64,000 nt of DNA from a virus, in the IMG/VR virus record IMGVR_UViG_3300020469_000021, positions 1-64,000 of that record, one strand, 5' to 3'. Shown one piece after another: positions 1 through 64,000 of the stretch. A program made the position numbers and the translations under genes. Numbering within the stretch: the stretch's first letter is position 1; every line of letters starts with the position of its first letter. The notes beneath the pieces were generated by a model. It worked only from the letters and a program-made list of their open reading frames with translations. It was not told the DNA's origin and searched no databases.

Positions 1-54
1 ACCCCAACACCCACTCCAACACCCACCCCAACACCTACTCCAACGCCAAGCCCA
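1..54 (+). repeat. Thr-Pro coding tandem repeat, first block (truncated)
   Basis: Six-base units of the ACxCCx type encode alternating Thr-Pro, ending in Ser-Pro. The array starts before the window. Probably a stiff, extended linker in the fibre. Confidence 0.8.
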
Positions 55-3000
55 TCAAACCCACCTCAGCCAGACGCGGGAACACCAAGCACTTTTTCTG
101 GAGGAGGAAGCCTTCCGGGTAATACAGATTTAGGGCATAGTATCTCTACAGAAGTTTACTTCTGGGCAATGGGGTATTCAAACCCAAGGTTTGCCGCAAG
201 GTCAACACTAACCCATCTGGTTGGAAATGATAGCACTTATAGGATTCAAGTTCAAGAGTGGGATTCAAGTTCTTCTAATTATGTAGACCTTCGAAGTACT
301 CAGGCAACTTCCGGCCCACCAAGTGGATCGACTCCGGGTGATACTTGGATGACTGGCAGCAGCTTTCCGCAAAACAATGAGGTTGACGGTCCACAGAGAA
401 TTAGATATAGAAATTATTCTTCTGGTGAGTTAGATTGGTCCGACTGGTTATACTATGATAGGCCCGCAGGCTGGGAATCAATAACATCTACCCCAACACC
501 CACTCCAACACCTACCCCAACACCTACCCCAACACCTACCCCAACACCCACTCCAACACCTACACCTACTCTCACCCCAACACCCACTCCAACACCCACC
601 CCAACACCTACTCCAACGCCTACTCCAACGCCTGCCATATTAATAGCCCAAAGTACTCTGTCTGAAGCAGCTTCTGTAGGAGAAACGTCATTAACAGTTT
701 TAGACGAGTCTGTCTTTCTAGTGGGAGATACTATTGTAATCAGCGAAGGAACTGCACAAGAAGAAACTAATAGCATAACGGGCTTCGGATCCTTATTGAT
801 AACAAATTCACTTCAATTTAATCACTCGATTGGTGCAGTAGTAACAGTAACCAATCGACCGGTAAATCCAGCAAAAACATCTTCTAACTCAGGCTCAACG
901 ACATATTCTTTTTCTGCACTCTCTAATGATTGCGTTGATACAGATAAAGAGCAATTAAACTTTACTGTTGACGGAGGACTTTCAGACTCCTTCTCTCTTG
1001 GAATTGTATGGGGCGAAGCAGATGCAGGCGAATCAAATTATCAAGATTGGGACAATTTTTCATTTTTTGATAGTACTACTTCCGGCAGGTGGGTTGTAAC
1101 TACAGACCAAAGTTTTGCATATCAAGCTCGTGAACTTTCTAGTGATACAACTTATTTTTGGAGGTCTATTTTAACTATTTCAGGAACTACTTACTGGTCT
1201 TCTTCTCAAACTTTTACAAAATTAGATTGCGCTTGGATGCCTACTTATTTTATCGGAAGAGATTCTGATGGAAGTTGGAAAGAAGTTTCTTCAAATATAG
1301 TTTTAAAAGAAGATGGATCGTTTATTGTTCAAAATGGGTTATTTGTTGTAGGGAATAATGAAGAATATTATGACCTACCTAGCTTCATTAAAAATACTTC
1401 GAAAACAATTGAAGATCACACGCTTAATTTGTCATCTTTTGCAACACAATTAGCTCAGGGCGGCACTACATTAGCTTCCGCAGGGATATCTGCAATAACT
1501 GAAGATAGTAGCGGCAACATAGGCATCGGTACTGACAGTCCTAGTCATAACTTACATATTGCTGGTGGAACTCCAGAAATGAAGCTAGAAGGCTCCCAAC
1601 CGAGAATATTTTTGAGTGAAACTGATCAAACAGATTTAAACAACTTGATTAGAAACAACAATTCTGTTTTTCAAATTGATACAGTAACTGACGATGATAG
1701 TTTCATCGCTAATAGATTCAGTATTAACAACACCTCCGGCAATGTCGGAATCGGAACAGATAGTCCTGAAGAACTATTAGATGTTCGTGGATCAATAAAA
1801 ACTAAAAATGGTAATGACGACAGTGAAGTTAAACTAGTTTCAACAGGAGGAATGCCGTACATAAATCTTCAGCGTGGATCTTCTGCCCTTGGTGACTGGA
1901 AAATTAAAGCCAAAGGTAATGGTAGTCAGCAAGTCTTAGTTACTTCGGTTGGTACATCTGATTTAATGACTGTTCAGGCAAACGGTAATATAGGTATTGG
2001 TACTGCGAGTCCTCGGGCTAAATTTGAGGTGGCTAACTCAGCATCTAATTCTGCGCTATTATTTAATTTAACAGGCTCGCAAAAAGCTGCCATTCAATGT
2101 GTTGATGCTGATTCTATCGCAAACAAAAGACCTTTGTTATTGAATCCGGACGGAGGCAATGTAGGTATTGGTACTACGAGTCCTGATCTAGCAAAATTAC
2201 AAATTGAAGGTGATAATGATTTGCTTAGACTTATTTCAACACGGTCTGGTAACTCAGGAGCAGAAATTGCTTTAATACAAAATTCTGATTCCCCTGCAAA
2301 CGAAGATGCGCATGGTATGATTAATTTTATCGGCAACGATACAGATGGTTCAGACCCTTTAGCAAAAACTTTCTCTTCAATAAGGGGTATTACGCATGAC
2401 GCTGCAAATAGTGTGGGGCGGCTAGGTTTATTCACAAGAAATGGAAGTTCATTTTCAGAAGATTTATCTATTGTCAAAGGCAACGTAGGTATTGGTACTA
2501 CGAGTCCTGATGACTTACTGGAAGTTGGAGACGGTACGGCCTCCGCAAATGTAACAATCAACCACCTTGGTGGGACAGGTGCTAATTTCAGAATTAAAAA
2601 TGATGGCGATTTAATGTGGCAGATGGGTATTAATACATCTGGAAATATAAATAACGATTTCGTCATTGACACTTCGATTGATCCAGACAACCCGAAGTTT
2701 ATTATAAAGTCGAGCGGCAACGTAGGTATTGGTACTGCGAGTCCTAGTAGTCCATTGCAGGTAAATACATTTAAGGATGTTACATTAGTAAAGGTAACAT
2801 GTACAAACGGGGAAACCACAATATCTCTGTCAGAGGATTTAACCTCTGTGCTTTCAGCAGGAAATGTAATACGATTTAATAATTCAGGTGGAGGCGATCT
2901 AAGTACTAAAGAATATGAAATAGAGAGTATTACTGATTCATTATTAACATTGACAGAGGCTTTAAATTTTACCGCTGCATTACATATTTCCAAGATCCTA

Positions 3001-3378
3001 CCAACTTTAAATGTTAAATCAGGCAATGTCGGAGTCGGAATAGATAGTCCTATCTCGACACTTCATGTTAAATCATCACTAGATGGTCCTATTTTCGATA
3101 GTGGTGGCACAGACAATGCAAATCATGCATTTCTTGTTCGTGACAATTCTAATAATCAGTTGTTGCGCGTAGAAAACAACGGCAATGTCGGTATTGGTAC
3201 TACGACTCCTAGTGCTCCCCTTGAGATTTCCTCCACATCTGGTGGTCTTATTTTACCTAGAATGACAGCTTCTCAGAAAAATGCTATAACAAGCCCGACT
3301 CGTGGTGAGATGGTGTTTGATGATACAGATAATACGTTTTACGGCTACAACGGAACAAGCTGGGTAGCCCTGCACTAA
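1..3378 (+). CDS. Tail fibre-like structural protein, 5' end cut off by the window edge
   Basis: The frame is open from base 1; the ATG at 169 is internal, so the N-terminus lies outside the window. Visible order: a Thr-Pro block (1-54), a short globular stretch, a second Thr-Pro block (490-633), a beta-rich fibronectin-like part (about 880-1230), then eight GNVGIGTxSP repeats separated by 50-110 residues. The C-terminus carries the [15 protein letters not shown] / [12 protein letters not shown] type ending common in phage and bacterial fibre tips. Composition and repeats fit an elongated receptor-binding or decoration fibre; a host-type adhesin cannot be excluded. The direct neighbour is a glycosyltransferase, which could modify the Thr-rich stalks (inference). 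No chaperone gene is visible downstream. Confidence 0.75.
490..633 (+). repeat. Thr-Pro coding tandem repeat, second block
   Basis: About 24 six-base units encode (Thr-Pro)n with a single Thr-Leu interruption. The units are near-identical at the DNA level, so copy number could vary by slippage. The antisense strand reads as a meaningless Gly-Val repeat ORF. Confidence 0.9.
1513..3210 (+). repeat. Eight dispersed GNVGIGTxSP repeats in the fibre gene
   Basis: Copies begin near 1513, 1738, 1984, 2157, 2479, 2716, 3025 and 3181. Each encodes GN(V/I)G(I/V)G(T/I)xSP followed by a hydrophobic beta strand. The DNA of the copies is more similar than the spacers between them. Such repeats are widespread in fibre and adhesin proteins and would tile the shaft. 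Confidence 0.85.
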
Positions 3379-3427
3379 GAGTTTAGCTTTATAGATTTTT
3401 AGATATATTATTTCCTCTAAAAAAATC

Positions 3428-3456
3428 TTGACATTACAGAAATTATAGTTTATAAT
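3428..3456 (+). promoter_or_regulatory. Sigma70-type promoter for the gene at 3479
   Basis: Perfect TTGACA (3428-3433), 17-base spacer, perfect TATAAT (3451-3456), with the C before the -35 seen in the other promoters here. Start codon 23 bases after the -10, so a short leader of about 16 bases. Confidence 0.8.
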
Positions 3457-3478
3457 TGGGCATAACTTAATTATAATT

Positions 3479-4033
3479 ATGCTTTCAATATATAAACCAA
3501 ACAAAAGCAATACAGGTTGCGCCTTTCAATTTCAAATAGGTAGAGACAAAAAAAACGAAGAGCACATTCTTTTCATAAGCGCTATCTTGCAGTCGGGGTG
3601 GGACCAGAAGACTCGAGTCGGATCATTTAAAGGCAATGCGGGTAATCCAGAAAAGTCAATTAATGTAAAACTTGGAGAATTTGAACTTGGAGCAATTAAA
3701 AGTTCCATAAAGAACAGACAGCCTTATTCGACTTTTCATCAACACGAGTCAAATCAAACTACAATCCGCTTCACTCCTTGGGATAAACCTTCTAAGATAT
3801 CAATTCTAAATCCTAAGACAAAAAAGCTAGAGGAACAGAGCTTAGTTCTTCCCGCCTTTGGCCTCACCATAACTAGGCACGGAAATAATTCTTTTAGAAT
3901 AGGTCTTGAGCCCGGAGAAGTAGAAGCTTTAAATGCACTCATTGACTTTTACTTCAGCAAACTTTATGACCAAAGACTTCGTAAACAAATTAAAGATTTA
4001 AAAAGAAGAAAAGACGAAAGAGAAGAATCTTAG
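3479..4033 (+). CDS. Hypothetical protein, 184 aa
   Basis: Not recognised. The N-terminal two thirds look beta-rich; the C-terminus is a helix followed by a strongly basic stretch (LRKQIKDLKRRKDERE). The pattern of strands, a final helix and a basic tail would suit a nucleic-acid-binding fold of the PC4/Whirly kind, but no specific motif supports this. It has its own consensus promoter and no Shine-Dalgarno sequence. Six bases separate it from the glycosyltransferase downstream. Confidence 0.6.
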   Translation: MLSIYKPNKSNTGCAFQFQIGRDKKNEEHILFISAILQSGWDQKTRVGSFKGNAGNPEKSINVKLGEFELGAIKSSIKNRQPYSTFHQHESNQTTIRFTPWDKPSKISILNPKTKKLEEQSLVLPAFGLTITRHGNNSFRIGLEPGEVEALNALIDFYFSKLYDQRLRKQIKDLKRRKDEREES

Positions 4034-4038
4034 TCTAG

Positions 4039-5952
4039 ATGAGGAAGAAAAAAATCCTTTTTCATTCTAATCACAGTAAAGTCTTTACTGGGTTTGGTAA
4101 AAATGCAAAAAATATTTTAAAGTATTTGTTTAATACTGGAAAATATGAAATAATTGAAGCTGCAAATGGTTTCGCTTATGGTGATCCGTCTTTAGAGTTT
4201 ATGCCTTGGGAAGCGGTTGGCACTCTTCCCAATAACCCAGCCCAGAGAGCCCAAATTAATAAAGATCCCGGCTTAGCAAAGCGAGCAGCTTATGGATCAG
4301 AAATGATAGATCAAATAATAAAAGAAGTTAAGCCTGATATTTATATTGGGGCAGAGGATATTTGGGCGTTTGATGGATATTGGGATAGAAAATGGTGGAA
4401 TAAATTAAGCTGTATGATTTGGACTACATTAGACAGCTCTCCTATTTTACCAATGGCAGTCAACGCAGCTCCAAAAATAAGTAATTTTTACACATGGGCT
4501 TCGTTTGCATCTGATGAACTGAACAAGCTAGGACATTCTCACGTTAAAACTCTTCATGGCAGTATCGAAACCGATCACTTTTTTAAAATTAAAAATTCTG
4601 ACAGAGAAAAATTAAGAAATAAATTTAATTTAAATAATAATAAATTTATTATCGGTTATGTCTTCAGGAACCAGCTTCGCAAAAGCGTTCCTAATTTACT
4701 CGAAGGTTTTAAAAATTTTTGCAAAGAAAATAAGTCTGCAGATGCAGCCCTACTTCTTCATACTCATTGGTCTGAAGGTTGGGAGATCCCAAGGCTCATG
4801 AAAGAATTTGAGATTCCAGAAGAAAGAGTTTTGACAACTTACTTGTGCAATAAATGCAAAAGGTTTGAAATAAAACCTTTTTCCGGCCAAGATAAGGACT
4901 GTCCTTACTGTAAATCAAAAAAAACTCAGCAAACATCAAATGTTAAGTGTGGCGTTTCGGAAGAGCAATTAAATCAAATATATAATTTGATGGACGTGTA
5001 TTGCCACCCTTTTACTTCTGGTGGTCAAGAAATTCCAATTCAAGAAGCAAAACTTTGCGAGCTTATAACTTTGGTCACGGATTATAGCTGTGGCACAGAT
5101 TCAGTTGGCGAAAGTTCAGGAGGTATGTCACTAAATTGGTCTTCCTATAGAGAACCCGGTACGCAATTTATAAAAGCTACTACAGACCCAATAGACATAT
5201 CAGAAAAGTTGACGCAAGTTTTTCGTATGTCAAAAAAACATAAGTCTAAAATGGGCAAAGATGCTAGAAAATTCGTACTAGAACGTTATGACACAAAAGT
5301 GATAGGAGTGCAGCTAGAAAAAATTATAGATGAGTTACCTTTTTGTGATTGGGATTTTGATTTTTCTGAGAAAAAACGCAATCCAAATTATACTCCACCA
5401 GATATAGAAGACAATGGAGACTGGCTGTGCGACCTTTACAAAAACATTCTTAATACTGATATTGACTCGAACGATGAAGGATATAAGTATTGGATGTCTC
5501 AGTTCTCTGCAGGCAAAGATAGAGAAACGATACTGACTTATTTTAAAAAAATTGCAGCAAAAGAAAACCAAGAGAATTTTGGAAAAAAAGATCTTTCTGA
5601 TTTTTTAGATAATGACGAAGGTAAGAGAATAGCCTTTGTCATGCCTGAAAGCGCTGGGGATGTTTTTATGTCAACGTCTCTTTTATGCAGAATTAAAAAC
5701 CTATATCCAGATCATAATATTTATTTTTTTACTAAGCCACAGTTCTTTTCTTTACTAGACGGAAACCCTTATGTACATAAAGTAATTCCTTACTCTGAAT
5801 CTTGCGAACAACTTCTTTTCCTTGAAGGCGCTGGACCTCATAAAGGATTTTTTGAAGTAGCCTATTTGCCACACATAGGCACTCAAAGACAATTAAACTA
5901 TCTACACAATGGTAAGGACAAAATAGAACTTGATTTAAAATGCACATCTTAG
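4039..5952 (+). CDS. Glycosyltransferase: GT4-like + DUF4214 + first half of a GT9 domain (frame 0 product)
   Basis: 637 aa in three parts. Residues 1-440 resemble a GT4/GT-B glycosyltransferase (FHSNHSKVFTGFGKN start; nucleotide-sugar side with GGQEIPIQEAKLCEL). An inserted zinc-ribbon-like Cys4 knuckle sits at C270/C273 and C288/C291. Residues 460-510 match DUF4214 (LYKNIL...GYKYWMSQF). From about 530 the N-terminal half of a heptosyltransferase-type GT9 domain begins (RIAFVMPESAGDVFMSTS). The stop interrupts this GT9 domain, whose second half is encoded by the overlapping ORF at 5940 in the -1 frame. It probably transfers sugars to a viral or host surface glycan. Family assignment is firm at the superfamily level; substrates are unknown. 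Confidence 0.75.
   Translation: MRKKKILFHSNHSKVFTGFGKNAKNILKYLFNTGKYEIIEAANGFAYGDPSLEFMPWEAVGTLPNNPAQRAQINKDPGLAKRAAYGSEMIDQIIKEVKPDIYIGAEDIWAFDGYWDRKWWNKLSCMIWTTLDSSPILPMAVNAAPKISNFYTWASFASDELNKLGHSHVKTLHGSIETDHFFKIKNSDREKLRNKFNLNNNKFIIGYVFRNQLRKSVPNLLEGFKNFCKENKSADAALLLHTHWSEGWEIPRLMKEFEIPEERVLTTYLCNKCKRFEIKPFSGQDKDCPYCKSKKTQQTSNVKCGVSEEQLNQIYNLMDVYCHPFTSGGQEIPIQEAKLCELITLVTDYSCGTDSVGESSGGMSLNWSSYREPGTQFIKATTDPIDISEKLTQVFRMSKKHKSKMGKDARKFVLERYDTKVIGVQLEKIIDELPFCDWDFDFSEKKRNPNYTPPDIEDNGDWLCDLYKNILNTDIDSNDEGYKYWMSQFSAGKDRETILTYFKKIAAKENQENFGKKDLSDFLDNDEGKRIAFVMPESAGDVFMSTSLLCRIKNLYPDHNIYFFTKPQFFSLLDGNPYVHKVIPYSESCEQLLFLEGAGPHKGFFEVAYLPHIGTQRQLNYLHNGKDKIELDLKCTS
5934..5940 (+). other. Candidate programmed -1 frameshift site T TTA AAA
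   Basis: In the frame of the 4039 gene the codons read gaT TTA AAA tgc, a textbook X XXY YYZ heptamer. It lies 9 bases before the frame-0 stop at 5950-5952. A -1 slip continues directly into the 5940 ORF and joins the two halves of one GT9 domain. A purine-rich AAGGA (5914-5918) lies 15 bases upstream, similar to bacterial stimulatory elements. Confidence 0.55.
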
Positions 5953-7130
5953 AACAATATGCTTTGAGTTGCGGTTTAAAAATAGGACAACCGCATATAG
6001 AGACACTTTTTTACCCAACTGGCGTTGATAAATATATTACAATTCATAATAGTAAAAAGTTTGAATCTAGAAACTACGATTATTTTGGGGATTCAGTTAC
6101 TTCCATGCTACCTTTTTTAAAAAAAGAAGAAATTTCTATTTTTCAAGTTGGTATCCCCGATGACCCACTAATTCCTTACTGCAAAGACTTGAGAGGCAAA
6201 ACAAATTTAAAGCAGCTTGCGTATGTTCTCTCAAAAAGCTTGCTACATATTGGTATAGACAGCCTGCCAATACATCTAGCTTCTCATTTTAAAGTTCCGG
6301 TTGTAGGCCTTTACTCTAATATGTATAAAGAACACTCTGCGCCGTACTGGAAAGAAGATTCTACCACTGTTTTACTAGAAAGCGACAGGAAAGGGTTGAA
6401 ACCTAGTTATGCAAATAAAGAATCTCCAAAGACAATTAACATGATTTGTCCAGATGACATAGCATCTAATAGTTTAGATTTATTAAATATAAATCACGAT
6501 TTAAAGAGCTTGGATTGTTTTTATGTAGGTTCCGATTTTTGCAACATTAGCATTGATGTCGTTCCAAATTTTTTACCCAATGCTCATTTTTCTGGGTCTG
6601 AAGTTTGCATAAGAATGGACAAGTATCACACATCAAGCAATTTAGCTTCTTGGTTAAGCTGCTGTAAATGTAGTATTATTTCTGAAGAACAAATCGACCT
6701 TGCGACAATTTTTTCTTTTAAAAATAATATTAAAAATATTACTTTTATTATATCTGGAGAGCAAGTTAAAATCCCTATAGACTATTTAAAGCTTCTACAG
6801 TCTTCGGGCATTTCTTTTGAGCTTAAGACTGAAGATGAAGATTTAATATCCTCTTATAGAATGCATTATTTTGACTGGAAAGTATCTTCTGTAAAAAAAT
6901 ATTCAAAGAAATGTGTTGACAAATTAGAAAAAATATGCGATACTACTTTCTTTAAAACATCAAAGATTATATTCTCTAACCAAAATAAGTACGCAAGTGA
7001 AGCTCATCAAAAAAAAGAAATCCCAATGCCTCCCCCAGATTCAAAAGGGCCAAATGGAGGAATCCAAATACTAGATGAAGATTTGTTTTGGGAATGGGCT
7101 CCATATTATAAACTATTTAATACTAAATAA
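5940..7130 (+). CDS. GT9 heptosyltransferase second half plus C-terminal extension (fused by -1 frameshift or separate chain)
   Basis: The first about 160 residues carry the C-terminal half of a GT9 domain: LRGKTNLKQLAYVLSKSLL then HIGIDSLPIHLASHFKVPVV and GLYSN, the usual GT9 acceptor/donor region. The rest (about 170-396) is not recognised. It has a weakly repetitive beta/alpha composition and ends in WEWAPYYKLFN. The ATG at 5940 overlaps the upstream stop, so translational coupling is the simple alternative to frameshifting. A GT9 domain with neither half complete would be unusual, which favours a joined product of about 1,030 residues. Confidence 0.7.
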   Translation: MHILEQYALSCGLKIGQPHIETLFYPTGVDKYITIHNSKKFESRNYDYFGDSVTSMLPFLKKEEISIFQVGIPDDPLIPYCKDLRGKTNLKQLAYVLSKSLLHIGIDSLPIHLASHFKVPVVGLYSNMYKEHSAPYWKEDSTTVLLESDRKGLKPSYANKESPKTINMICPDDIASNSLDLLNINHDLKSLDCFYVGSDFCNISIDVVPNFLPNAHFSGSEVCIRMDKYHTSSNLASWLSCCKCSIISEEQIDLATIFSFKNNIKNITFIISGEQVKIPIDYLKLLQSSGISFELKTEDEDLISSYRMHYFDWKVSSVKKYSKKCVDKLEKICDTTFFKTSKIIFSNQNKYASEAHQKKEIPMPPPDSKGPNGGIQILDEDLFWEWAPYYKLFNTK

Positions 7131-7132
7131 AA

Positions 7133-7897
7133 ATGCCAACAGCAAAAAATAAAACAGAACCGCCCTTAAAGCGCGGTAGAGATAAAAACGGATTAATTAC
7201 AGGCGTAGACCATGTTTTTCAAGAAGATGGATTCATCGACTGGAGAGCAATGATAAAACCTGAACATTTATTTCCCAATAAAAATTATTTTGAAACATAT
7301 GACAAGCCAATACCTCAAAGCATCGATGGGCTAAGCGATAATAAACTTTTAATCAAGCTCAGCGGGATTAAAGAGCTTGCTAGGCTAAGAGGCTTTGATT
7401 TGGTAGAGTACAATTTTATAAAGTGTGAACACGACCACGTCGCAGTTTCTTGCAAAATTCGTTTTATAGGTAATTATGAAACAGAAGGTAGCTCGGTAGT
7501 TTTTGAAGATGCAGCAAATGCGACCTTAGATAATACTAGTTCTTTCGCCACCAAGTTTTTAGAAACAATAGCCTGTAATAGAGCTTTTGTAAGATGCGTC
7601 AGAAATTTTTTGAATATTCATATTGTGGGTGTCGATGAAATAGATTCTTCTTCAAAGGATTCCCCAAAACAATCTTCTAAACCCAGTTCTAAAGTCAATG
7701 ATATTTCTCCATCTTCAATACTATCTTCTCATGCCAAAGACAAGCTCGGCTGTAGTAGTTTTGAAGAATTTAAAGATGTTCTTAGAGAACTCTGGAAGAG
7801 CAATCGCTATAAAAATGACTTAATTCAAGATTGGCATTCCTTTGAAGACATTCCCGCAAAAGAAGCTAGAATATTACTTACGCATATAAATTCTTAA
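7133..7897 (+). CDS. Possible single-strand-annealing or recombination protein (Rad52/Erf-like, tentative)
   Basis: 254 aa. The central block (KLLIKLSGIKELARLRGFD; VAVSCKIRF; then SSFATKFLETIACNRAFVR) resembles the pattern of Erf/Rad52-like phage annealing proteins, where a conserved T/A-x-A-x-x-R-A helix follows a beta sheet. A low-complexity Ser/Lys linker (about 178-200) separates a small C-terminal helical domain, another usual feature of such proteins. This is pattern recognition only. Two bases follow the upstream stop, so it is cotranscribed with the glycosyltransferase gene. The 3' end overlaps the convergent gene at 7874 by 24 bases. Confidence 0.4.
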   Translation: MPTAKNKTEPPLKRGRDKNGLITGVDHVFQEDGFIDWRAMIKPEHLFPNKNYFETYDKPIPQSIDGLSDNKLLIKLSGIKELARLRGFDLVEYNFIKCEHDHVAVSCKIRFIGNYETEGSSVVFEDAANATLDNTSSFATKFLETIACNRAFVRCVRNFLNIHIVGVDEIDSSSKDSPKQSSKPSSKVNDISPSSILSSHAKDKLGCSSFEEFKDVLRELWKSNRYKNDLIQDWHSFEDIPAKEARILLTHINS

Positions 7898-8227
7898 AGC
7901 TATAGAAGATAGGCTTGGCCAAGAAAAAGCCGAAAATATTATATAGTAAAAAGGCAAATTAAAGTATTGCTGTATCGCTGTAGATATTAAAATACTTAAC
8001 CAAAAGCCAAAGCATAGACAGCATGTTAACATTTCTCCAAAAGCTCCCCAATTTTTAAATACGTAATCGTCAAAGTCTTCTAGAGTTATTACTTGATGTT
8101 CTTTTTTTAGAATGAAAAACAATATTTCGAAAAACTTTATCTTTATAGAGCTTGAGTAAAAAGTAATTATTAAATTTATACAAACAAGCAATCCCCACAA
8201 GTAAAATTCAAAAAAATTCTCTGTCAT
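7874..8227 (-). CDS. Small membrane protein, 117 aa, with CCLCFGFW motif
   Basis: About three hydrophobic segments: residues 8-24, a central one after a charged loop, and a C-terminal one. The sequence MLTCCLCFGFWLSI resembles the Cys-x-x-x-Cys-x-x-FW signature of small DUF1360-like membrane proteins. It overlaps its upstream partner (8224-8412) by four bases, a translationally coupled pair on the minus strand in an otherwise plus-strand region. Function unknown. Confidence 0.6.
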   Translation of the reverse strand: MTENFFEFYLWGLLVCINLIITFYSSSIKIKFFEILFFILKKEHQVITLEDFDDYVFKNWGAFGEMLTCCLCFGFWLSILISTAIQQYFNLPFYYIIFSAFSWPSLSSIALRIYMRK

Positions 8228-8412
8228 TTTCCGTTTAGTTTTTTAACTATTAATGCTTCAAACTTCGCTCTTAGTCTTCTGGCTTTACACCCAGAGCATC
8301 CCCCGGAATTTCTTTCTTTTATGTATTGATCTTTCAAACTTCGCAGACAAGGATCTCCACAATCAGAATCATCATTTCCAAAAAATTTTGCATTAATTTG
8401 TTGTAAGCTCAC
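8224..8412 (-). CDS. Cys-rich small protein, 62 aa
   Basis: GTG start. It contains CGDPC and CSGCKARR, spaced so that four cysteines could bind a metal. The basic C-terminus suggests a DNA- or RNA-contacting zinc knuckle, but no family is recognised. First gene of the two-gene minus-strand unit; its promoter must lie in the AT-rich stretch 8413-8440 shared with the divergent gene. Confidence 0.5.
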   Translation of the reverse strand: MSLQQINAKFFGNDDSDCGDPCLRSLKDQYIKERNSGGCSGCKARRLRAKFEALIVKKLNGK

Positions 8413-8433
8413 GATATGATTACACTTTTTTTC

Positions 8434-8462
8434 TTGACTTGTTTTTAGAATTGCTATATATT
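8434..8462 (+). promoter_or_regulatory. Leaderless-type promoter for 8472
   Basis: TTGACT (8434-8439), 17-base spacer, TATATT (8457-8462); the start codon lies 10 bases after the -10. A longer upstream TTG-initiated frame would run through this promoter and is rejected. Confidence 0.7.
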
Positions 8463-8471
8463 ATATTCATC

Positions 8472-9035
8472 ATGAGGAAAGTTATAAATAAAAACGGCCC
8501 CAACGCTTTAGAAGGTACAAAAACTTATCTAGTTGGACACATGCAGTATATAAGTGGTCGCGATTGGAGGGAAGATATTACTGAAGATTTAGAGCCTCTA
8601 AAAATTACATGCTTCAACCCTTACGATAAACCTTTCATTAAAGACGTTGAAGAAGACGAGGCAACCAGACAAGAAATGGATGTCTGGATGAAGACAAAAC
8701 AATACGATAGGGTAACAGATAGAATGAAAACAGTTAGAGCTTATGATCTAAATTTAGTTGATCGCTCAGATTTTATTGTTGCGCATTTAGTCCCAGATGT
8801 AGCCAGTTGGGGCTCTGCTGAAGAGATCGTCACAGCCGTAAGAATGAAAAAGCCTGTATTTGTCAGCATGGAAGGTGGCAAAGCTAAGACTCCCTTATGG
8901 ATGCTTGGCATGTTTCCTCATAAATATATTTATAATAATGTTGACGAAATAGTTGATATGCTTTATGCTATACATAATGGCGAAAAAGACATTGATAGCG
9001 ATAGGTGGAGATTACTTAGAAAAAGATATAGATAA
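8472..9035 (+). CDS. Nucleoside 2-deoxyribosyltransferase-like / DUF4406-type protein
   Basis: 187 aa. Features of the nucleoside-deoxyribosyltransferase-like Rossmann fold: an N-terminal strand TYLVGHMQYISGRDWRED, the middle RAYDLNLVDRSDFIVAHLVP, and ASWGSAEEIVTAVRMKKPVF, where Glu of the SxGSxxE-type motif is the usual nucleophile position. Family members cleave or exchange N-glycosidic bonds; in phages they are often linked to nucleotide or NAD metabolism. The start at 8472 is chosen because it sits at the predicted transcription start. Confidence 0.55.
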   Translation: MRKVINKNGPNALEGTKTYLVGHMQYISGRDWREDITEDLEPLKITCFNPYDKPFIKDVEEDEATRQEMDVWMKTKQYDRVTDRMKTVRAYDLNLVDRSDFIVAHLVPDVASWGSAEEIVTAVRMKKPVFVSMEGGKAKTPLWMLGMFPHKYIYNNVDEIVDMLYAIHNGEKDIDSDRWRLLRKRYR

Positions 9036-9047
9036 GGAGATAAAGTT

Positions 9048-9122
9048 ATGGAATTATTATGGGTTTTATGGTCAGTTGCCATCGGGGTTTATTGGCTTTT
9101 CATGCATAGTTTTAAATGGTAA
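9048..9122 (+). CDS. Single-span membrane peptide, 24 aa
   Basis: MELLWVLWSVAIGVYWLF type hydrophobic peptide preceded by AAGGAG seven bases before the ATG, one of the few clear Shine-Dalgarno sequences here. It overlaps the next gene by seven bases. Confidence 0.45.
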   Translation: MELLWVLWSVAIGVYWLFMHSFKW

Positions 9123-9358
9123 TAGTAAGTAGTATAGAAGAGCTAGGATATATTCAAAGGTTGCAGGAACCTACTGAAGAACTTTTGAACAATCTTGTGG
9201 ATCAGTTTATTTCTAAATTTGGAGTAGATTTTTTTTCTTCTGCTTTTACAATAATTATATTGTGCAACGATAATTTTTTTCATGTAATAAAGAGCTCTTC
9301 GAACAGACCTATACCGTATGAACCTATTTGTAACTTATCAACTTTTGTCCAGTCATGA
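9116..9358 (+). CDS. Hypothetical protein, 80 aa
   Basis: Not recognised. N-terminal acidic helix (SIEELGYIQRLQEPTEELLN) followed by a hydrophobic strand IIILCND. The start overlaps the membrane peptide and the stop overlaps the next ATG (ATGA), so it is part of a coupled string 9048-10492. Confidence 0.5.
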   Translation: MVIVSSIEELGYIQRLQEPTEELLNNLVDQFISKFGVDFFSSAFTIIILCNDNFFHVIKSSSNRPIPYEPICNLSTFVQS

Positions 9359-9537
9359 GCGCTGAAAAAGTTAAAGATGATGTATTAGAGCTTGATGATA
9401 TCAAGCTCGTTAATGATATGGATTCCACTTGGGGCGTAAACTATGTTCTAGTAGAAATAAAAGGCAAAGAAAAGATTTTATCTCGTAAAGTTTACGAAAA
9501 CATTATTAAACAATTAAAAAATAAAAAAAATGACTGA
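9355..9537 (+). CDS. Hypothetical protein, 60 aa
   Basis: Small charged protein with a beta strand YVLVEIKGKEKI and a lysine-rich C-terminal helix. Four-base overlap with its upstream neighbour, eight-base overlap with its downstream one. Function unknown. Confidence 0.5.
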   Translation: MSAEKVKDDVLELDDIKLVNDMDSTWGVNYVLVEIKGKEKILSRKVYENIIKQLKNKKND

Positions 9538-9787
9538 AGCATCATCTACCACCGAAACAGCAAGCCAAGAAAAAATCCTCGACGAGGACAAAGAAAAGCT
9601 TATTATTCCTATTGCCAACAACATACTTAATAACGTAACTCTTTCTGCAGCCTTCCAAGTGCTAAGAGATCAGTCTATTGTCGCAGCCAAAGACAAAATT
9701 AAAGAATCCTCAGATGAAGAAATTCTAGAAATGCTTAAGCAATTCTCAGAAGCAGAGAGCGAAAATTCTTCACCTCCGGACAGTTAA
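9530..9787 (+). CDS. Hypothetical acidic protein, 85 aa
   Basis: Disordered Thr/Ser/Glu-rich N-terminus, a central helix (IANNILNNVTLSAAFQVL) and an acidic tail. Resembles the small acidic structural or scaffold-linked proteins often found in phages, but nothing specific identifies it. Confidence 0.5.
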   Translation: MTEASSTTETASQEKILDEDKEKLIIPIANNILNNVTLSAAFQVLRDQSIVAAKDKIKESSDEEILEMLKQFSEAESENSSPPDS

Positions 9788-10492
9788 GTGAACAATCCAC
9801 TAGATTTCTTTGAAGGAATCTATTGCATAACTCTTTCCGAGAAGGGAAAGAAAAATGCTGAAATTGAATCTAAAAAATTAGGAATTTCTAGTAGGGTAGA
9901 ATTTTTTTCTCCACCATCTTTTTCTAGCTTTAATCTAGATGAAATATCAACTCTCGAAGCAAAGATTTTTTATTCCTATAGGCACCTTCTAGAGAAGGCT
10001 TACAGAGATGCAAAATCTAATGCGCTTGTTTTTTTAGATAGTACTAAGTTTATAAACTTATCTTCTATAGCTGGAGGATTAAATGATCTTTCCGAAAACT
10101 TCCGACTTTCTCGTGGCAGTCATTGGGAGTTAATTTTGCTCGGAACTTATCCTAAAGATAATCTAGTAAATATCACCAGTAATTTAGTTCATGTCATACG
10201 GGGTTGCTCAGTTTATTGCGCTGGCTTTAACCATACCTTTATGTATCCATTTATAGAAAATATTGGATCAACCGAAGGAGACATAATAAAAACTATGACA
10301 CAGACTGGCGTAAGACTGAATGCTTTTGAAGACTGGATACAAAGATATAAGTTTGCTTTTAACTTGCTTTGTATCAGCCCATTAGGCGCTTGTGTCAATT
10401 CGAATATACATTATAAACAATACCCCTCTATTCAAGAGCAAAAAGAAAACTTTAATTTTTTTTGCGGCAGATCAATTCTTGAAAGCATTTAA
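9788..10492 (+). CDS. Possible GT25-like glycosyltransferase, 234 aa
   Basis: GTG start directly after the upstream stop. The opening GIYCITLSEKGKKNAEIESK resembles the start of GT25 (LPS-type) transferases, where a strand is followed by a basic helix. The middle ALVFLDSTKFI occupies the place of the usual acidic VFEDD motif, but the DD pair is missing, so activity is doubtful. The C-terminal half has a Cys/His-containing region of unknown role. Call is tentative. Confidence 0.35.
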   Translation: MNNPLDFFEGIYCITLSEKGKKNAEIESKKLGISSRVEFFSPPSFSSFNLDEISTLEAKIFYSYRHLLEKAYRDAKSNALVFLDSTKFINLSSIAGGLNDLSENFRLSRGSHWELILLGTYPKDNLVNITSNLVHVIRGCSVYCAGFNHTFMYPFIENIGSTEGDIIKTMTQTGVRLNAFEDWIQRYKFAFNLLCISPLGACVNSNIHYKQYPSIQEQKENFNFFCGRSILESI

Positions 10493-10789
10493 TCTTGATA
10501 TAACTCCATTCAAAGAATACTCATCTATTTTGTTTATTAGTATGTTAGCAATTTCTATTTCCCCAGAACCAATTCTTATTCCTTCTTCTTCTCCAAAGCT
10601 TAAAATATCTCTGATGAAATCCATGGCGCATCTTCTTGTTAACCATTCCCAATATAAATCTATACTTTCTTTATCACACTCCACTAAAACATCAGCATCT
10701 AAAAATACATCAGCATAAAGAGTTAAATCTCTAAAGCAATATACAGAGCTCGGAGGTTCACTTAACGACCCTTCTATAAGTACAATCAT
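10472..10789 (-). CDS. Hypothetical protein, 105 aa
   Basis: Start chosen at 10789 (MIVLIEGSLSEPPSSVYCF); a longer frame would run into the divergent gene. The pattern LYADVFLDADVLVECD then an acidic helix-rich region suggests a folded alpha/beta protein, perhaps nucleotidyltransferase- or NUDIX-related, but no motif confirms it. Convergent 21-base overlap with the gene ending at 10492; only 18 bases separate its start from the divergent start at 10808. Confidence 0.5.
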   Translation of the reverse strand: MIVLIEGSLSEPPSSVYCFRDLTLYADVFLDADVLVECDKESIDLYWEWLTRRCAMDFIRDILSFGEEEGIRIGSGEIEIANILINKIDEYSLNGVISRLNAFKN

Positions 10790-10807
10790 TTTCAATATAT
10801 ACACATA
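10790..10807. promoter_or_regulatory. Candidate bidirectional promoter with a shared palindromic -10
   Basis: The 18 bases between two divergent ATGs contain TATATA (10796-10801), its own reverse complement. It could serve as -10 for both strands, placing each predicted start of transcription at or next to an ATG. No good -35 is seen on either side. Confidence 0.4.
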
Positions 10808-11473
10808 ATGTGGAACACAATTAACATTTTTGATGATGCAACGCAAAGCGACTCAATGATAATGTGGTTTGAAGATTTGGCTAAAGACCACTCTCGTCGC
10901 AAAGGTTTAGATTCGGGCTCTATAATGAAAGGCGTAACAGATTTAGAATCTCTAAACAAGCCAGAGAGAATATATTCTGGAGAGTTATTAAATAATATTA
11001 TTTTTAATTTAATTAAAGATCGAGCAAAGCATTTGTTTGATCCAATTATAGATAAGATAAAAAGCATAGAATTTTGGATAAATTTTCAAACCGTAAATGC
11101 ACCTACCCCAAATTTTAGATTAGACCTTGAAGAGAAGACGCTAGCGTGGGACGATTTATGCAAGAATATTTCCAATCCAGATGGAGAACCAATGCTTAAG
11201 AAGATTGACATCGCTTCTTCACTTCCTTTATGGTCTTGCTGTATCTTCATAACTCCAGATGAAGTTATAGGCGGGGGAATATCTTTATGCGATTCATTTG
11301 AATGCCTAAAAGATAGACATCCTACGGAAGATTCTATAAACATTCCACATAAATTTAATAGAGCAGTTTTTTTCGACTCTTCTTATCCATATTTAATTAA
11401 TCCACACCAAGGATCAAACATTAACGCTACCTTGCATTTAAATTTTTGGGATAAAGAATTGATTAAATCTTAA
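10808..11473 (+). CDS. Possible 2OG-Fe(II)-oxygenase-like / cupin-fold protein, 221 aa
   Basis: The C-terminal third reads GGGISLCD, then FNRAVFFDSSYPYLINPHQG and LHLNFW. That order (Gly-rich strand with an acidic residue, N-R-x-V-x-F-D-S-S, then H and a terminal nFW strand) is typical of phage double-stranded beta-helix dioxygenase-like proteins of the DUF6445 kind. The H-x-D pair of true 2OG enzymes is not obvious, so catalysis is uncertain. N-terminal half unknown. Confidence 0.4.
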   Translation: MWNTINIFDDATQSDSMIMWFEDLAKDHSRRKGLDSGSIMKGVTDLESLNKPERIYSGELLNNIIFNLIKDRAKHLFDPIIDKIKSIEFWINFQTVNAPTPNFRLDLEEKTLAWDDLCKNISNPDGEPMLKKIDIASSLPLWSCCIFITPDEVIGGGISLCDSFECLKDRHPTEDSINIPHKFNRAVFFDSSYPYLINPHQGSNINATLHLNFWDKELIKS

Positions 11474-11487
11474 AATCAGTGTATAAT
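11459..11487 (+). promoter_or_regulatory. Promoter for 11495 (GTG-TATAAT type)
   Basis: TTGATT (11459-11464), 17-base spacer, TATAAT (11482-11487) preceded by GTG; the ATG follows eight bases after the -10, so leaderless by position. Confidence 0.55.
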
Positions 11488-11494
11488 ACATATT

Positions 11495-12538
11495 ATGTAC
11501 GGACTAATAGGAACTAGCGAAATTCTTCTGGAAGAAGACTCCTCTAATGTTTTTCAAGGCATGACTCGTCGAGAATTTGACGAGCTAGGAAGTGAGGGTG
11601 GTGATGCGGAAGCGCTTTCAAAGCTTGAGAGTGTTATAAATCATAATCTATCCCTTACAAAGAAAATTATCTCTCATTGCGCAGAACTAGGCATCGTAAA
11701 CTATAGGCTTAGCAATTCAATTTTTTCTCTAGTTTCCGACCCAACTGTAAATATTTCGCTAGGAGATTTACCTTCCTACAACACCATAGTTGACAAGATT
11801 AAAGACATTGGTAAAGGCGCCAAGAGCGTAGGTATATCATTGTCAATTCATCCAGATGGATTTAACTCCTTGGCCAGCGAAGCCGAAGAAATATCTGAAA
11901 AAACTATTAAAGAGTTTAATTTTCATGCTTGGTTTTTGGACATTTTGGGCTGTCAACAAAATTTATCCTCGCCGATATGTATTGAGATCGGTGAGCAGGT
12001 TAGCGTAAACGACAAGGGTGAGTACTATCACGATGACTTCATACAATTTGTAGATAGATTTTATTCTTCATTTAAAAAATTAGACAAAGGCGCTCAACGC
12101 AGAATTGCTCTTGATTGCGATGATCAAGGAACTTGGAATTGCTACAGGTTATTCAAGTATTTTCATGTTTATTGCTTAGAAGAGTATGGGCACGGCTTTG
12201 CGTTGGTTTATGACAACCTTCATGATAAATGCAACCCCTCTGAGCTTGTAGACAAATCATTAGATCAAGAAGTTAACATAGGAGCTTTTCACGAGACATG
12301 GGGAGGAGTAATTCCTTTATTTCGCTGGAGCGAAGGGGTTTCGGGAACTGCAAAACACGCAGACTATCTTTCCACTCCAGTACCTACGTTTGATTATCAA
12401 ATCAAATGGGAATGCGATGTAAGAAAAGGCGATCTTGCAATTGCAAAAATGATGGAGCCTGAGCCAGAAGAAAAGCTTACAGAAGAAGAGCTAAGAAAGC
12501 TAACCAGAGAACGTTATAACGCAATCTATGACCAATGA
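11495..12538 (+). CDS. UV-damage endonuclease (UvdE) paralogue with altered metal ligands
   Basis: 347 aa, TIM-barrel UvdE family: GIVNYRLSNSIFSL, SIHPDGFNSLAS, FNFHAWFLDILG, LVYDNLHDKCNPSE and IKWECDV are the expected blocks in order. Against the second copy at 55324 and the known family, several positions differ. HPDQF has become HPDGF, the ligand Glu in the TIENED block is Asp (ALDCDD), and the His in VFHWSEG is Arg (LFRWSEG). The enzyme nicks 5' of UV photoproducts; here catalysis may be lost or changed. A 12-residue acidic C-terminal extension follows. Overlaps the next gene by 11 bases. Confidence 0.75.
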   Translation: MYGLIGTSEILLEEDSSNVFQGMTRREFDELGSEGGDAEALSKLESVINHNLSLTKKIISHCAELGIVNYRLSNSIFSLVSDPTVNISLGDLPSYNTIVDKIKDIGKGAKSVGISLSIHPDGFNSLASEAEEISEKTIKEFNFHAWFLDILGCQQNLSSPICIEIGEQVSVNDKGEYYHDDFIQFVDRFYSSFKKLDKGAQRRIALDCDDQGTWNCYRLFKYFHVYCLEEYGHGFALVYDNLHDKCNPSELVDKSLDQEVNIGAFHETWGGVIPLFRWSEGVSGTAKHADYLSTPVPTFDYQIKWECDVRKGDLAIAKMMEPEPEEKLTEEELRKLTRERYNAIYDQ

Positions 12539-13166
12539 TCAGCAGGATTTTAATATCCTATCTATAGATGTTGATTTTTGCAAAGACGAGAAGAGTTTTA
12601 GGGATATCGTAAGGCTTTTTACGGATATTATTTCCAAGCGATGTAGCTCGACACATAAACAGCTGCCAAATATTTCTTTTTCTCAAACTCATTCTGACAT
12701 ATTATCGTGCATAAGCGGGCGTTCTTTAGTTAGCATATACAACATAGACGACCACCACGACATTTATTATGAGCCAGAGGACATGATTGGTTTTGAAGAT
12801 GGAGTAGTATGTGAAAGCAATTGGGTAGGCTGGACAATGAGATCTGGATTCTTAAATGAATATCATTGGATTAAAAATAGAAGCTCTGAACTCCTCCCTC
12901 AACAAGATTTACTTTCTTTGCAATCCCATTCTTTATCTTACGGAAAATTCAACTCAAATATATTAAAAGATGGCAGGGCAGAGCAAGAAAGATCGATTTA
13001 TTTTTATAACTCAATTTGTGACGCTAAATTAAGAGAAAAAAGTTTTGCAGAAGTATTTATTTGTATGTCTCCAGAGTATTTAAACAAAGATTTCCATTAT
13101 TTATATTTTTTACTTATAGATTTAGCTGAAGATTTCTTAGGAAAAGACTCATTCAAAATTTTTTAG
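12528..13166 (+). CDS. UPF0489-like (arginase-fold) protein, tentative
   Basis: 212 aa. ILSIDVDFC near the start, then IYNIDDHHDIYY and ESNWVGWTM in the middle recall UPF0489/peptide-arginase-like proteins, which use D-x-H-x-D type metal sites and have a conserved Ser-Asn-Trp. Cotranscribed with the UvdE paralogue. No direct link between the two is known. Confidence 0.35.
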   Translation: MTNDQQDFNILSIDVDFCKDEKSFRDIVRLFTDIISKRCSSTHKQLPNISFSQTHSDILSCISGRSLVSIYNIDDHHDIYYEPEDMIGFEDGVVCESNWVGWTMRSGFLNEYHWIKNRSSELLPQQDLLSLQSHSLSYGKFNSNILKDGRAEQERSIYFYNSICDAKLREKSFAEVFICMSPEYLNKDFHYLYFLLIDLAEDFLGKDSFKIF

Positions 13167-13168
13167 AC

Positions 13169-13197
13169 TTGACTTTTTATTTTTTAACAGTTAACAT
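13169..13197 (+). promoter_or_regulatory. Leaderless-type promoter for 13203
   Basis: TTGACT (13169-13174), 17-base spacer, TAACAT (13192-13197); the ATG is six bases after the -10. The -10 is weak. Confidence 0.5.
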
Positions 13198-13202
13198 AAG
13201 GT

Positions 13203-13490
13203 ATGTCAGATATTATGGAAAGATTAGAATTTGGTAACTCAATTGAGGGTGAAGTCTTTTATGGTATTCACTTTACGAAAGATGAACTTTCTATTCTTAA
13301 AAAATCCCTAGAAGATAGGCTTAAAAACTTGAAGCACACAGTAGATAGATGGTCTAACCCTATATATAATCCCGGAACCGGATTTGCAAAGCAAGAAGAT
13401 TTAGACTTTCACAGAGAAAGGGCGCTACGAGAACTCCATTCTGAAATAGAAGAGATAAAAAATATAGAATCTCTTTTATTAAAAATTTAA
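13203..13490 (+). CDS. Hypothetical helical protein, 95 aa
   Basis: N-terminal short beta region, then two long charged helices (ELSILKKSLEDRLKNLKHTV; RALRELHSEIEEIKNIESLL) that could form a coiled coil. Function unknown; preceded by its own promoter. Confidence 0.55.
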   Translation: MSDIMERLEFGNSIEGEVFYGIHFTKDELSILKKSLEDRLKNLKHTVDRWSNPIYNPGTGFAKQEDLDFHRERALRELHSEIEEIKNIESLLLKI

Positions 13491-13549
13491 AATAATTTTT
13501 TTATAAAAAAATATCAGCGAAAAATTTAAACTCAAGTGGACGATATACA

Positions 13550-13714
13550 ATGACTGAAGTCTTAGAATTTATTTTTTCAAGTTTCTGGACTTGGTCTGGA
13601 ACATGCATGCTAATTATTAGTTTTGGCTGGGCCGCAGCAGTTCCATTCAGGGCTTGGTATATGCTCAAGCAACTAAAACTTAATAGAAGCGTAATGTCCA
13701 AGTATTATAATTAA
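13550..13714 (+). CDS. Small membrane protein, 54 aa
   Basis: Two aromatic-rich hydrophobic stretches (FWTWSGTCMLIISFGW, AAAVPFRAWYML) and a basic end. Antisense ORF at 13501-13701 is its shadow. One base separates it from the next ATG. Confidence 0.45.
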   Translation: MTEVLEFIFSSFWTWSGTCMLIISFGWAAAVPFRAWYMLKQLKLNRSVMSKYYN

Positions 13715-13715
13715 A

Positions 13716-13964
13716 ATGAATTGTAGCGCAGAAGTTTTAGATTGTGATTGCGAGAACATGGCGGGAAATTTTTATGAAAATTCTTCAATTCTTAGTCTTG
13801 AGCCGGACATGCTTGAGTTCAAGAATAAAGAAGGCGGTATATTAGGAGTAATAGCAAAGCCTCACAGTATTTTTGGCCAAGATTGCATGTTTTTAAGCGG
13901 GACTCTTGTCAGGAGTGGAAATCTAGAGCAAATAAGGCTCAGAATTACAAATTTTAGTGTATAA
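13716..13964 (+). CDS. Hypothetical protein, 82 aa
   Basis: Not recognised. Cys-containing N-terminus (MNCSAEVLDCDCEN) followed by a beta-rich part. Lies immediately before the tmRNA gene. Confidence 0.5.
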   Translation: MNCSAEVLDCDCENMAGNFYENSSILSLEPDMLEFKNKEGGILGVIAKPHSIFGQDCMFLSGTLVRSGNLEQIRLRITNFSV

Positions 13965-13972
13965 ACTATAGT
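13944..13972 (+). promoter_or_regulatory. Likely tmRNA promoter
   Basis: ATTACA, 17-base spacer, TATAGT (13967-13972). Predicted start about 13979, just before the mature 5' end; the -35 is only a partial match and both elements overlap the end of the upstream gene. Confidence 0.35.
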
Positions 13973-13987
13973 TCCTTGAAAATTTAT

Positions 13988-14425
13988 GGGGGTGTTCTGG
14001 ATTCGACTGATGTTGGATTCTAGCGCTGCAAGCCGGAGATGTGTCAGGCTCCGATATCAAGACACAAAGCTGTACATGGCGAAGGTTATGATAGCATTGA
14101 AGAGCTTCTTGAAGCTGCTCGCGAAGAGTACGATAATCTCGTACAATTCGAGCAAGCTGAAGAGCTTGAGATGGTAGCTTAAGGCTGCCCCCTCGCTTTT
14201 ATTGACGCAGATATTTAAAATGCGAGGACGACATCTGCAAAAACAGAAAAGGTTTACCTGTTAATAAACTGTATCGCTGAGTATTCGGAGACCTCATTTT
14301 GAGTGAATAATTGTAACAGGGAGTTGGATGTCAATATCATAACTTTAAAAAAAATTGACTAAACTTGTAGATGTGCTAGCTTGAAAGCACTCAGGACGCG
14401 GGTTCAACTCCCGCCACCTCCACCA
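13988..14425 (+). ncRNA. ssrA: Transfer-messenger RNA (tmRNA)
   Basis: 438 bases. The 5' end GGGGGTG pairs with CACCTCC (14415-14421) with one G-U, followed by the discriminator A and encoded CCA. The 3' side has the T arm GGGTTCAACTCCC. Pseudoknot PK1: CGGAG/CTCCG (14034-14038/14049-14053) interleaved with GTGTC/GACAC (14041-14045/14061-14065). A second knot is CCTCGC/GCGAGG (14191-14196/14222-14227) with GCAGAT/ATCTGC (14207-14212/14233-14238). It rescues stalled ribosomes and tags the nascent chain. Phage-borne tmRNAs are known but uncommon; this one is long because of its tag frame. Confidence 0.95.
14078..14182 (+). other. tmRNA tag reading frame, 34 residues
   Basis: Exactly 12 bases after PK1 a GGC codon opens a frame that ends at TAA (14180-14182). 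The peptide starts GEGYDSIEEL, is mostly acidic and helix-prone, and ends EELEMVA. Usual tags have about 8-20 residues and end in LAA or similar. The alternative frame starting one base later gives a basic peptide ending in LRW and is less likely. Confidence 0.7.
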
Positions 14426-14436
14426 TTTTCAAAAAA

Positions 14437-16479
14437 ATGTATTTTCTTTTTGTGAAGTTTTTATTATTATTTTTTCTTACCTCTATTTTTTGTTTTGGTT
14501 CCACCCTTTATTTTAAGGATGGAAATTCTGTTGAGGCTAAAATATTAGACGCGAATGATACTCACGTGAGAATTGCTAAGGATAAAGACCTGCAGCAATT
14601 TAGATTTAAAATAGAAGCCTTAACGATTGATAGTCAAAAACAAATTGAGCTATACCACTCCAAAGATAGGTATAGCTCTATACCTTCTTCAAAAATACCT
14701 TTGGACAAAAGAATTTTAAATAGCTATGTTGCATATATTGATGAGCTTATTGATCAAAATTTAAGAAGCAAACGCTTGCAGAAGACCAAACCTTTGGATG
14801 ATTACTCCTACGCAAGAAGGCTTTATCTTACGGTTGTAGGAAGAATACCAACGCAGGATGAATTATTGTCTTTTATTAATGACAGAGACTCATCTAAAAA
14901 AGATAAATTAATACAAAAATTATTAAATTCATCAGGTTATACAAATCACCAGATTAATTGGTGGAGCGATATGCTTAGAGTTAAAGACAGAATTAATGGC
15001 TCAAATATAAATGTAGGTTCTGTTTATAGAAAATGGCTTAGAAACTCAATTGAATCAAAAAAACCTTACGATCAAATGGTTAGAGAGTTAGTTGGGAGCA
15101 GTGGAAAACTTTTAGATGGCGGAGAAGCTATAAGTTATTATTTGCGAGATCGAGGCATGCAGGAAGACAATCTTTCACATACAATAAGAATTTTTCTGGG
15201 AACTAGGCTTGAATGCGCAATGTGTCATAATCACCCATTTGACAAATGGAGTCAGCGTCAATTCTATGAAATGACTGCTTTCACATCAGGTATCGGCAAT
15301 GTTAGACTTAGAGACCAAGGGAAAGCAATAGGCAGCCTTAGTCGAGCCATTAATGAAGATGGAGATGTAAACGCTGGGCTTTTTAATAACTGGAGAAATA
15401 TAGTAAGAGATTCGATTCAATCAGGAATTGAAAACAATGGAACAGGCACAATAAAACTTCCCATAGATTTTGCGGAAGACGACGGTAAGCCCGGAGATAC
15501 TATTTTTGCCAAGGCAATTTTTACCCCAAAACCTACAAAAGTTATTGAGGGTAATAGCAGAAAAGTTTTTGCAGACTGGCTGGCAAGCAAAGACAACCCC
15601 AGATTTACCACTATGATTGCGAACAGAGTTTGGAAAAGAATTTTCGGCGCCGGATTAATAGAACCCATAGATACTATGATGGACGACACGGTAGCAAGTA
15701 ATCAAAAACTAATGAAGTACTTAGAGCGCCTTTTAGTTTCAGTTAATTATGACTTAAGAGAGTATGAAAGAATTCTTTTGAATACTAAACTATTTCAAAG
15801 GTCTGCCAAAAAACAAGATTACAAAAGCCTTGAAGAATATAATTTTGAAGGGCCAATTCTAAGAAGAATGACGGGGGAGCAGCTTTGGGATTCTTTAGTC
15901 ACTTTAGTTTACAATAATATAGACTCTGCCGAAAGAGTTTATTTATACAACCAACAAGATTATTCGGTAATTTACCATCGATATAAAGATATGACTGGAG
16001 AACAGATTTATGCAGACTTCAAAAAACTTGCTCAAGAAAATGATGGCAACAGGAATTTGCTAGCAATTTTAAGCACTTATCAAACTAACAATAAAAATTT
16101 TAAAGACAAAAGTTTAGTTCGCAGCAGTTACTTGCCATATCCTGCTCCGGGAGGACATTTAATTAGGCAGTTTGGGGGTAGCGACAAAGAACAAATAGAC
16201 AATAGTAATGCAGAGCCCAACACGACTCAAGTGTTGAATTTGCTAAATGGGTTTGTCGAGTCAAACATTTTAAATAAAAAGGATGCAGATTTTATAATTA
16301 AAATGCAATCAGAAAAAAGCAAACAAAAACAAGTAGAAAATGCTTTTCTCTCAATTTTATCGAGAAAACCCATGTCGAACGAATCGACATTACTTAAAAA
16401 ATATGTCGATGAAAAGAATGGATTTAAACATGTATCTTGGATTCTTTTAAATGCACACGAATTTATATTTATTAAATAG
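14437..16479 (+). CDS. Exported DUF1549/DUF1553 (PSCyt2/PSD1) protein of PVC bacteria type
   Basis: 680 aa. N-terminal signal peptide (about 1-22, LLLFFLTSIFCFG), a short beta domain, then DUF1549 (about 85-300) with ARRLYLTVVGRIPTQDE and the signature CAMCHNHPFDKW (C260, C263, H264, H266). DUF1553 follows (about 370-680) with FADWLASKDNPRFTTMIANR and RRMTGEQLWDSLV. CxxCH is also the c-type haem motif. In Planctomycetota and Verrucomicrobiota such genes are paired with DUF1501 genes, as here (11 bases apart), and are linked to degradation of complex polysaccharides. Biochemical role unproven. Starts 11 bases after the tmRNA CCA. Presence in a phage is highly unusual. Confidence 0.85.
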   Translation: MYFLFVKFLLLFFLTSIFCFGSTLYFKDGNSVEAKILDANDTHVRIAKDKDLQQFRFKIEALTIDSQKQIELYHSKDRYSSIPSSKIPLDKRILNSYVAYIDELIDQNLRSKRLQKTKPLDDYSYARRLYLTVVGRIPTQDELLSFINDRDSSKKDKLIQKLLNSSGYTNHQINWWSDMLRVKDRINGSNINVGSVYRKWLRNSIESKKPYDQMVRELVGSSGKLLDGGEAISYYLRDRGMQEDNLSHTIRIFLGTRLECAMCHNHPFDKWSQRQFYEMTAFTSGIGNVRLRDQGKAIGSLSRAINEDGDVNAGLFNNWRNIVRDSIQSGIENNGTGTIKLPIDFAEDDGKPGDTIFAKAIFTPKPTKVIEGNSRKVFADWLASKDNPRFTTMIANRVWKRIFGAGLIEPIDTMMDDTVASNQKLMKYLERLLVSVNYDLREYERILLNTKLFQRSAKKQDYKSLEEYNFEGPILRRMTGEQLWDSLVTLVYNNIDSAERVYLYNQQDYSVIYHRYKDMTGEQIYADFKKLAQENDGNRNLLAILSTYQTNNKNFKDKSLVRSSYLPYPAPGGHLIRQFGGSDKEQIDNSNAEPNTTQVLNLLNGFVESNILNKKDADFIIKMQSEKSKQKQVENAFLSILSRKPMSNESTLLKKYVDEKNGFKHVSWILLNAHEFIFIK

Positions 16480-16490
16480 AAAGTTATATT

Positions 16491-17762
16491 ATGAAAATTT
16501 TAGATGAATTATCTCGCAGACAATTTGCAAAAGAAATAGCCAAGAGTTACCTTGGTGTCAGCGCCCTCGTTTATGGTTCTGAAATTATAGCTAAAACAAC
16601 AAAAATACCAACTGCTCGGCACGTTATTTTTCTAAATATGAGAGGAGGCATGACTCACATAGACACTTTCGACCCTAAGCCTGAAAATAAAGATGTCATG
16701 GGAGATACTACCGCCATAAATACTTCTGCAGATGGCATACAGCTAGGCAATTGGCTCCCTAAAACTGCTCAACAAATGCATCTCGCTTCTTTAGTTAGGT
16801 CTGTTAATAGTAATCAGGGGGCGCATGAACAAGCAAACTATTTGCTTCATACCAGCTATCAAAAAAGAGGCACAATTATTCATCCAAGCATGGGAAGCTG
16901 GGTTAGCAAAGTTTGTGGTAAACTAAATAAAACTCTGCCTGACAACGTAAAGATTAATGGCGGTAGCGGCATCATAGGAGCTGGTTATTTTGAAAGCAAG
17001 CATGGCCCGCTGCCATTAGGCGACCCAAATTCCGGCATACAGAATGTAAAGAAGTCTGATTATGTTCAAGAAAATTTATATCATCAACGCCTAGACGCCG
17101 CAGACACTCTTAACAAAAAATTCTCAGAATCTTTTCCTCAAAAACAAGTAAGAGCTTATTCAGATCTATATGATAATGCAATTAGCTTAATGAAGAGTAA
17201 AGATTTAGAAGCTTTCGACTTAAGCAAAGAGCCTGAATCGCTTAGAGATAAATATGGCAGAGATAATTTTGGCCAAGGTTGTCTTTTAGCTAGGAGGCTA
17301 GTAGAAAATAAAGTTAGATTTGTCGAAGTTTCTTATGGAGGCTGGGATATGCACAATGACGTTTTCGGAAACATGGAAACAAGAGGTGCAGTTTTAGATG
17401 CAGGCTTGAGTTCTTTACTGGAAGATTTAAGTTTAAGGGGTCTACTTTCTGACACGATGGTTGTCGTAGCAAGCGAGTTTGGAAGAACTCCAGAAGTTAA
17501 AGCTGGTAGGGTAGGAAGGGACCACCACCCCTCTGCATTTAGTGTCTTATTTGCTGGGGGAGGAGTAAAACAAGGCTTTGTCTACGGTCAGTCTGATGAT
17601 AGAGCCCATTATGTAGAAGAAAATGGGGTTGATGTTCCATCTATAAATGCCACCATCGCACATGCGATGGGCCTAAGCATAGAGAAAATTACATACTCTC
17701 CTAGCGGCAGGCCATTTAAAGTCTCAAATGGAGAGCCTCCAATTTTCGACATTTTATCTTGA
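16491..17762 (+). CDS. DUF1501 protein with Tat signal (alkaline-phosphatase-like superfamily)
   Basis: 423 aa. The N-terminus has a twin-arginine export motif SRRQFAK (8-14) and a hydrophobic stretch. Metal-site blocks of the phosphatase/sulfatase-like fold are present: RGGMTHIDTFDPKP (51-64), GGWDMHND, VVVASEFGRTP and GRDHHPS. DUF1501 enzymes accompany DUF1549/1553 proteins in PVC genomes and are thought to be hydrolases, possibly on sulfated or phosphorylated glycans. All expected metal ligands appear intact, so the copy is probably functional. The stop codon TGA lies inside the -35 box of the next promoter. Confidence 0.85.
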   Translation: MKILDELSRRQFAKEIAKSYLGVSALVYGSEIIAKTTKIPTARHVIFLNMRGGMTHIDTFDPKPENKDVMGDTTAINTSADGIQLGNWLPKTAQQMHLASLVRSVNSNQGAHEQANYLLHTSYQKRGTIIHPSMGSWVSKVCGKLNKTLPDNVKINGGSGIIGAGYFESKHGPLPLGDPNSGIQNVKKSDYVQENLYHQRLDAADTLNKKFSESFPQKQVRAYSDLYDNAISLMKSKDLEAFDLSKEPESLRDKYGRDNFGQGCLLARRLVENKVRFVEVSYGGWDMHNDVFGNMETRGAVLDAGLSSLLEDLSLRGLLSDTMVVVASEFGRTPEVKAGRVGRDHHPSAFSVLFAGGGVKQGFVYGQSDDRAHYVEENGVDVPSINATIAHAMGLSIEKITYSPSGRPFKVSNGEPPIFDILS

Positions 17763-17787
17763 CACAAAAGCATTATCGTGCTAATAT
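17759..17787 (+). promoter_or_regulatory. Promoter for 17807, extended -10
   Basis: TTGACA (17759-17764), 17-base spacer, TGc-TAATAT (-10 at 17782-17787). The upstream stop TGA (17760-17762) is part of the -35. Leader about 13 bases. Confidence 0.8.
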
Positions 17788-17806
17788 CTTTCATATATAA
17801 AAAATT

Positions 17807-18049
17807 ATGAAAGAAAATCAAAAAATATTCGAATCAAAATCTCAATTCAATACAGTGTTAGACTATTGTGCAAATAAGTATTGCCCACTATTTATAATTG
17901 GCTTATTACTCATTACATCATTTTCTATTAATGACTGGCGCATGTATGTTATTGGTGGTTTAGTTTTATACGTTCAACACTTTAATTGGAAGGTTGGTTA
18001 TAGCGTAGGCGTTTGTGAAAAACATGGATTAATTCCCGAAGAGGATTAA
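17807..18049 (+). CDS. Small membrane protein, 80 aa
   Basis: One or two hydrophobic segments (CPLFIIGLLLITSF, MYVIGGLVLYVQHF) between a charged N-terminus and a Cys/His-containing end (VGVCEKHGLIPEED). Function unknown. Own promoter. Confidence 0.5.
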   Translation: MKENQKIFESKSQFNTVLDYCANKYCPLFIIGLLLITSFSINDWRMYVIGGLVLYVQHFNWKVGYSVGVCEKHGLIPEED

Positions 18050-18054
18050 AAAGC

Positions 18055-18083
18055 TTGACAATAAAAGATTTTTGTGCTATACT
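18055..18083 (+). promoter_or_regulatory. Leaderless-type promoter for 18093, extended -10
   Basis: TTGACA (18055-18060), 17-base spacer, TGc-TATACT (18078-18083); the ATG follows ten bases after the -10. Confidence 0.8.
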
Positions 18084-18092
18084 AGCCTTTTT

Positions 18093-18338
18093 ATGAATCT
18101 CAAAAAGTCCATACAAAAAACTTTAGAATTGCTCTCAAGCAAACCTAGATACTATGTAGTATATAGAAATAGTGACAATAAAGTCAAGACTTATCAGATA
18201 GGAAAAATAGATTTGTATAGTTCTTTTGGAAACAAAAGTGACGAAAGAAAAAATGTTGGCTTTAGAGCATACTGTTATGGCAGAAAAGCAGTAAGATCTT
18301 TTAGGCATGACAGGATTATATCATTAACAAAAAAATAG
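18093..18338 (+). CDS. WYL-domain-like protein, 81 aa
   Basis: The whole protein resembles a single WYL domain: RYYVVYRNSDNKVKTYQIG, a central strand, FRAYCYGRKAVRSFRHDRI. WYL domains bind ligands or nucleic acids and regulate defence and repair genes in bacteria, usually with an HTH that is missing here. Possibly a sensor or an antagonist of host WYL regulators (inference). The start at 18093 is placed by the promoter; a TTG-initiated longer frame is rejected. Confidence 0.5.
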   Translation: MNLKKSIQKTLELLSSKPRYYVVYRNSDNKVKTYQIGKIDLYSSFGNKSDERKNVGFRAYCYGRKAVRSFRHDRIISLTKK

Positions 18339-18340
18339 TT

Positions 18341-18754
18341 TTGCCTAAAGATACTAAAGTTTTTGACTCTAATAGTCAAACTCACGTCCTTGGATGTGTT
18401 TGCAATATAGAAGAAGAAAAATTAAAAGATAAAAATGAATTCTATACCCTTCTTTGCCAAGACCTTTGTAGCGCTTTAGGTTTGAATCTTTTAAAATGCC
18501 AATCTCACTGCTTTAATCCTTGTGGATTTACTCTTGTTGCTCTGCTTTCAGAGTCCCATTTAAGTTTTCATACTTGGCCAGAAAAAAAAGTTATGTTTTT
18601 CGATTTGTTCACCTGCTCAGATGTAAACCAAAGGTTGCTATCTAGTTTAATTTTAGGTCGCTTTACGGAAGAAGGCCAAAGTCAAGCTTCAGTAACAATG
18701 GAAAGCTTTCGTAGAAAAATCGGTAAAAATATAAAAAAGATTCCTTCATTCTAA
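18341..18754 (+). CDS. speD: S-adenosylmethionine decarboxylase proenzyme (class 1b)
   Basis: 137 aa with the self-cleavage block LLSESHLSFHTWPE; cleavage between E71 and S72 would make the pyruvoyl cofactor. FFDLFTCSD follows, equivalent to the conserved DxFTCGD. It makes decarboxylated AdoMet, the aminopropyl donor. Length fits the bacterial single-gene proenzyme. TTG start two bases after the upstream stop. The next ATG follows directly, in a speD-speE unit. Confidence 0.9.
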   Translation: MPKDTKVFDSNSQTHVLGCVCNIEEEKLKDKNEFYTLLCQDLCSALGLNLLKCQSHCFNPCGFTLVALLSESHLSFHTWPEKKVMFFDLFTCSDVNQRLLSSLILGRFTEEGQSQASVTMESFRRKIGKNIKKIPSF

Positions 18755-19540
18755 ATGAATACTCCTTCATCATTTTTTACTCATTGGAGATTCAATGAGG
18801 AAATGCAAACAGGGCGGTCGGTAAGCATGCCTTTACAATTAAACTGTGTAAATAATGACAAGTTAATACTTAATGCTAATACTGTGTCAGGCCAAAAGCT
18901 CAGTCTTTACAGGTCTCCGATGGGGCATCTCCGTGTTTTTATAGATGACGAATACCAACTGGGGGTTTCTCAGAACGAAGAAGAAGAATGTTATGGAGAT
19001 GAAACGCATTCGATTTATCTAAGCGCCTTAAAAATGCTTGAAAGAGATATTCCCTCAGATAGAATATTAATAATTGGGGGAGGAGACTTAGGATTAGCGT
19101 CGCTTCTTTTAGATAATGGAGCCACAGGAGTTAAATGTTTTGAATTAGACCATCAGTTAGTTACAATTCTTTCAGAATACATTTCTTTTACTAATAAAGC
19201 TCTCAATAATCCAAATATTGACATAACATACGGCGACGGCTTTGAGTTAATCAAAACTTGCGAAGAAAACTCTTTTGATATAATTATAGGCGACCTTACA
19301 GATAAAGGAGCTTTTAAATTTAATGATTCAGAAGTTCGTAAAGAGCTAATCAGAGTCTGCAGTCCAGATGCAGCGATAATGACGCACTATTGCAGTGGTA
19401 GACTAGATTTAAATGTTATCTTTGCTAATTTCCACCAAGATCATCGCCCAGATTTTCTTTGCATAACAGATGCAGACCCAGACCACAGATCTTTATGGTC
19501 AACTAACCAAATTGAGAGAGTAGATTACCTTGCTTCATGA
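18755..19540 (+). CDS. speE: Spermidine synthase-like aminopropyltransferase
   Basis: 261 aa. N-terminal beta domain, then the Rossmann core: LGVSQNEEEECYGDETHSIYL (equivalent to the QxxxxDE...YHE block), ILIIGGGDLGLASLLL for the AdoMet moiety, FELDHQLV, YGDGFELI and DIIIGDLTD, the last matching the catalytic D-x-x-D. It transfers the aminopropyl group made by the SpeD product to putrescine. Together with speD it gives a two-step spermidine pathway; polyamines could help package DNA. Four-base overlap with the next gene. Confidence 0.85.
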   Translation: MNTPSSFFTHWRFNEEMQTGRSVSMPLQLNCVNNDKLILNANTVSGQKLSLYRSPMGHLRVFIDDEYQLGVSQNEEEECYGDETHSIYLSALKMLERDIPSDRILIIGGGDLGLASLLLDNGATGVKCFELDHQLVTILSEYISFTNKALNNPNIDITYGDGFELIKTCEENSFDIIIGDLTDKGAFKFNDSEVRKELIRVCSPDAAIMTHYCSGRLDLNVIFANFHQDHRPDFLCITDADPDHRSLWSTNQIERVDYLAS

Positions 19541-20112
19541 TTAATATAAATTTTTTTGTAGAACTTTTTTTGTTGGGGGTTGTAATAATGTTGTTATTTT
19601 TCCTCTTCAGATTAAAGCGTCAGGATAAAGAGTTTAATTCTAATACAAATTTAATACAACAACTTAAACAAGAAATTAGTGAGTTAAAAATAGAGGTAAT
19701 TAGCCAAGAACTCGAAAAAGAAAAATCAGAAAACGTTTCAAAAATCAGAAAGCAATTTTTAGAAGATGAGCGAACTCATTCTAAACATATCGAAAAACAA
19801 TTAGAAGAAACTGAACAAAAGCTAACAGAAGAAATAGAACAGCGTAAGAAAGTTTTATCTCAAAAGAAAAGCGGTGAAGTTAGACTTGGAAATATTGCTG
19901 AGACGTTGGCGCCCTTCTTAGATCAATTTAAATTTGACCCAGAAAACTGCATATTTTTAGGCAGACCTATAGATTATATTTCATTCGATGACGAGCAAAT
20001 TACTTTTATTGAGATTAAAATGGGCAAAAGCCAGCTTAGTTCAAAGCAAAGGCATATCAGGGACTTGATAAATGACAAACAAGTTTACTGGAAGGAAATA
20101 AGGATAAATTAA
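19537..20112 (+). CDS. Holliday junction resolvase-related endonuclease (PF10107 type), membrane anchored
   Basis: 191 aa: N-terminal transmembrane helix (6-24), a long charged coiled coil (about 30-108), then the nuclease-like domain SGEVRLGNIAETLAPFLDQF, FLGRPIDYISFDD, ITFIEIKMGKSQLSSKQR. D in PIDY and E-x-K in FIEIK are the expected catalytic residues of this archaeal-Hjc-like fold. Family members are common in bacteria with this same architecture. Possible role in recombination or DNA maintenance. Confidence 0.75.
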   Translation: MININFFVELFLLGVVIMLLFFLFRLKRQDKEFNSNTNLIQQLKQEISELKIEVISQELEKEKSENVSKIRKQFLEDERTHSKHIEKQLEETEQKLTEEIEQRKKVLSQKKSGEVRLGNIAETLAPFLDQFKFDPENCIFLGRPIDYISFDDEQITFIEIKMGKSQLSSKQRHIRDLINDKQVYWKEIRIN

Positions 20113-20144
20113 TTTAATTAACCTTTTCCTGTGTATATATCTAT

Positions 20145-20375
20145 ATGGATTATGATTCTCAAACAGATGCTTTTAGATTTGATTTAGACTCTATGGTCGA
20201 CAGGTATCTTGAAGAGTTTGACATTAACTCTATAACTATCATAGGAGCACTACAAGAAAAAGTATACGAGTTATCTCAAGGCGGGAACATTGTATTTAAA
20301 ATGGATTCAGAATTTTGGGAATTTGATTTTGATGACATAGAAGATTCTGACGATCTTATCGAAGAAGACTCTTAA
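20145..20375 (+). CDS. Hypothetical acidic protein, 76 aa
   Basis: Rich in Asp and Glu, especially at the end (FDFDDIEDSDDLIEEDS). A TATATA at 20134-20139 lies six bases before the ATG and may be its -10. Function unknown; charge would allow DNA mimicry, but nothing specific supports that. Confidence 0.5.
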   Translation: MDYDSQTDAFRFDLDSMVDRYLEEFDINSITIIGALQEKVYELSQGGNIVFKMDSEFWEFDFDDIEDSDDLIEEDS

Positions 20376-20392
20376 TTTTTGTTTTATTTTGC

Positions 20393-20421
20393 TTGACATT
20401 TAAACTTGTTCGTGATAAGAT
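20393..20421 (+). promoter_or_regulatory. Leaderless-type promoter for 20429
   Basis: TTGACA (20393-20398), 17-base spacer, TAAGAT (20416-20421); the ATG is eight bases after the -10. Confidence 0.75.
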
Positions 20422-20428
20422 TATCACC

Positions 20429-21532
20429 ATGGCAAGAAAAAAAATTAATGCTCAAAAAAAATTTCGAATAAAAACCTTTGCAACTCATCAGTATTGGAAT
20501 ATAAATTATACCGAACATTTAGCCGACCGCTCACAAAAAGATTTTAAAGTTTTTATAAAAGCAAAATCTTACGAAGAAGCTAAAAACTTACTTCAAGATA
20601 GGCTTAGCCACCAAAATCCACCTGCCACAGCAAAAGCTATACAGGGATTTATGTTTCATAAAAATTACAAAGGTAAAAACAATGTTCGCCTAGGAATAAA
20701 ACAGTGGGAACAGATAAGAAATGCTTCATTTCCTAATGCAAATAATTTGTTATATAAATTAGAAATTCCAAGATCGCCAGAAAAGAGCAATCGCTTTAAC
20801 GCGACAGACCACCATCACCTTTCTAAAATTGGATTTAAAAAAGGAAAAGAAAACTGGTCGACTAAACACCGAAAAGGTATCATTTTGCCCCTTGAAGACA
20901 GGGAAGGAATGATATATCACGGCAAGTGGGTTAAGTGGAATAAAGCTGCAAAAGATTCGACTCGCAAATCTTTAATAAGCGCGCTAGTTAAATGTAATGG
21001 AAACCGGTCTAAAGCAGCTAAAGAATTAGGAATTAGTAGACATAAAATTTATTGCTTAATGCAGAAGTTTCCATCTATTGATTGGCAAAAAGATTACCCT
21101 CCAACAAAACCCTTTTCTGGCGCCTCTAAACCAGATAGAAAACTTCTTTCTATTGTGCAAAAAAAAGTCATGAAAAAGAGAATGGCAGAAGGATATAAAC
21201 CATTTAATTTGTCTCCAGATTTAGAGCAAAAAAGAATAGATAATCTCAAAAAATCTCGCAGACAAAAGAGAGAAAAATATTTAAATTCTATAATTCCCAA
21301 TATTAAAGAAGCTCTTGTCCGTTTTTCTAATCATAGAACTCGAGCAGCAAAATATTTAGGGATGAAACCCTCAACTCTTTGGAAAATCATGAGAGAGTGT
21401 TCTCACATAGTAAACTGGGCAGAAGAATATCCAGTTTCACACAACCTAAAATACAAATCGCTTTTTCCTTCAGACTATCCAGAAAGACCGTTACGCACGG
21501 TTAAAAGACTTAATAAAATTAATAACACATGA
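20429..21532 (+). CDS. Regulator with two Fis-type helix-turn-helix motifs
   Basis: 367 aa, strongly basic. Two Fis-like HTH motifs: LVKCNGNRSKAAKELGISRH with following KIYCLMQKF near 190-220, and ALVRFSNHRTRAAKYLGMKP with STLWKIM near 295-325. An N-terminal part has a short alpha/beta segment and a middle HNH-free basic linker. Fis-type helices bind DNA and are found in enhancer-binding proteins and phage regulators. Overlaps the sigma-like gene by four bases, which suggests a common role in phage transcription control. Confidence 0.6.
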   Translation: MARKKINAQKKFRIKTFATHQYWNINYTEHLADRSQKDFKVFIKAKSYEEAKNLLQDRLSHQNPPATAKAIQGFMFHKNYKGKNNVRLGIKQWEQIRNASFPNANNLLYKLEIPRSPEKSNRFNATDHHHLSKIGFKKGKENWSTKHRKGIILPLEDREGMIYHGKWVKWNKAAKDSTRKSLISALVKCNGNRSKAAKELGISRHKIYCLMQKFPSIDWQKDYPPTKPFSGASKPDRKLLSIVQKKVMKKRMAEGYKPFNLSPDLEQKRIDNLKKSRRQKREKYLNSIIPNIKEALVRFSNHRTRAAKYLGMKPSTLWKIMRECSHIVNWAEEYPVSHNLKYKSLFPSDYPERPLRTVKRLNKINNT

Positions 21533-22674
21533 GAAATCAACGAGAATATTTAAATTCAAATCTAATATCCCTTGACATTAATGGCAAATTCTTAAGCAAA
21601 CAAGATAGACAAAAAGAGCATATTAAGGCGTCGTATGGGCTTAAAACCCCAATACCCACACCAACGCCAATACATATCAAAAAATTTAATGACTTCTTGA
21701 ACCTTTACCAAGAAGATATAAATAAAATCATAGGGAAGTATAGAGGCGACAGACACTATCTCTCTCATGAAGAAATTGTTAGTGAAGTAAATTTATCTCT
21801 TTTAAAAAAGAGAGACGAGTTAATCCATAAATTTAATGGAGATTTTTCTTGCGCAGACTTTCGCAAGTTAGCTTTTTCTTTTGTTAGAAACATTTGCCGC
21901 TGGACATATAGCAGAATACATAATCAATCTTATGTAAAACGCAGGATAGATAAAACGCATCACACTGAAGATGGCTTCAAAAGTTCTTTTGAATTTGCCG
22001 TAGACTTTAATGGAGAAGAAGATCCTTTTTTTGAAGATTTCGATAGAAACGCTAGATGTGAGTACTTAATTAAAATGCTCAAAGAGTATTCTGGCATTCT
22101 TACAGATCAAGAGATTACAGTTTTATCTATGCTAGAAAAGGGAATGAAACAAGAGGAAATTTCAGAAATTCTAGGGGTAACTCGCCAAGCAGTCTCCGTA
22201 ACTCAGATTAATATTTTTGAAAAAGTCAGGCATTACTTCAGTAAATCTGTAATTAATGACCATTCTTTTGACAGTGTCTCAAAAGGATATGAATCAATAA
22301 AAGATTTCTTTTCTGAAAACTCTGGATACTGCAGAATGCAAGATGAAGATAAACCTCTTTTAAAATCTTTTTTATTAAAAAATGCTAAGAGACTTACCTC
22401 GAAAGAAATTTCTGAACAATTTCTGAAGCAAAAATATTCTAAAAGACAGATAGTTGCTTTTGCCGTAAAAAATAAACTTTCTTTTTGCTTAATTAAGTCT
22501 CATCCAAAAAAATACTCAGAAAAAGAGACTAAAAAAGTTTTAAATTTATTTTTAAATGGACATACCACTAAGGAAGTAGCAAAGATCATTAAGAGATCTA
22601 CATCTTCTGTTGCTGGTAAAAGAGCAAATTTTACCTTTTTAGGTTTACTTCCAAGAATTAACAAGAAAAGATGA
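21529..22674 (+). CDS. Sigma70-like factor with extra C-terminal helix-turn-helix domains
   Basis: 381 aa. Region 2-like helices occupy about 45-125 (HEEIVSEVNLSLLKKRDELI; ADFRKLAFSFVRNICRW). A clear region-4 HTH follows: LTDQEITVLSMLEKGMKQEE / ISEILGVTRQAVSVTQ. Two further HTH-like segments lie beyond it (LTSKEISEQFLKQKYSKRQI; TTKEVAKIIKRSTSSVAGKR), longer than ordinary alternative sigma factors. Likely directs polymerase to a class of phage promoters, perhaps late. Downstream of and coupled to the Fis-type regulator. Confidence 0.65.
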   Translation: MRNQREYLNSNLISLDINGKFLSKQDRQKEHIKASYGLKTPIPTPTPIHIKKFNDFLNLYQEDINKIIGKYRGDRHYLSHEEIVSEVNLSLLKKRDELIHKFNGDFSCADFRKLAFSFVRNICRWTYSRIHNQSYVKRRIDKTHHTEDGFKSSFEFAVDFNGEEDPFFEDFDRNARCEYLIKMLKEYSGILTDQEITVLSMLEKGMKQEEISEILGVTRQAVSVTQINIFEKVRHYFSKSVINDHSFDSVSKGYESIKDFFSENSGYCRMQDEDKPLLKSFLLKNAKRLTSKEISEQFLKQKYSKRQIVAFAVKNKLSFCLIKSHPKKYSEKETKKVLNLFLNGHTTKEVAKIIKRSTSSVAGKRANFTFLGLLPRINKKR

Positions 22675-22678
22675 CGGC

Positions 22679-22855
22679 ATGAGGCCTTGGTCGGATTTAA
22701 ACACCACGGGTAGGCTTCTTTTTATCTGCACTATAATAAATGTTTGGGTTACTATAGCTTTTATTTTTTATGCGAATATCTTAGCTATTTTTTCAATTTC
22801 AATGGCTATGTTTTGCGGAATTAGTACTTATAATTCTAGATACGATAAAAATTAG
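22679..22855 (+). CDS. Small membrane protein, 58 aa
   Basis: Two hydrophobic helices (LLFICTIINVWVTIAFIF; ILAIFSISMAMFCGI) after a short charged start. Five bases after the sigma gene stop. Confidence 0.5.
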   Translation: MRPWSDLNTTGRLLFICTIINVWVTIAFIFYANILAIFSISMAMFCGISTYNSRYDKN

Positions 22856-22868
22856 TGTAATCACTTGT

Positions 22869-23114
22869 GTGAACGACAAGAGATTAATGCATTTTTTAGG
22901 GTTTTTATGCGCTTTTTTATTATATCTTTTATATGTCGAACAAAAAGAATCTAAAAACCTTGAAGATACGATATATAAACAAGGAGAGGCGATTAAAGCA
23001 CAATCTTTATATATTCGATTTTTAGAATATAGAGGAAGTGCAGATCACCCTAGTTTTATTTTACCCCCTAACACGCCTTTAGAAAAATCCCCAATTTACA
23101 AGTTTCCAATATGA
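22869..23114 (+). CDS. Membrane-anchored hypothetical protein, 81 aa
   Basis: GTG start. One N-terminal transmembrane helix (LGFLCAFLLYLLYV), a short charged coiled coil and a Pro-rich end. The layout (anchor plus periplasmic helix) resembles small spanin or inhibitor-type phage proteins, but no lysis neighbours are seen. Four-base overlap with the next gene. Confidence 0.5.
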   Translation: MNDKRLMHFLGFLCAFLLYLLYVEQKESKNLEDTIYKQGEAIKAQSLYIRFLEYRGSADHPSFILPPNTPLEKSPIYKFPI

Positions 23115-23581
23115 CATTACGAGAGTTAATTAATTGCAATGCCTACAAAAATGTTTTTAATTTCCTATATAAAATTTATTATAAAGATAAAGATTCAAGT
23201 GAAGTTGAAAAATTTGATGTAGCATATCTTGACGTATGGAATAATCTTATTAAAAAAAAATTAAATCTTAAAAAAGATTATAAAATTTTAATAAAAGAGT
23301 TTCCAGCCAATCCAGAAGATGAGTTCAGCGAAAGCTTTATTGATGTCTGCCTAGAAGAAAAAGGAGAAATTTTTTCAATAGATTTAGTTATTTGGAATGA
23401 TCTTATTGATGTTGAAGTTTGTAAAAAAGCGGATATTTGCGATGCAGAAGCGCTCGCCCATATTCTTTGGGAGATAACTTTTTATGGTTTTAGCGAGGCG
23501 CAAATAGAAAATTTTAGAAAGTCATTAGACAAATTGTCTAAAGAGAATGGAGAGTCTATAGACTTGGAAGACTTGTTCTAA
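23111..23581 (+). CDS. DUF6557-like protein, 156 aa
   Basis: The block VIWNDLIDVEV, DAEALAHILWEITFYGFSE and a following charged helix match the pattern of DUF6557 family proteins. Those occur widely in phages and bacteria and have no known role. No catalytic motif visible. Confidence 0.5.
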   Translation: MTLRELINCNAYKNVFNFLYKIYYKDKDSSEVEKFDVAYLDVWNNLIKKKLNLKKDYKILIKEFPANPEDEFSESFIDVCLEEKGEIFSIDLVIWNDLIDVEVCKKADICDAEALAHILWEITFYGFSEAQIENFRKSLDKLSKENGESIDLEDLF

Positions 23582-24253
23582 ATGCCCCTTTTAAGAAAGT
23601 ATAAATCTATTTTTATCCACATTCCAAAATGCGGAGGCAGTAGCGTTGAATCTGTTTTATTTCCTGAAGAAGATCGTCTCCCGAATAATTTATGGATGGG
23701 CATAGGCTTAGGGAAAAACCCAGAGTATTGTTTGAGCGGGCTTGGCTTCAGAAATCAATATGGCATTACCGGAGGCTTGCAACACCTGCCTGCGAAAACT
23801 ATAAAAAGAGTTGTAGATAAAAATCTTTTTGATTCTTATTTCAAATTTTGCTTTGTTAGAAATCCATATGAAAGAGCGGTATCTCAGTTTTTTTATTCAA
23901 AAAATTTTAGGTCGGACTTATGTGAATGGATTGATCTGCCACAAAATGGCGAGTTTAGTTTTACAGATTATCTCAATGCTATAATCTCATCACCTACTCA
24001 TGTTCAATTTCAGCCTCAGTGTGATTTTATCTTTGAAGGTCCAAATCTTTTAGTTGATTTTGTTGGCAGGGTAGATAACTTTCAGGAAGATTTTGATTTT
24101 ATTTGCAACATGATAGACATCCCTTCTAAAAAAATTCCGCACGCCAACAAAAGTAATAATTTACATTATAGAGATATGTATTCTCTTTCTGACAAAAGGC
24201 TTGTAGAAAAAATATATGAATGTGATATAGACTTCTTAAAATATTCTTTTTAA
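23582..24253 (+). CDS. Sulfotransferase, copy 1 of 5
   Basis: 223 aa, PAPS-dependent sulfotransferase fold. The 5'-phosphosulfate loop is IFIHIPKCGGSSVES and the 3'-phosphate block is FCFVRNPYERAVSQFFY. The C-terminal DFVGRVDNFQEDFDFIC matches the ending of Sulfotransfer_2 family members. It would transfer sulfate from PAPS to a glycan or protein. First of five related genes between 23582 and 27951, each starting within a few bases of its upstream neighbour's stop or overlapping it. Confidence 0.85.
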   Translation: MPLLRKYKSIFIHIPKCGGSSVESVLFPEEDRLPNNLWMGIGLGKNPEYCLSGLGFRNQYGITGGLQHLPAKTIKRVVDKNLFDSYFKFCFVRNPYERAVSQFFYSKNFRSDLCEWIDLPQNGEFSFTDYLNAIISSPTHVQFQPQCDFIFEGPNLLVDFVGRVDNFQEDFDFICNMIDIPSKKIPHANKSNNLHYRDMYSLSDKRLVEKIYECDIDFLKYSF

Positions 24254-24254
24254 C

Positions 24255-24872
24255 ATGATTAGCCACTCAAAAAAATTTGCCTTTCTTCATTTGCCAAAAT
24301 GCGCAGGGACTTCCTTGCGTTCAGTTCTCGAGCCATATAGAGACGAAGAAAAAATGGCATTGGGCCACCCTAGGCTTAGAGTCATAATGGATGACTACTA
24401 TCTAATTAGGCCGTGCGGGCAAGAAATTTACATAAACAAAGATTCCTACAAAATATTTACCTTTGTCAGAAATCCTTTTGATAGGCTCGTTAGCGCTTTT
24501 TTTTATCTAAAGTCTGGAGGGGGCAATGATTTGGATTCAAAATTTTCTAAAGATAACAATCTTTTATATGCAAAGTTTACTGATTTCGTGAAAGAGCAAC
24601 TATGCCAATGCAATTACATTCACTTTCGCAAGATAGTTGGAGATTTGATTTTAGAAAGAGACCTAAAGCACATTGATTTCATTGGAAAAATTGAGACTTT
24701 CAACTCAGACTGGGAGTTTCTTTGCTCAAAAATAGGCATCCCTTATTCTGAAATTCCTAACAAAAATTCCAGTAACCACAAAGATTATAGAGAACACTAT
24801 ACCGATGAGACTCGGGCGATAGCTCAAGATTACTACTCCAAAGATATAGAATATTTTAAATATGAATTCTAA
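24255..24872 (+). CDS. Sulfotransferase, copy 2 of 5
   Basis: 205 aa. FAFLHLPKCAGTSLRSVL is the PAPS 5' loop and FTFVRNPFDRLVSAFFYL the 3' block; HIDFIGKIETFNSDWEF closes the fold. More distant from copy 1 than copies 3-5 are from each other. Its 3' end overlaps the glycosyltransferase at 24862 by 11 bases. Confidence 0.8.
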   Translation: MISHSKKFAFLHLPKCAGTSLRSVLEPYRDEEKMALGHPRLRVIMDDYYLIRPCGQEIYINKDSYKIFTFVRNPFDRLVSAFFYLKSGGGNDLDSKFSKDNNLLYAKFTDFVKEQLCQCNYIHFRKIVGDLILERDLKHIDFIGKIETFNSDWEFLCSKIGIPYSEIPNKNSSNHKDYREHYTDETRAIAQDYYSKDIEYFKYEF

Positions 24873-25656
24873 TTTTATAGATAATTTTGAGATAGTTGGC
24901 TTTGGGGATGGGCGCTTTAAACGCATCGCCCTAAACTGGGCGCTTCATTTAGAAGACCTCGGAATTAAAAACTATTCAGTTATTTGCATGGATGAAGAAA
25001 TAAATGATTACCTAATCAATCATAACATAAAAACTACAATTCTTAAAAAAGAAATCTTTTCTGATGGATTTAAAGCTGATTGGGGCGCGCGTTTTAAAGA
25101 GCTTTTTAGATTAATTAATTCAGGTAAAAGTATTATCCACTCAGATTTAGACGCAGTTTGGCTTAAAAATCCCAAAGACTATATAATTGAAGGCTATGAT
25201 ATAATATCATCTGTGGGCAATATGCCAGATTATACTCGGTTTTTTAAAAAATTTCACTGCTCAATATGCATGGGCTGGATTTGTGTACGATCAAACGAAA
25301 AAACTATAAAACTTTTTGAATCTATACTGGAAGACCCAAAACTTCATAGGACAGGAAATTTTGATGATCAAATTGCATTCAATTTTAAACTTTTAGATGA
25401 GCAAGAAACTTTAATTCATGTTGTTAAAGATGAACGCTCTATACAAGAAGCAGAAGATTTTATTTGCGGAAATCTTAGCGTTAGACTTTTAAAGCAAAAA
25501 GTTATTAACCGACACGATCAAAATATTTCTGAATGTTTTATATCTCATCCAATCCCCCCCTATTCTGGATTTAAAACCTTAAAACTATATGACACTCCTT
25601 ATCATCTTGAGTCATTCTTCAGAGGTATAGGATTGTGGCATAACAAAATAATCTAA
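24862..25656 (+). CDS. Nucleotide-diphospho-sugar transferase (GT77-like, PF03407 type)
   Basis: 264 aa. FKELFRLINSGKSIIHSDLD with AVWLKNPKDY is the conserved donor site with a DxD (SDLDAVW) that binds metal and nucleotide sugar. A later NFDDQIAFN matches the D-Q-x-x-F/L region of these GT-A enzymes. Known relatives make plant and algal wall glycans, so a viral or bacterial surface glycan is the likely target (inference). Sits between sulfotransferases, so sugar addition and sulfation probably belong together. Confidence 0.65.
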   Translation: MNSNFIDNFEIVGFGDGRFKRIALNWALHLEDLGIKNYSVICMDEEINDYLINHNIKTTILKKEIFSDGFKADWGARFKELFRLINSGKSIIHSDLDAVWLKNPKDYIIEGYDIISSVGNMPDYTRFFKKFHCSICMGWICVRSNEKTIKLFESILEDPKLHRTGNFDDQIAFNFKLLDEQETLIHVVKDERSIQEAEDFICGNLSVRLLKQKVINRHDQNISECFISHPIPPYSGFKTLKLYDTPYHLESFFRGIGLWHNKII

Positions 25657-25662
25657 AACAAA

Positions 25663-26172
25663 ATGAATTTATATAATTTACCGATTCATAAAGAATCCCC
25701 AAAAATCATTAACTGTATTGTAGAAATACCTAAAGGGACTAACGCAAAGTATGAATACGACAACGAGTTAGGAGTTTTCTTTTATGACAGAAGCTTAACC
25801 TCTGCTTTTATGTATCCTTGCAGTTACGGGTTTATACCAAATACGCTTGGAGGAGACGGAGATGCATTAGATGTTTTGGTATACAATCACTCTCCAATAG
25901 ATAGGGGCACTCTCGTAGAGTGTACTCCTTTAGGTTTACTTGATATGGAAGACGATGGTATGAAAGATTATAAAATTTTAGCTACGCCCACCTGTCATAT
26001 AAACAAATATACATGCCTAGACGATGTAAACTCTTTATTCTTAAAAATTTGCTCTAATTTCTTTCAGCATTACAAAGATTTAAATGGAAAAAAGGTTGAA
26101 GTGTTTGATTGGCACGAAAAAGAAATGGCATATCAAATTGTAAACGAAAGTATTAAAAATGATCAATCATAA
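25663..26172 (+). CDS. ppa: Inorganic pyrophosphatase, family I
   Basis: 169 aa. YPCSYGFIPNTLGGDGDALD contains the family-I signature D-G-D-x-x-D-V (Ala replaces the common Pro), and MKDYKILA follows. It hydrolyses pyrophosphate with Mg2+. In a sulfation cluster its job may be to pull ATP-sulfurylase-type reactions that release PPi, or the NTP-sugar syntheses used by the glycosyltransferases; no ATP sulfurylase is in the window. Its 3' end overlaps the third sulfotransferase by 14 bases. Confidence 0.85.
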   Translation: MNLYNLPIHKESPKIINCIVEIPKGTNAKYEYDNELGVFFYDRSLTSAFMYPCSYGFIPNTLGGDGDALDVLVYNHSPIDRGTLVECTPLGLLDMEDDGMKDYKILATPTCHINKYTCLDDVNSLFLKICSNFFQHYKDLNGKKVEVFDWHEKEMAYQIVNESIKNDQS

Positions 26173-26719
26173 AAACAAATTTATTTTTATTCATATCCCT
26201 AAGTGTGGCGGCAATTCTATAAAATCTCCTCTCGGCATCAAAGGCCACCATCACAGCGCAATCAGTGAAAAAAAATATTCTAATCACATGGATTATTTTA
26301 AATTTACTTTTGTCAGGAATCCGTGGGATAGGTTTTTAAGCGCATATTCTTACTTAAAAGCCGGGGGTTTCGGCAATAAGCTAGATCTTAATTTAAAACA
26401 AAAAATCGAAAGCTACGATTCTTTTGAAGAATTTATTCTTAAAGCTCCGTTTTTAACATACCTCCACTTTGAACCTATGTTTAAACTCATACAAATCGAT
26501 GGAGAAGACCGAATGGATTTTATTGGTAGGGTAGAGAATTATCAAGAAGACTTTGACATAATCTGCGACAAAATTGGTGTTCCACGCAAAGAACTTCCAC
26601 ATACAAACAAAAGCAAACACAAACACTATACAGAATACTACAACGATCAAACTCGCAAACTTATCGCGCAATTCTATTCGAAAGATGTGGATTATTTCGG
26701 CTACAAATTTGGAGAATGA
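26159..26719 (+). CDS. Sulfotransferase, copy 3 of 5
   Basis: 186 aa. FIFIHIPKCGGNSIKS and FTFVRNPWDRFLSAYSYL are the two PAPS-binding blocks. The C-terminal about 60 residues (VENYQEDFDIICDKIGVP; HKHYTEYYNDQT; FGYKFGE) are shared with copies 4 and 5. Shorter spacing between the blocks than in copy 1. Overlaps the pyrophosphatase gene. Confidence 0.8.
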   Translation: MINHKNKFIFIHIPKCGGNSIKSPLGIKGHHHSAISEKKYSNHMDYFKFTFVRNPWDRFLSAYSYLKAGGFGNKLDLNLKQKIESYDSFEEFILKAPFLTYLHFEPMFKLIQIDGEDRMDFIGRVENYQEDFDIICDKIGVPRKELPHTNKSKHKHYTEYYNDQTRKLIAQFYSKDVDYFGYKFGE

Positions 26720-26722
26720 GAA

Positions 26723-27250
26723 ATGACGAGTGCGAAATGTAAGTTTATTTTTGTGCATGTGACAAAAACAGGGGGTACATCTATACAGCGCGCATTAAAT
26801 ATAAGAACAGATCATGTACCTGCAAGTAAAATTAGAGAAAAAGTTGGAAAGAATAAATGGAGTAGTTACTTTAAATTTAGTTTTGTTCGGAATCCTTTTG
26901 ACAAGATAGTCTCTCAGTACCACTATAACGGTTCTGACTTTGGATTTAAAAATTCAACCTTTAAGCAGTATGTAAAAGCATGGAGCGAAGGCCATAGAAT
27001 AAGCTGGTACCCCCCATTTAACTTATTTTACATAGATGAAAAACTAGATTTTATAGGAAGATTTGAAAACCTGCAAGAAGACTTTGATATCGTCTGCGAC
27101 AAAATTGGAATTGCAAGACAACAACTTCCTCGCGCAAACAAAAGCGAACATAAGCACTACACCGAATACTACGATGAAGAAACAAAGCAAATTGTTGCAG
27201 AAAAGCATGCAAAAGATATCGAGTATTTCGGCTACAAATTTGGAGAGTAA
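26723..27250 (+). CDS. Sulfotransferase, copy 4 of 5
   Basis: 175 aa. The 5' loop is FIFVHVTKTGGTSIQRAL, with PK-C changed to TK-T as in some eukaryote-like enzymes. The 3' block is FSFVRNPFDKIVSQYHY. The C-terminus is almost the same as copy 5 (FENLQEDFDIVCDKIGI; HKHYTEYYDEET; YFGYKFGE). A 71-base gap without a gene follows. Confidence 0.8.
   Translation: MTSAKCKFIFVHVTKTGGTSIQRALNIRTDHVPASKIREKVGKNKWSSYFKFSFVRNPFDKIVSQYHYNGSDFGFKNSTFKQYVKAWSEGHRISWYPPFNLFYIDEKLDFIGRFENLQEDFDIVCDKIGIARQQLPRANKSEHKHYTEYYDEETKQIVAEKHAKDIEYFGYKFGE
27055..27250 (+). repeat. Conserved 3' segment shared by three sulfotransferase genes
   Basis: About 195 bases (here, and at 27754-27951 in copy 5, more diverged at 26520-26719 in copy 3) are strongly alike at DNA level while the upstream two thirds of the genes differ widely. 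The pattern suggests duplication with exchange of 5' parts or gene conversion of the 3' end. Confidence 0.65.
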
Positions 27251-27321
27251 AATGAAAAAAACAACTTTAAAAATAATGTAATAGTCCAGAGCTGTATGGG
27301 CAAAAACGCAAAGGTTTACAA

Positions 27322-27951
27322 ATGATAAGTCATAAACATAAATTTATATATACAAGAGTTGCAAAAACAGGGTCTTCCGCCCTACTATCTGAGCTTAAGA
27401 ATTATGTGAGTGATTTTCAGAGGGCATTCAATCAAAAAAGTTTTGACTATGATTTCAATCATATTTCAACTCCAGATATCAAAAAAAAAGTGCCTGATGA
27501 ATTCGATGAATATTTCAAATGGGCATTCACCAGAAACCCTTGGGATCGATTAGTTTCTGTTTGGGCTATGAATAAGCAGAAAGAAGGGTTTGCCTGCACC
27601 TTTCCTCGGTGTATTTCAGATTTTCCTGATTTTGTTAAATCATTAGACAACTTAGATTGGATACCTAAAAAAAACAGATTTACAGAAAGCAATAAAAAAT
27701 ATTTTAATTACACCTTTGGAAATGTTTCTGACTTTACTGAAGGATCTGATTTTATCGGTCGTTTTGAAAACCTTCAAGAAGACTTTGATATCGTCTGTGA
27801 CAAAATTGGAATTCCGCGACAAGAACTTCCACACAGAAATGCTACAAAACACAAACACTATACCGAATACTACGATGAAGAAACAAGGCAAATCGTTGCG
27901 GAAAAATACGCAAAAGACATTGAGTATTTCGGATATGAATTTGGAGAATAA
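27322..27951 (+). CDS. Sulfotransferase, copy 5 of 5 (diverged N-terminus)
   Basis: 209 aa. The 5' loop has drifted to FIYTRVAKTGSSALLSEL, and the 3' block is WAFTRNPWDRLVSVWAM; the order is still that of a sulfotransferase. The last about 65 residues match copy 4 closely. Substrate choice probably differs from its neighbours because the acceptor-binding middle part is unrelated. Three bases separate it from the GT90-like gene. Confidence 0.75.
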   Translation: MISHKHKFIYTRVAKTGSSALLSELKNYVSDFQRAFNQKSFDYDFNHISTPDIKKKVPDEFDEYFKWAFTRNPWDRLVSVWAMNKQKEGFACTFPRCISDFPDFVKSLDNLDWIPKKNRFTESNKKYFNYTFGNVSDFTEGSDFIGRFENLQEDFDIVCDKIGIPRQELPHRNATKHKHYTEYYDEETRQIVAEKYAKDIEYFGYEFGE

Positions 27952-27954
27952 CAA

Positions 27955-28794
27955 ATGAAAAATAAAAAACAAAAATGGTGGAAAAATAAATTCTCATCCA
28001 CAATAGTATTAAAAACTTTCTTATTTAAGGTGGAGCTCTCTGGCAACGCCGATGGCGGCATATTAATATTCAAATCACTTCTATCTAAAACACCAAGCGC
28101 TTTCCTTAAATTAGACCCTGAAATAATAATGAAATTCGCAAATGATGTCTGCATGAAAATGCATAGATTTGGCGAAATTGAAAGTATACCCGAAGATAAA
28201 ATTATAAACTTACATGAAAATTACTTCTGCGCAGAGACGATAAGAGACATTTATTCAAATATCATCTCAGACCTACAGGCTGACAACAGCGGACACAGAA
28301 CAAATAATATTGTTTCATTCGGTCACGTGTTGAAAAATAAGCCTGAAAGAATAAAATACATTGAAATGTGTGAAAACTCTGCTTTTTTAGACTATATACC
28401 AACTAAAAAATTTAATACATATTCTAAAGATACTGCGGAATTCAAAAGCGTATTAGATCTAAAAAAGAGTCATAAATATTTCATTGACCTAGCAGGCCAT
28501 ACCTACAGTACTAAATCATATCTATTTCTTGCGTCTAAAAGAGTTTACTTTTCTTCCGAGCATCCTGAGGTTTTTGAATGGGAAAAAAACCACCTAAAGC
28601 CTTGGGAAAATTACGTTCCAGTTAAAAGCGATCTTTCAGATCTTATGGATAATTATCAAATCATAGAGTCAGATCCAAAACTATATGAAAAAATTATTCA
28701 AAACAATATTAATTTATTACAAAACCAAATCTCTCCAGAATTAATGCTAGATCAAGTAATAAAAAAAATTGCATCTCATGTAAAATTTGCGTGA
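27955..28794 (+). CDS. GT90 (CAP10)-like glycosyltransferase
   Basis: 279 aa. The C-terminal block KYFIDLAGHTYSTKSYLFLA, RVYFSSEHPEVFEWEKNHLK and PWENYVPVKSDLSDLMDN follows the CAP10/GT90 pattern (KYxxDLxGxxxS...EWxxxxLxPWxHYVPVxxDLSDL). Eukaryotic relatives add xylose or glucose to capsules and proteins. Basic N-terminus with no signal peptide. Four-base overlap with the next gene. Confidence 0.65.
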   Translation: MKNKKQKWWKNKFSSTIVLKTFLFKVELSGNADGGILIFKSLLSKTPSAFLKLDPEIIMKFANDVCMKMHRFGEIESIPEDKIINLHENYFCAETIRDIYSNIISDLQADNSGHRTNNIVSFGHVLKNKPERIKYIEMCENSAFLDYIPTKKFNTYSKDTAEFKSVLDLKKSHKYFIDLAGHTYSTKSYLFLASKRVYFSSEHPEVFEWEKNHLKPWENYVPVKSDLSDLMDNYQIIESDPKLYEKIIQNNINLLQNQISPELMLDQVIKKIASHVKFA

Positions 28795-30305
28795 ATATTT
28801 CTCTCTATACGCTGCTAATCCCAAGAATGGAGCTTCCATTCATCGAAGAATGGATTGAGCATCACCTAAGTCTTGGGGTGGATAAAATCTATATCTATAA
28901 TAACGGCGACGCCCCCTCTGATAGCGATGAATATCTACAGGCTGGAGCTAGAGAATTATCAAGGCAAGAAAAAAATATTAAGTGGGCAAAAAAACCAGAC
29001 GCAGAATATTGTTTAGAACTTACTTCTGAAGAAGCGCTAAAACAACTTAATAAAATACTCGAAAAGTACAAAGGCAAAGTTTTTTTAAAATCTTGGATAT
29101 ATGGCAAAGATCATTCTACTGCATATCCAGAATCACAAATTACTGGTTACAAAAATTGCGCGGAAAATAACTATTCGGATTGGTGGCTATTCATGGATGT
29201 AGATGAATTTTTGTTTTTAAATAAACATAAGAATATAAAAAGTTTTTTATCCGATCAGCCAGATTCTAACCACAGCTTAAGATTAGAATTTCCTCAGAGA
29301 GTCTTCAATAAAAGAGTTAAAGAAAAATCGGTTAGAAAAATATTCGACTGGGGCTACGATCATTTGACTCAATTCAAATCTATGATTAAAGGCATCAAAT
29401 TTAGAGATGGCAATGACATTTGCGATGTACACAGTATAGGAGGCGAATGCGTAGAGAGCATTGCGGTACCTTTTGAAGTTGCAAGGTACCACCATTATAG
29501 AGGAGATCCTAGCAAAATGGGCGGTCCAGCGCACAGGCGCATGGGAAAAGTTAGTTTTAACAAATTTGATATTTCAATGTCCAAATACTTCCAAAAAACT
29601 GGCATAATAACCCCCATCATTGGAGATGCCTACGACAGTCAAGTTAGGCTTGGCATGATATCTAAAAACATTTATTGCAGAAGAAATAAATACGAATTGA
29701 TCATCCCCAAAAAAAAAGAATACGAAAAAATTCAAGACCCAAATAAGCGCCCCGGCTGGGTTAAAGTAGATTGCTTGATAGAAAACTACTATAAATACAA
29801 TCTTCTTTTTCTGAGCGACGCAGATGTTTGTATTATGAATTTTGACTTTAACCTTGAAAATTTAGCGAAAGAATTTACAGAAGAAAAACTTATGTTAATC
29901 ACAAAAGATCGCAACGGAATAAACAGTGGCAATGTTTTAATTAAAGGAGGGAGTCAAATAATGTACTACTATCTAAACAGGTGGCGAAATCTACTTGGAG
30001 GTCAATATAAATATGTAGGATATCAAGACCAACCCGCTTTATCTTATATGATTCATGAGACTGATTTTAAAAAACATGTCAAGATAGTCGACCAGTCTCT
30101 AATCAACAGTTACCCTAAAAATATAGCCCACAAAGGAGACAAAGCTTACAAAGATGGGGATTTCTTAATTCATTACGCTGGATACAATACTAGCCCTCAA
30201 GAAGAGGAGCTTAATTTATCAAAAGCTATGGAAAAAGATTTCCATAAGTCCATGGGCATTAACAATGTAAGCTGTAAAGAGATCATAGAATCCAAAAATT
30301 ACTAG
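28791..30305 (+). CDS. Two-domain glycosyltransferase: GT92-like plus GT34-like
   Basis: 504 aa. Residues 1-300 are GT92/DUF23-like: FIEEWIEHHLSLGVDKIYIY, WWLFMDVDEFLF (DxD) and ARYHHYRGDP. Residues 310-500 resemble GT34/GMA12-MNN10: RPGWVKVDCLIENYYKY, LLFLSDADVCIMN (DxD), NSGNVLIKGG, YQDQPALSYMI and FLIHYAGY. Both catalytic centres look intact, so one chain may add two sugars in sequence. Both families are mainly known from eukaryotes. No export signal; the enzyme would act in the cytoplasm. Confidence 0.7.
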   Translation: MNISLYTLLIPRMELPFIEEWIEHHLSLGVDKIYIYNNGDAPSDSDEYLQAGARELSRQEKNIKWAKKPDAEYCLELTSEEALKQLNKILEKYKGKVFLKSWIYGKDHSTAYPESQITGYKNCAENNYSDWWLFMDVDEFLFLNKHKNIKSFLSDQPDSNHSLRLEFPQRVFNKRVKEKSVRKIFDWGYDHLTQFKSMIKGIKFRDGNDICDVHSIGGECVESIAVPFEVARYHHYRGDPSKMGGPAHRRMGKVSFNKFDISMSKYFQKTGIITPIIGDAYDSQVRLGMISKNIYCRRNKYELIIPKKKEYEKIQDPNKRPGWVKVDCLIENYYKYNLLFLSDADVCIMNFDFNLENLAKEFTEEKLMLITKDRNGINSGNVLIKGGSQIMYYYLNRWRNLLGGQYKYVGYQDQPALSYMIHETDFKKHVKIVDQSLINSYPKNIAHKGDKAYKDGDFLIHYAGYNTSPQEEELNLSKAMEKDFHKSMGINNVSCKEIIESKNY

Positions 30306-30348
30306 TTAGATTTTTGGGGCGCTTGCAATATTTGGTGTATACATATGT

Positions 30349-30495
30349 ATGAGTGATTATGATTACAGAAAAAGAGTGGAACTTGAAGATAGAATTAAGT
30401 TCCTATTAAATGAGAATAAAAAACTTCAAAACGAATTATCAATTTTAAAATCGTCAGTCAAGTGTGGCTGCGACAAAAATAAGGCAAAAAAATGA
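30349..30495 (+). CDS. Short coiled-coil protein, 48 aa
   Basis: ELEDRIKFLLNENKKLQNEL is a clear heptad pattern; ends in CGCDKNKAKK. A TATACA at 30339-30344 lies five bases before the ATG. ATGA overlap with the lipoprotein gene. Confidence 0.5.
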   Translation: MSDYDYRKRVELEDRIKFLLNENKKLQNELSILKSSVKCGCDKNKAKK

Positions 30496-30614
30496 AGAAA
30501 TATATCGCTATTTTATTTGGCATCTTAGTATCCGCATGCAGTTCTCCCAAAGCTGCCTGCGAATGCAGTAATGAATGCGTCGATTGTGATAACTGCAAAA
30601 ATTGCAGTTGCTAA
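30492..30614 (+). CDS. Cys-rich small lipoprotein, 40 aa
   Basis: Signal sequence KYIAILFGILVSAC with a lipobox (LVSAC) followed by only 24 residues, eight of them Cys (CECSNECVDCDNCKNCSC). It would be anchored in a membrane facing outwards and could bind metal or form disulfides. 15 bases before the subtilase gene, so perhaps a partner of it. Confidence 0.55.
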   Translation: MKKYIAILFGILVSACSSPKAACECSNECVDCDNCKNCSC

Positions 30615-30629
30615 TCTTAAATAATCAAA

Positions 30630-31838
30630 ATGAAAAAGAAAACTTCCCTCCCAGACTTTAAAGTCGAAGAGGTCTTCACTTCGCTTTCTCAATCTCTTGA
30701 CTGGAGTTTGAAATATCAGAATATTCCAGACACTTGGAAAGTAACTCAAGGAGAAGGAGTAACTATTGTCGTAATAGATACAGGCATGCCTGATCACGAA
30801 GACATAGGGGACAATGCAATAGAAGGCGAAAATTTTATACAAGAAGAAGATATCTTTGATTATAACGGACACCAGACTCATTGCGTAGGAATAATCTGCG
30901 CCAAGAATAATAAAAAGGGTTATGTAGGTGTAGCGCCCAAAGCTAAATGCATATGCATAAAAGCTTTAAGCAAAAATGGTTCAGGCAGCTACCAAGGTTT
31001 AGTCAATGCGCTTGAGGCCGCAAAACAACTTAAGCCAGATATTATATCTATGTCTCTTGGTGGCTCAGCTCCAGCGCCTAGAATGGAAAAAATTATAAAA
31101 CAATTAACCGATGATATGCACATTCCTGTCGTTTGCGCTGCGGGTAATTCCGGGTTCGGTGGAGTAAATTATCCAGCTGCTTTTGAATCTACTATAGCTG
31201 TCGCAGCCTATGACAAATACGGAAGAGTATCTTCTTTTTCTTCTCGCGGTCCAGAAGTAGACTGGGCGGCGCCCGGCTCTAATATATCTAGCACTTTTTT
31301 AAATAATTCCTATGCATCGCTTAGTGGAACCTCAATGGCTTGTCCTTTTATCGCTGGAGTTATTGCCTTAATGATTTCGAAACATAGAAAACAAGAAAAA
31401 GAAACAGGTAAAAATGATTGTAAAACAGTAGCTCAAGTTAAAGAGCATTTGTTAAAATACACCAATGATAAAGGCACTATAGGCAGAGATAATGACTGGG
31501 GCTACGGAGTGATAGATGTTAAAAAAATGATCACAGAAGGAGAGCCCGAGCCAAAGCCCGAGCCAAAGCCCGAGCCAAAGCCCGAGCCAAAGCCCGAGCC
31601 AAAGCCCGAGCCAAAGCCCGAGCCAAAGCCAAAACCTTTACCTGTAAAACCTCCTCCTTCTCCACAAAAACCTTCCTTTTGGAAAAAAAATATAGCATGG
31701 GTGGTTGTAGGTATTTTTGCACTTGCTTTTATCGGTGGGATAATATATAGCTTAGTATCTGATGTTTCAGCTAAAGAATCAGATCTTAATAAAAAAATTA
31801 TAAACGATCTCCCCTTGATGGAGATTCCGAAAAAGTAA
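30630..31838 (+). CDS. Subtilisin-like serine protease with Glu-Pro-Lys-Pro stalk and C-terminal membrane anchor
   Basis: 402 aa. Catalytic triad in the S8 motifs: D50 (VVIDTGMPDHED), H81 (GHQTHCVGI) and S235 (SGTSMACPF); the oxyanion Asn is in AAGNSG. No signal peptide. After the domain comes a stalk of EPKP units (about 307-334), a Pro-rich link and a transmembrane helix (about 355-376, WVVVGIFALAFIGGIIYSLV) with a short tail, so it is probably tail-anchored with the protease in the cytoplasm, or exported by another route. Possible roles: prohead protein processing, or cleavage of host proteins. Intact. Confidence 0.85.
   Translation: MKKKTSLPDFKVEEVFTSLSQSLDWSLKYQNIPDTWKVTQGEGVTIVVIDTGMPDHEDIGDNAIEGENFIQEEDIFDYNGHQTHCVGIICAKNNKKGYVGVAPKAKCICIKALSKNGSGSYQGLVNALEAAKQLKPDIISMSLGGSAPAPRMEKIIKQLTDDMHIPVVCAAGNSGFGGVNYPAAFESTIAVAAYDKYGRVSSFSSRGPEVDWAAPGSNISSTFLNNSYASLSGTSMACPFIAGVIALMISKHRKQEKETGKNDCKTVAQVKEHLLKYTNDKGTIGRDNDWGYGVIDVKKMITEGEPEPKPEPKPEPKPEPKPEPKPEPKPEPKPKPLPVKPPPSPQKPSFWKKNIAWVVVGIFALAFIGGIIYSLVSDVSAKESDLNKKIINDLPLMEIPKK
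31548..31631 (+). repeat. 12-base tandem repeat encoding EPKP
   Basis: Seven units GAGCCAAAGCCC, all but the last identical in DNA, encode the protease stalk. Identity at third codon positions points to recent expansion or slippage. Confidence 0.9.
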
Positions 31839-31909
31839 TTTTAGCAAAAGTCAAATCGTTTTAGCTTATATGCTTGCGCTTGGCTTAATTTTAGGAGGAG
31901 AACTATAAA

Positions 31910-32029
31910 ATGAAAAAATTTTTAAAAGATTTGCTGGCTCCTTTGGCGTGCTTTTTGGGCATTCTATTGGGATATATATTGATAATGATAGGCTTACTAA
32001 TGACGATTAAAACACTTTCAGAACTCTAA
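31910..32029 (+). CDS. Small membrane protein, 39 aa
   Basis: A strong Shine-Dalgarno AGGAGG (31893-31898) decides this start. Two overlapping hydrophobic segments (PLACFLGILLGYILIMIGLL). Function unknown. Confidence 0.5.
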   Translation: MKKFLKDLLAPLACFLGILLGYILIMIGLLMTIKTLSEL

Positions 32030-32048
32030 TACTTGTGTAATTATATTT

Positions 32049-32453
32049 GTGAGTGATAAAAAATTAAAACACAAACATTTATTAGTGAACGCTACTTTTC
32101 AAAACACGCCTTTTGTCTGTGTCGATTTTACTGAATCTTGGATCAAAATGCTGGTTAAAAAGATAGGCATGGAAATACTTTATGCGCCAAAAGCGGTAAT
32201 CTGCGATAAAGAATACAACGAAGGCATAAGTGCATTTTGCCTTATTACAACTAGTCATATAAGTTTACATTCTTGGGAAAAATCTAATCCAAATTTAGTC
32301 CAACTTGATGTTTATAGTTGTAAAAATTTCGATCAAAGCGTCATTTTAAATGAATTGAATAAATTTAATCCTTTATTTTTGGGTTGTAAATTTCTTGACA
32401 GAGAAATAGAAAATACAAAAGGCTGGAGAATGTTTGGCGAAGATTTGGCATGA
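32049..32453 (+). CDS. Divergent S-adenosylmethionine decarboxylase-like pyruvoyl enzyme
   Basis: 134 aa, GTG start. The SpeD fold is recognisable by LITTSHISLHSWEKSNP and LVQLDVYSCKNFD. The residue before the self-cleaving Ser69 is Thr instead of Glu (TTSHIS against ESHLS in the copy at 18341). Some SpeD homologues, including phage ones, have been shown to decarboxylate arginine or ornithine instead of AdoMet, so a changed substrate is plausible. Overlaps the ATE-like gene by four bases; the three genes 32049-33677 form one coupled unit. Confidence 0.7.
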   Translation: MSDKKLKHKHLLVNATFQNTPFVCVDFTESWIKMLVKKIGMEILYAPKAVICDKEYNEGISAFCLITTSHISLHSWEKSNPNLVQLDVYSCKNFDQSVILNELNKFNPLFLGCKFLDREIENTKGWRMFGEDLA

Positions 32454-33232
32454 GAATATATTTCAGACATTATTCTGGGGCAATCATGGAATACGATTAT
32501 CTTTTTTTTGACTGCATGGCTCGCGTTCCTGCGGAAGATGAGGATAAAGCATTAGTTGAAGGCTGGTTACCAGATGACTATTTTAACCCTAAAAATGATG
32601 AAAAATCCCATTGGTATCAAGCTAGACAAACAAGAATATGCTTAAGTAAATTTCTAGATAGCAAAAGCAATAAAAAGACAAGAAAAAAATGCAAAAACAT
32701 ATCAACTAAAGTCATTAGGGCGCAAGATGTGAATATGGATATCTTGAATTCTATTTTTGAGAAATATATAAAATATAGAAATTTTAAACCTTGGAAGCTT
32801 GAACCCCTAATTGAGCTAGAAGTAGATCGTAAATTTTTTATAATATACTACGCTAACTCATCGGAAGGTGGTCTGCATAACCCAATAGCATTTACATATA
32901 TGAGAGACGTAGGAAGTAATAGCGTATTTTCCACACAATTTGCTTGGGATTACGCAAACCCCAAATTATACCTTGGCAAATATGCGAACCTAGCAGAAAT
33001 AGACTACTGCATTAAAAACAATAAAGAATACATGTATGTAGGCGCAGGATACGAAAATTGTTGTGCATATAAAGCAGATTACGCGGGCTTTGAGTTCTGG
33101 ACAGGAGAAAAGTGGTCAGATGATTCGGATCACTACCGCTGGCTATGCGAACGCGACTCGAAGGTCGAAAAAACTAAAGATTTAGATAAAATAAAGAAGT
33201 ACGATGATAAAAATTTTTTTATAAATGATTGA
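32450..33232 (+). CDS. ATE-like protein (arginyl/leucyl-tRNA-protein transferase superfamily)
   Basis: 260 aa. WYQARQTRICLSKFL followed by a basic stretch, then YIKYRNFKPW, FAWDYANPKLYLGKYANLAE and YMYVGAGYENCCAYKADYAG reproduce the order of the C-terminal half of arginyl-tRNA-protein transferases (ATE1/Bpt), a GNAT-like fold. Such enzymes add an amino acid from tRNA to protein N-termini and so mark them for degradation. The N-terminal Cys cluster of ATE1 is absent. Target unknown. Coupled on both sides by overlapping stop and start codons. Confidence 0.55.
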   Translation: MRIYFRHYSGAIMEYDYLFFDCMARVPAEDEDKALVEGWLPDDYFNPKNDEKSHWYQARQTRICLSKFLDSKSNKKTRKKCKNISTKVIRAQDVNMDILNSIFEKYIKYRNFKPWKLEPLIELEVDRKFFIIYYANSSEGGLHNPIAFTYMRDVGSNSVFSTQFAWDYANPKLYLGKYANLAEIDYCIKNNKEYMYVGAGYENCCAYKADYAGFEFWTGEKWSDDSDHYRWLCERDSKVEKTKDLDKIKKYDDKNFFIND

Positions 33233-33677
33233 GGATTACATAGAATATGTTTCACTAAAGAGAAAAGAGCTTGGCGGCCATGCAATTTGCCCTTTTGCAA
33301 AACCTTTTCTTGATAAAATTCAAATAATAGAATCGGCTGACATTTGGCAAGATGCGGTAAAGTGCATGAGCAATGAAGAACATCCAATGCTTTATTTATT
33401 GTATGCAGATAAAGATAAATATGATACAGATTGGCTAGATTGGTTTTGTTCCATTCATGAGAAATATTCTAGGAATAGAGATCTTTGGTTAATTTGGGAT
33501 CACCCCGACCAAATTAATAAAATTAATGGTATAAAAACCAGCAACAATGAATATGCAATTCTTTTCATACAACCTCTGTCGGAATTGAACAAATACGCAG
33601 ATCGATTAAGCAAGACAAATTACTATAGTTTTTGGGATAAAGACTATTACTTAAAAATTGTTAAAAATAGAAATTAA
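33225..33677 (+). CDS. Hypothetical protein with CPFAKPF motif (DUF1415-like, tentative)
   Basis: 150 aa. GGHAICPFAKPFLDKI near the start resembles the CPFA motif of DUF1415 proteins, which are of unknown function. Asp/Trp-rich middle (TDWLDWFCSIHEKYSRN). Last gene of the SpeD-like/ATE-like unit. Confidence 0.4.
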   Translation: MIEDYIEYVSLKRKELGGHAICPFAKPFLDKIQIIESADIWQDAVKCMSNEEHPMLYLLYADKDKYDTDWLDWFCSIHEKYSRNRDLWLIWDHPDQINKINGIKTSNNEYAILFIQPLSELNKYADRLSKTNYYSFWDKDYYLKIVKNRN

Positions 33678-33703
33678 ATACTTTAATTTTTTATAAGTTT
33701 GTG

Positions 33704-33709
33704 TATAAT
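33704..33709 (+). promoter_or_regulatory. TATAAT -10 element for 33718, preceded by GTG
   Basis: TGTG-TATAAT with the ATG nine bases downstream; no convincing -35. Same GTGTATAAT arrangement as at 11482 and 59683. The AT-rich inverted repeat just before (ATTAAA..TTTAAT plus T run, 33674-33692) may be a weak terminator. Confidence 0.45.
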
Positions 33710-33717
33710 AAATTGAT

Positions 33718-34386
33718 ATGAAAGAACTAGACTTTAGTCAAGAAATTAGGGCTCAGCTCAGAGATGCTGAAGGCACTGAAGAAGAATTAACGCAAGAAGC
33801 TTGGGCTGCCGAAGAAAATAAAGGCAAAAAACTTAACAAACCTTTTAGAACTCCCAAAGGCCCAAAGAAATTTTCTGTATATGTCAAAAATGAAAAAGGC
33901 AACGTAGTTAAAGTTAATTTTGGCGATCCAAACATGGAGATAAAACGTGATAGCCCTGAGCGCAGAAAAAGCTTCCGAGCTAGGCATAATTGTGACAATC
34001 CCGGCCCCAAAACTAAAGCTCGTTATTGGAGCTGTAAAATGTGGAGCAAAAATAGTGTAAAGAAAGTAACAAAAGGAGAAGAAGATCACGAAGATGAAAT
34101 GGTTGAATTTCTTGATGAGTCAGATGCTAAAGGCAAAGGCTTGTGGCATAACATTCGAGAAAAAAAGAAAAGGGAAGGCAAGAATTACAGACCTGCAAAA
34201 CCCGGAGACAAAGATTATCCAGATCCCAAATCTTTAAAAAAAGCTCAAGAATCCTCAAAGAAAAAGAAAAAGAAAGAGAAGTCTAAGGCTGAACACGAGG
34301 GAGGTTACCCACCTAATTGCAAACCGGGTTATATGGAAAAAGATGGGCAGTGCGTCCCTAAACCTTCTGCAGATAGCAAAAAGTAA
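33718..34386 (+). CDS. Virion-associated protein with conserved RRKSFRARHNC motif (DUF5872-like)
   Basis: 222 aa, very basic and partly disordered. FSVYVKNEKGNVVKVNFGDP and MEIKRDSPERRKSFRARHNC, then KARYWSCKMWSK, form a block seen in the head-core or vertex-linked proteins of many myoviruses. KGKGLWHNIREKKKREGKNY and a second Cys-containing segment near the end (NCKPGYMEKDGQCVP) follow. Structural role likely; good evidence that the window is phage DNA. Confidence 0.65.
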   Translation: MKELDFSQEIRAQLRDAEGTEEELTQEAWAAEENKGKKLNKPFRTPKGPKKFSVYVKNEKGNVVKVNFGDPNMEIKRDSPERRKSFRARHNCDNPGPKTKARYWSCKMWSKNSVKKVTKGEEDHEDEMVEFLDESDAKGKGLWHNIREKKKREGKNYRPAKPGDKDYPDPKSLKKAQESSKKKKKKEKSKAEHEGGYPPNCKPGYMEKDGQCVPKPSADSKK

Positions 34387-34392
34387 ACTTTT

Positions 34393-34758
34393 GTGCAGAA
34401 AAAAAACACTATTTTTTGCGATATTGACGGCACTCTATTTAAGTATAGAAAATTTGAGACTTATTTAAGTTCCAAACCACAGCTTTTATTTGGGGTCAAA
34501 AAAAAATTAGATTATTGGCGCGAGTGCGGACATATGATTATATTAACTACCGCTCGTCCAGAATATTTGAGAGATCACACAATTCAAGAGCTTGCTGAAC
34601 ACAATCTTCCTTATGATAGGCTTATAATGGAAATTGAAAGAGGCCCAAGATTTTTAATCAATGATATGGATCCTGCAAAGCCCGGAGCTAGGGCAATAGG
34701 AATAGATCTTCAAAGAGATGAGGGTTTGGGTTCAATTCAGTGGCCTAAAGGTATGTAA
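34393..34758 (+). CDS. HAD-like phosphatase, 121 aa
   Basis: GTG start. FCDIDGTLFK is the DxDGT nucleophile motif, ILTTARPEY carries the motif II Thr, and FLINDMDP the terminal acidic residues. Small capless HAD enzymes of this type in phages dephosphorylate sugars or nucleotides, or polynucleotide 3' ends. Six bases after the virion protein. Confidence 0.65.
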   Translation: MQKKNTIFCDIDGTLFKYRKFETYLSSKPQLLFGVKKKLDYWRECGHMIILTTARPEYLRDHTIQELAEHNLPYDRLIMEIERGPRFLINDMDPAKPGARAIGIDLQRDEGLGSIQWPKGM

Positions 34759-34837
34759 TCTCTTAAATTACTTTTTTGTGTAAATATCTCCGATTATATT
34801 TTATAATAAATTATATTAACATTTAATTAAATTTAAA

Positions 34838-34976
34838 ATGACAGACAAATCTAAATCTAAAACAAAAACAGAAGCTCCCGCAGAGGAAGTGAAAGTTACT
34901 TCTCCAGAAGCTGGAGTCCAAAAGCCTGTTTCTACGCCTGCAAAAGGGCAAAGACTTAAAGGTCGCTGGGTTTAAG
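34838..34976 (+). pseudogene. Small gene with a one-base frame break
   Basis: ATG at 34838 opens a Lys/Glu/Pro-rich frame (MTDKSKSKTKTEAPAEEVKV) that, read straight on, ends at 34960 with a Cys-rich tail of odd composition. Skipping one A in the five-A run at 34920-34924 continues as KPVSTPAKGQRLKGRWV to a stop at 34974-34976, matching the composition of the first part. Either a sequencing/assembly indel, a frameshift or a dead gene. Confidence 0.4.
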
Positions 34977-34993
34977 AACACAATATATTATCC

Positions 34994-35022
34994 TTGACTT
35001 TTTTCTTGGATTGTGTTAATAT
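34994..35022 (+). promoter_or_regulatory. Leaderless-type promoter for 35030, extended -10
   Basis: TTGACT (34994-34999), 17-base spacer, TGt-TAATAT (35017-35022); the ATG follows eight bases after the -10. Confidence 0.8.
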
Positions 35023-35029
35023 AGTTTAT

Positions 35030-35272
35030 ATGACTATAGCTGTTTCTGTTTGTGAAGAATTCTCTAGCGACATTTGTGTGTCGACTATTATGTATCAAGC
35101 CGAAAGCGACGCTCAAACTCAATGCGAAGAGATTAAATGTAAGCTAGGCATCAGCTATTTGACTGCGTTAATAGAAAGAATGGCTCAAATTGGCTATTGC
35201 TGCACTCAGGTTCAAAAAGATTTGCGGCTTGATAGTTGCACAGTTTGGTTCGAACCGATTAGTATAAAATGA
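35030..35272 (+). CDS. Hypothetical Cys-rich protein, 80 aa
   Basis: Six Cys residues (VCEEFSSDICVS, QCEEIKCKLG, YCCTQV) spread over a predicted helix-strand fold. Start set by the promoter. Four-base overlap with the next gene. Confidence 0.5.
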   Translation: MTIAVSVCEEFSSDICVSTIMYQAESDAQTQCEEIKCKLGISYLTALIERMAQIGYCCTQVQKDLRLDSCTVWFEPISIK

Positions 35273-35463
35273 AATCAAAACCTAAACAAAAAAAATCAGA
35301 GAAACAAATTGTTAGAGATTTTAACAGTAAATATAATACTCAGGCAGGAAAAGGAGACCAACCTCGAAACATTTTTTCGGAGCAGTACAGGGAAAATTTT
35401 GATTCAATCTTTTGCAAAAATTCAAAAACCAAAAAAAATATTCGACATAGGAATAAGTTATAG
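35269..35463 (+). CDS. Small basic protein with AGKGDQPRN motif, 64 aa
   Basis: The segment TQAGKGDQPRNIFSEQYREN is a motif of short phage proteins of unknown function often found near replication genes. Strong positive charge. Confidence 0.5.
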   Translation: MKSKPKQKKSEKQIVRDFNSKYNTQAGKGDQPRNIFSEQYRENFDSIFCKNSKTKKNIRHRNKL

Positions 35464-35630
35464 TGGACGATAGACAAAAGAAATATGCCCTAACAGAATC
35501 GGGAAAAAAAGCTCTTACGCGCGCGCGTAAGAAATATGATGAAGAAAATTTAGAAAAACGGAGGCAGCAAAAACGAGACTATATGCGAAAAAAAAGACTT
35601 GAAAATCCAAGTTATTGTAAGTGGAAATAA
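35463..35630 (+). CDS. Basic helical protein, 55 aa
   Basis: GTG start sharing a base with the upstream stop. KRRQQKRDYMRKKR indicates nucleic-acid binding; family unknown. Contains the GC-rich self-complementary ACGCGCGCGT (35518-35527). Confidence 0.4.
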   Translation: MDDRQKKYALTESGKKALTRARKKYDEENLEKRRQQKRDYMRKKRLENPSYCKWK

Positions 35631-35636
35631 ACATTA

Positions 35637-36557
35637 ATGAAGTTTTTTATTTACAAGGAAAATTTAAATTTCTGCGCAGAAAATGCCGCCCAAAAATATG
35701 CAAAAGAGATTATTGAAGCTTTAAAAAACACGACCCACGAAGAAACTTTAGACCCACTAGAAGCAAAAGTTTTTTTTACAAATATTTCTAACGAAAGAAA
35801 TTATGAAAAATTTACCTCTTCAGGTTTTGGAGAATTAAAGCCGATCAATTATTTAAAAATTTGCCAAAAAGTTGTTTCATCAAAATATTTAGAACTTGGC
35901 CCGCATTTCACTTTTTTTCATCGGCTAGATAACAAAGATTATTACCCCGTATTAAACCACAAAAATGTAGTCAATATCCCTTATCATAATCCAAATTTTC
36001 AGCCTCTTAAGGATTTTATCATATCTCCCCCTGCGATAAAAAAAGTTTCTTTTAATGATAGTCTACTAAAGCGTTTTCTGCTTTCTTTTAAAGGCCACTG
36101 GGGAATAAGAAGTATTAAAGGGCGAGATCACAGGTGGGGCTGTCTAGATAAAATCTCTAAGTTAAATAACGATCACATTATAATTATAGATAGCAAAGAT
36201 GACCGACATAATTATATTGATTTAATGAGTAATTCTCTCTTTTCTTTAATTACCGAGGGAGATGAACCTTGGTCCTACAGATTAAGCGAAGCTATATGTG
36301 CTGGATCAATTCCTGTGTTATTGGAAAAAGATTGGCACAACCTTCCATATAGTAACATCATAAATTATGATAATTTTATTATAAAAATAAATTATTTAAA
36401 TCCAGAAATGGTATACAGTGCAATTATGAACTGTTCTCTGGAAGAGATATCTACAAAAATTAAATACATGAAATCGATTAGACATTTATTTTCGTCAAGA
36501 AGAGATCAAATGCAATTGCTCTTAGATTTTTATGAAAAATATCAAGATAATGCTTGA
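35637..36557 (+). CDS. Exostosin-like glycosyltransferase (GT47 type)
   Basis: 306 aa. The C-terminal block SLFSLITEGDEPWSYRLSEA / ICAGSIPVLLEKDWHNLP is the donor-binding signature of exostosin/GT47 proteins. The N-terminal half is less conserved. GT47 enzymes are mostly eukaryotic and build heparan or plant wall glycans, and also occur in giant viruses. The stop TGA (36555-36557) lies inside the next -35 box. Confidence 0.65.
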   Translation: MKFFIYKENLNFCAENAAQKYAKEIIEALKNTTHEETLDPLEAKVFFTNISNERNYEKFTSSGFGELKPINYLKICQKVVSSKYLELGPHFTFFHRLDNKDYYPVLNHKNVVNIPYHNPNFQPLKDFIISPPAIKKVSFNDSLLKRFLLSFKGHWGIRSIKGRDHRWGCLDKISKLNNDHIIIIDSKDDRHNYIDLMSNSLFSLITEGDEPWSYRLSEAICAGSIPVLLEKDWHNLPYSNIINYDNFIIKINYLNPEMVYSAIMNCSLEEISTKIKYMKSIRHLFSSRRDQMQLLLDFYEKYQDNA

Positions 36558-36582
36558 CAGAAGATTGTTTTTTTGTTAATCT
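36554..36582 (+). promoter_or_regulatory. Promoter for 36600, extended -10
   Basis: TTGACA (36554-36559), 17-base spacer, TGt-TAATCT (36577-36582). Leader about 11 bases. Confidence 0.75.
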
Positions 36583-36599
36583 TTTACTAAATAGTAAAA

Positions 36600-37424
36600 A
36601 TGATATTAGTAACTGGCCATAAAGGATATATAGGGAGTCACCTATACAAAAAAGTTAAAATGCTAGGTAAACCTGTAGTAGGAATTGACTTAAAAGATGG
36701 AGAAGATTTGAATGAACGATTGCCTGATGGCGATTTTGATTTTGTATTTCATTTTGCGGCGCTTCCTAGAGTTGAAATGTCTGTGGAATCACCGAGCTAT
36801 ACTTTAAAGCAAAATGTTCTATCTACTTCTAGACTTCTAGAGTGGAGTAAAGACCATGGGGTAAAAAGGTTTATTTTTTCTTCTTCTTCTGCAATCATGG
36901 GGCATGGAGACGGAGTTCCCTTATCTCCCTACGGACTACATAAACGAATGTCAGAGATGGAGTGTGAGCTTTATTCTCGCATATATGATCTTGACACAGT
37001 TTGCTTGAGATATTTTAACGCGTATTCTGAAGATCAGCCATATGGAGGAGCTTATACTACTGCAATTGCAGCTTGGATGGAAAAAATAAGGAGTTGTGAT
37101 CAATTAAGAATGGACGGAGACGGAGAACAGACCAGAGACTTAGTTCATGTTGAGGATATTGTATCTGCTAATATTTTTGTGATGAACAGTGAGCAAAAAT
37201 TTAATGGAAAATATTTCAATGTCGGATCTGGAGAAGCTGTATCAATGAACTATATCAAAAACTATATTGACGAGTACAATAAAGGCGTTTCTTGGAAATA
37301 TGCTTTAGCGAGAAAAGGTGATGCGAGAAATACTCTTGCAGACATATCAGAACTAAAAGCTTTAGGATGGGAACCAAAGGTAAGTATTGAAGAAGGGTTA
37401 AAGAGGTGTTTTAATGCGAGTTAG
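36600..37424 (+). CDS. NAD-dependent nucleotide-sugar epimerase/dehydratase
   Basis: 274 aa, extended SDR family: ILVTGHKGYIGSHL (GxxGxxG for NAD), FVFHFAALPRV, the catalytic SSSS...SPYGLHK (Tyr-x-x-x-Lys), RYFNAY and TRDLVHVEDI, as in UDP-glucose 4-epimerase. Shorter than GalE (about 330). It probably supplies a nucleotide sugar to the glycosyltransferases here. Confidence 0.8.
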   Translation: MILVTGHKGYIGSHLYKKVKMLGKPVVGIDLKDGEDLNERLPDGDFDFVFHFAALPRVEMSVESPSYTLKQNVLSTSRLLEWSKDHGVKRFIFSSSSAIMGHGDGVPLSPYGLHKRMSEMECELYSRIYDLDTVCLRYFNAYSEDQPYGGAYTTAIAAWMEKIRSCDQLRMDGDGEQTRDLVHVEDIVSANIFVMNSEQKFNGKYFNVGSGEAVSMNYIKNYIDEYNKGVSWKYALARKGDARNTLADISELKALGWEPKVSIEEGLKRCFNAS

Positions 37425-37590
37425 ACAGCGTAGAGAGCCTACCCCATGCGAGCAGTACTCAGTTAATATTAACAAAGAAGATTTGATTAATATCTATGTT
37501 AAAGAATGGGTATTGAAATGGTGCAAGAAATATCACCCAGAAGCTTTTGATGAAGCAGAAAAATTTGTCAAAAATAATCTTGACAATTAA
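37414..37590 (+). CDS. Hypothetical protein, 58 aa
   Basis: Overlaps the epimerase end by 11 bases. Lys/Glu-rich with WVLKWCKKYHPEAFDEAEKF. The last codons contain the -35 of the next promoter. Confidence 0.45.
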   Translation: MRVRQRREPTPCEQYSVNINKEDLINIYVKEWVLKWCKKYHPEAFDEAEKFVKNNLDN

Positions 37591-37608
37591 ATTTTTTTGT
37601 GCTAATAT
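37580..37608 (+). promoter_or_regulatory. Leaderless-type promoter for 37618, extended -10
   Basis: TTGACA (37580-37585), 17-base spacer, TGc-TAATAT (37603-37608); the GTG start follows ten bases after the -10. Confidence 0.8.
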
Positions 37609-37617
37609 TTAAGAATA

Positions 37618-37899
37618 GTGAAAATTAAAAGATCTTTAAAATACGCAAAATTTGAATGGGATGATGAAAATAAAACATTCACCATCACCCAAGCAGACGG
37701 CAGTAAAGTTTGCTTAAATAAAGTTTACGCTTTTTCTTTCATGCGCTTTGTTACAAGTATGGCGCAGAGGAATTGGTTTCGCAAGACAGAAAAAACCCAA
37801 ATAAAACAAAATCATTTAAATAGCTTAGCCGAAAGCGGTCAATTCGTTTTTGATGAAGCTTTAAACGTTAATCAAATATTAGAAAACAATGAAGGCTAA
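37618..37899 (+). CDS. Hypothetical protein, 93 aa
   Basis: GTG start. Beta-rich N-terminus (YAKFEWDDENKTFTITQADG) and a helical second half. Not recognised. Overlaps the ParB-like gene by 11 bases. Confidence 0.5.
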   Translation: MKIKRSLKYAKFEWDDENKTFTITQADGSKVCLNKVYAFSFMRFVTSMAQRNWFRKTEKTQIKQNHLNSLAESGQFVFDEALNVNQILENNEG

Positions 37900-39025
37900 A
37901 GTTAAAACCACCAATAAAATTAATTCAAATTCAAAAATGATTACAGAAGCCGCAAGAAAACAATCTTCACCATATTTTGAAATGGTAGACGGCAATCTTA
38001 AGCCTGTTCACCGCTTTATATCTTCTTATTATGACCCAGTGCCTGTCTATGTTAATATTAATGGCGAAGAAGCGAAGCATATTTTAGAATATTTCAATGG
38101 TTCCAACCGAATCCTTAGAAAAGCTTTTATAGAAGGACATGCTAGGGCAATGGAGAGAGGGGAATGGAAGTCTGGAAACGATTGTTTAATGTTTACTGAA
38201 GACGGAACTCGTATTAATGGGGAGCACAGACTTACAGCGCTCGTTTTATATGCAGAACGAATGAACCCTAATAATCTTGCTGAAACTTCAGTCCCCTTTC
38301 TTGTTTTGACAGGTCAACCGCCAGAAATGGCAGATATCGTAGATGGTGGGGCGTCAAGATCCCTAGTAGACACCGCAGTTATTAATGGGACTATCAAGAA
38401 AGGGGATACAGTCAGCGCAAAAGCGCTTAAACTTATATATAATTCATTTATAAAAACTAATAGTGGAGAAGGCTTCAATAAGGGCTTATGCACCAAAAAA
38501 GAAGCCCAAGAAATTATGGAAAGAGATTTTCCGTCAGAGCCAAGTAAAACTTATGGTCAAGTAGCGAGAGAAGCGGTTGATATCATAAACCATCAAGACA
38601 AAACGAGACCTCTTTTTGATGGACATCATGTGGCTCTTTTCCAATATATGGAATACTATCCCGAGCAAGCGAAAACTCTCTGGCAAATGCTTACTTCGGA
38701 CGCTGACGGTCTTATCGATCTTCAAAAAGAAGGGGTCAATATTGCAATGCAAGGAGAAGATTGCCCAGATGAAAATGTTGTAGTAGGTAAATTTCGAGAA
38801 GTGTCAAGAGTAAGATATTCTGATAAAATCAAGAGAAAACGAGGGTCAAAATCTCACGGTGGCGGAGCTTTTAGCGGGTTTTATCGAGAAATGTTGTTTG
38901 TTATACAGTGCTATCACAATAAAACTCGAGTATCGCGCCTTAGAGAAAGGTGCTTAGTCACAGAGCAAGAATACAAAGAAAGAGGAAAGGCTAAGACAAA
39001 CTTTCATTGGGGGCTTTTGAAATAA
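37889..39025 (+). CDS. ParB/Srx-like fold protein, 378 aa
   Basis: HARAMERGEWKSGNDCLMFT and then DGTRINGEHRLTALVLYAER reproduce the ParB-like nuclease-domain pattern (GxWxxxxxxIxFxxDGxLxxGQHRLxA). VDGGASRSLVDTAV follows, as in many phage members. The remaining two thirds are helical with a basic patch KIKRKRGSKSHGG. Such phage proteins are of unknown role; DNA binding or modification is possible. Confidence 0.55.
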   Translation: MKAKVKTTNKINSNSKMITEAARKQSSPYFEMVDGNLKPVHRFISSYYDPVPVYVNINGEEAKHILEYFNGSNRILRKAFIEGHARAMERGEWKSGNDCLMFTEDGTRINGEHRLTALVLYAERMNPNNLAETSVPFLVLTGQPPEMADIVDGGASRSLVDTAVINGTIKKGDTVSAKALKLIYNSFIKTNSGEGFNKGLCTKKEAQEIMERDFPSEPSKTYGQVAREAVDIINHQDKTRPLFDGHHVALFQYMEYYPEQAKTLWQMLTSDADGLIDLQKEGVNIAMQGEDCPDENVVVGKFREVSRVRYSDKIKRKRGSKSHGGGAFSGFYREMLFVIQCYHNKTRVSRLRERCLVTEQEYKERGKAKTNFHWGLLK

Positions 39026-39029
39026 TTTT

Positions 39030-39311
39030 ATGAAAAGCATTAAAGCATCATTCGTTACAGGTTCTAGAGAAAAACTAATTGGTCAAACAGAAGAATTTAT
39101 TTCTACCCCAACTAGCCAATCCAAATTAGCATTAAATAGCGAAGACATCGTTTTTGCGACAGATTTTTTAGAATTTTTTTACAAGGACAGTGATTCTCCT
39201 GTAGAAGAAGGCGATCCCATAGGTTTTGAAATGGATATTGGTAAAGAGGTAGAACTAGTTCTTTTTGACAATATCTACTGGAATCCTCAATATGATGAAT
39301 ACGAGGTTTGA
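39030..39311 (+). CDS. Hypothetical acidic protein, 93 aa
   Basis: Not recognised; alternating strands with an acidic end (NIYWNPQYDEYEV). Four bases after the ParB-like gene. Confidence 0.45.
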   Translation: MKSIKASFVTGSREKLIGQTEEFISTPTSQSKLALNSEDIVFATDFLEFFYKDSDSPVEEGDPIGFEMDIGKEVELVLFDNIYWNPQYDEYEV

Positions 39312-39322
39312 AATTCACTTAA

Positions 39323-39736
39323 ATGGGATTTACTTTAGTTACCGCAGAGAGCCAAGAAGAGTTTAATATAAACTTTTTTGAGTGGAGGCCTTTACTCTTA
39401 TTAGGAGAAGCTTATGGATGGAATCCTGCTGGGACTCTTATGGATGTAGATGAATCTTGGGATGGCTCTTATCTTAGCAATGATGGCCAAAAAATAACTG
39501 AAGAAGATTCTGAAAAACTAGCAAAGGCCATCGAAGTTGCCTATGAAGACGTTCCTGCCGAACAAATTACAGATTTTTTTAAACATTTCGGAGAAACTGA
39601 TGACGGCTATGAAGATTACTACGATGCGCTTCATAATAAAGACCACAATACATTAATGATGCACTTTAGCGGTAATAAAACTTTTTTGTCAAAATTTATA
39701 ATTTTCCTAAAAAAAGGAGAAATTTTCATTCATTAA
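39323..39736 (+). CDS. Hypothetical protein, 137 aa
   Basis: The pattern FEWRPLLLLGEAYGWNPAGT then SNDGQKITEEDSEKLAKAI recurs in small bacterial and phage proteins of unknown function. Acidic overall. Upstream of the ECF sigma gene by three bases. Confidence 0.5.
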   Translation: MGFTLVTAESQEEFNINFFEWRPLLLLGEAYGWNPAGTLMDVDESWDGSYLSNDGQKITEEDSEKLAKAIEVAYEDVPAEQITDFFKHFGETDDGYEDYYDALHNKDHNTLMMHFSGNKTFLSKFIIFLKKGEIFIH

Positions 39737-39739
39737 TTT

Positions 39740-40270
39740 ATGACGAAATTAGCTGAAAATTGCTATTTCAAAAATATGTCTGATAATCAGGCTAAGATAA
39801 AAAATTTTGTATCCTCAATACATTATTACTCTGATGAAGTTGGTGATATCCTACAAGAGACTAACCTTACTCTTCTCAAAAAACGTGACGATTTTGATAG
39901 TTCGAGAGACTTTTTGCCTTGGGCTTTTTCTATAGCTCGCTTTACGCTCATGGCTTTTAAAAAAAAGAGAGCTAGGCATTTAAGTAAAGTTTCTTACGGA
40001 GCAGAATCTCTTTATGAATTTCTCGTAGATGAAAATGTCGGAGATAAAGTTTTGCACGAAATAGAACAGGAAAGAATCTATTTAATACAAATAATCAGAT
40101 CCAAACTTGGCTCAAAATATTTAATCTTTTTCGATAAAATGCTTGATGGTAAAAGCCCCAAACAAATGTCAAAAGAAACCGGCTATTCGATGCGGGATAT
40201 ATATAGTTATAGGCGCAGGACTGTTAATAAAGCTAAAAAAATTCTGAGTAAATACAATGAATCCAAATAA
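39740..40270 (+). CDS. ECF sigma factor of the Rhodopirellula/Verrucomicrobium type
   Basis: 176 aa. Region 2: [20 protein letters not shown] and [20 protein letters not shown]; region 4: [20 protein letters not shown] / [14 protein letters not shown]. The DxLQExNLxLxxKxxxFDxxxxFxxWAxxIAR spacing is that of the ECF group common in Planctomycetota and Verrucomicrobiota. It may redirect host polymerase or come from the host. Overlaps IF-1 by 14 bases, tying transcription and translation factors in one unit. Confidence 0.75.
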
Positions 40271-40541
40271 AAAAAATCAAGGAATGGTAGAAGTTGAAGG
40301 TAAAATAACAGCAGTTTTACCAAGTACCATGTTTCGCGCAGAGCTCGAAAATGGCCACGAAGTTTTAGCTCATATATCTGGAAAACTCAGAAAACATTTT
40401 ATTAAAATTACCGTTGGTGATATTGTCAAAATGGAAATGAGTCCGTTAGATTTAAGCAAGGCCAGAATTACATACAGGCTTAAAAATTCTTCTTCAAATA
40501 AGCAAGCCCCTAAAAGAAGTTTCGGCCCCAAAAAAAGATAA
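40257..40541 (+). CDS. infA: Translation initiation factor IF-1
   Basis: 94 aa. S1/OB-fold with [40 protein letters not shown] and [20 protein letters not shown], a full-length match to bacterial IF-1 (usually 72 aa) plus a short N-terminal and a basic C-terminal extension ([13 protein letters not shown]). IF-1 binds the 30S A site and helps to select start codons. A phage-encoded copy could alter initiation on the leaderless transcripts predicted in this window. One base before the next gene. Confidence 0.9.
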
Positions 40542-40542
40542 A

Positions 40543-41403
40543 ATGATTCCAAAAATTATTCATCAAAGTCAAAAAAACGAAGACTCGATAACTCAAGAGG
40601 AAAATTGTTATCGCAAACTTTTGCAAGAAAAAAATGCTGGTTTTGAATATAAGTTCTGGTCAGACGAAGATAATTTTAATTTAATTAAAGATCACTACAA
40701 CTGGTTTCTCCCCACATATAATTCTTATAAATGGCCAGTGCAAAAAGCTGATGCTTGTAGATATTTTTACTTACATCGCTATGGAGGAATTTATTTAGAC
40801 TTAGATATGGAGCCAATTCAGCCTATTGCTAAAATGATCAATTTTCTAGACAAAGGAGTCATTCAACCACTCGATAGATCTGGCGCAGGAGCTAAATCAG
40901 TATTTCTTTTTGAAGAATATCCTAATGCTTTTTTTATGCAAAAAACAATTTTTAACGGAGCTATGGTTTCTTCAAAAGGCGATCCATTTTGGCCTTTCGT
41001 TCATTTTTATTTGCAAGCTTACCAATTTTTGCAAGAAAAAAAATTAAACGCAAACTCCCATGTTAACTCAAAGACCCAGAATGTATTAAGAACTACAGGC
41101 CCAAGATTCTTAAGAGAAGCGTATGTAAAATATAAAAACGTGACAGAAGGCTTACCAACTGGCAATGGAGTTAATGTATTCCCTTGGTTTTGCATTAATC
41201 TACCTAGAGTTCCAAGTGTTGATAAAGAAAATCCTTGGGTAGTTTACGATAGTTTTCATCCAAAAAATTTAAGTAAAGTTGATAACGACAATCCAGCTTC
41301 TTCAGTTTGGTCAAGATTTTTACCCTTTACTGCCAAAGCAGAAGATTACCCAAATACTTTTTTTATCCACCAAAGCCTACAGACATGGCATAAAGATTTA
41401 TGA
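40543..41403 (+). CDS. GT32 (OCH1-like) glycosyltransferase
   Basis: 286 aa. Starts MIPKIIHQSQ; the donor site ADACRYFYLHRYGGIYLDLD has the DxD preceded by RYxxLxxYGGIY, the hallmark of GT32. The later region INLPRVPSVDKENPW and a terminal FIHQSLQTWHKDL fit the fold. Acts on surface glycans. ATGA overlap with the next gene. Confidence 0.8.
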   Translation: MIPKIIHQSQKNEDSITQEENCYRKLLQEKNAGFEYKFWSDEDNFNLIKDHYNWFLPTYNSYKWPVQKADACRYFYLHRYGGIYLDLDMEPIQPIAKMINFLDKGVIQPLDRSGAGAKSVFLFEEYPNAFFMQKTIFNGAMVSSKGDPFWPFVHFYLQAYQFLQEKKLNANSHVNSKTQNVLRTTGPRFLREAYVKYKNVTEGLPTGNGVNVFPWFCINLPRVPSVDKENPWVVYDSFHPKNLSKVDNDNPASSVWSRFLPFTAKAEDYPNTFFIHQSLQTWHKDL

Positions 41404-41960
41404 TTGAAATACCATTTAGCCCTACAATGATTGCAGAGGCAAAAAAAAAGGCAGAAGAACTTGGAGAAATAAATAATTCAATAACTAAAGGTGGGGGCAA
41501 TAGAGCTGGCTATTTAGGAGAATTTTCAATTGCAAAACATATTAAGGCAAATAATGTTAGTTGCGAACTTGGTAGATCCAAATATAACAGAGATTTAATA
41601 AAATACAAAGGCTCTACGGAGATTGACCTTGAGGTAAAGACTAAGCGCAGGACTGCCAACCCTAAGTCTTATTACGATGCTTCTATAGCAGACACAAGCA
41701 AGCACCAACAACCTAATTATTACTTATTTTTGAGCATAACTTTTCAACGCTCAACAAAAGAGCATCCTAGACAGTATTACAATCCATTAAGCGTATGGTT
41801 TTGTGGTTTTATGGAAAGAGATGAGTATTTTAAAAAAGCTAAACTATGGAAGAAAGGAGATGTGGATAATAGCAATGACTTTACCACGAAAGTAGACATG
41901 TATAATCTTCCTTATTCTGAATTAATTCATCCAAAAGAATTTTTTAATATATTTAAATAA
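41400..41960 (+). CDS. PD-(D/E)xK nuclease-like protein, 186 aa
   Basis: NRAGYLGEFSIAKHI then YNRDLIKYKGSTEIDLEVKT: a helix with a conserved E, a D, and E-x-K in LEVKTK, spaced as in restriction-endonuclease-like folds. The C-terminus is not conserved. Could cut DNA or be a resolvase relative; substrate unknown. Confidence 0.5.
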   Translation: MIEIPFSPTMIAEAKKKAEELGEINNSITKGGGNRAGYLGEFSIAKHIKANNVSCELGRSKYNRDLIKYKGSTEIDLEVKTKRRTANPKSYYDASIADTSKHQQPNYYLFLSITFQRSTKEHPRQYYNPLSVWFCGFMERDEYFKKAKLWKKGDVDNSNDFTTKVDMYNLPYSELIHPKEFFNIFK

Positions 41961-41962
41961 AT

Positions 41963-42754
41963 ATGAATCTACCAAGTTATTATCTATCTTTTGCTCAACA
42001 AATGGGTATAGATGTAGCAGATATTGTTAGGCTAGACAAATTTAAGTTCATTAATAAAGATTTTCCATTAGCTTCTATTTTAATATATGAATCACCTTTC
42101 AATAAAATTCGTGTTGGCAGAGATGGAGATGGAGGTTATGTAATTGCAGAGGGTTTGACTTACGATTGCTTAATTAGTGGAGGAGTCAATGACGATGACT
42201 CTTTTGAGCAAGATTTTCTATCTCTCAATGATGTTCCATCTTACGCTTTTGATGGCTCTATAGAGAAGATGCCTACAAAAGATAGAAGAATAAAATTCTA
42301 CAGCAAGAACATCTCAGATAAAAACTCTAAAAAAGAAGATAATTTATCTAACTTGTTGAAAGACTATGATGACATTTTTTTAAAGATTGACATAGAAGGA
42401 GACGAATATATTTGGCTAAATAGCCTTGATGATGACCAGCTATCTAAATTCAAGCAAATCGCCATTGAGTTTCATGAGCCATATGAGCGATACAAATGGA
42501 GGTGCTTAGAAAGATTATCTTCAAGCCATTGGGCAATTCATTTTAATCCCAATAATTGTGGTTCTGTTTGCTATCATGTTAATGATGAAGTTTCCACAAG
42601 AGTTGCCGAGTGTTTTGAAATGACATACATAAGGAAGGCAGACATAAAAGGCGAGCTGAATCTTAATAAATCAACATTTCCAACAAAATTAGATAAACCT
42701 AACGACCCAAATAGGAGAGTCATTAACTATCAGGGGTTTCCCTACTCAATATGA
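41963..42754 (+). CDS. FkbM-like methyltransferase, copy 1
   Basis: 263 aa. RVGRDGDGGYVIAEG, CLISGGVNDDDSFEQD and DIFLKIDIEGDEYIWL (the K-x-D-x-E-G-x-E motif) are typical of FkbM-family AdoMet-dependent enzymes, which O-methylate sugars. The first block resembles the family of DUF-type proteins annotated with GT genes. Four-base overlap with the next gene. Confidence 0.65.
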   Translation: MNLPSYYLSFAQQMGIDVADIVRLDKFKFINKDFPLASILIYESPFNKIRVGRDGDGGYVIAEGLTYDCLISGGVNDDDSFEQDFLSLNDVPSYAFDGSIEKMPTKDRRIKFYSKNISDKNSKKEDNLSNLLKDYDDIFLKIDIEGDEYIWLNSLDDDQLSKFKQIAIEFHEPYERYKWRCLERLSSSHWAIHFNPNNCGSVCYHVNDEVSTRVAECFEMTYIRKADIKGELNLNKSTFPTKLDKPNDPNRRVINYQGFPYSI

Positions 42755-43422
42755 GCATGCAAAATATCTACATTTCTTTGGGTTATGGATGCCAAATAGC
42801 TGAAAAACTTCGAGATTTAAATTTAAGGAATTTTTCTTTGCCTTTCGACTGGGTAATACCCCACGGAGGAGTTTCAGATATAATTAAAAATAATTTTAAA
42901 AATTTTTTACCTCAAGATAAATTTATAAATTCTAGAGGAGATGAGCATCCAATGAATTTAAACTCTAAATTAATTTTCCCTCATAATGCATTTCCTAGGG
43001 ATGAACAAGCAATGAAAAGAAGAATTCTTCGTTTCATGGAATTGCTTAAACTAAAAGACGATCAATTAATTTTTCTTAAACGAGGTCATTTGGAATCTCA
43101 TCATAATGCAGAATATACGACAAAACATGGTTGGCCTATAAAAAATGATATATATGAATGTGAAGAGCTGAGCGCTTACTTGAAAGAAAAATACCCTAAA
43201 TTACAATTTAAAATTGTACTAATCTTACTATGCTCACTTTGCTTTCAGCATACCGAAACTTCCAATTCAAAAAATATTTTAATATATAATTGCGCTTTCC
43301 CAAATTGCAATCGCCAACAAAAAGACGAAATTGCAGACAAAGCTTTAGTAAATATAATTAAATCATTAAACAAACATGAAAACTATAACAAACAAGATAT
43401 TCAGAAATTGGTTTATTCATAA
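42751..43422 (+). CDS. DUF1796-like putative papain-type cysteine peptidase
   Basis: 223 aa. ISLGYGCQIAEKLRDLNLRN then FSLPFDWVIPHGG is the start of DUF1796 proteins (SLGxxCxxAxxLxxxxLRxxSxPFDW). The catalytic Cys would be in GYGC. Members are commonly found in glycan and LPS gene clusters. Overlaps the next gene by 47 bases, unusual for this region. Confidence 0.6.
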   Translation: MSMQNIYISLGYGCQIAEKLRDLNLRNFSLPFDWVIPHGGVSDIIKNNFKNFLPQDKFINSRGDEHPMNLNSKLIFPHNAFPRDEQAMKRRILRFMELLKLKDDQLIFLKRGHLESHHNAEYTTKHGWPIKNDIYECEELSAYLKEKYPKLQFKIVLILLCSLCFQHTETSNSKNILIYNCAFPNCNRQQKDEIADKALVNIIKSLNKHENYNKQDIQKLVYS

Positions 43423-43570
43423 TGTTATCGGGCATCCAATCATACAGATGATGGGAATGCTATTTTGTGGTCATGATTACACTCAGGTTGCTAGCTACGG
43501 CATTGGAGGCATGTGGGAATGTAAAAAGTGCGGCAAAAAAGAGGTTAGAGAACTTGCAGATTTTTATTAA
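43376..43570 (+). CDS. Small protein with HNVIGHP and zinc-ribbon end, 64 aa
   Basis: RNWFIHNVIGHPIIQMMG plus CGHDYTQ and a terminal CKKCGKKEV. Short phage and bacterial proteins with this order are common and of unknown role. Real despite the overlap, because both motifs are conserved. Confidence 0.6.
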   Translation: MKTITNKIFRNWFIHNVIGHPIIQMMGMLFCGHDYTQVASYGIGGMWECKKCGKKEVRELADFY

Positions 43571-43592
43571 CAGACAGCTAAATGTCTCAGAG

Positions 43593-43706
43593 ATGCTTTA
43601 TTGGGTGATTCTTCCATTTGACGCGACAAAAGCTAGTGTAGTCTCAGTTTGGTTTCATGATTCTACTTGCCCAAATAAAAGCCATAAAGACGAGTCGTTT
43701 ACCTAG
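43593..43706 (+). CDS. Possible small ORF, 37 aa
   Basis: MLYWVILPFDATKASVVSVW then a His/Cys-rich end; weak evidence from codon usage only. Confidence 0.25.
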   Translation: MLYWVILPFDATKASVVSVWFHDSTCPNKSHKDESFT

Positions 43707-43736
43707 AATTTATTTGCCTTAAATATATAATATATT

Positions 43737-44015
43737 GTGAAAAAAGAGAAGCATGAACAACCAAGGCTCTACACCTTCAGGGTTAAATATAACGCGGGTG
43801 CAGGGCATGAAGCGAATGATTCGTTTCATTATTTTAAAGCAATAAGCGCCGATCAAGCTTTAGACTTTCATTTTGCAATGATGGAAAGAAATAATTTCAT
43901 TAGCCAAACTATTAGCGTGGAAAGAAAAGATCCCTATGCGGATAAATGGGTTTTAGAAGAAAGCAAAAAAAATAATAAATGGACAAATATAACGGAAAAT
44001 TGTTTCAAACAATAA
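43737..44015 (+). CDS. Hypothetical protein, 92 aa
   Basis: GTG start six bases after a TATAAT (43726-43731). YTFRVKYNAGAGHEANDSFH then YFKAISADQALDFHFAM is a pattern of small phage proteins with no known role. Overlaps the next gene by 37 bases. Confidence 0.5.
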   Translation: MKKEKHEQPRLYTFRVKYNAGAGHEANDSFHYFKAISADQALDFHFAMMERNNFISQTISVERKDPYADKWVLEESKKNNKWTNITENCFKQ

Positions 44016-44557
44016 ATGGTGGAGATAAAAAATACTCAAAAGTCCACAGGAGATGTCTCGAACATGATGGGTGTATCGTAGACCTAGGTTGTTTAATGTG
44101 GAATTGGAGCAAATTTTTTATAGGTAAAAAAACCGTAATCGGCGCAGATCCATTTGAAAAACAAATCGAAAAAACTTTATTCTTCGAAGGGCTTGTGTCG
44201 AATTTCGATGGACATATAAACATGAAGAAAAAAGACTTTCTTGCTTCAAGTGATATGTTTGAAGAAGGGGAACACAAAAAAGAAGTTTTATCATGGAAGT
44301 CTTTTTTGAATAAATTTAGTATTAAAGAAATATCTGTATTAAAAATGAATATTGAAGGAGCAGAATACGACCTATTAAGAAGTTTAACTAAAGAGGATTT
44401 TAGCAAAATAGACCAAATAGCAGTAAGCTTTCACGAATGGCTAAACCCGCAATGGACAAAAGATACAGAAGAATGCATATCTATATTAAAAGAAAACAAT
44501 TTTGATATTCTCAACTTAGGTCAGTTTGGGTGGAGATTATGCATAAAAAATGATTAA
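43979..44557 (+). CDS. FkbM-like methyltransferase, copy 2
   Basis: 192 aa. CIVDLGCLMWNWSKFFIG is the AdoMet-binding start and ISVLKMNIEGAEYDLLRSL the FkbM motif. SFHEWLNPQW follows, as in copy 1 (EFHEPYERY). Paralogue of the 41963 gene with little overall similarity. Last gene before the tRNA. Confidence 0.65.
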   Translation: MDKYNGKLFQTINGGDKKYSKVHRRCLEHDGCIVDLGCLMWNWSKFFIGKKTVIGADPFEKQIEKTLFFEGLVSNFDGHINMKKKDFLASSDMFEEGEHKKEVLSWKSFLNKFSIKEISVLKMNIEGAEYDLLRSLTKEDFSKIDQIAVSFHEWLNPQWTKDTEECISILKENNFDILNLGQFGWRLCIKND

Positions 44558-44589
44558 ATTAATTATATTTGGCTTTAGATTAATATTTT

Positions 44590-44665
44590 GCCACTTTAGC
44601 TCAGATGGTAGAGCACCTCACTTGTAATGAGGATGTCGTCAGTTCGATCCTGACAAGTGGCTCCA
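44590..44665 (+). tRNA. trnT: tRNA-Thr(UGU)
   Basis: 76 bases including CCA. Acceptor GCCACTT pairs with AAGTGGC; anticodon loop CTTGTAA gives anticodon TGT; T arm AGTTCGATCCT. It decodes ACA (and ACG), frequent in AT-rich genes. The only ordinary tRNA seen. Confidence 0.93.
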
Positions 44666-44666
44666 T

Positions 44667-44843
44667 TTAACCGCCATGTTCATTTATTTTTTTTACAATT
44701 TCTTTTTTTTCTTCTTCGGTCAGCTTCTCATATTTTTCTTCAGCAAGCGCCCAAGCAGCTCTAACTCTCACCGCGTAATGGACTTTAAAGCTCTTGTCTG
44801 CCATAATTTCCACAGTCAAATAATCAACTATTCTGTTCCTCAT
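44667..44843 (-). CDS. Small helical protein, 58 aa, on the minus strand
   Basis: MRNRIVDYLTVEIMADKSF, ALAEEKYEKLTEEEKKEIVK. The stop lies one base after the tRNA end. One of the few minus-strand genes; codon use and charge pattern look real. Confidence 0.5.
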   Translation of the reverse strand: MRNRIVDYLTVEIMADKSFKVHYAVRVRAAWALAEEKYEKLTEEEKKEIVKKINEHGG

Positions 44844-44864
44844 ATAAAAAAATACACAAAAAGC

Positions 44865-44893
44865 TTGACTTTGCCTGCCAAATATGCATTATT
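44865..44893 (+). promoter_or_regulatory. Possible promoter for the 44955 operon
   Basis: C-TTGACT (44865-44870) with only a weak -10 about 17 bases later (ATTATT). Fits the others by its -35 and position. Confidence 0.35.
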
Positions 44894-44954
44894 GTTCTTA
44901 GTTAACGAGATAAAAATCTCAAAACAAAAACAATAAAAATTCAAATATATAAAA

Positions 44955-45131
44955 ATGGATAATACATCGTTTATACAACTCACAGAACTATGGCAAGACG
45001 GCGGCTTTTCTGAAGTCGGAAATATTATTAACGAAGAAAAGTGGAGCGCTTCTAAGGTCGCAGAATTTTGCGCTTATGTTACAAGGTATCTTGGTACTTC
45101 TCAGCTAAATATACTATATAAATTTTTGTAA
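44955..45131 (+). CDS. Hypothetical protein, 58 aa
   Basis: MDNTSFIQLTELWQDGG then a helical part; shares the last base of its stop with the next ATG. First gene of the early-type region. Confidence 0.45.
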   Translation: MDNTSFIQLTELWQDGGFSEVGNIINEEKWSASKVAEFCAYVTRYLGTSQLNILYKFL

Positions 45132-45388
45132 TGGAAACCGAAACCGAAGTGCTTTATTTAAATTCCGCTCATGAAATTATGGAGGCTAGTTTTGTATCTA
45201 GTCCATTTGAAATGAAGTTGGTTGCGGAAGCAATTTCTGAATTTACAAAGAAGCATTATATAAATAATGAATCATTAGATGATTTTCGCTTAAAGCTTCA
45301 ACAGGCATATCAATCCCACCATAATTTACATGAAAATGATTTCGGCTTCATAGAAGAAGATCGACAAGAGGTGTACGGAGCTTTTTAA
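45131..45388 (+). CDS. Hypothetical acidic protein, 85 aa
   Basis: Helical, acidic; contains FTKKHYINNESLDDFRLKLQ. Not recognised. Two bases before the next gene. Confidence 0.45.
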   Translation: METETEVLYLNSAHEIMEASFVSSPFEMKLVAEAISEFTKKHYINNESLDDFRLKLQQAYQSHHNLHENDFGFIEEDRQEVYGAF

Positions 45389-45390
45389 TC

Positions 45391-45771
45391 GTGAAAAGAA
45401 AGGAGCAAATAGAATTACTATGGATGACCCATGATTTTTTACTAGAAAAAATATATCCTCTTGAAGAAGAAAACGAAATACTTTATGCAAATATAAAAGA
45501 ATTCCAAAAAGAAGTAAACAATCCCCACAAATTACTAACGGCATTTCTGCAAATAAACAAAGATTTAGATTTGTTTTATGGCAAACAATTAATTTGCTTG
45601 GACGATATAATTCCTTTGCATGAAGAGAATATAGACATTCCGCCAGAAAGAGAAATTGACATCGAGACGCTTTATGCTTTGAGATGTGCTACCATTAATT
45701 TATTAGAAAACCACAGGGTCACAGGCGAAGAAATTAAACAATTAATTGACGATTTAAATGAAAGAAATTGA
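45391..45771 (+). CDS. Hypothetical helical protein, 126 aa
   Basis: GTG start. Mostly alpha-helical with repeated Glu/Leu/Lys, e.g. HDFLLEKIYPLEEENEILY. Overlaps the MazG-like gene by 14 bases. Function unknown. Confidence 0.45.
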   Translation: MKRKEQIELLWMTHDFLLEKIYPLEEENEILYANIKEFQKEVNNPHKLLTAFLQINKDLDLFYGKQLICLDDIIPLHEENIDIPPEREIDIETLYALRCATINLLENHRVTGEEIKQLIDDLNERN

Positions 45772-45946
45772 AAACAGGCGCAAAGAAAGGCATATCCTGC
45801 TTAAACTCGCGGAAGAATTGAGTGAGCTATCGGTAGAAGTTTTGCATTGCGTAAATAAACCAAAGAAAGAAAATTTAAATGAAATCTTTTCAGAAATTAA
45901 AGATGTTGAAAAATGGATTTTAAAATTTAAAGAACTTAAAAATTAA
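45758..45946 (+). CDS. MazG-like NTP-pyrophosphohydrolase fragment-size protein, 62 aa
   Basis: LLKLAEELSELSVEVLHCVN and FSEIKDVEKWILKF place E-x-x-E and a later E-x-x-D as in all-alpha NTP pyrophosphatases of the MazG type, though half the usual length. Could hydrolyse modified nucleotides or (p)ppGpp-related signals. Tentative. Confidence 0.4.
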   Translation: MKEIENRRKERHILLKLAEELSELSVEVLHCVNKPKKENLNEIFSEIKDVEKWILKFKELKN

Positions 45947-45962
45947 TTTAAATAAAAATATT

Positions 45963-46154
45963 ATGATGAATGTTATACAAGTAGAAGATGCAAATAATGA
46001 AAAGTATCATATAAACCCGAAGCAGGTTATGTATGTAAAAGAAAAGGTGAGTGGTAGCTCAATTCTTTATAGAATAGCTCTAGCAAATGGAGAGTCTATT
46101 GTTACAAAAAATTCACATGGAATAGAGCAAATTATACGCTCTATGAAAAAATAA
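45963..46154 (+). CDS. Hypothetical protein, 63 aa
   Basis: Beta-rich small protein (VEDANNEKYHINPKQVMYVK; YRIALANGESIVT) with a LytTR-like look but too short. Function unknown. Confidence 0.4.
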   Translation: MMNVIQVEDANNEKYHINPKQVMYVKEKVSGSSILYRIALANGESIVTKNSHGIEQIIRSMKK

Positions 46155-46163
46155 TTTCAAAAA

Positions 46164-46367
46164 ATGATTGAGCAAATAAGTGAAGAAATAAACTATCAAA
46201 AAGGCTACGACAAAGGTTGGACAGATGCCCAAGAATATCTTGCTAAAAAATTTGAAAAAAGTATGCTAAAAAATAAAACGGAGTCATACGATAAAGGCTA
46301 TCAAGAAGGTGCGAATCAGAAAGATAACCAACCTTGTCTTTGCGGATTTTGGGGTAATAAAAAATGA
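46164..46367 (+). CDS. Hypothetical protein, 67 aa
   Basis: Two similar segments, YQKGYDKGWTDAQEYLAKKF and SYDKGYQEGANQ, suggest an internal duplication. Cys pair CLCG at the end. Four-base overlap with the next gene. Confidence 0.45.
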   Translation: MIEQISEEINYQKGYDKGWTDAQEYLAKKFEKSMLKNKTESYDKGYQEGANQKDNQPCLCGFWGNKK

Positions 46368-46546
46368 AAATATCAATTACTAATTACAATAAAACTTATA
46401 GCGTTGAATCTGATGAAGATGTAGATGCAGAAGGCTTGGCAGATATGTTAAAGGGCTTAATGGTAAGCATGGGCTTTCATCCTAAAAATGTAGACGAATT
46501 ATTTAACACAGAATACGAATGGTTCTCCGAAGAAGAAAATGATTAA
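46364..46546 (+). CDS. Hypothetical acidic protein, 60 aa
   Basis: Beta N-terminus (ISITNYNKTYSVESDED) followed by a helix and an acidic end. Overlaps the next gene by eight bases. Confidence 0.45.
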   Translation: MKISITNYNKTYSVESDEDVDAEGLADMLKGLMVSMGFHPKNVDELFNTEYEWFSEEEND

Positions 46547-46856
46547 TTGGATTAAAATTGAAGACGAAATACCCGAAGAGGGGAAGAGACTGCTTTACTT
46601 TTTTGAAGGTACAGGTGTTTGGGTAGGTTTTTATTATGGAAGAGATGAAACTTACCCCGACTCAAATAACCATGTGTTCGGTTGCGAGGCAGGATTCTTA
46701 ACAGGAGATGTCACTCATTACTGCTACATTGATTACCCCGAAGGTGGGGAATGGAGAGTCGAAGCAGATAAAGAATTTTCTAAAGAAGCAAAAAAAGAAA
46801 TGCTAGAAATACAAAAAGAGCAGAATGAAATATTCAATAATTTACTTGGTGATTAA
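46539..46856 (+). CDS. DUF551-like protein, 105 aa
   Basis: WIKIEDEIPEEGKRLLYFFE, WVGFYYGRDE and GDVTHYCYIDYPEGGEW follow the DUF551 layout (WxxxxxxxPxxGxxVLxxx ... VTHWxxxPxxP). Widespread in phages, role unknown. Extra C-terminal acidic helix. Confidence 0.55.
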   Translation: MINWIKIEDEIPEEGKRLLYFFEGTGVWVGFYYGRDETYPDSNNHVFGCEAGFLTGDVTHYCYIDYPEGGEWRVEADKEFSKEAKKEMLEIQKEQNEIFNNLLGD

Positions 46857-46859
46857 AAT

Positions 46860-47156
46860 ATGAAAACATTACATAATACTAAAAATTGCAAATACAGAAA
46901 ATACTTGCATAAAAAATTAAAGCACGGCAAAATAAGTGGTAAGTTTTATAAGTTTCTTTGCAGAAGCTTTCCTTATCGACTTACTGCAAGAGAAGTTGAA
47001 ATTTGTGTCACAATGGTTCTTGATGGCAGAATGAGTGAGAACAAAGCTATCACCACTTTGCAAGGAGCAGAAACTGAACTTAAGAGACAAAGAGAGTTGT
47101 ACAAGTCAAATGTAGAGTGCAGAAAAAAAATAGGGTGGAAACAAATAAATAAATGA
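46860..47156 (+). CDS. Hypothetical basic protein, 98 aa
   Basis: Lys/Arg-rich N-terminus (NCKYRKYLHKKLKHGKISGK), then a helical part with RLTAREVEICVTMVLDGRMS that resembles an HTH-like segment. May bind nucleic acid. Four-base overlap with the next gene. Confidence 0.4.
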   Translation: MKTLHNTKNCKYRKYLHKKLKHGKISGKFYKFLCRSFPYRLTAREVEICVTMVLDGRMSENKAITTLQGAETELKRQRELYKSNVECRKKIGWKQINK

Positions 47157-47578
47157 AAACAGGAATTACATTTTCAACTTTTGACCTTCTCCATGCGGGT
47201 CATATCTTAATGCTAAAAGAAGCAAAATCTGTCTGCGATTATCTTATTTGTGGTCTTCACATTGACCCGCAGATTGAGCGCCCTCAAAAAAATAAACCTA
47301 TTCAAAGTGTGGTCGAGCGCTATATTCAATTATCTTCAGTAGAATATGTTGATGAAATAATTCCTTATAATTTAGAGATGGATTTAGGCGACATTCTTCT
47401 AGGGTATAATATTGATGTTAGAATTATTGGTGCTGACTACAAGGGCGAAAACTTTTCGGGACTAGGCATTTGTCAAACCAAAGGTATTGAAATTTATTAC
47501 AACGAAAGATCACATAGTTTTTCAAGCTCAGAATTAAGGAGAAGAATCGCCAATGCAGAACAAGAGAGGTTGCAATGA
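47153..47578 (+). CDS. Cytidylyltransferase-like nucleotidyltransferase
   Basis: 141 aa. FSTFDLLHAGHILMLKEAKS contains the HxGH nucleotide-binding motif of TagD/glycerol-3-phosphate cytidylyltransferases, and HSFSSSELRRRI the closing S-S-S-x-x-R motif. It activates an alcohol phosphate or sugar phosphate with CTP for glycan or lipid synthesis, adding to the glycan gene set. Confidence 0.8.
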   Translation: MKTGITFSTFDLLHAGHILMLKEAKSVCDYLICGLHIDPQIERPQKNKPIQSVVERYIQLSSVEYVDEIIPYNLEMDLGDILLGYNIDVRIIGADYKGENFSGLGICQTKGIEIYYNERSHSFSSSELRRRIANAEQERLQ

Positions 47579-47676
47579 AATTTTTAGAATGGGCATGGGA
47601 TACTATTTGCGTAATTTGCATACTTTGTTATTGCATTTTTGCTAGTTTTAAATTATTATTTACAAATGATGAATAA
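47575..47676 (+). CDS. Membrane peptide, 33 aa
   Basis: WDTICVICILCYCIFASFKLLF is a Cys-rich transmembrane helix. Overlaps the genes on both sides. Confidence 0.4.
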   Translation: MKFLEWAWDTICVICILCYCIFASFKLLFTNDE

Positions 47677-47878
47677 ATTATTATACAATATGTTAAAAAA
47701 CTCCGCACAAGCGGATATAGATAAAGCGAAATTAAGTCTCCATTTACTTGGAGAAAAAGCAGTTGGCATAGGAGATCATTCGACAGAAGATTTCTACAAC
47801 AATGCCAAGGAAGCTCTATGCTTACTCGATGACGCGCAAGGTAGGCTAGAAGTTTTAAAACAATTTGAAAAACATTAA
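47666..47878 (+). CDS. Hypothetical protein, 70 aa
   Basis: Helical; ALCLLDDAQGRLEVLKQF. The ATG at 47666 is preferred to a TTG at 47639, which would lie inside the membrane peptide gene. Confidence 0.45.
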   Translation: MMNKLLYNMLKNSAQADIDKAKLSLHLLGEKAVGIGDHSTEDFYNNAKEALCLLDDAQGRLEVLKQFEKH

Positions 47879-47910
47879 TATGTAGAAAAATTAATTTAAA
47901 TAAATTTATT

Positions 47911-48144
47911 ATGTTTGATAGCGGTGTAGATAATCAGTTTGAAGAAGCTCATCAAAAAGGCTTGCACAGAGGCTTTGATCTAGGTTGGTCTTATAAAGGT
48001 AGATACTACCGACAAATAGTTAGAGATATGCTTAATGACAAAGACTATTTAATAAAGTCGGGAGAAGGAACTCTCAAAAGGCTCTTGAAGAAAATGGAAA
48101 GAGATAAAGACAACAGAGAGAACATTACAATAAATAGTTGGTAA
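47911..48144 (+). CDS. Hypothetical protein, 77 aa
   Basis: EEAHQKGLHRGFDLGWSYKG, the GxxxGWxxG pattern also seen in the 46164 protein, then a basic helix. Function unknown. Confidence 0.45.
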   Translation: MFDSGVDNQFEEAHQKGLHRGFDLGWSYKGRYYRQIVRDMLNDKDYLIKSGEGTLKRLLKKMERDKDNRENITINSW

Positions 48145-48151
48145 ATAGTTC

Positions 48152-48180
48152 TTGACACCTTCGGCTTCTTGTTATATAGT
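48152..48180 (+). promoter_or_regulatory. Leaderless-type promoter for 48190
   Basis: TTGACA (48152-48157), 17-base spacer, TATAGT (48175-48180); the ATG is ten bases after the -10. Confidence 0.8.
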
Positions 48181-48189
48181 TGAGAAATT

Positions 48190-48708
48190 ATGGCAGAAGT
48201 AACACAAATAGAAGGAAATCTTTTGGACTTCCCAAATGATATTAATAGCATTGCTCATTCCTGCAATACTAGACATATCATGGGTGCAGGTATAGCGAAA
48301 CAAATTAAAGATCGCTACCCCGAAGCGCACGAAGCAGATTGGAAAGCGTTCAATCAAGAGTACGACCACAATGGACAATTTGTTCATTGGCTCGGTAAAT
48401 TCTCAAAAGCCAAAATAAATGGCGACAAATATATATACAATATGTACACTCAAGCGAGCATCGGGACAGGTAGAGAAGTTCATTATGAAAAATTTTGGCA
48501 AGCATTAAAGAGGGTAGAACAAGACCTTTTTGAGATGAATGTAAATAAACATGAATACGATCCAACTCCACCTCCTGTCCTTGGATTGCCTTATGGCATC
48601 TCATGTGGGCTTGCAGGGGGAAATTGGGGAATAATAAAAGCAATGATCGAAGATATTTTTCTTGACTCTCCTATAAAATGCTATATTGTTAAGTTTGATT
48701 TAGCATAA
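48190..48708 (+). CDS. Macro domain protein (ADP-ribose-binding)
   Basis: 172 aa. IEGNLLDFPNDINSIAHSCN then TRHIMGAGIAKQIKDRYPEA is the macro-domain nucleotide-binding start, and LGLPYGISCGLAGGNWGII the phosphate loop. Macro domains bind or hydrolyse ADP-ribose derivatives, e.g. ADP-ribose 1''-phosphate from tRNA repair or NAD-based defence signals. Coupled (one shared base) to a P-loop kinase, which favours an RNA-repair or anti-defence role. Confidence 0.85.
   Translation: MAEVTQIEGNLLDFPNDINSIAHSCNTRHIMGAGIAKQIKDRYPEAHEADWKAFNQEYDHNGQFVHWLGKFSKAKINGDKYIYNMYTQASIGTGREVHYEKFWQALKRVEQDLFEMNVNKHEYDPTPPPVLGLPYGISCGLAGGNWGIIKAMIEDIFLDSPIKCYIVKFDLA
48662..48689 (+). promoter_or_regulatory. Possible internal promoter for 48708
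   Basis: C-TTGACT (48662-48667), 16-base spacer, TATTGT (48684-48689), in the 3' end of the macro gene. Weak. Confidence 0.3.
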
Positions 48709-49091
48709 TGAACATTTTATACATAGTCAGAGGTCTTTCGGGGAGTGGCAAAACCACTCTTGCCCATAATTTATCTCCTGTTGTTTATTCTGCTGATGAT
48801 TGGTTTACAGATCAAGTAGGTAACTACGCTTTTAATCCAAATGAATTAAAAGTAGCGCATGAAAATTGTCAAAGAAATGTCAAATATGCTATGACGCAGA
48901 AAGCCAATGTTATAGCAGTAGCAAACACTTTCTCTCAAGCATGGGAAGCAGAACCTTACTTTGCTTTAGCCAAAGAATTTAATTACTCCCCTTTTGTTAT
49001 TGAGTGTCAAAACTCTTTTCGAAATACACATGGAGTATCACAAGAAACAATTAACTCAATGAAAGATAGATGGGAGTCTAATTTAATATGA
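48708..49091 (+). CDS. P-loop kinase (N4BP2L/polynucleotide-kinase-like)
   Basis: 127 aa. VRGLSGSGKTTLAHNL is Walker A; YSADDWFTDQ and IAVANTFSQAWEAEPY follow, and NTHGVSQETINSMKDRWE closes as in N4BP2L1-type phage kinases. Probably phosphorylates a polynucleotide 5' end or a small substrate. Directly after the macro gene. Confidence 0.75.
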   Translation: MNILYIVRGLSGSGKTTLAHNLSPVVYSADDWFTDQVGNYAFNPNELKVAHENCQRNVKYAMTQKANVIAVANTFSQAWEAEPYFALAKEFNYSPFVIECQNSFRNTHGVSQETINSMKDRWESNLI

Positions 49092-49333
49092 AAGAAAAAG
49101 GATTATATGATAGATTTGATTTAGAAGAAGCAATTCAAAAAATGGGCATGGTAGAAGAGGATATAGAATCAATAATGTATGCTTTTTCTGACGCTCCAAC
49201 GGCTTTTGTTGGGCATCCCTCTGAAGACCAAATATTAAATATGTTGATTGGGGCAAAAGAGTTGCATAAAGTTAGACAAGAAAAACTTTTTCATATTTTT
49301 GAAGATTTAGTTAAAAATAAAATTATAAAATGA
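49088..49333 (+). CDS. Hypothetical protein, 81 aa
   Basis: Acidic, helical; not recognised. Four-base overlaps on both sides (49088 and 49330). Confidence 0.45.
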   Translation: MKEKGLYDRFDLEEAIQKMGMVEEDIESIMYAFSDAPTAFVGHPSEDQILNMLIGAKELHKVRQEKLFHIFEDLVKNKIIK

Positions 49334-49599
49334 ATAAAAAAAATGATCCATTCTACGATGAAGATTTTAATATCACTTGCCCCATCACAAATAAAGATGT
49401 TCTTGATGATTGCCATATCGTAATAGAGTTTGGTTATGGTAGTGACAAAGATATGACTACTTATACTTTTTCCGCTGTACATGATGAAGTGGGCAAGAAA
49501 GTTGTAGCTTACATACAATCGCTCATGCCCAAAGGTAACTCCGTAGAAGATTTTAGTACAAATGTCATGGACGAATTGTTTGGGAGCGAAAGTTCTTGA
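49330..49599 (+). CDS. Hypothetical protein, 89 aa
   Basis: Beta-rich middle (CHIVIEFGYGSDKDMTTYTF), helical end. The stop TGA (49597-49599) is inside the next -35 box. Confidence 0.45.
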   Translation: MNKKNDPFYDEDFNITCPITNKDVLDDCHIVIEFGYGSDKDMTTYTFSAVHDEVGKKVVAYIQSLMPKGNSVEDFSTNVMDELFGSESS

Positions 49600-49626
49600 C
49601 AATTATTTTTTTTCCCTCAATATAGG
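49596..49626 (+). promoter_or_regulatory. Promoter for 49635
   Basis: TTGACA (49596-49601) overlapping the upstream stop; the best -10 is TATAGG (49621-49626) at a 19-base spacing. An AGGAAGG close to the ATG could also act as ribosome site. Confidence 0.5.
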
Positions 49627-49634
49627 AAGGTATT

Positions 49635-50588
49635 ATGGAATCAGATACAATGTTTAGTGGCTTGGTAGGACAATCAAGCGTCAAAAGAAAGTTAGCTTTT
49701 TATAAATCCGCTTTCAATCAAACTAGCCTATGCCCATTTTTGTTATTCGCAGGTGCTAAAGGCTTGGGCAAGACAGAGTTTGCCAAAGCTTTTGCTAATG
49801 AACTTAACAATCGAAGTGGTAGTAAAAGACCATTGCTAGAATTAAACTGCTCTACATTATCTAATGTTGACACATTTTTTGAACAAGTCTTTCTGCCAAT
49901 TATTAATAATAATGAAGTTTCAATTTTATTTGATGAAGCGCATGAATTACCCAAAGACCTAACCAATGCTTTTTTGACTATTTTTAATACTGAAAGTAGC
50001 CCTAATAAGGAATTCATTTGGCAAGAGTCTGTCTGTCATTTTGATTTTACAAGACAAACCTATATGTTTGCAACGACTGAAACAGATAAGTTGTTTCCAC
50101 CCTTGAAAGACAGGTTGACCCCAATAGACTTTGAGCCGTATTCTTATGACGAGCTTTCAAACATTATGGCTCTAAATATTAGTGATGACATTCATATTGA
50201 TGACGATGCCTTAGAAAGACTTAGTAAGACAACTAGAGGTAACGCGAGAAATGCAGTCAAAAGAGCTAAGGAAGTCCATCTCTATTGCGAGGCTAAAAGA
50301 AAAGATAAGTTTTGCCTTGACGATTTGAGAGATTTAAAAGATACTTTAGATATTCTTCCGTTTGGAATATCAAGAACAGAAAAGGAAATCTTAGAAATAT
50401 TACATAAAGATGGGTGTTGCACATTAACATCTCTATCAGCAAAAACAGGTTTAAGCAAGACTGCGCTAATGCAAGATCATGAAATGTACTTATTGAGAAA
50501 GTCTTTTATTGAGATTGATGGCAAAAGAAAGCTAACTCCAAATGGCAGAAAATTAATAGCAAGAATATTAGAAGGAGAAACAAAATGA
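49635..50588 (+). CDS. RuvB-like AAA+ ATPase
   Basis: 317 aa. FAGAKGLGKTEFAKAFANEL is Walker A, SILFDEAHELPKDL Walker B, MFATTETDKLFPPLKDR sensor 1 and the Arg finger region, and GNARNAVKRAKE sensor 2. The C-terminal winged-helix pattern (ISRTEKEILEILHKDGCCTL) fits RuvB. RuvB drives Holliday-junction migration; no RuvA or RuvC is visible, but a resolvase-like nuclease lies at 19537. It could also be a loader ATPase for the phage replisome. Confidence 0.75.
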   Translation: MESDTMFSGLVGQSSVKRKLAFYKSAFNQTSLCPFLLFAGAKGLGKTEFAKAFANELNNRSGSKRPLLELNCSTLSNVDTFFEQVFLPIINNNEVSILFDEAHELPKDLTNAFLTIFNTESSPNKEFIWQESVCHFDFTRQTYMFATTETDKLFPPLKDRLTPIDFEPYSYDELSNIMALNISDDIHIDDDALERLSKTTRGNARNAVKRAKEVHLYCEAKRKDKFCLDDLRDLKDTLDILPFGISRTEKEILEILHKDGCCTLTSLSAKTGLSKTALMQDHEMYLLRKSFIEIDGKRKLTPNGRKLIARILEGETK

Positions 50589-50977
50589 TTGATATAATAA
50601 AAACTTGGCAAGCGCCCGATAAAATTGCTTTAGAAATAATTGACTTAGCTTTAACTCACATTAAAAAAGTTGAGCTTAACCCCGAAGTCGAAACCGAAGG
50701 AGATAACTTTGACTATTGGAATAGTTATGATTTGGGAGATGGTAATTATATAGATTATAATATTCATTGTGGAGACGAGTGGTGCGAACTTAAACAAGAT
50801 AGCTCGGGAGAGTATGAATATACTGATCCTAGCACATGGTCTTGGGATGTTGCTTGTTATGCAGTTAATCCACCAACTGAAGATAACCCCTATCATCAAA
50901 TAGATACAGATAGAGAGCAATACTTATTTAGTTATAATAAAAAAGGAAATAGAGAGGTGGAGTTTGAAAATGAGTAA
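50585..50977 (+). CDS. Hypothetical acidic protein, 130 aa
   Basis: Asp/Tyr/Trp-rich middle (NFDYWNSYDLGDGNYIDYNI) and an acidic end. Not recognised. Overlaps RuvB-like gene by four bases. Confidence 0.45.
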   Translation: MIDIIKTWQAPDKIALEIIDLALTHIKKVELNPEVETEGDNFDYWNSYDLGDGNYIDYNIHCGDEWCELKQDSSGEYEYTDPSTWSWDVACYAVNPPTEDNPYHQIDTDREQYLFSYNKKGNREVEFENE

Positions 50978-51194
50978 TGGCAATTATTACGATAGAATTG
51001 ATTTAGCTAAAAAGAATACTTATGTATTCAGCGTCCCCGCAACTTACTTTTATGAAGTAGATGCAGATTCCGAAGACGAGGCTAGAAAACTATTAGAAGA
51101 AGAAGGGGGCATGGACATCATGGGTACTCTTGGAGAAATCACCCACAAGGATTATATGAATGCTACTCTTGAAGAGACTTGGTCAAGTGAATAA
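50970..51194 (+). CDS. Small alpha/beta protein, 74 aa
   Basis: TYVFSVPATYFYEVDADSED, then EARKLLEEEGG: strand, strand, acidic turn, helix. The same layout occurs in the 56940 protein. Pattern of DpnD/PcfM-like small proteins; role unknown. ATG preferred to the TTG six bases upstream. Confidence 0.45.
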   Translation: MSNGNYYDRIDLAKKNTYVFSVPATYFYEVDADSEDEARKLLEEEGGMDIMGTLGEITHKDYMNATLEETWSSE

Positions 51195-51204
51195 ATATAA
51201 TAAT

Positions 51205-51273
51205 ATGAAATTTTTTTTTGAGTTACTTATTATTGCAACTATTACCATTCTTTTGTGGTGTTTAGTATTTTGA
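51205..51273 (+). CDS. Membrane peptide, 22 aa
   Basis: MKFFFELLIIATITILLW: a single hydrophobic helix. Stop TGA overlaps the next ATG. Confidence 0.35.
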   Translation: MKFFFELLIIATITILLWCLVF

Positions 51274-51392
51274 TGAACGAATTTCACGACCCAAAAGATA
51301 ACTCTTGGAGTAAAAAAGATATTTTTTTGTTGACATACGCTATCGTTATTAATATACTCACCCTTAGTTTTATATTATACATTATACTTTAA
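51273..51392 (+). CDS. Membrane peptide, 39 aa
   Basis: Charged start then LTYAIVINILTLSFILYIIL. Contains the next promoter. Confidence 0.4.
   Translation: MNEFHDPKDNSWSKKDIFLLTYAIVINILTLSFILYIIL
51330..51358 (+). promoter_or_regulatory. Promoter inside 51273 gene, for 51396
   Basis: TTGACA (51330-51335), 17-base spacer, TATACT (51353-51358). Leader about 31 bases; lacks the C before the -35. Confidence 0.55.
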
Positions 51393-51395
51393 ATT

Positions 51396-51968
51396 ATGAG
51401 TGGAGAAGGTTTATCAGTTAGTTTTAGAAGAACGAAAGCGACTACCAAGTCTAATCAAGAACTCCTTAGAGAGTTTCAAAAGATTATCTATGCTAGTCGA
51501 GTGACTACCCACATGAAATGGTATGGTGAAGCTCATAGTGTTGACATACTAGAGCATGGTGACGACAATCGACCAAAGTTTCAACAAGAATATGTTGCGA
51601 TTAAAGATACTTTTCAATTTGAGATTAGCGTTTATGATTCTTGGTATCAAGATGCAGACCTATATGAATCCCATGAGAGAGAAGATAGCTTTGTTTCTTT
51701 TGCTAGAAAATTTGCCGAAGATAATAATTTAATGTATTTCCCCGATGGTTTTCCTGCTGAATGGATTGAGCAAGAAATAATTGATGGAAAGAAAAATTGG
51801 AATCATTATAATGTAAAACCCGATGACAAAAACATTGACAAGATATGTGAAGTGTGGTATAAATATGGTATGAAAAAATTACAAAACGATTCTGATTCCC
51901 TTTGGTATAATACTAGAGATGAAATAAAAGAATTAATGGAGAAAAAAGAACATGAATATAGTAGCTGA
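51396..51968 (+). CDS. Hypothetical protein, 190 aa
   Basis: Mixed alpha/beta, rich in Trp, Tyr and Asp (FEISVYDSWYQDADLYESHE; LMYFPDGFPAEWIEQE). Not recognised. Overlaps the next gene by 17 bases. Confidence 0.5.
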   Translation: MSGEGLSVSFRRTKATTKSNQELLREFQKIIYASRVTTHMKWYGEAHSVDILEHGDDNRPKFQQEYVAIKDTFQFEISVYDSWYQDADLYESHEREDSFVSFARKFAEDNNLMYFPDGFPAEWIEQEIIDGKKNWNHYNVKPDDKNIDKICEVWYKYGMKKLQNDSDSLWYNTRDEIKELMEKKEHEYSS

Positions 51969-52167
51969 TGTAAAACATGACTCAGTAGGGAATGACGATG
52001 GTTCTTTTGGTGGAGAAGATTTTGTTTTAACAGGTGGAAACGCTTGGCTTAGAATAGATGGATATTCTTTAATGATTAGCAACCATGAAGACAGAATTTC
52101 AATTGCGCTCTTCCATCTTGGGAAAGAAGCTGACGATGAGCTTGAGAGTTTTGATTATTTTAAATAA
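51952..52167 (+). CDS. Hypothetical protein, 71 aa
   Basis: Beta-rich, acidic: GNAWLRIDGYSLMISNHEDR, then a terminal acidic segment. Small phage protein of unknown role. Confidence 0.45.
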   Translation: MNIVADVKHDSVGNDDGSFGGEDFVLTGGNAWLRIDGYSLMISNHEDRISIALFHLGKEADDELESFDYFK

Positions 52168-52171
52168 TATC

Positions 52172-52200
52172 TTGACATCACCTTAAATGTATGTCAACAT
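52172..52200 (+). promoter_or_regulatory. Leaderless-type promoter for 52210
   Basis: TTGACA (52172-52177) with a weak -10 CAACAT (52195-52200) at 17 bases; the ATG is ten bases later. Confidence 0.5.
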
Positions 52201-52209
52201 TATTGAGTA

Positions 52210-53403
52210 ATGAAAAAACTAGACACACTATATAAAGTAGATACCAAAGGTAAATTGCGTGAATGGACTATGCACATTGATGGCAATTCATTCTATGCAG
52301 TCAAGGGTCTTGTCGAAGGCAAAAAGACCCAAGACAAAGCTACGACTACAATCGCTAAAAATGTTGGCAGATCAAACGAAACAACTCCCGAAGAACAAGC
52401 GGAGCTTGAAGCGCAAGCAAAGTTTCAAAAGAAATTAGATTCGGGCTATGCGCTTAATGAAATAGACGCGCAAGACAAAAAGTTCTACGAACCAATGCTT
52501 GCACATAATTATAAAGATCGCAAGAGTGAAATTGAGTACCCGATCTACTCCCAACCAAAGCTCGATGGCATTCGTTGTATCGTTCGCATGGAAGGTGATA
52601 TGCTCGTAGGACGCACTCGTAATGGCAAGGAGATAGAGTGTATCCCTCATATTCTCAAAAGCCTCAATAGCTTCTTCCTTGACTACCCAAATGCCATTCT
52701 TGATGGAGAGTTGTATAATCACGACTTGAGGGACAATTTCAATAAGATTACTTCACTTGTTCGCAAACAAAAACCAATTAAATCAGACAAGATGAGCGAT
52801 AATGCTTTCGCAAAGAAGGTTGCTGATTACGAAGACAGGCTTGCAGAAGCAGAAGAGACGATTGAATACCATGTGTATGATGTACCTTATCTTAATCATT
52901 ATTGCACAGAGAATACTACATTCGATATGCGCTTTAATCAACTTGAAAACGCTTTCAACAAAAGTGCAAACATTATTCAACATAATGTGTTGCTTGTAGA
53001 AACATCTAAAGTCGAGAATGAACATGAGCTTGACAATTTGTATGGTCAATATATCGACTTAGGCTACGAAGGTCAAATGGTTCGCAAGGACGAATGCTAC
53101 GAGAACAAGCGCAGTAAAACTCTTCTTAAACGCAAAGAATTTATTGATGCAGAATATCGAGTTATCGACATTGATGTGGGCAATGGTAATCGTAGTGGGA
53201 CTGCAAAGCACCTAGTATGCTTTTGCGAAAATACTCAAAAAACTTTCAATTCAAATATTAAAGGTTCATTTGATTACCTTAAAGAAATTTATGATAATCG
53301 CAAGAATTATATTGGTCAGTTAGCGACCATCAAATTTTTTCAGCTTACACCCGATGGAATACCTAGATTTCCATATGCAATCGGATTTAGAAATTATGAA
53401 TAA
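52210..53403 (+). CDS. ATP-dependent DNA ligase
   Basis: 397 aa. IYSQPKLDGIRCIVR contains the adenylated Lys of motif I (K-x-D-G), AILDGELYNHDLR motif III, YEGQMVRKDE motif IV and LLKRKEFIDAEYRVIDID motif V. It seals nicks with ATP. An unusual N-terminal domain (1-105) starts with a WGR-like segment and acidic linker before the catalytic core. Arg codons CGC/CGT are frequent here, while the neighbours mostly use AGA, so the gene may be a more recent arrival. Confidence 0.85.
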   Translation: MKKLDTLYKVDTKGKLREWTMHIDGNSFYAVKGLVEGKKTQDKATTTIAKNVGRSNETTPEEQAELEAQAKFQKKLDSGYALNEIDAQDKKFYEPMLAHNYKDRKSEIEYPIYSQPKLDGIRCIVRMEGDMLVGRTRNGKEIECIPHILKSLNSFFLDYPNAILDGELYNHDLRDNFNKITSLVRKQKPIKSDKMSDNAFAKKVADYEDRLAEAEETIEYHVYDVPYLNHYCTENTTFDMRFNQLENAFNKSANIIQHNVLLVETSKVENEHELDNLYGQYIDLGYEGQMVRKDECYENKRSKTLLKRKEFIDAEYRVIDIDVGNGNRSGTAKHLVCFCENTQKTFNSNIKGSFDYLKEIYDNRKNYIGQLATIKFFQLTPDGIPRFPYAIGFRNYE

Positions 53404-53415
53404 TTTTTTTATATT

Positions 53416-53592
53416 ATGCACTTAGACAATTCACCAACACACAAATATATTTTGATTGACACATCTTTAAAGCCTTGCTATGCTTTCATAAGTTCTGCAT
53501 ATTTGACAGAATATGAGGCGAAAACCAAGAACTATGCTTATGCAATGAATCGTGCTAAAAAGAAATATATATTAAAGAAAGATTGGAAATAA
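53416..53592 (+). CDS. Hypothetical protein, 58 aa
   Basis: HKYILIDTSLKPCYAFISSA then a basic helix. Shares its last base with the next ATG. Confidence 0.45.
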   Translation: MHLDNSPTHKYILIDTSLKPCYAFISSAYLTEYEAKTKNYAYAMNRAKKKYILKKDWK

Positions 53593-53882
53593 TGAGTGCA
53601 AAAAATAGCCACTTAACAATAAGAGAAGATTTACTAGAAGAAGACCCCAACATCTCTGTTCCTATTCGATTTCTTGACCATCAAGAAGATGCTTGGATTG
53701 GAGATAGTGATACTTTATATATAGATGAAGTATATTCTCCCGAAAATGGAGAGCAACTAGATGATATGTGGGGCTACAATATGATTATTAAAATCACCGA
53801 CCCTAACCAAAAAGATCAATATGGCAATGTTTGGAAGGATAGACTAGCTTTCGCAATATCAGCAGATTTTGATTGGAATTAA
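53592..53882 (+). CDS. Hypothetical acidic protein, 96 aa
   Basis: ATG at 53592 preferred over TTG nine bases upstream. Beta-rich, Asp-rich (FLDHQEDAWIGDSDTLYIDE). Not recognised. Confidence 0.45.
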   Translation: MSAKNSHLTIREDLLEEDPNISVPIRFLDHQEDAWIGDSDTLYIDEVYSPENGEQLDDMWGYNMIIKITDPNQKDQYGNVWKDRLAFAISADFDWN

Positions 53883-53886
53883 TGTT

Positions 53887-54081
53887 ATGCCAAGTAAAAA
53901 AAATCAAGCAGTAGCAAATTGGAAAGACATAAACGGAGATAATTTAGATAGCCCCAAACCGAAAGAAGTTATAATGGAGTCTAATAAAAAGTTTTACAGA
54001 GAGCAAGTAAAAACTATAATGATCGCAACGACAATGTTTTTGCAAATTATTATTTTTTTAAAAGTATTTAATTTAATATGA
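53887..54081 (+). CDS. Hypothetical protein with C-terminal membrane helix, 64 aa
   Basis: Basic soluble part, then TIMIATTMFLQIIIFLKVF. Four-base overlap with the next gene. Confidence 0.4.
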   Translation: MPSKKNQAVANWKDINGDNLDSPKPKEVIMESNKKFYREQVKTIMIATTMFLQIIIFLKVFNLI

Positions 54082-54626
54082 GTATGACAATGAGTGGAGC
54101 AAGACTCCGAGGCAATGTAGACAAAGATAAAATTTTAAGAAGGTTTGAGAATGTCTTACAATTAGTTTACATGAATTGTTTGCCAACAAAAGATGGCAGT
54201 TATAAAATTCCTAAAAAAGTTTTTGAATCCGTTCAAACTGAATTAGACTTTAATCCACCATCAGAAAATGTTGAAGAGCAAATAAAAAAACGCTATCGAA
54301 AAAGAGAAACTTATCGTTTTTGGAAAGAGTTTTTGTGGGCATCAAAAATAGGCAATCAAATTGACGCAAAAGAATATCTAATGAAAATATATACCCTTTG
54401 TGATAATAAAGGTGTTTATGGCAGTATGACGCATTCTCGCTACGCTTTAGAGACAATGACTCTTGCGCTAGATGATTTGTACGGAACAAATGAAACAATC
54501 ATATCCCAAACCCCATTTAGAGTAAATAAGAAAAAAGTAATTATACCTATTGTTGGCGGTCAAGGTATTGTTTACAAAAAAAAAGAAACTGAGCAGGACG
54601 ATCCTGCGGATCAAGTTCCATTTTGA
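54078..54626 (+). CDS. Hypothetical protein, 182 aa
   Basis: Helical N-terminal two thirds (ILRRFENVLQLVYMNCLPTK; ETYRFWKEFLWASKIGNQID), beta C-terminus. Not recognised. Confidence 0.5.
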   Translation: MSMTMSGARLRGNVDKDKILRRFENVLQLVYMNCLPTKDGSYKIPKKVFESVQTELDFNPPSENVEEQIKKRYRKRETYRFWKEFLWASKIGNQIDAKEYLMKIYTLCDNKGVYGSMTHSRYALETMTLALDDLYGTNETIISQTPFRVNKKKVIIPIVGGQGIVYKKKETEQDDPADQVPF

Positions 54627-54628
54627 TC

Positions 54629-54656
54629 TTGACTATATAAAAACAAATAGTATTAT
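54629..54656 (+). promoter_or_regulatory. Leaderless-type promoter for 54665
   Basis: TTGACT (54629-54634), 16-base spacer, TATTAT (54651-54656); the ATG is nine bases later. Confidence 0.55.
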
Positions 54657-54664
54657 AAACATAA

Positions 54665-54841
54665 ATGATTACCGAAAACATAAGTACAGAAAAGTTAGAA
54701 CAACTATCTCACCAAATAGTAGACTCATGGGACATGGATACCTTAATAGAGTTTGCTTTAGATAAAGTTGAGGTAGGGTTAATGAGTTTGTCAGATGAAG
54801 AATTTAATGAAGAATATGAAAGGTTTTTCAATGACAGATAA
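54665..54841 (+). CDS. Small acidic helical protein, 58 aa (family of 63745 and 63900)
   Basis: STEKLEQLSHQIVDSWDMDT then LIEFALDKVEV and an acidic end. The order helix - (D/N)MxxxxL - helix is shared with the tandem pair at the right edge. Overlaps the next gene by 11 bases. Confidence 0.5.
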   Translation: MITENISTEKLEQLSHQIVDSWDMDTLIEFALDKVEVGLMSLSDEEFNEEYERFFNDR

Positions 54842-55031
54842 AAGTGATTTAAATAAAATAATTTTAGATTCTTTAATTTCTCTTAAAGCAAAGCAAATTA
54901 ATCTTGATTCTGAATCGGGCAGACAAATAGTTGCAGATGTAGTTGAAGAAAAAGTTCAACCATATTTTTTTGATCAAATTGAAGCAATCGTTACTCCGCA
55001 AAAATCATACGCTTACTCTAAAAATGTTTGA
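54831..55031 (+). CDS. Hypothetical protein, 66 aa
   Basis: ATG at 54831 (MTDKSDLNKII) preferred to in-frame upstream codons that lie inside the previous gene. Helical, not recognised. Overlaps the next gene by eight bases. Confidence 0.45.
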   Translation: MTDKSDLNKIILDSLISLKAKQINLDSESGRQIVADVVEEKVQPYFFDQIEAIVTPQKSYAYSKNV

Positions 55032-55287
55032 TAAATGGCAGAGCGATGACTTAGAAATAAATAAGTTGGTAGAGAATGTTTCTCATTTAATTAATAATTG
55101 CTTACAAATACTAGATGAAAATGATTTAATTATTGTTCAAAAGAGAATGAATAGCTTATTAAATAATGGTTTTTTTTGGATGCGTCAAGACAATAGAGAA
55201 AGATTTTATTATGATTTAAAAGATTTCGCAAATTGGTTGTGTGACTTTATTGCAGAAAAAGAAAGAGAATCTTGGGATAAGTCTTGA
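55024..55287 (+). CDS. Hypothetical helical protein, 87 aa
   Basis: MFDKWQSDDLEINKLVENVS, aromatic-rich end FYYDLKDFANWLCDFIAEKE. Start at 55024 by overlap with the upstream gene. The stop TGA (55285-55287) lies in the next -35 box. Confidence 0.45.
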   Translation: MFDKWQSDDLEINKLVENVSHLINNCLQILDENDLIIVQKRMNSLLNNGFFWMRQDNRERFYYDLKDFANWLCDFIAEKERESWDKS

Positions 55288-55312
55288 CATTTATTTTTAT
55301 TTATGGCAGAAT
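55284..55312 (+). promoter_or_regulatory. Promoter for 55324
   Basis: TTGACA (55284-55289) containing the upstream stop, 17-base spacer, CAGAAT (55307-55312); the ATG is 12 bases later. Confidence 0.55.
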
Positions 55313-55323
55313 AGTATTATATT

Positions 55324-56319
55324 ATGAAATTAGGTTTAACTTGTATTAGTGAAGAATTAAAACAGAAGGATAAGAAAAAGTATTCTTTTAAAACTATGAC
55401 TCGCAAAAGATTTAACGATCTTTGTGTAAGAGATGGCAAAGATGAAGCCATTAAAGAACTATCAGAAAGGATTCTGCATAATGTTCGTACTACTCGCTAT
55501 ATTATTCGCCATTGCATTAGTAATAACATCCTACATTATCGTCTTAGCTCTGCTCTTTTCCCTCTTGTTACTGACGAAAAGACAGAAGTTGCTTTCGATG
55601 ATTTACCCGATAAAACTTCAATACAAGAAGAGTTAGATTTTGCGGGTAAAATCGCTAAAGATTTTGGCATATCTATCGGTTCTCACCCCGATCAGTTCAA
55701 TGTTCTTGCCTCTCCCGATAGAGAAAAAGTTACTCGCACAATTAATGAGTTAAATTTTCAAGCAAGCGTTCTTGATATGTTGGGTCTTCCACAAGATCAT
55801 ACTGCGCCAATGAACATTCACATAAACTATACTCCAAAAGCAGATGAAACGCTAGAGTTAGTTGCTACTAGATTCTTTCGTAATCTTTCTATGTGCGATA
55901 AAGGAGTTTACAAACGACTTACTATTGAGAACGAAGATAAAGGCTTCTTCAATGTAGATAATTGCATTAAATTTAGCGACTATTTATTTAAAACATTTCA
56001 AGCAAATATCCCTATTTGCTATGACAATCTACATGACTTTTGCAATCCATCAGAAGATCACAATGTCATTTTTCAAGCAGAGCGTTGTGCATATACATGG
56101 GTGAATCAAGGAGAAGGTGATAATAATTTTCTTGCTCCTGTCTTTCATTGGTCAGAAGGTAAGCCCGAAAAACCTCGCTCTCATGCAGAGTATTTTGCTT
56201 TGGGTAATATTCCACCTGTTATTGCTATCGATCCAAATAAAGAAGTCAAGTGGGAGTGCGAAGTAAAGCAAAAAGACAAAGCTATCCGCTTAATGAGAAA
56301 AAACTTAGCTTTTGCCTAA
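55324..56319 (+). CDS. uvsE: UV-damage endonuclease (UvdE/UVDE)
   Basis: 331 aa. LHYRLSSALFPL, IGSHPDQFNVLASP, RLTIENEDKG, ICYDNLHDFCNPSE, FHWSEGKPEKPRSHAEY and VKWECEV keep almost all metal and damage-binding residues of the family. The one visible change is Gln in LNFQASVLDMLG, where a metal-binding His is usual (the other copy at 11495 has His there). It nicks DNA 5' to cyclobutane dimers and 6-4 products. Arg codons CGC/CGT are used more than by its neighbours. Probably the active copy. Confidence 0.85.
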   Translation: MKLGLTCISEELKQKDKKKYSFKTMTRKRFNDLCVRDGKDEAIKELSERILHNVRTTRYIIRHCISNNILHYRLSSALFPLVTDEKTEVAFDDLPDKTSIQEELDFAGKIAKDFGISIGSHPDQFNVLASPDREKVTRTINELNFQASVLDMLGLPQDHTAPMNIHINYTPKADETLELVATRFFRNLSMCDKGVYKRLTIENEDKGFFNVDNCIKFSDYLFKTFQANIPICYDNLHDFCNPSEDHNVIFQAERCAYTWVNQGEGDNNFLAPVFHWSEGKPEKPRSHAEYFALGNIPPVIAIDPNKEVKWECEVKQKDKAIRLMRKNLAFA

Positions 56320-56326
56320 AAAAGTC

Positions 56327-56355
56327 TTGACTTTTTAATTAATTTACTTTAGTCT
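56327..56355 (+). promoter_or_regulatory. Leaderless-type promoter for 56363
   Basis: TTGACT (56327-56332), 17-base spacer, TAGTCT (56350-56355); the ATG is eight bases later. Confidence 0.65.
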
Positions 56356-56362
56356 TTTGGAT

Positions 56363-56656
56363 ATGAGTGAAAAAGATACAATAGATAAAATTAGAAAACT
56401 TCGTGCTGATCGTGCGGAACGATTAAGACAGGCTATTTCTGAGCATAATCCCGAAGCATTATTCGCTGATGGTTTTGATGAGTCGATTATCGGTTATTCT
56501 AGTGATGGAAAAGTCATCTATTCTGTTGATATGATCGTAGGAACTCTTGTCAACAGAGATGGCATGACTCCCGATGAAGCGATAGATTATTTTAATTTTA
56601 ATATGGAGTGCGCTTACCTTGGCGAATATACTCCAATCTATATGTACGAGGAATAA
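56363..56656 (+). CDS. Conserved small phage protein, 97 aa
   Basis: NPEALFADGFDESIIGYSSD, SVDMIVGTLVNRDGM and then TPDEAIDYFNFNMECAYLGE with a TPIYM ending form a pattern found in many phage proteins of unknown role. The start is set by the promoter. Confidence 0.6.
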   Translation: MSEKDTIDKIRKLRADRAERLRQAISEHNPEALFADGFDESIIGYSSDGKVIYSVDMIVGTLVNRDGMTPDEAIDYFNFNMECAYLGEYTPIYMYEE

Positions 56657-56659
56657 ATA

Positions 56660-56929
56660 ATGAATAAAGGATTATACACAGAAATAGTTTGGTCTAAAGG
56701 TAGAACAAAAGAAGAGATGGTGAAACAAACATCTTGGTCTAGTTCAAAAGATTATAGTGGGCTAAGTGGTTTGAAGTTCCATTGTTACTCTTTTAATAAT
56801 GATGTTCAAATTACTGCAATTACTAGCCAAGGAGTTAGCCACAATAAATATTTACAGATTCCTGTTGACAAGATCGAAGAAGTATGTAAGACTCTCATGC
56901 GATCAAAGAAACTAATGGAGAGTAATTAA
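56660..56929 (+). CDS. Hypothetical protein, 89 aa
   Basis: Beta-rich, Ser-rich middle (SGLSGLKFHCYSFNNDVQIT) and a C-terminal helix. Not recognised. Confidence 0.45.
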   Translation: MNKGLYTEIVWSKGRTKEEMVKQTSWSSSKDYSGLSGLKFHCYSFNNDVQITAITSQGVSHNKYLQIPVDKIEEVCKTLMRSKKLMESN

Positions 56930-56939
56930 ATAAAGACCT

Positions 56940-57224
56940 ATGAAAAGAGAATATTGCGTTGGAATTAAAATTATTAACTGCTTTTATGTTGAAGCAGAAA
57001 GTCGAGAGGAAGCAGAGGAAATAGTAAGAGAGTATGACCCATACAAGACTCTTGACGATTGTGATTTTAATATTGAATATGCTGACCCTACAAATGGGGA
57101 AACTGCATGGAAAATAAAAGCAAATGAAATTGATTGGTCTGAACTTTGTGATGAGCATGATAATTATCTTGACAAGCGCATAGATGATCTTTATGGTGAT
57201 GATCCTACTTACGAAACAAAATGA
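56940..57224 (+). CDS. Small alpha/beta acidic protein, 94 aa
   Basis: YCVGIKIINCFYVEAESREE, AEEIVREYDP: same strand-strand-helix start as the 50970 protein. Acidic end. Overlaps the next gene by four bases. Confidence 0.45.
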   Translation: MKREYCVGIKIINCFYVEAESREEAEEIVREYDPYKTLDDCDFNIEYADPTNGETAWKIKANEIDWSELCDEHDNYLDKRIDDLYGDDPTYETK

Positions 57225-57448
57225 ATAAAAAAGCTATGGAAGGTTTAAAGAAAGAAGAAGAATTAAAAAGCGAGATAAGAGATGCTTGTTCTCATATTAA
57301 AGACTTAGAGGCAGAATTGGAATGGATGCACTCAAGAGAACCCCATGAAGTAGAATATATTGCTAGGCTACAAAAAGTTTTAGATGAACAATATGCAATA
57401 ACTACAAAACTAGATGTTGAATTTCTCGCAACAAAAGGAATTAAATAA
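57221..57448 (+). CDS. Coiled-coil protein, 75 aa
   Basis: GLKKEEELKSEIRDACSHIK followed by further heptads; no other feature. Shares one base with the next ATG. Confidence 0.45.
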   Translation: MNKKAMEGLKKEEELKSEIRDACSHIKDLEAELEWMHSREPHEVEYIARLQKVLDEQYAITTKLDVEFLATKGIK

Positions 57449-57660
57449 TGAGATTAACAAAATATCAAAAAGCTAGATTATTAGAATATAATTGGGATGT
57501 AATAACTAATGAAGTTGATGGTAAAGAGCAAAATTGCTCTTGGATAAGTATCTCTCCCGAAGATGGTGCAATTTTTGGTCAAGTTGTTGAGCATTTTAAA
57601 TTGACAGGAGAAGGTGAAGATGTTAAATTGTTAGTTATTGGAACGGCTGAAGAAGAATGA
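57448..57660 (+). CDS. Hypothetical protein, 70 aa
   Basis: LTKYQKARLLEYNWDVITNE then a beta part. ATGA overlap with the next gene. Function unknown. Confidence 0.45.
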   Translation: MRLTKYQKARLLEYNWDVITNEVDGKEQNCSWISISPEDGAIFGQVVEHFKLTGEGEDVKLLVIGTAEEE

Positions 57661-57872
57661 GAACTACACAAAGAGAACTTAGACAAGGCAATCCTACTAT
57701 CCACGAAATGAGATATGATCTTGCCGAACAAGAGGCAATGAACATGAGTGTTACAAATATTATTGATATGCTTGTAGATGGGTTCGAAGGATTAGATAAT
57801 TTACCCGACATTGAGATAAGAGAAGAATGGGAACAAATTTTCGGTGAATTAAAAAATTGGGAGACAAAGTAA
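57657..57872 (+). CDS. Hypothetical acidic protein, 71 aa
   Basis: MRYDLAEQEAMNMSVTNIID then an acidic helix. Not recognised. Shares one base with the next ATG. Confidence 0.45.
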   Translation: MRTTQRELRQGNPTIHEMRYDLAEQEAMNMSVTNIIDMLVDGFEGLDNLPDIEIREEWEQIFGELKNWETK

Positions 57873-58063
57873 TGAATTTTAAAGAAGCACTAGGAATCGT
57901 AGTGAACGAGGCAGAAGTTTCTGCTCTTGGGGAAAGGACAGATGAACATTTAAGAATTTTGAAAGCGTGTGAGATCGTTCAAGAATTTCTGAATCATTTA
58001 GAAAAAAATGATATATTATTTACAAATGATGAATATATATCAATAGGACAAACTAATGAATGA
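57872..58063 (+). CDS. Hypothetical protein, 63 aa
   Basis: ATG at 57872 chosen because it overlaps the upstream stop. Acidic, helical. Overlaps the next gene by eight bases. Confidence 0.45.
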   Translation: MNFKEALGIVVNEAEVSALGERTDEHLRILKACEIVQEFLNHLEKNDILFTNDEYISIGQTNE

Positions 58064-58232
58064 GGCAAGCGTATATATATCAAACTTGCTAGAAGAAAAT
58101 AAACTTTCTTACTCTGAAGCGCAAATTTTTCTTGACTATGCTTATGATTTGGTATTAGATGGGTATGGTGATCTTGAGATAGAGAAACTTATCACAGAAA
58201 ATATCAATCAAAAATTAAAAGAAAAAAAATAA
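58056..58232 (+). CDS. Hypothetical protein, 58 aa
   Basis: LSYSEAQIFLDYAYDLVLDG, then a Lys/Glu-rich helix. Pattern of coupled small early genes. Confidence 0.45.
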   Translation: MNEASVYISNLLEENKLSYSEAQIFLDYAYDLVLDGYGDLEIEKLITENINQKLKEKK

Positions 58233-58233
58233 A

Positions 58234-58854
58234 ATGAACAATTACTTCGCAAATCAACCGATTCATTGGAATCAATTTAGTTCTAGGGACATCTATTTCA
58301 AAAGCAATGCTATAACCAAAAAGCTATTGCCCGAAGATAATATTTTGTCTTGGAAAACAAAGGAAAGTAGGCATAATGAGGTAGCAAGTAAAACAGGCGC
58401 TACTGCCCAAACGAGCAGGGGTTGGAATGGGCAAGTTCATACTTACTACTCTAGGGATAGCTACAAAGGAGTTTTTGTTCAACTTACGAATGTTAAGAAA
58501 GAATATGTTACTGCAAATTTAGACTTCATTAATTATAAACCGAAAAAAGATAGTCAAGGCAATCACCTTGCAGGTCTTGACGCTCTAGTTTACATTGGTT
58601 CTTTCCATGATAGGCATGAGTGGGTAAAAGACTCAAGCGGTAATTATAGTATGCAAAAGACAAACAAAGTGTCCCTTAATGATTACGAAGGTTATAGAAT
58701 TGCGTATGGGGGTCAAGGAGATAGCAACTATCTAACTCACAGAGAGTTGATAGAGATAGCCGACATTAGCGAATCAGTCAAAAAATTCCTTATAGACATG
58801 GTCTTGCCACTTAAAAGGGGTATTCTAAATAAAGATTTGGCTCTAGTCGCATAA
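58234..58854 (+). CDS. Hypothetical protein, 206 aa
   Basis: Mixed alpha/beta with conserved-looking HTYYSRDSYKGVFVQLTNV and LVYIGSFHDRHEWVKDS. Not recognised; may be an enzyme, given length and polar clusters. One base before the upstream stop ends its intergenic gap. Confidence 0.45.
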   Translation: MNNYFANQPIHWNQFSSRDIYFKSNAITKKLLPEDNILSWKTKESRHNEVASKTGATAQTSRGWNGQVHTYYSRDSYKGVFVQLTNVKKEYVTANLDFINYKPKKDSQGNHLAGLDALVYIGSFHDRHEWVKDSSGNYSMQKTNKVSLNDYEGYRIAYGGQGDSNYLTHRELIEIADISESVKKFLIDMVLPLKRGILNKDLALVA

Positions 58855-58946
58855 TGGATTTTTCTGATATATTGCAAATGAATTTTACGGCAATAACAAT
58901 TACATTAGTTATTTTATTTTTGTTAATAGTTTCTTCCTATGATTAA
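58854..58946 (+). CDS. Membrane peptide, 30 aa
   Basis: FTAITITLVILFLLIVSS helix; overlaps neighbours on both sides. Confidence 0.35.
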   Translation: MDFSDILQMNFTAITITLVILFLLIVSSYD

Positions 58947-59124
58947 TTTGTTAAAAAGATTAGTGCGTTTGTTTCGTAAAGAAAAGCAATCTAAATTATC
59001 AGTTGCCCAAATAGATGAGTTAATTGAAACAAATAAAAATGTATTAGCGCAGTTAGGTGACGAAGCAGATTATGATGGCATGGGAGATTGGGGAAGATTC
59101 CCGCCAATTAAAAAGAAAGAATAA
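58939..59124 (+). CDS. Hypothetical protein, 61 aa
   Basis: Basic amphipathic start (LLKRLVRLFRKEKQSKLS), helical, then DGMGDWGRFPPIKKKE. Shares one base with the next ATG. Confidence 0.45.
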   Translation: MINLLKRLVRLFRKEKQSKLSVAQIDELIETNKNVLAQLGDEADYDGMGDWGRFPPIKKKE

Positions 59125-59501
59125 TGGATTTACAAATATCAGACTATTTACAACTTATAGTAGGAATTTCTATTCTCTCTGTTTGGCTTCTTCACGCTCA
59201 TGTGCCAACCAATTTCAGAGTTGGTCAAGCTCAAACACTAAGAGAAGAGGTTACAGAAGCAGGTTTGCCCGATTATGTTTATGATGTTATGAGAATAGTT
59301 AAACCTATTTTTGCTTTCTTTTTAATCATGGGCATACTATGGAATCCCATTACCTTGCCCTGCATGGCATTTACAACTATTTTCATGGTTGGCGCAGTTG
59401 TTATGCACATTAAAGTTAAAGATAATTTATTTAAAATGATTCCTGCCTTGACATTGCTTTTATTTTGTTTTATTATATTTACTTGTCCATCAAAATGGTA
59501 A
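59124..59501 (+). CDS. DoxX-like four-helix membrane protein
   Basis: 125 aa with four hydrophobic segments: YLQLIVGISILSVWLL, VKPIFAFFLIMGILW, FTTIFMVGAVVMHI and ALTLLLFCFIIFTC. The order matches DoxX-like small membrane proteins. Role in phage unknown. Confidence 0.5.
   Translation: MDLQISDYLQLIVGISILSVWLLHAHVPTNFRVGQAQTLREEVTEAGLPDYVYDVMRIVKPIFAFFLIMGILWNPITLPCMAFTTIFMVGAVVMHIKVKDNLFKMIPALTLLLFCFIIFTCPSKW
59448..59476 (+). promoter_or_regulatory. Promoter in the 3' end of 59124, for 59517
   Basis: C-TTGACA (59448-59453), 17-base spacer, TATTAT (59471-59476). Leader about 34 bases. Confidence 0.45.
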
Positions 59502-59516
59502 ACTATATAACGACAA

Positions 59517-59687
59517 ATGACTTTAAAAGATAAAATACAAAAAGAAATTGAAAGGTTAAGTAGCGACCATAGCGAAGAAACTATCAATCTCATAAATAAT
59601 GTGTTGCTTCCAATGTTGCAATACATCAGAGATCACGAAAAAATTTTACGAGATATTGCTAGGATTAGTGGTAAACATGGTGTATAA
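59517..59687 (+). CDS. Hypothetical helical protein, 56 aa
   Basis: LKDKIQKEIERLSSDHSEET then hydrophobic helix. Its last codons contain a TATAAT (59683-59688) that may drive the next gene. Confidence 0.45.
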   Translation: MTLKDKIQKEIERLSSDHSEETINLINNVLLPMLQYIRDHEKILRDIARISGKHGV

Positions 59688-59693
59688 TATGTT

Positions 59694-59987
59694 ATGCGCT
59701 ATTTATTATTTTTACTATTATTGACAGGATGTGGTCAACCCACTATTATTGAAACTGAATCAGAAGACATTTCAAAAGAAATAAACGATCTTTTGGCTCA
59801 AGACAAGAAAAACAAATTACTTGAATTGGAATATTTAGAACAAATTAGAATCGCTCAAGAGAACAATGATACCGAAGCCTTTGAATTTTTTCTACAAGAA
59901 TATATTGATGTGGATAGATTACAAATTCCCGAAGAATTAAAAAAAGACCCAAATTATTTCCAAGGTGGACAGAAGGTTAAATATTGA
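59694..59987 (+). CDS. Small lipoprotein, 97 aa
   Basis: Signal peptide YLLFLLLLTGC with the lipobox LLTGC, then a charged helical domain (SEDISKEINDLLAQDKKNKL). Anchored in an outer or inner membrane; could be a superinfection-exclusion or o-spanin-type protein, not proven. Confidence 0.6.
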   Translation: MRYLLFLLLLTGCGQPTIIETESEDISKEINDLLAQDKKNKLLELEYLEQIRIAQENNDTEAFEFFLQEYIDVDRLQIPEELKKDPNYFQGGQKVKY

Positions 59988-59988
59988 T

Positions 59989-60075
59989 ATGAGCCAACCC
60001 ATGCAACGGCAAATTAATTTCATTAAAAATATATCCAAGTTAATTAAGCAACAGACAGATAGAAGAAATCAATGA
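59989..60075 (+). CDS. Short basic peptide, 28 aa
   Basis: MSQPMQRQINFIKNISKLIK; overlaps the next ATG. Confidence 0.3.
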   Translation: MSQPMQRQINFIKNISKLIKQQTDRRNQ

Positions 60076-60305
60076 AAACATATTTGAGTAAAGTTTTCTA
60101 TTTTTTAGGAGACTTAGTTTCTTATCTTTTGCATTATAATATAACAAGCATAATTTTTTATCCATTGTATAGATGGTTAATGTTAGTTAGTATTAGCCTT
60201 GACAAAGATAGCATTGTATGGGAGAATGTAGAAAAGAAAGAAAGCTCAAGAGCAGATTTAATTTTAAAAGTAAAAGATGAAAATAGATTTAGGAGTAAGA
60301 GGTAG
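60072..60305 (+). CDS. Membrane-associated protein, 77 aa
   Basis: LGDLVSYLLHYNITSIIFYP and LYRWLMLVSISLD hydrophobic segments, then a charged end. The type of small membrane protein found in many T4-like and marine phages. Confidence 0.45.
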   Translation: MKTYLSKVFYFLGDLVSYLLHYNITSIIFYPLYRWLMLVSISLDKDSIVWENVEKKESSRADLILKVKDENRFRSKR

Positions 60306-60534
60306 TGAGGATGCGATAAATCATATATTACTTAGAGTAAACAATGATTTTATTTTGCAGACTAAAGACAATTTATTTTTTTCGGGAGAAGAAGGTAGAG
60401 ATAAAACAGGGAAAAATTTAGTTGAGTTATTAGAAACTTTATCTAAAGATCACGAAATATCTGTTCGCAAAAATGTTGCGGAAGAAATTGAAAGAGAATT
60501 AAATTTAAATGGAGAAATAATTAAATATGTCTGA
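60277..60534 (+). CDS. Hypothetical protein, 85 aa
   Basis: Overlaps the previous gene by 29 bases. Acidic/basic alternating, helical (KNLVELLETLSKDHEISVRK). Not recognised. Confidence 0.4.
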   Translation: MKIDLGVRGSEDAINHILLRVNNDFILQTKDNLFFSGEEGRDKTGKNLVELLETLSKDHEISVRKNVAEEIERELNLNGEIIKYV

Positions 60535-60643
60535 AATAAAAGAATTATGGGATTTATCGTGGACTGATGGTTTATTGTTGACATTTATGTTGATGGCGCT
60601 ATATACTTATAAGGTTTGGATAGATAATAAATTTAAGAAATAA
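60527..60643 (+). CDS. Membrane peptide, 38 aa
   Basis: TDGLLLTFMLMALYTYKVWI; contains the next promoter. Confidence 0.4.
   Translation: MSEIKELWDLSWTDGLLLTFMLMALYTYKVWIDNKFKK
60578..60607 (+). promoter_or_regulatory. Promoter inside 60527 gene, for 60652
   Basis: TTGACA (60578-60583), 18-base spacer, TATACT (60602-60607). Confidence 0.45.
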
Positions 60644-60651
60644 ATAAGACA

Positions 60652-60879
60652 ATGGCACACGATGAATTTAATAGCGGAGCAAGACATGGATTCTGCATGG
60701 CGAAACTTGCGGTCAGAGATATTGACAGAACTTTAGAGTATCCCAATGAAGAAGATCACACGCAAAAAAGTTGGTGTTTAGCATACGAAAAATATCATGC
60801 AGAAAAAGATTTATTACACAAAATATATGAAGCAATTAACAAATCAATGGAAGAAGAAGTAAGTGAAAACGATTATTAA
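60652..60879 (+). CDS. Hypothetical protein, 75 aa
   Basis: FNSGARHGFCMAKLAVRDID, then HTQKSWCLAYEKYHAEKDLL: two helices with Cys and His. Not recognised. Confidence 0.45.
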   Translation: MAHDEFNSGARHGFCMAKLAVRDIDRTLEYPNEEDHTQKSWCLAYEKYHAEKDLLHKIYEAINKSMEEEVSENDY

Positions 60880-60883
60880 TTTC

Positions 60884-60912
60884 TTGACATAATCCAAAAT
60901 TTAGTCTAGTGT
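60884..60912 (+). promoter_or_regulatory. Leaderless-type promoter for 60920
   Basis: TTGACA (60884-60889), 17-base spacer, TAGTGT (60907-60912); the ATG is eight bases later. Confidence 0.65.
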
Positions 60913-60919
60913 TTTAATC

Positions 60920-61438
60920 ATGGACACAAATGACGCAAAAGCACTTGCCCTACTTCACATGGACGAACATGGGCTTTTTGACGAACTTTGGCATTTTGAT
61001 TTTGAAGATTGCAAACGCTCTCTTGGTCGATGTCATTATACAAAAAGAAAGATTTCTTTGTCTGAATGGTATGTCGAGCTAAACAACGAAAAAGATGTAG
61101 AAGATACCATCCTACACGAAATTGCTCACGCTTTATCGTGGACAAGATATGGCAAAAAAGCCAAGGGTCATGGCAAGCTATGGAAACAGGTTTGCATAGA
61201 GATTGGCGCAACTCCGCAAAGATTGCACAAAGGTATTATAACATATCCTAACAATCATTACAAATATATAGATACTTGTGGTTGCAATATTACTTATAAA
61301 AGGCATCGTTTAAGTGAGTTTAGATCATATCGTTGCCCAAAATGCAGAGAACCTCTTTTTAATTCCAAAAGAAAAAAAGAATGGTTATCTTCAAAAGTTA
61401 CTGCTGATTATTTAATGGAAGAACTTTTTGGGGCTTGA
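60920..61438 (+). CDS. SprT-like zinc metalloprotease
   Basis: 172 aa. HEIAHALSW is the HExxH active site, GHGKLWKQVC supplies the third His, and a C-terminal zinc ribbon has CGCN and CPKC (about 125-145). SprT/Spartan proteins cut proteins crosslinked to DNA; in phages they sit near replication genes. The stop TGA (61436-61438) lies inside the next -35 box. Confidence 0.8.
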   Translation: MDTNDAKALALLHMDEHGLFDELWHFDFEDCKRSLGRCHYTKRKISLSEWYVELNNEKDVEDTILHEIAHALSWTRYGKKAKGHGKLWKQVCIEIGATPQRLHKGIITYPNNHYKYIDTCGCNITYKRHRLSEFRSYRCPKCREPLFNSKRKKEWLSSKVTADYLMEELFGA

Positions 61439-61462
61439 CAATTAGATAAACAATGTTATTCT
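61435..61462 (+). promoter_or_regulatory. Promoter for the 61470 gene
   Basis: C-TTGACA (61435-61440), 16-base spacer, TATTCT (61457-61462). By analogy with the other promoters the transcript would begin near 61470, in open frame. Confidence 0.6.
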
Positions 61463-61469
61463 AAGGGTT

Positions 61470-62690
61470 ATCAGTTACGAAGATTTCTATAAGGAGTTTG
61501 GTTTTGATAGGTCTGTCTACGAAGATAAGACGCTATACCAAGGCAAGACTAGAACACAATGGTTGAGAGATACAAAAATTATGACAGACAATCCAATTAG
61601 CATAAAATTTTTTGAAGAGTGCGGGAAAATACAAAAGCCCTTCAAAAATTATGGTATTGAAAAAAATGGAAATTATTATCCAATAGACAACAGAACTTAT
61701 GTTTCTCATTCCACTTACGATGGGATTGAACCTTTAGTAAAGCATTTAGATTTTTATTTTGCAAATTTTGCTGACAATCTTTCAAAGAAGCATACAAGAA
61801 AAGATTTCATAAATTTTGCTTTAGATTTAAATAAGTTTATGGGTGAGATCGATTTCTATTTTATTTTATCAAAAATAATGCACTTGCGAAACGCTTGTCA
61901 ATTTCAAATTCAGAAAGAAGTCTCAAGAGATGCTTTGTTTTGTGATAGCTCTCAAATAACTAGCGTTTCAGATATACCTTGGTTTCATCATAAAGTTATT
62001 GAATTTTTCTTTGAAGATTCAGATTTACCTACTTTTTTAGTTTACAGAGGTTCTTTTGATGGATTAGTAGATGAGTTTAACATTCCGCATAAAGTTGTCG
62101 GCAAGCAAGAAGAAGGAATTCATTTTTTTGCAGAAACCCCGACTTTAGGTTCGGTTCTATTTAGCGTAGATAACGAGACTTTGCCCCTTTTATTTTCAAG
62201 AAATTACAATGAATTACTTTCAGTCGTAAATTCTGACACAACTTCCAAATTAACGCTCAACTCAAAAGAGGGTGCAGAACTCACGAAAGAGGAAATCCCC
62301 CATCTAGTTAGTGGAGTCGTTACTTGTTTGAAATCTATGGTTTATGCGCATTGCGATCCTACGCATATTCGACATAATGCACCTCAATCCACTCTAAAAG
62401 ATGGCAAAGCAAAGATAAAGGGTAGACCAAAAAGCGAAGTGAATAAAATTATTTATGTACCTAAAGTTCAATATGAGAATAGCGCCTCTTCAAATAATGC
62501 CTCAAAAGAAAAACGAAAATTTTTAGGCAAGTTACCTTATTTTCGCATTTACAAAAATGACAGGTATGTGAACATGGAAAAGGATAAGAAATATTTTTAT
62601 CCTAAAGTGTTGGGCGAAAACGGAGAAGACCCTGTTGAGCGTGAGTACACGAAATATATTGCGAGAAAAATCAATACTCCTTTCAAATAA
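61470..62690 (+). CDS. Hypothetical protein, 369-406 aa, start codon uncertain
   Basis: The frame is open from 61446. The first ATG (61581) would leave 120 bases of apparently coding sequence unused (SYEDFYKEFGFDRSVYED, then GKTRTQWLRDTKI). At the position where leaderless starts fall in this genome, eight bases after the -10, the in-frame codon is ATC (61470); TTG at 61563 is a further option. The C-terminal part is basic (AKIKGRPKSEVNKIIYVPKV) and could bind nucleic acid. The protein is not recognised. Confidence 0.5.
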   Translation: MSYEDFYKEFGFDRSVYEDKTLYQGKTRTQWLRDTKIMTDNPISIKFFEECGKIQKPFKNYGIEKNGNYYPIDNRTYVSHSTYDGIEPLVKHLDFYFANFADNLSKKHTRKDFINFALDLNKFMGEIDFYFILSKIMHLRNACQFQIQKEVSRDALFCDSSQITSVSDIPWFHHKVIEFFFEDSDLPTFLVYRGSFDGLVDEFNIPHKVVGKQEEGIHFFAETPTLGSVLFSVDNETLPLLFSRNYNELLSVVNSDTTSKLTLNSKEGAELTKEEIPHLVSGVVTCLKSMVYAHCDPTHIRHNAPQSTLKDGKAKIKGRPKSEVNKIIYVPKVQYENSASSNNASKEKRKFLGKLPYFRIYKNDRYVNMEKDKKYFYPKVLGENGEDPVEREYTKYIARKINTPFK

Positions 62691-62693
62691 TTC

Positions 62694-62722
62694 TTGACAA
62701 GTACGGAAAAACAATCTATTGT
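62694..62722 (+). promoter_or_regulatory. Leaderless-type promoter for 62730
   Basis: TTGACA (62694-62699), 17-base spacer, TATTGT (62717-62722); the ATG is eight bases later. Confidence 0.75.
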
Positions 62723-62729
62723 TCCCTTT

Positions 62730-62963
62730 ATGAATACATCAGAAGCATTTTTAGCAAGCATACAACAATCAATCGCAAGCGCAGAGAAGATAGCAAATTC
62801 AATTCCCAAGAAGGGTCTTAATGTCTATCTTGACAAGTCAACTATGGTTATGCAAACTTTTAGTGATCCTAGTGCATTTGCTCATGCCAAGAAAGTTACT
62901 GCAAGAGCAGGGCAATCAAGTTGCCTTCGCAATGTGTTAGATGCAGGGGGCAGATTACAATAA
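62730..62963 (+). CDS. Hypothetical protein, 77 aa
   Basis: Helical start (SEAFLASIQQSIASAEKIAN), basic C-terminus with KKVTARAGQSSCLRNVL. Start set by the promoter. Followed by 109 bases of AT-rich DNA with no gene other than the next promoter. Confidence 0.5.
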   Translation: MNTSEAFLASIQQSIASAEKIANSIPKKGLNVYLDKSTMVMQTFSDPSAFAHAKKVTARAGQSSCLRNVLDAGGRLQ

Positions 62964-63037
62964 CGCTTGATAAAAGATGCAAAATAATTGTTTAATTACA
63001 TAAATACTAATTTTTAATTAATAACACAATAAAATGC

Positions 63038-63066
63038 TTGACATATCATGCAAAATGGACTTGAAT
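63038..63066 (+). promoter_or_regulatory. Leaderless-type promoter for 63073
   Basis: TTGACA (63038-63043), 17-base spacer, TTGAAT (63061-63066); the ATG is seven bases later. A longer frame from an ATG at 63034 would read through the promoter. Confidence 0.6.
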
Positions 63067-63072
63067 AACGAC

Positions 63073-63291
63073 ATGGAAGAATTACAAACATACGAAGAAT
63101 ATACAAAAGATATGCCATTAGTAGATCAAATAAAATTTTATTATGATGTTGACCTTAAAGATTTTTTCCCCGATGGATGGATGGTTGACCCTTGGGAAAT
63201 TGTCGCACAAGTTGCAACCAATCCTAATTGGCTAAATGAATTTAACAAAGAGTTTGAAGAAAGTTTAAGAGAAAGGGAATATATAAGATGA
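63073..63291 (+). CDS. Hypothetical acidic protein, 72 aa
   Basis: MEELQTYEEYTKDMPLVDQI, DLKDFFPDGWMVDPWEIVAQ. Small phage protein of unknown role. Four-base overlap with the next gene. Confidence 0.5.
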   Translation: MEELQTYEEYTKDMPLVDQIKFYYDVDLKDFFPDGWMVDPWEIVAQVATNPNWLNEFNKEFEESLREREYIR

Positions 63292-63518
63292 ATGAATTAA
63301 AAGAAAAGTTAAATAAAAATATTGCTTACCATGTAGAACGAGTAGCTGAAACAGGTTCATCAAGTTTCTCTACTTGCGATTATCGTGGATGGGATAAAGA
63401 TATTTGGAATCATAGACATTCTATCATTGACAAACTAGTCAGCACAGGTTATCGTGTTGAAAGTGCAGTTAATCATGGAGTGCTAGATGTAACAATAACT
63501 GCAAATTTAGAATTATGA
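63288..63518 (+). CDS. Hypothetical protein, 76 aa
   Basis: Helix, then FSTCDYRGWDKDIWNHRHSI and a beta end. Not recognised. Four-base overlap with the next gene. Confidence 0.45.
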   Translation: MNELKEKLNKNIAYHVERVAETGSSSFSTCDYRGWDKDIWNHRHSIIDKLVSTGYRVESAVNHGVLDVTITANLEL

Positions 63519-63745
63519 AATATGTAAGAAAAGTTTGGAATATCGAACCACAAAAAATGTTAGATTATATCCTTGAGGCAGACAGATCAAATGGTTTGCA
63601 CAAAGAAGGAGATTATAGTCCTGTATTTTATGTTGGAAAAGATTTAGATTATATTCGTGAAGTTTATGAAGATTACAATGGTCTTGATAGTCTTACCGAA
63701 GCAGAGCAAATAGAGAACGAATATTACAGATTGGAGATAGCATAA
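63515..63745 (+). CDS. Hypothetical acidic protein, 76 aa
   Basis: Tyr/Glu/Asp-rich (YIREVYEDYNGLDSLTEAEQ). Shares the last base of its stop with the next ATG. Confidence 0.45.
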   Translation: MKYVRKVWNIEPQKMLDYILEADRSNGLHKEGDYSPVFYVGKDLDYIREVYEDYNGLDSLTEAEQIENEYYRLEIA

Positions 63746-63897
63746 TGGAATATACATCAGAAAATATCGACCAAGTTGCAGAGGAAATTGTCAACAATAT
63801 GTCGCTAGAAGAATTAAAGGCTTTTGTATATGACGAAATTTATGGTGAAATGTTTGAAGATGAAGAGGTTTTTCAACTTAATTTAAAAAAAATATAA
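63745..63897 (+). CDS. Small acidic helical protein, 50 aa, tandem copy A
   Basis: MEYTSENIDQVAEEIVNNMS, LEELKAFVYDEI. Paralogue of the next gene (same MEYTxxN start and VxNMSLxxLxAxV core) and more distantly of 54665. Confidence 0.55.
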   Translation: MEYTSENIDQVAEEIVNNMSLEELKAFVYDEIYGEMFEDEEVFQLNLKKI

Positions 63898-63899
63898 TT

Positions 63900-64000
63900 A
63901 TGGAATATACAGATGATAATATGCAATTAGTTGCAGAAAAAGTTGTTTTAAATATGTCTTTAGCAGACTTGCAAGCGTATGTATGCGAGGATTATTTCTT
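63900..64000 (+). CDS. Small acidic helical protein, tandem copy B, 3' end outside the window
   Basis: MEYTDDNMQLVAEKVVLNMS, LADLQAYVCEDYF, then cut by the window edge. About half of the visible residues match copy A. Confidence 0.55.
   Translation, partial: MEYTDDNMQLVAEKVVLNMSLADLQAYVCEDYF

What the first reader, a model, noticed from the sequence alone, without database searches (positions are those of the whole stretch)
13988..14425. tmRNA with a 34-residue acidic tag ending in MVA
The RNA is complete (acceptor stem, PK1, second knot, CCA). The resume codon predicted 12 bases after PK1 opens a frame of 34 codons, two to three times the usual tag length. The tag is acidic and helix-forming (GEGYDSIEEL... 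EELEMVA) and lacks the usual LAA end. Such a tag could deliver tagged peptides to a different protease or resist ClpXP, or may do more than mark for destruction.
Basis: partly seen in the sequence, partly recalled or inferred. Interest (0 to 1): 0.8.

Follow-up and report, generated by a model that had tools for sequence, protein, structure and literature searches.

The report
Phage tmRNA with swapped long tag
This virus carries its own version of the bacterial RNA that frees stuck ribosomes, and it labels the rescued protein with a negatively charged helix of 34 amino acids, about three times the usual length; close relatives of the virus carry a completely different, positively charged long label, so the label is a part these viruses exchange.

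Summary
The tmRNA is real and complete: it matches the whole Rfam RF00023 model at 109.6 bits, with four pseudoknots and CCA. The covariance model puts the resume codon on GGC 14078, 11 nt after PK1 with UA at -5/-4, as in E. coli. ARAGORN's 21-residue tag is the same frame started late.

The window's tmRNA belongs to a family of viral tmRNAs; I collected 65 distinct sequences. Tags are 19-21 aa in most members. Longer types are basic 31-33 aa (LALAA end), basic 38 aa (AVA end) and acidic 34, 40 and 41 aa. Substitutions in the long tags are biased to synonymous in this frame only.

The window's sister phage (97% marker identity, shared gene order) has the basic tag. The window's PK1-tag-PK2 cassette is instead 98% identical to that of a virus with unrelated flanks. 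Acidic-tag viruses are not one clade. So the tag cassette moves between viruses inside the gene.

Most likely it works with host SmpB in ordinary trans-translation and adds a helical degron. MVA resembles the degron variant LVA, so ClpXP resistance does not follow. What the extension does is open. This is a new variant of a known kind.

The parts
13988..14425 (+). tmRNA gene (ssrA), one-piece, 438 nt, encoded CCA
   Evidence: Rfam RF00023 109.6 bits, whole model; ARAGORN
13988..13994 (+). acceptor stem 5' strand (pairs with 14415-14421; third pair G-U, the alanine identity element)
   Evidence: 12 of 12 relatives paired, G-U at the third pair in all
14034..14066 (+). pseudoknot 1 (stems 14034-14038/14049-14053 and 14040-14045/14061-14066)
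   Evidence: 6 of 11 pairs with changes on both sides in relatives
14067..14077 (+). 11-nt spacer AAGCUGUACAU with U-A at -5/-4 of the resume codon
   Evidence: A at -4 in 65/65 and U at -5 in 64/65 family members; same spacing as E. coli in PMC2481249
14078..14182 (+). tag reading frame: resume codon GGC, 34 codons GEGYDSIEELLEAAREEYDNLVQFEQAEELEMVA, stop TAA
   Evidence: CM alignment; frame conservation; translation
14173..14189 (+). P5 hairpin GGUAGC..GCUGCC with the stop codon in its loop, the usual place in tmRNA
   Evidence: fold of the region
14191..14238 (+). pseudoknot 2
   Evidence: two helices; 2 pairs of the first stem with changes on both sides; its GCAGAT/ATCTGC stem was the family search pattern
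14243..14269 (+). pseudoknot 3
   Evidence: 95-96% of cells paired over 12 relatives
14322..14359 (+). pseudoknot 4
   Evidence: 5 of 10 pairs with changes on both sides, 100% paired
14034..14238 (+). PK1-tag-PK2 cassette exchanged between viruses
   Evidence: 201/205 aligned bases identical to L015 (no related flank) against 93/190 to sister phage L002 (columns 47-263)
14437..16479 (+). PSCyt2/PSD1 (DUF1549/DUF1553) protein directly downstream; host clue, not part of the tmRNA
   Evidence: Pfam PF07583 1.4e-40 and PF07587 1.3e-30
16491..17762 (+). DUF1501 protein; host clue
   Evidence: Pfam PF07394 3.7e-109; in 9 of 20 related viral records

Best explanation
A phage-encoded one-piece tmRNA that acts in ordinary trans-translation with the host's SmpB, alanyl-tRNA synthetase and EF-Tu. 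A stalled ribosome accepts Ala-tmRNA, resumes at GGC 14078, adds alanine plus 34 residues and stops at TAA in the P5 loop. The stalled phage or host protein then carries a long acidic alpha-helix ending ELEMVA. I think it is a proteolysis tag whose last residues (MVA, like LVA) are read by a host AAA+ protease such as ClpXP, while the charged helix is a lead-in or adaptor-docking segment that varies between phages. The PK1-tag-PK2 cassette is exchanged by recombination within the gene, so near-identical phages carry tags of opposite charge. Shown here: RNA fold, reading frame, protein-level constraint, exchange. Inferred: expression, SmpB use, proteolysis, role of the helix.
For: Full RF00023 match and covariation in the stems. 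Resume codon fixed by the CM alignment, the 11-nt spacer and UA at -5/-4 (PMC2481249). Frame test: acidic 34-aa group, 18 distinct substitutions, 9 nonsynonymous against 13.2 expected, p 0.018; basic 31-aa group, 13 of 36 against 23.4, p 0.0006; other frames show no constraint and hold stops. The same N-terminal GEGYxSIEELLEAAREEY and C-terminal EELxMxA recur in 40- and 41-aa tags, and a 20-aa acidic tag GESYDSTEILSFEEDLAMAA exists in L093. All 65 tags end in Ala and 50 in LAA. Helix prediction. No SmpB in 20 viral records, so the host's would be used. Exchange: sister phage L002 has the basic tag; acidic-tag viruses rejected as one clade, AU p 5e-42.
Against: No expression or tagging data. 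The p-value for the acidic group alone is modest, from seven related sequences. The ELEMVA end has not been tested with any protease. The host and its protease set are unknown, so a match of tag to protease cannot be checked.
Confidence: 0.62

Rival explanations
1. The tag is not (only) a degron: the long helix stabilises, relocates or multimerises tagged proteins, or escapes the host's ssrA-protease route. Opposite-charge versions and their exchange would reflect a contest with host proteases or adaptors.
For: Extreme length against 8-26 aa in 51 distinct ARAGORN-called tags of other viral tmRNAs and a bacterial mode of 10 aa (PMC11915505); charge from -11 to +11; exchange between sisters; continuous helix.
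Against: Every tag still ends in Ala and most in LAA, as expected of degrons; MVA is close to LVA, a widely used degron variant (PMC9382460). Nothing ties the helix to a partner; no protease or adaptor gene tracks the tag type (ClpP family in 1 of 20 records; other proteases not searched).
Confidence: 0.2
2. The length is driven by the RNA: the mRNA-like arm grew a long hairpin between PK1 and P5, and the extra codons are its by-product, tolerated as long as the frame stays open.
For: The tag region folds well (z -3.2 against dinucleotide shuffles). All seven long acidic tags folded were more stable than their synonymous shuffles (z -1.1 to -2.3). The 20-aa L093 tag looks like the long one without an internal stretch.
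Against: No compensatory pair in the hairpin (0 of 39). The synonymous-shuffle excess is weak (p 0.02-0.13, related sequences). Substitutions favour synonymous changes in the tag frame, and the 34-, 40- and 41-aa peptides align.
Confidence: 0.12
3. The true tag is ARAGORN's 21 residues, starting at GCT 14117.
For: ARAGORN output for the window and L015.
Against: It would put the resume codon 50 nt after PK1 without the UA motif. ARAGORN starts at the homologous GGC in relatives such as L002, L011 and L021. The CM aligns resume at GGC. The first 13 codons are conserved in the 40- and 41-aa tags.
Confidence: 0.03
4. A decoy or decayed tmRNA that titrates SmpB rather than tagging, as proposed for the tRNA-like-domain-only gene of mycobacteriophage DS6A.
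For: DS6A precedent (PMC4131195).
Against: All four pseudoknots, the resume motif, an open constrained frame and the stop in the P5 loop are kept.
Confidence: 0.03

Closest known systems
Standard one-piece tmRNA (Rfam RF00023)
   Same: Acceptor stem with G-U, T arm, CCA, four pseudoknots, resume codon 11 nt after PK1 with UA at -5/-4, stop in the P5 loop
   Different: 34-codon tag (40-41 in relatives) against a most frequent length of 10 (PMC11915505); Gly resume codon GGC; 438 nt; end MVA rather than LAA
Phage-encoded tmRNAs (mycobacteriophages Bxz1, Cali and others, Bacillus phage G, Streptomyces phages, huge phages, marine phage Melnitz)
   Same: A complete ssrA on a phage genome (PMC4131195, PMC7162821, PMC9004378; Streptomyces phage records)
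   Different: No DNA match to this family in 50,697 phage records; tags sampled from other viral contigs are 8-26 aa; Melnitz is two-piece
Mesoplasma florum ssrA tag
   Same: A tag longer than E. coli's with a non-LAA end (NYAFA), read by Lon (PMC9382460)
   Different: Cellular; tag 27 aa (from memory), not acidic-helical; a dedicated Lon exists, whereas no matching protease is known here
Tag-end variants LVA, AAV, SVA of the E. coli ssrA degron
   Same: Ala/Val substitutions in the last three residues; MVA resembles LVA
   Different: Engineered ends on an 11-residue tag

Membership tests
tmRNA (RF00023) | Covariance-model match over the gathering score, full length | tested here: met
   109.6 bits against 47, model 1-374
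tmRNA (RF00023) | tRNA-like domain with acceptor stem, G3-U pair, T arm and CCA | tested here: met
   12 of 12 relatives paired, G-U at the third pair in all
tmRNA (RF00023) | Pseudoknots PK1-PK4 | tested here: met
   PK1, PK2 first stem and PK4 with compensatory changes; PK3 almost always paired; PK2 second stem misaligned by MAFFT (40% of cells paired) but present in each sequence found with the search pattern
tmRNA (RF00023) | Open tag frame beginning at the resume codon after PK1 | tested here: met
tmRNA (RF00023) | Works with SmpB and is charged with alanine | not testable with these tools
   No SmpB gene in this or 19 related viral records; the host protein would be needed
Standard degradative ssrA tag | Short unstructured tag of about 10 residues | tested here: not met
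   34 residues, predicted helix 7-33
Standard degradative ssrA tag | C-terminal LAA or a close variant | tested here: inconclusive
   MVA; last residue Ala, penultimate Val as in LVA (PMC9382460); ClpX contacts the last two alanines (PMC7652416)
Standard degradative ssrA tag | Tagged proteins are degraded | not testable with these tools
   Needs an assay

The most novel reading that the evidence does not exclude
These viruses keep tmRNA tags as exchangeable effector modules: charged helices of 31-41 residues, acidic or basic, swapped within the gene, that send the products of stalled ribosomes to different proteases or adaptors, or protect them, in a contest with the host. That would be a function of phage trans-translation beyond ribosome rescue.
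Probability: 0.2. Interest if true: 0.85.

Novelty: new variant of a known kind. Interest (0 to 1): 0.6.

Why it matters
Tags of 31-41 residues lie outside the 8-26 aa found in a sample of 51 distinct viral tags (ARAGORN calls, six above 18 aa of which some look miscalled), and the published mode is 10 aa (PMC11915505). A viral family in which the tag changes length and charge and recombines independently of the rest of the genome gives a natural set of degron variants. It makes the open question of why phages carry tmRNA testable, by asking what the tag does to tagged proteins. It also shows that ARAGORN mis-starts or mis-frames long tags (window, L003, L015), so they are likely under-reported.

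Tried and rejected
DNA search of 50,697 phage records with the window tmRNA: no match. Searches with two short-tag relatives hit only the conserved 3' end. The tag peptides matched nothing meaningful in phages.

Halobacteriovorax as host: one related phage contig sits in a Halobacteriovorax MAG (L023), but that MAG's chromosomal tag is ANNDFAPAMAA. None of 290 other genomes of the phylum has the RNA signature, and PSCyt2 passes its cut-off in 2 of 78, so I do not accept it.

Alternative frame AKVMIALKSF...: no synonymous bias, and stops in relatives. SmpB encoded by the virus: not found. A virus ClpP matched to the tag: 1 of 20 records and not the window's.

The mycobacteriophage Bxz1 tag recalled from memory could not be checked: no record under either accession and no tblastn match; it is not used as evidence. 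One Rfam call failed for size. A first version of the codon test stopped with an error and was rerun.

Full report
WHAT IS THERE. The window is part of a 104,956-base virus record. Bases 13988-14425 (+) match Rfam RF00023 over the whole model at 109.6 bits, and ARAGORN reports the same ends. I named the acceptor stem, part of P2, PK1-PK4 and the T arm in the sequence and counted them on an alignment of 12 relatives: 91.8% of cells pair, 14 of 61 pairs show changes on both sides, none of 500 shuffles reach that number, and sliding the partners destroys it. PK2's second stem is counted low only because MAFFT shifts it; its two strands were part of the search pattern that found the family. The third acceptor pair is G-U in all 12, the alanine identity element (established knowledge).

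WHERE TRANSLATION RESUMES. The covariance model lays its consensus resume codon GCA on GGC 14078. PK1 ends at 14066, leaving 11 bases. In E. coli the spacer is also 11 bases and U85-A86, five and four bases before the resume codon, set the frame (PMC2481249). Here U and A stand at -5 and -4. Across 65 distinct family members A is at -4 in 65 and U at -5 in 64; the starts in that table were found with short motifs, so the independent supports are the model alignment, the spacing and the frame. The frame gives GEGYDSIEELLEAAREEYDNLVQFEQAEELEMVA, 34 codons, net charge -11, with the stop in the P5 loop. ARAGORN's 21-residue tag is the same frame begun 13 codons late.

IS IT A READING FRAME OR CHANCE? 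Seven distinct acidic 34-codon tags hold 18 distinct substitutions, 9 of them nonsynonymous against 13.2 expected (p 0.018). Nine distinct basic 31-codon tags hold 36, 13 nonsynonymous against 23.4 (p 0.0006). In the other two frames there is no such deficit (p over 0.7) and stops occur. The sequences are related, so these p-values are guides. Independent support comes from the 40- and 41-codon acidic tags (L035, L073), which keep GEGYNxxEELLEAAREEY at the start and EEL.MAA at the end with a different middle.

THE FAMILY. A pattern over PK2 found 85 stretches in IMG/VR. Tag lengths in 65 distinct RNAs: 19-21 aa, 44; 31-32 aa, 10; 34 aa, 7; 38 aa, 2; 40 and 41 aa, one each. L038, cut at its 3' end, has 33. 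Ends: LAA 50, MVA 7, MAA 5, AVA 2, LVA 1. Net charge runs from -11 to +11. L093 carries a 20-aa acidic tag, GESYDSTEILSFEEDLAMAA, which shares its first codons with the long acidic tag, so the long acidic tag probably arose by gain of an internal stretch, or the short one by loss. As background, 51 distinct ARAGORN tags from other viral contigs range from 8 to 26 aa with a mode of 10, and the published mode for tmRNA is 10 (PMC11915505). The habitats of the contigs were not checked.

EXCHANGE. The sister phage L002 shares gene order with the window over the 14 kb compared (most proteins about 80-97% identical) and is its sister on a tree of the nucleoside-deoxyribosyltransferase-like marker (97% identity, support 99/92). 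Yet L002 has the basic tag GAKNRVRALGFKNRIAAKRFGFKSRKLALAA. DNA identity falls only inside the tmRNA. From PK1 to PK2 the window is 201/205 identical to L015, whose available flanks share nothing with the window region compared, and 93/190 identical to L002; in the PK3 segment it is nearer to L002 (32/34 against 29/34). On the marker tree the five acidic-tag viruses are rejected as one clade (AU p 5e-42), and tag classes need at least 9 changes. I read this as recombination inside the gene that swaps the tag cassette.

HOW IT PROBABLY WORKS. No SmpB was found in 20 related viral records, many of them fragments, so host SmpB is probably used. Trans-translation would add alanine plus the tag. 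AlphaFold2 predicts one helix, residues 7-33, for the acidic tag (pLDDT 91.6) and a helix with lower confidence for the basic tag (77.8); single charged peptides often give helices, so this is weak support. ClpX reads mainly the last two residues (PMC7652416), and LVA is a widely used degron variant (PMC9382460), so MVA is compatible with degradation. I therefore favour a degron with a variable charged lead-in. What the extension does, whether adaptor docking, spacing, escape from a host adaptor, or a passenger of an RNA hairpin, is not settled. The hairpin is somewhat more stable than synonymous shuffles but shows no compensatory change.

HOST. Directly downstream are PSCyt2/PSD1 and DUF1501 proteins. 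PSCyt2 and PSD1 were named planctomycete-specific and occur 41 times each in Rhodopirellula baltica (PMC2754498). DUF1501 is in 9 of 20 related records, but also in two of the control genomes. I infer a planctomycete or verrucomicrobial host with moderate confidence. Halobacteriovorax is not supported.

NOVELTY. tmRNA on phages is known (PMC4131195, PMC7162821, PMC9004378), as are longer-than-usual tags with unusual ends (Mesoplasma, PMC9382460). I found no report of tags of 31-41 residues or of tag-cassette exchange in the papers I could search, which do not include most subscription journals or the tmRNA database itself. Hence: a new variant of a known kind.

Noticed in passing
14437-17762: A PSCyt2/PSD1 protein followed by a DUF1501 protein, families typical of planctomycetes, encoded by a phage right after the tmRNA; DUF1501 is in 9 of 20 related viral records. 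Their role in infection is unknown.
   Followed up: partly
L039, L064 (38-aa tags; L039 lies in record G015): A separate basic 38-aa tag AKSKLVNGLLDRFNPSKRVATRKVVARKSVARQLTAVA with an Ala resume codon; L060 and L089 carry a close variant. Record G015 also encodes a ClpP-family protein (possibly a prohead protease).
   Followed up: no
L129, L183: Other viral tmRNAs with 21-aa ARAGORN tags beginning GNTFAKL, perhaps another phage lineage with Gly-start tags.
   Followed up: no
L024, L025, L026 (genome G001): A Halobacteriovorax MAG carries three different tmRNAs (tags GAKNRVRAL...LALAA, ANNDFAPAMAA, ANNNDNFEYALAA), so it holds at least one phage contig.
   Followed up: partly
27955-42754: A run of glycosyltransferase, epimerase and FkbM methyltransferase genes, with a subtilase at 30630-31838 whose C-terminal part matches the low-complexity PARP repeat model.
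   Followed up: no
11495-12538: UvdE-type UV endonuclease encoded by the phage (PF03851, 3e-24).
   Followed up: no
14272-14311: Extra hairpin between PK3 and PK4 present in some family members and absent in others (for example L002).
   Followed up: no
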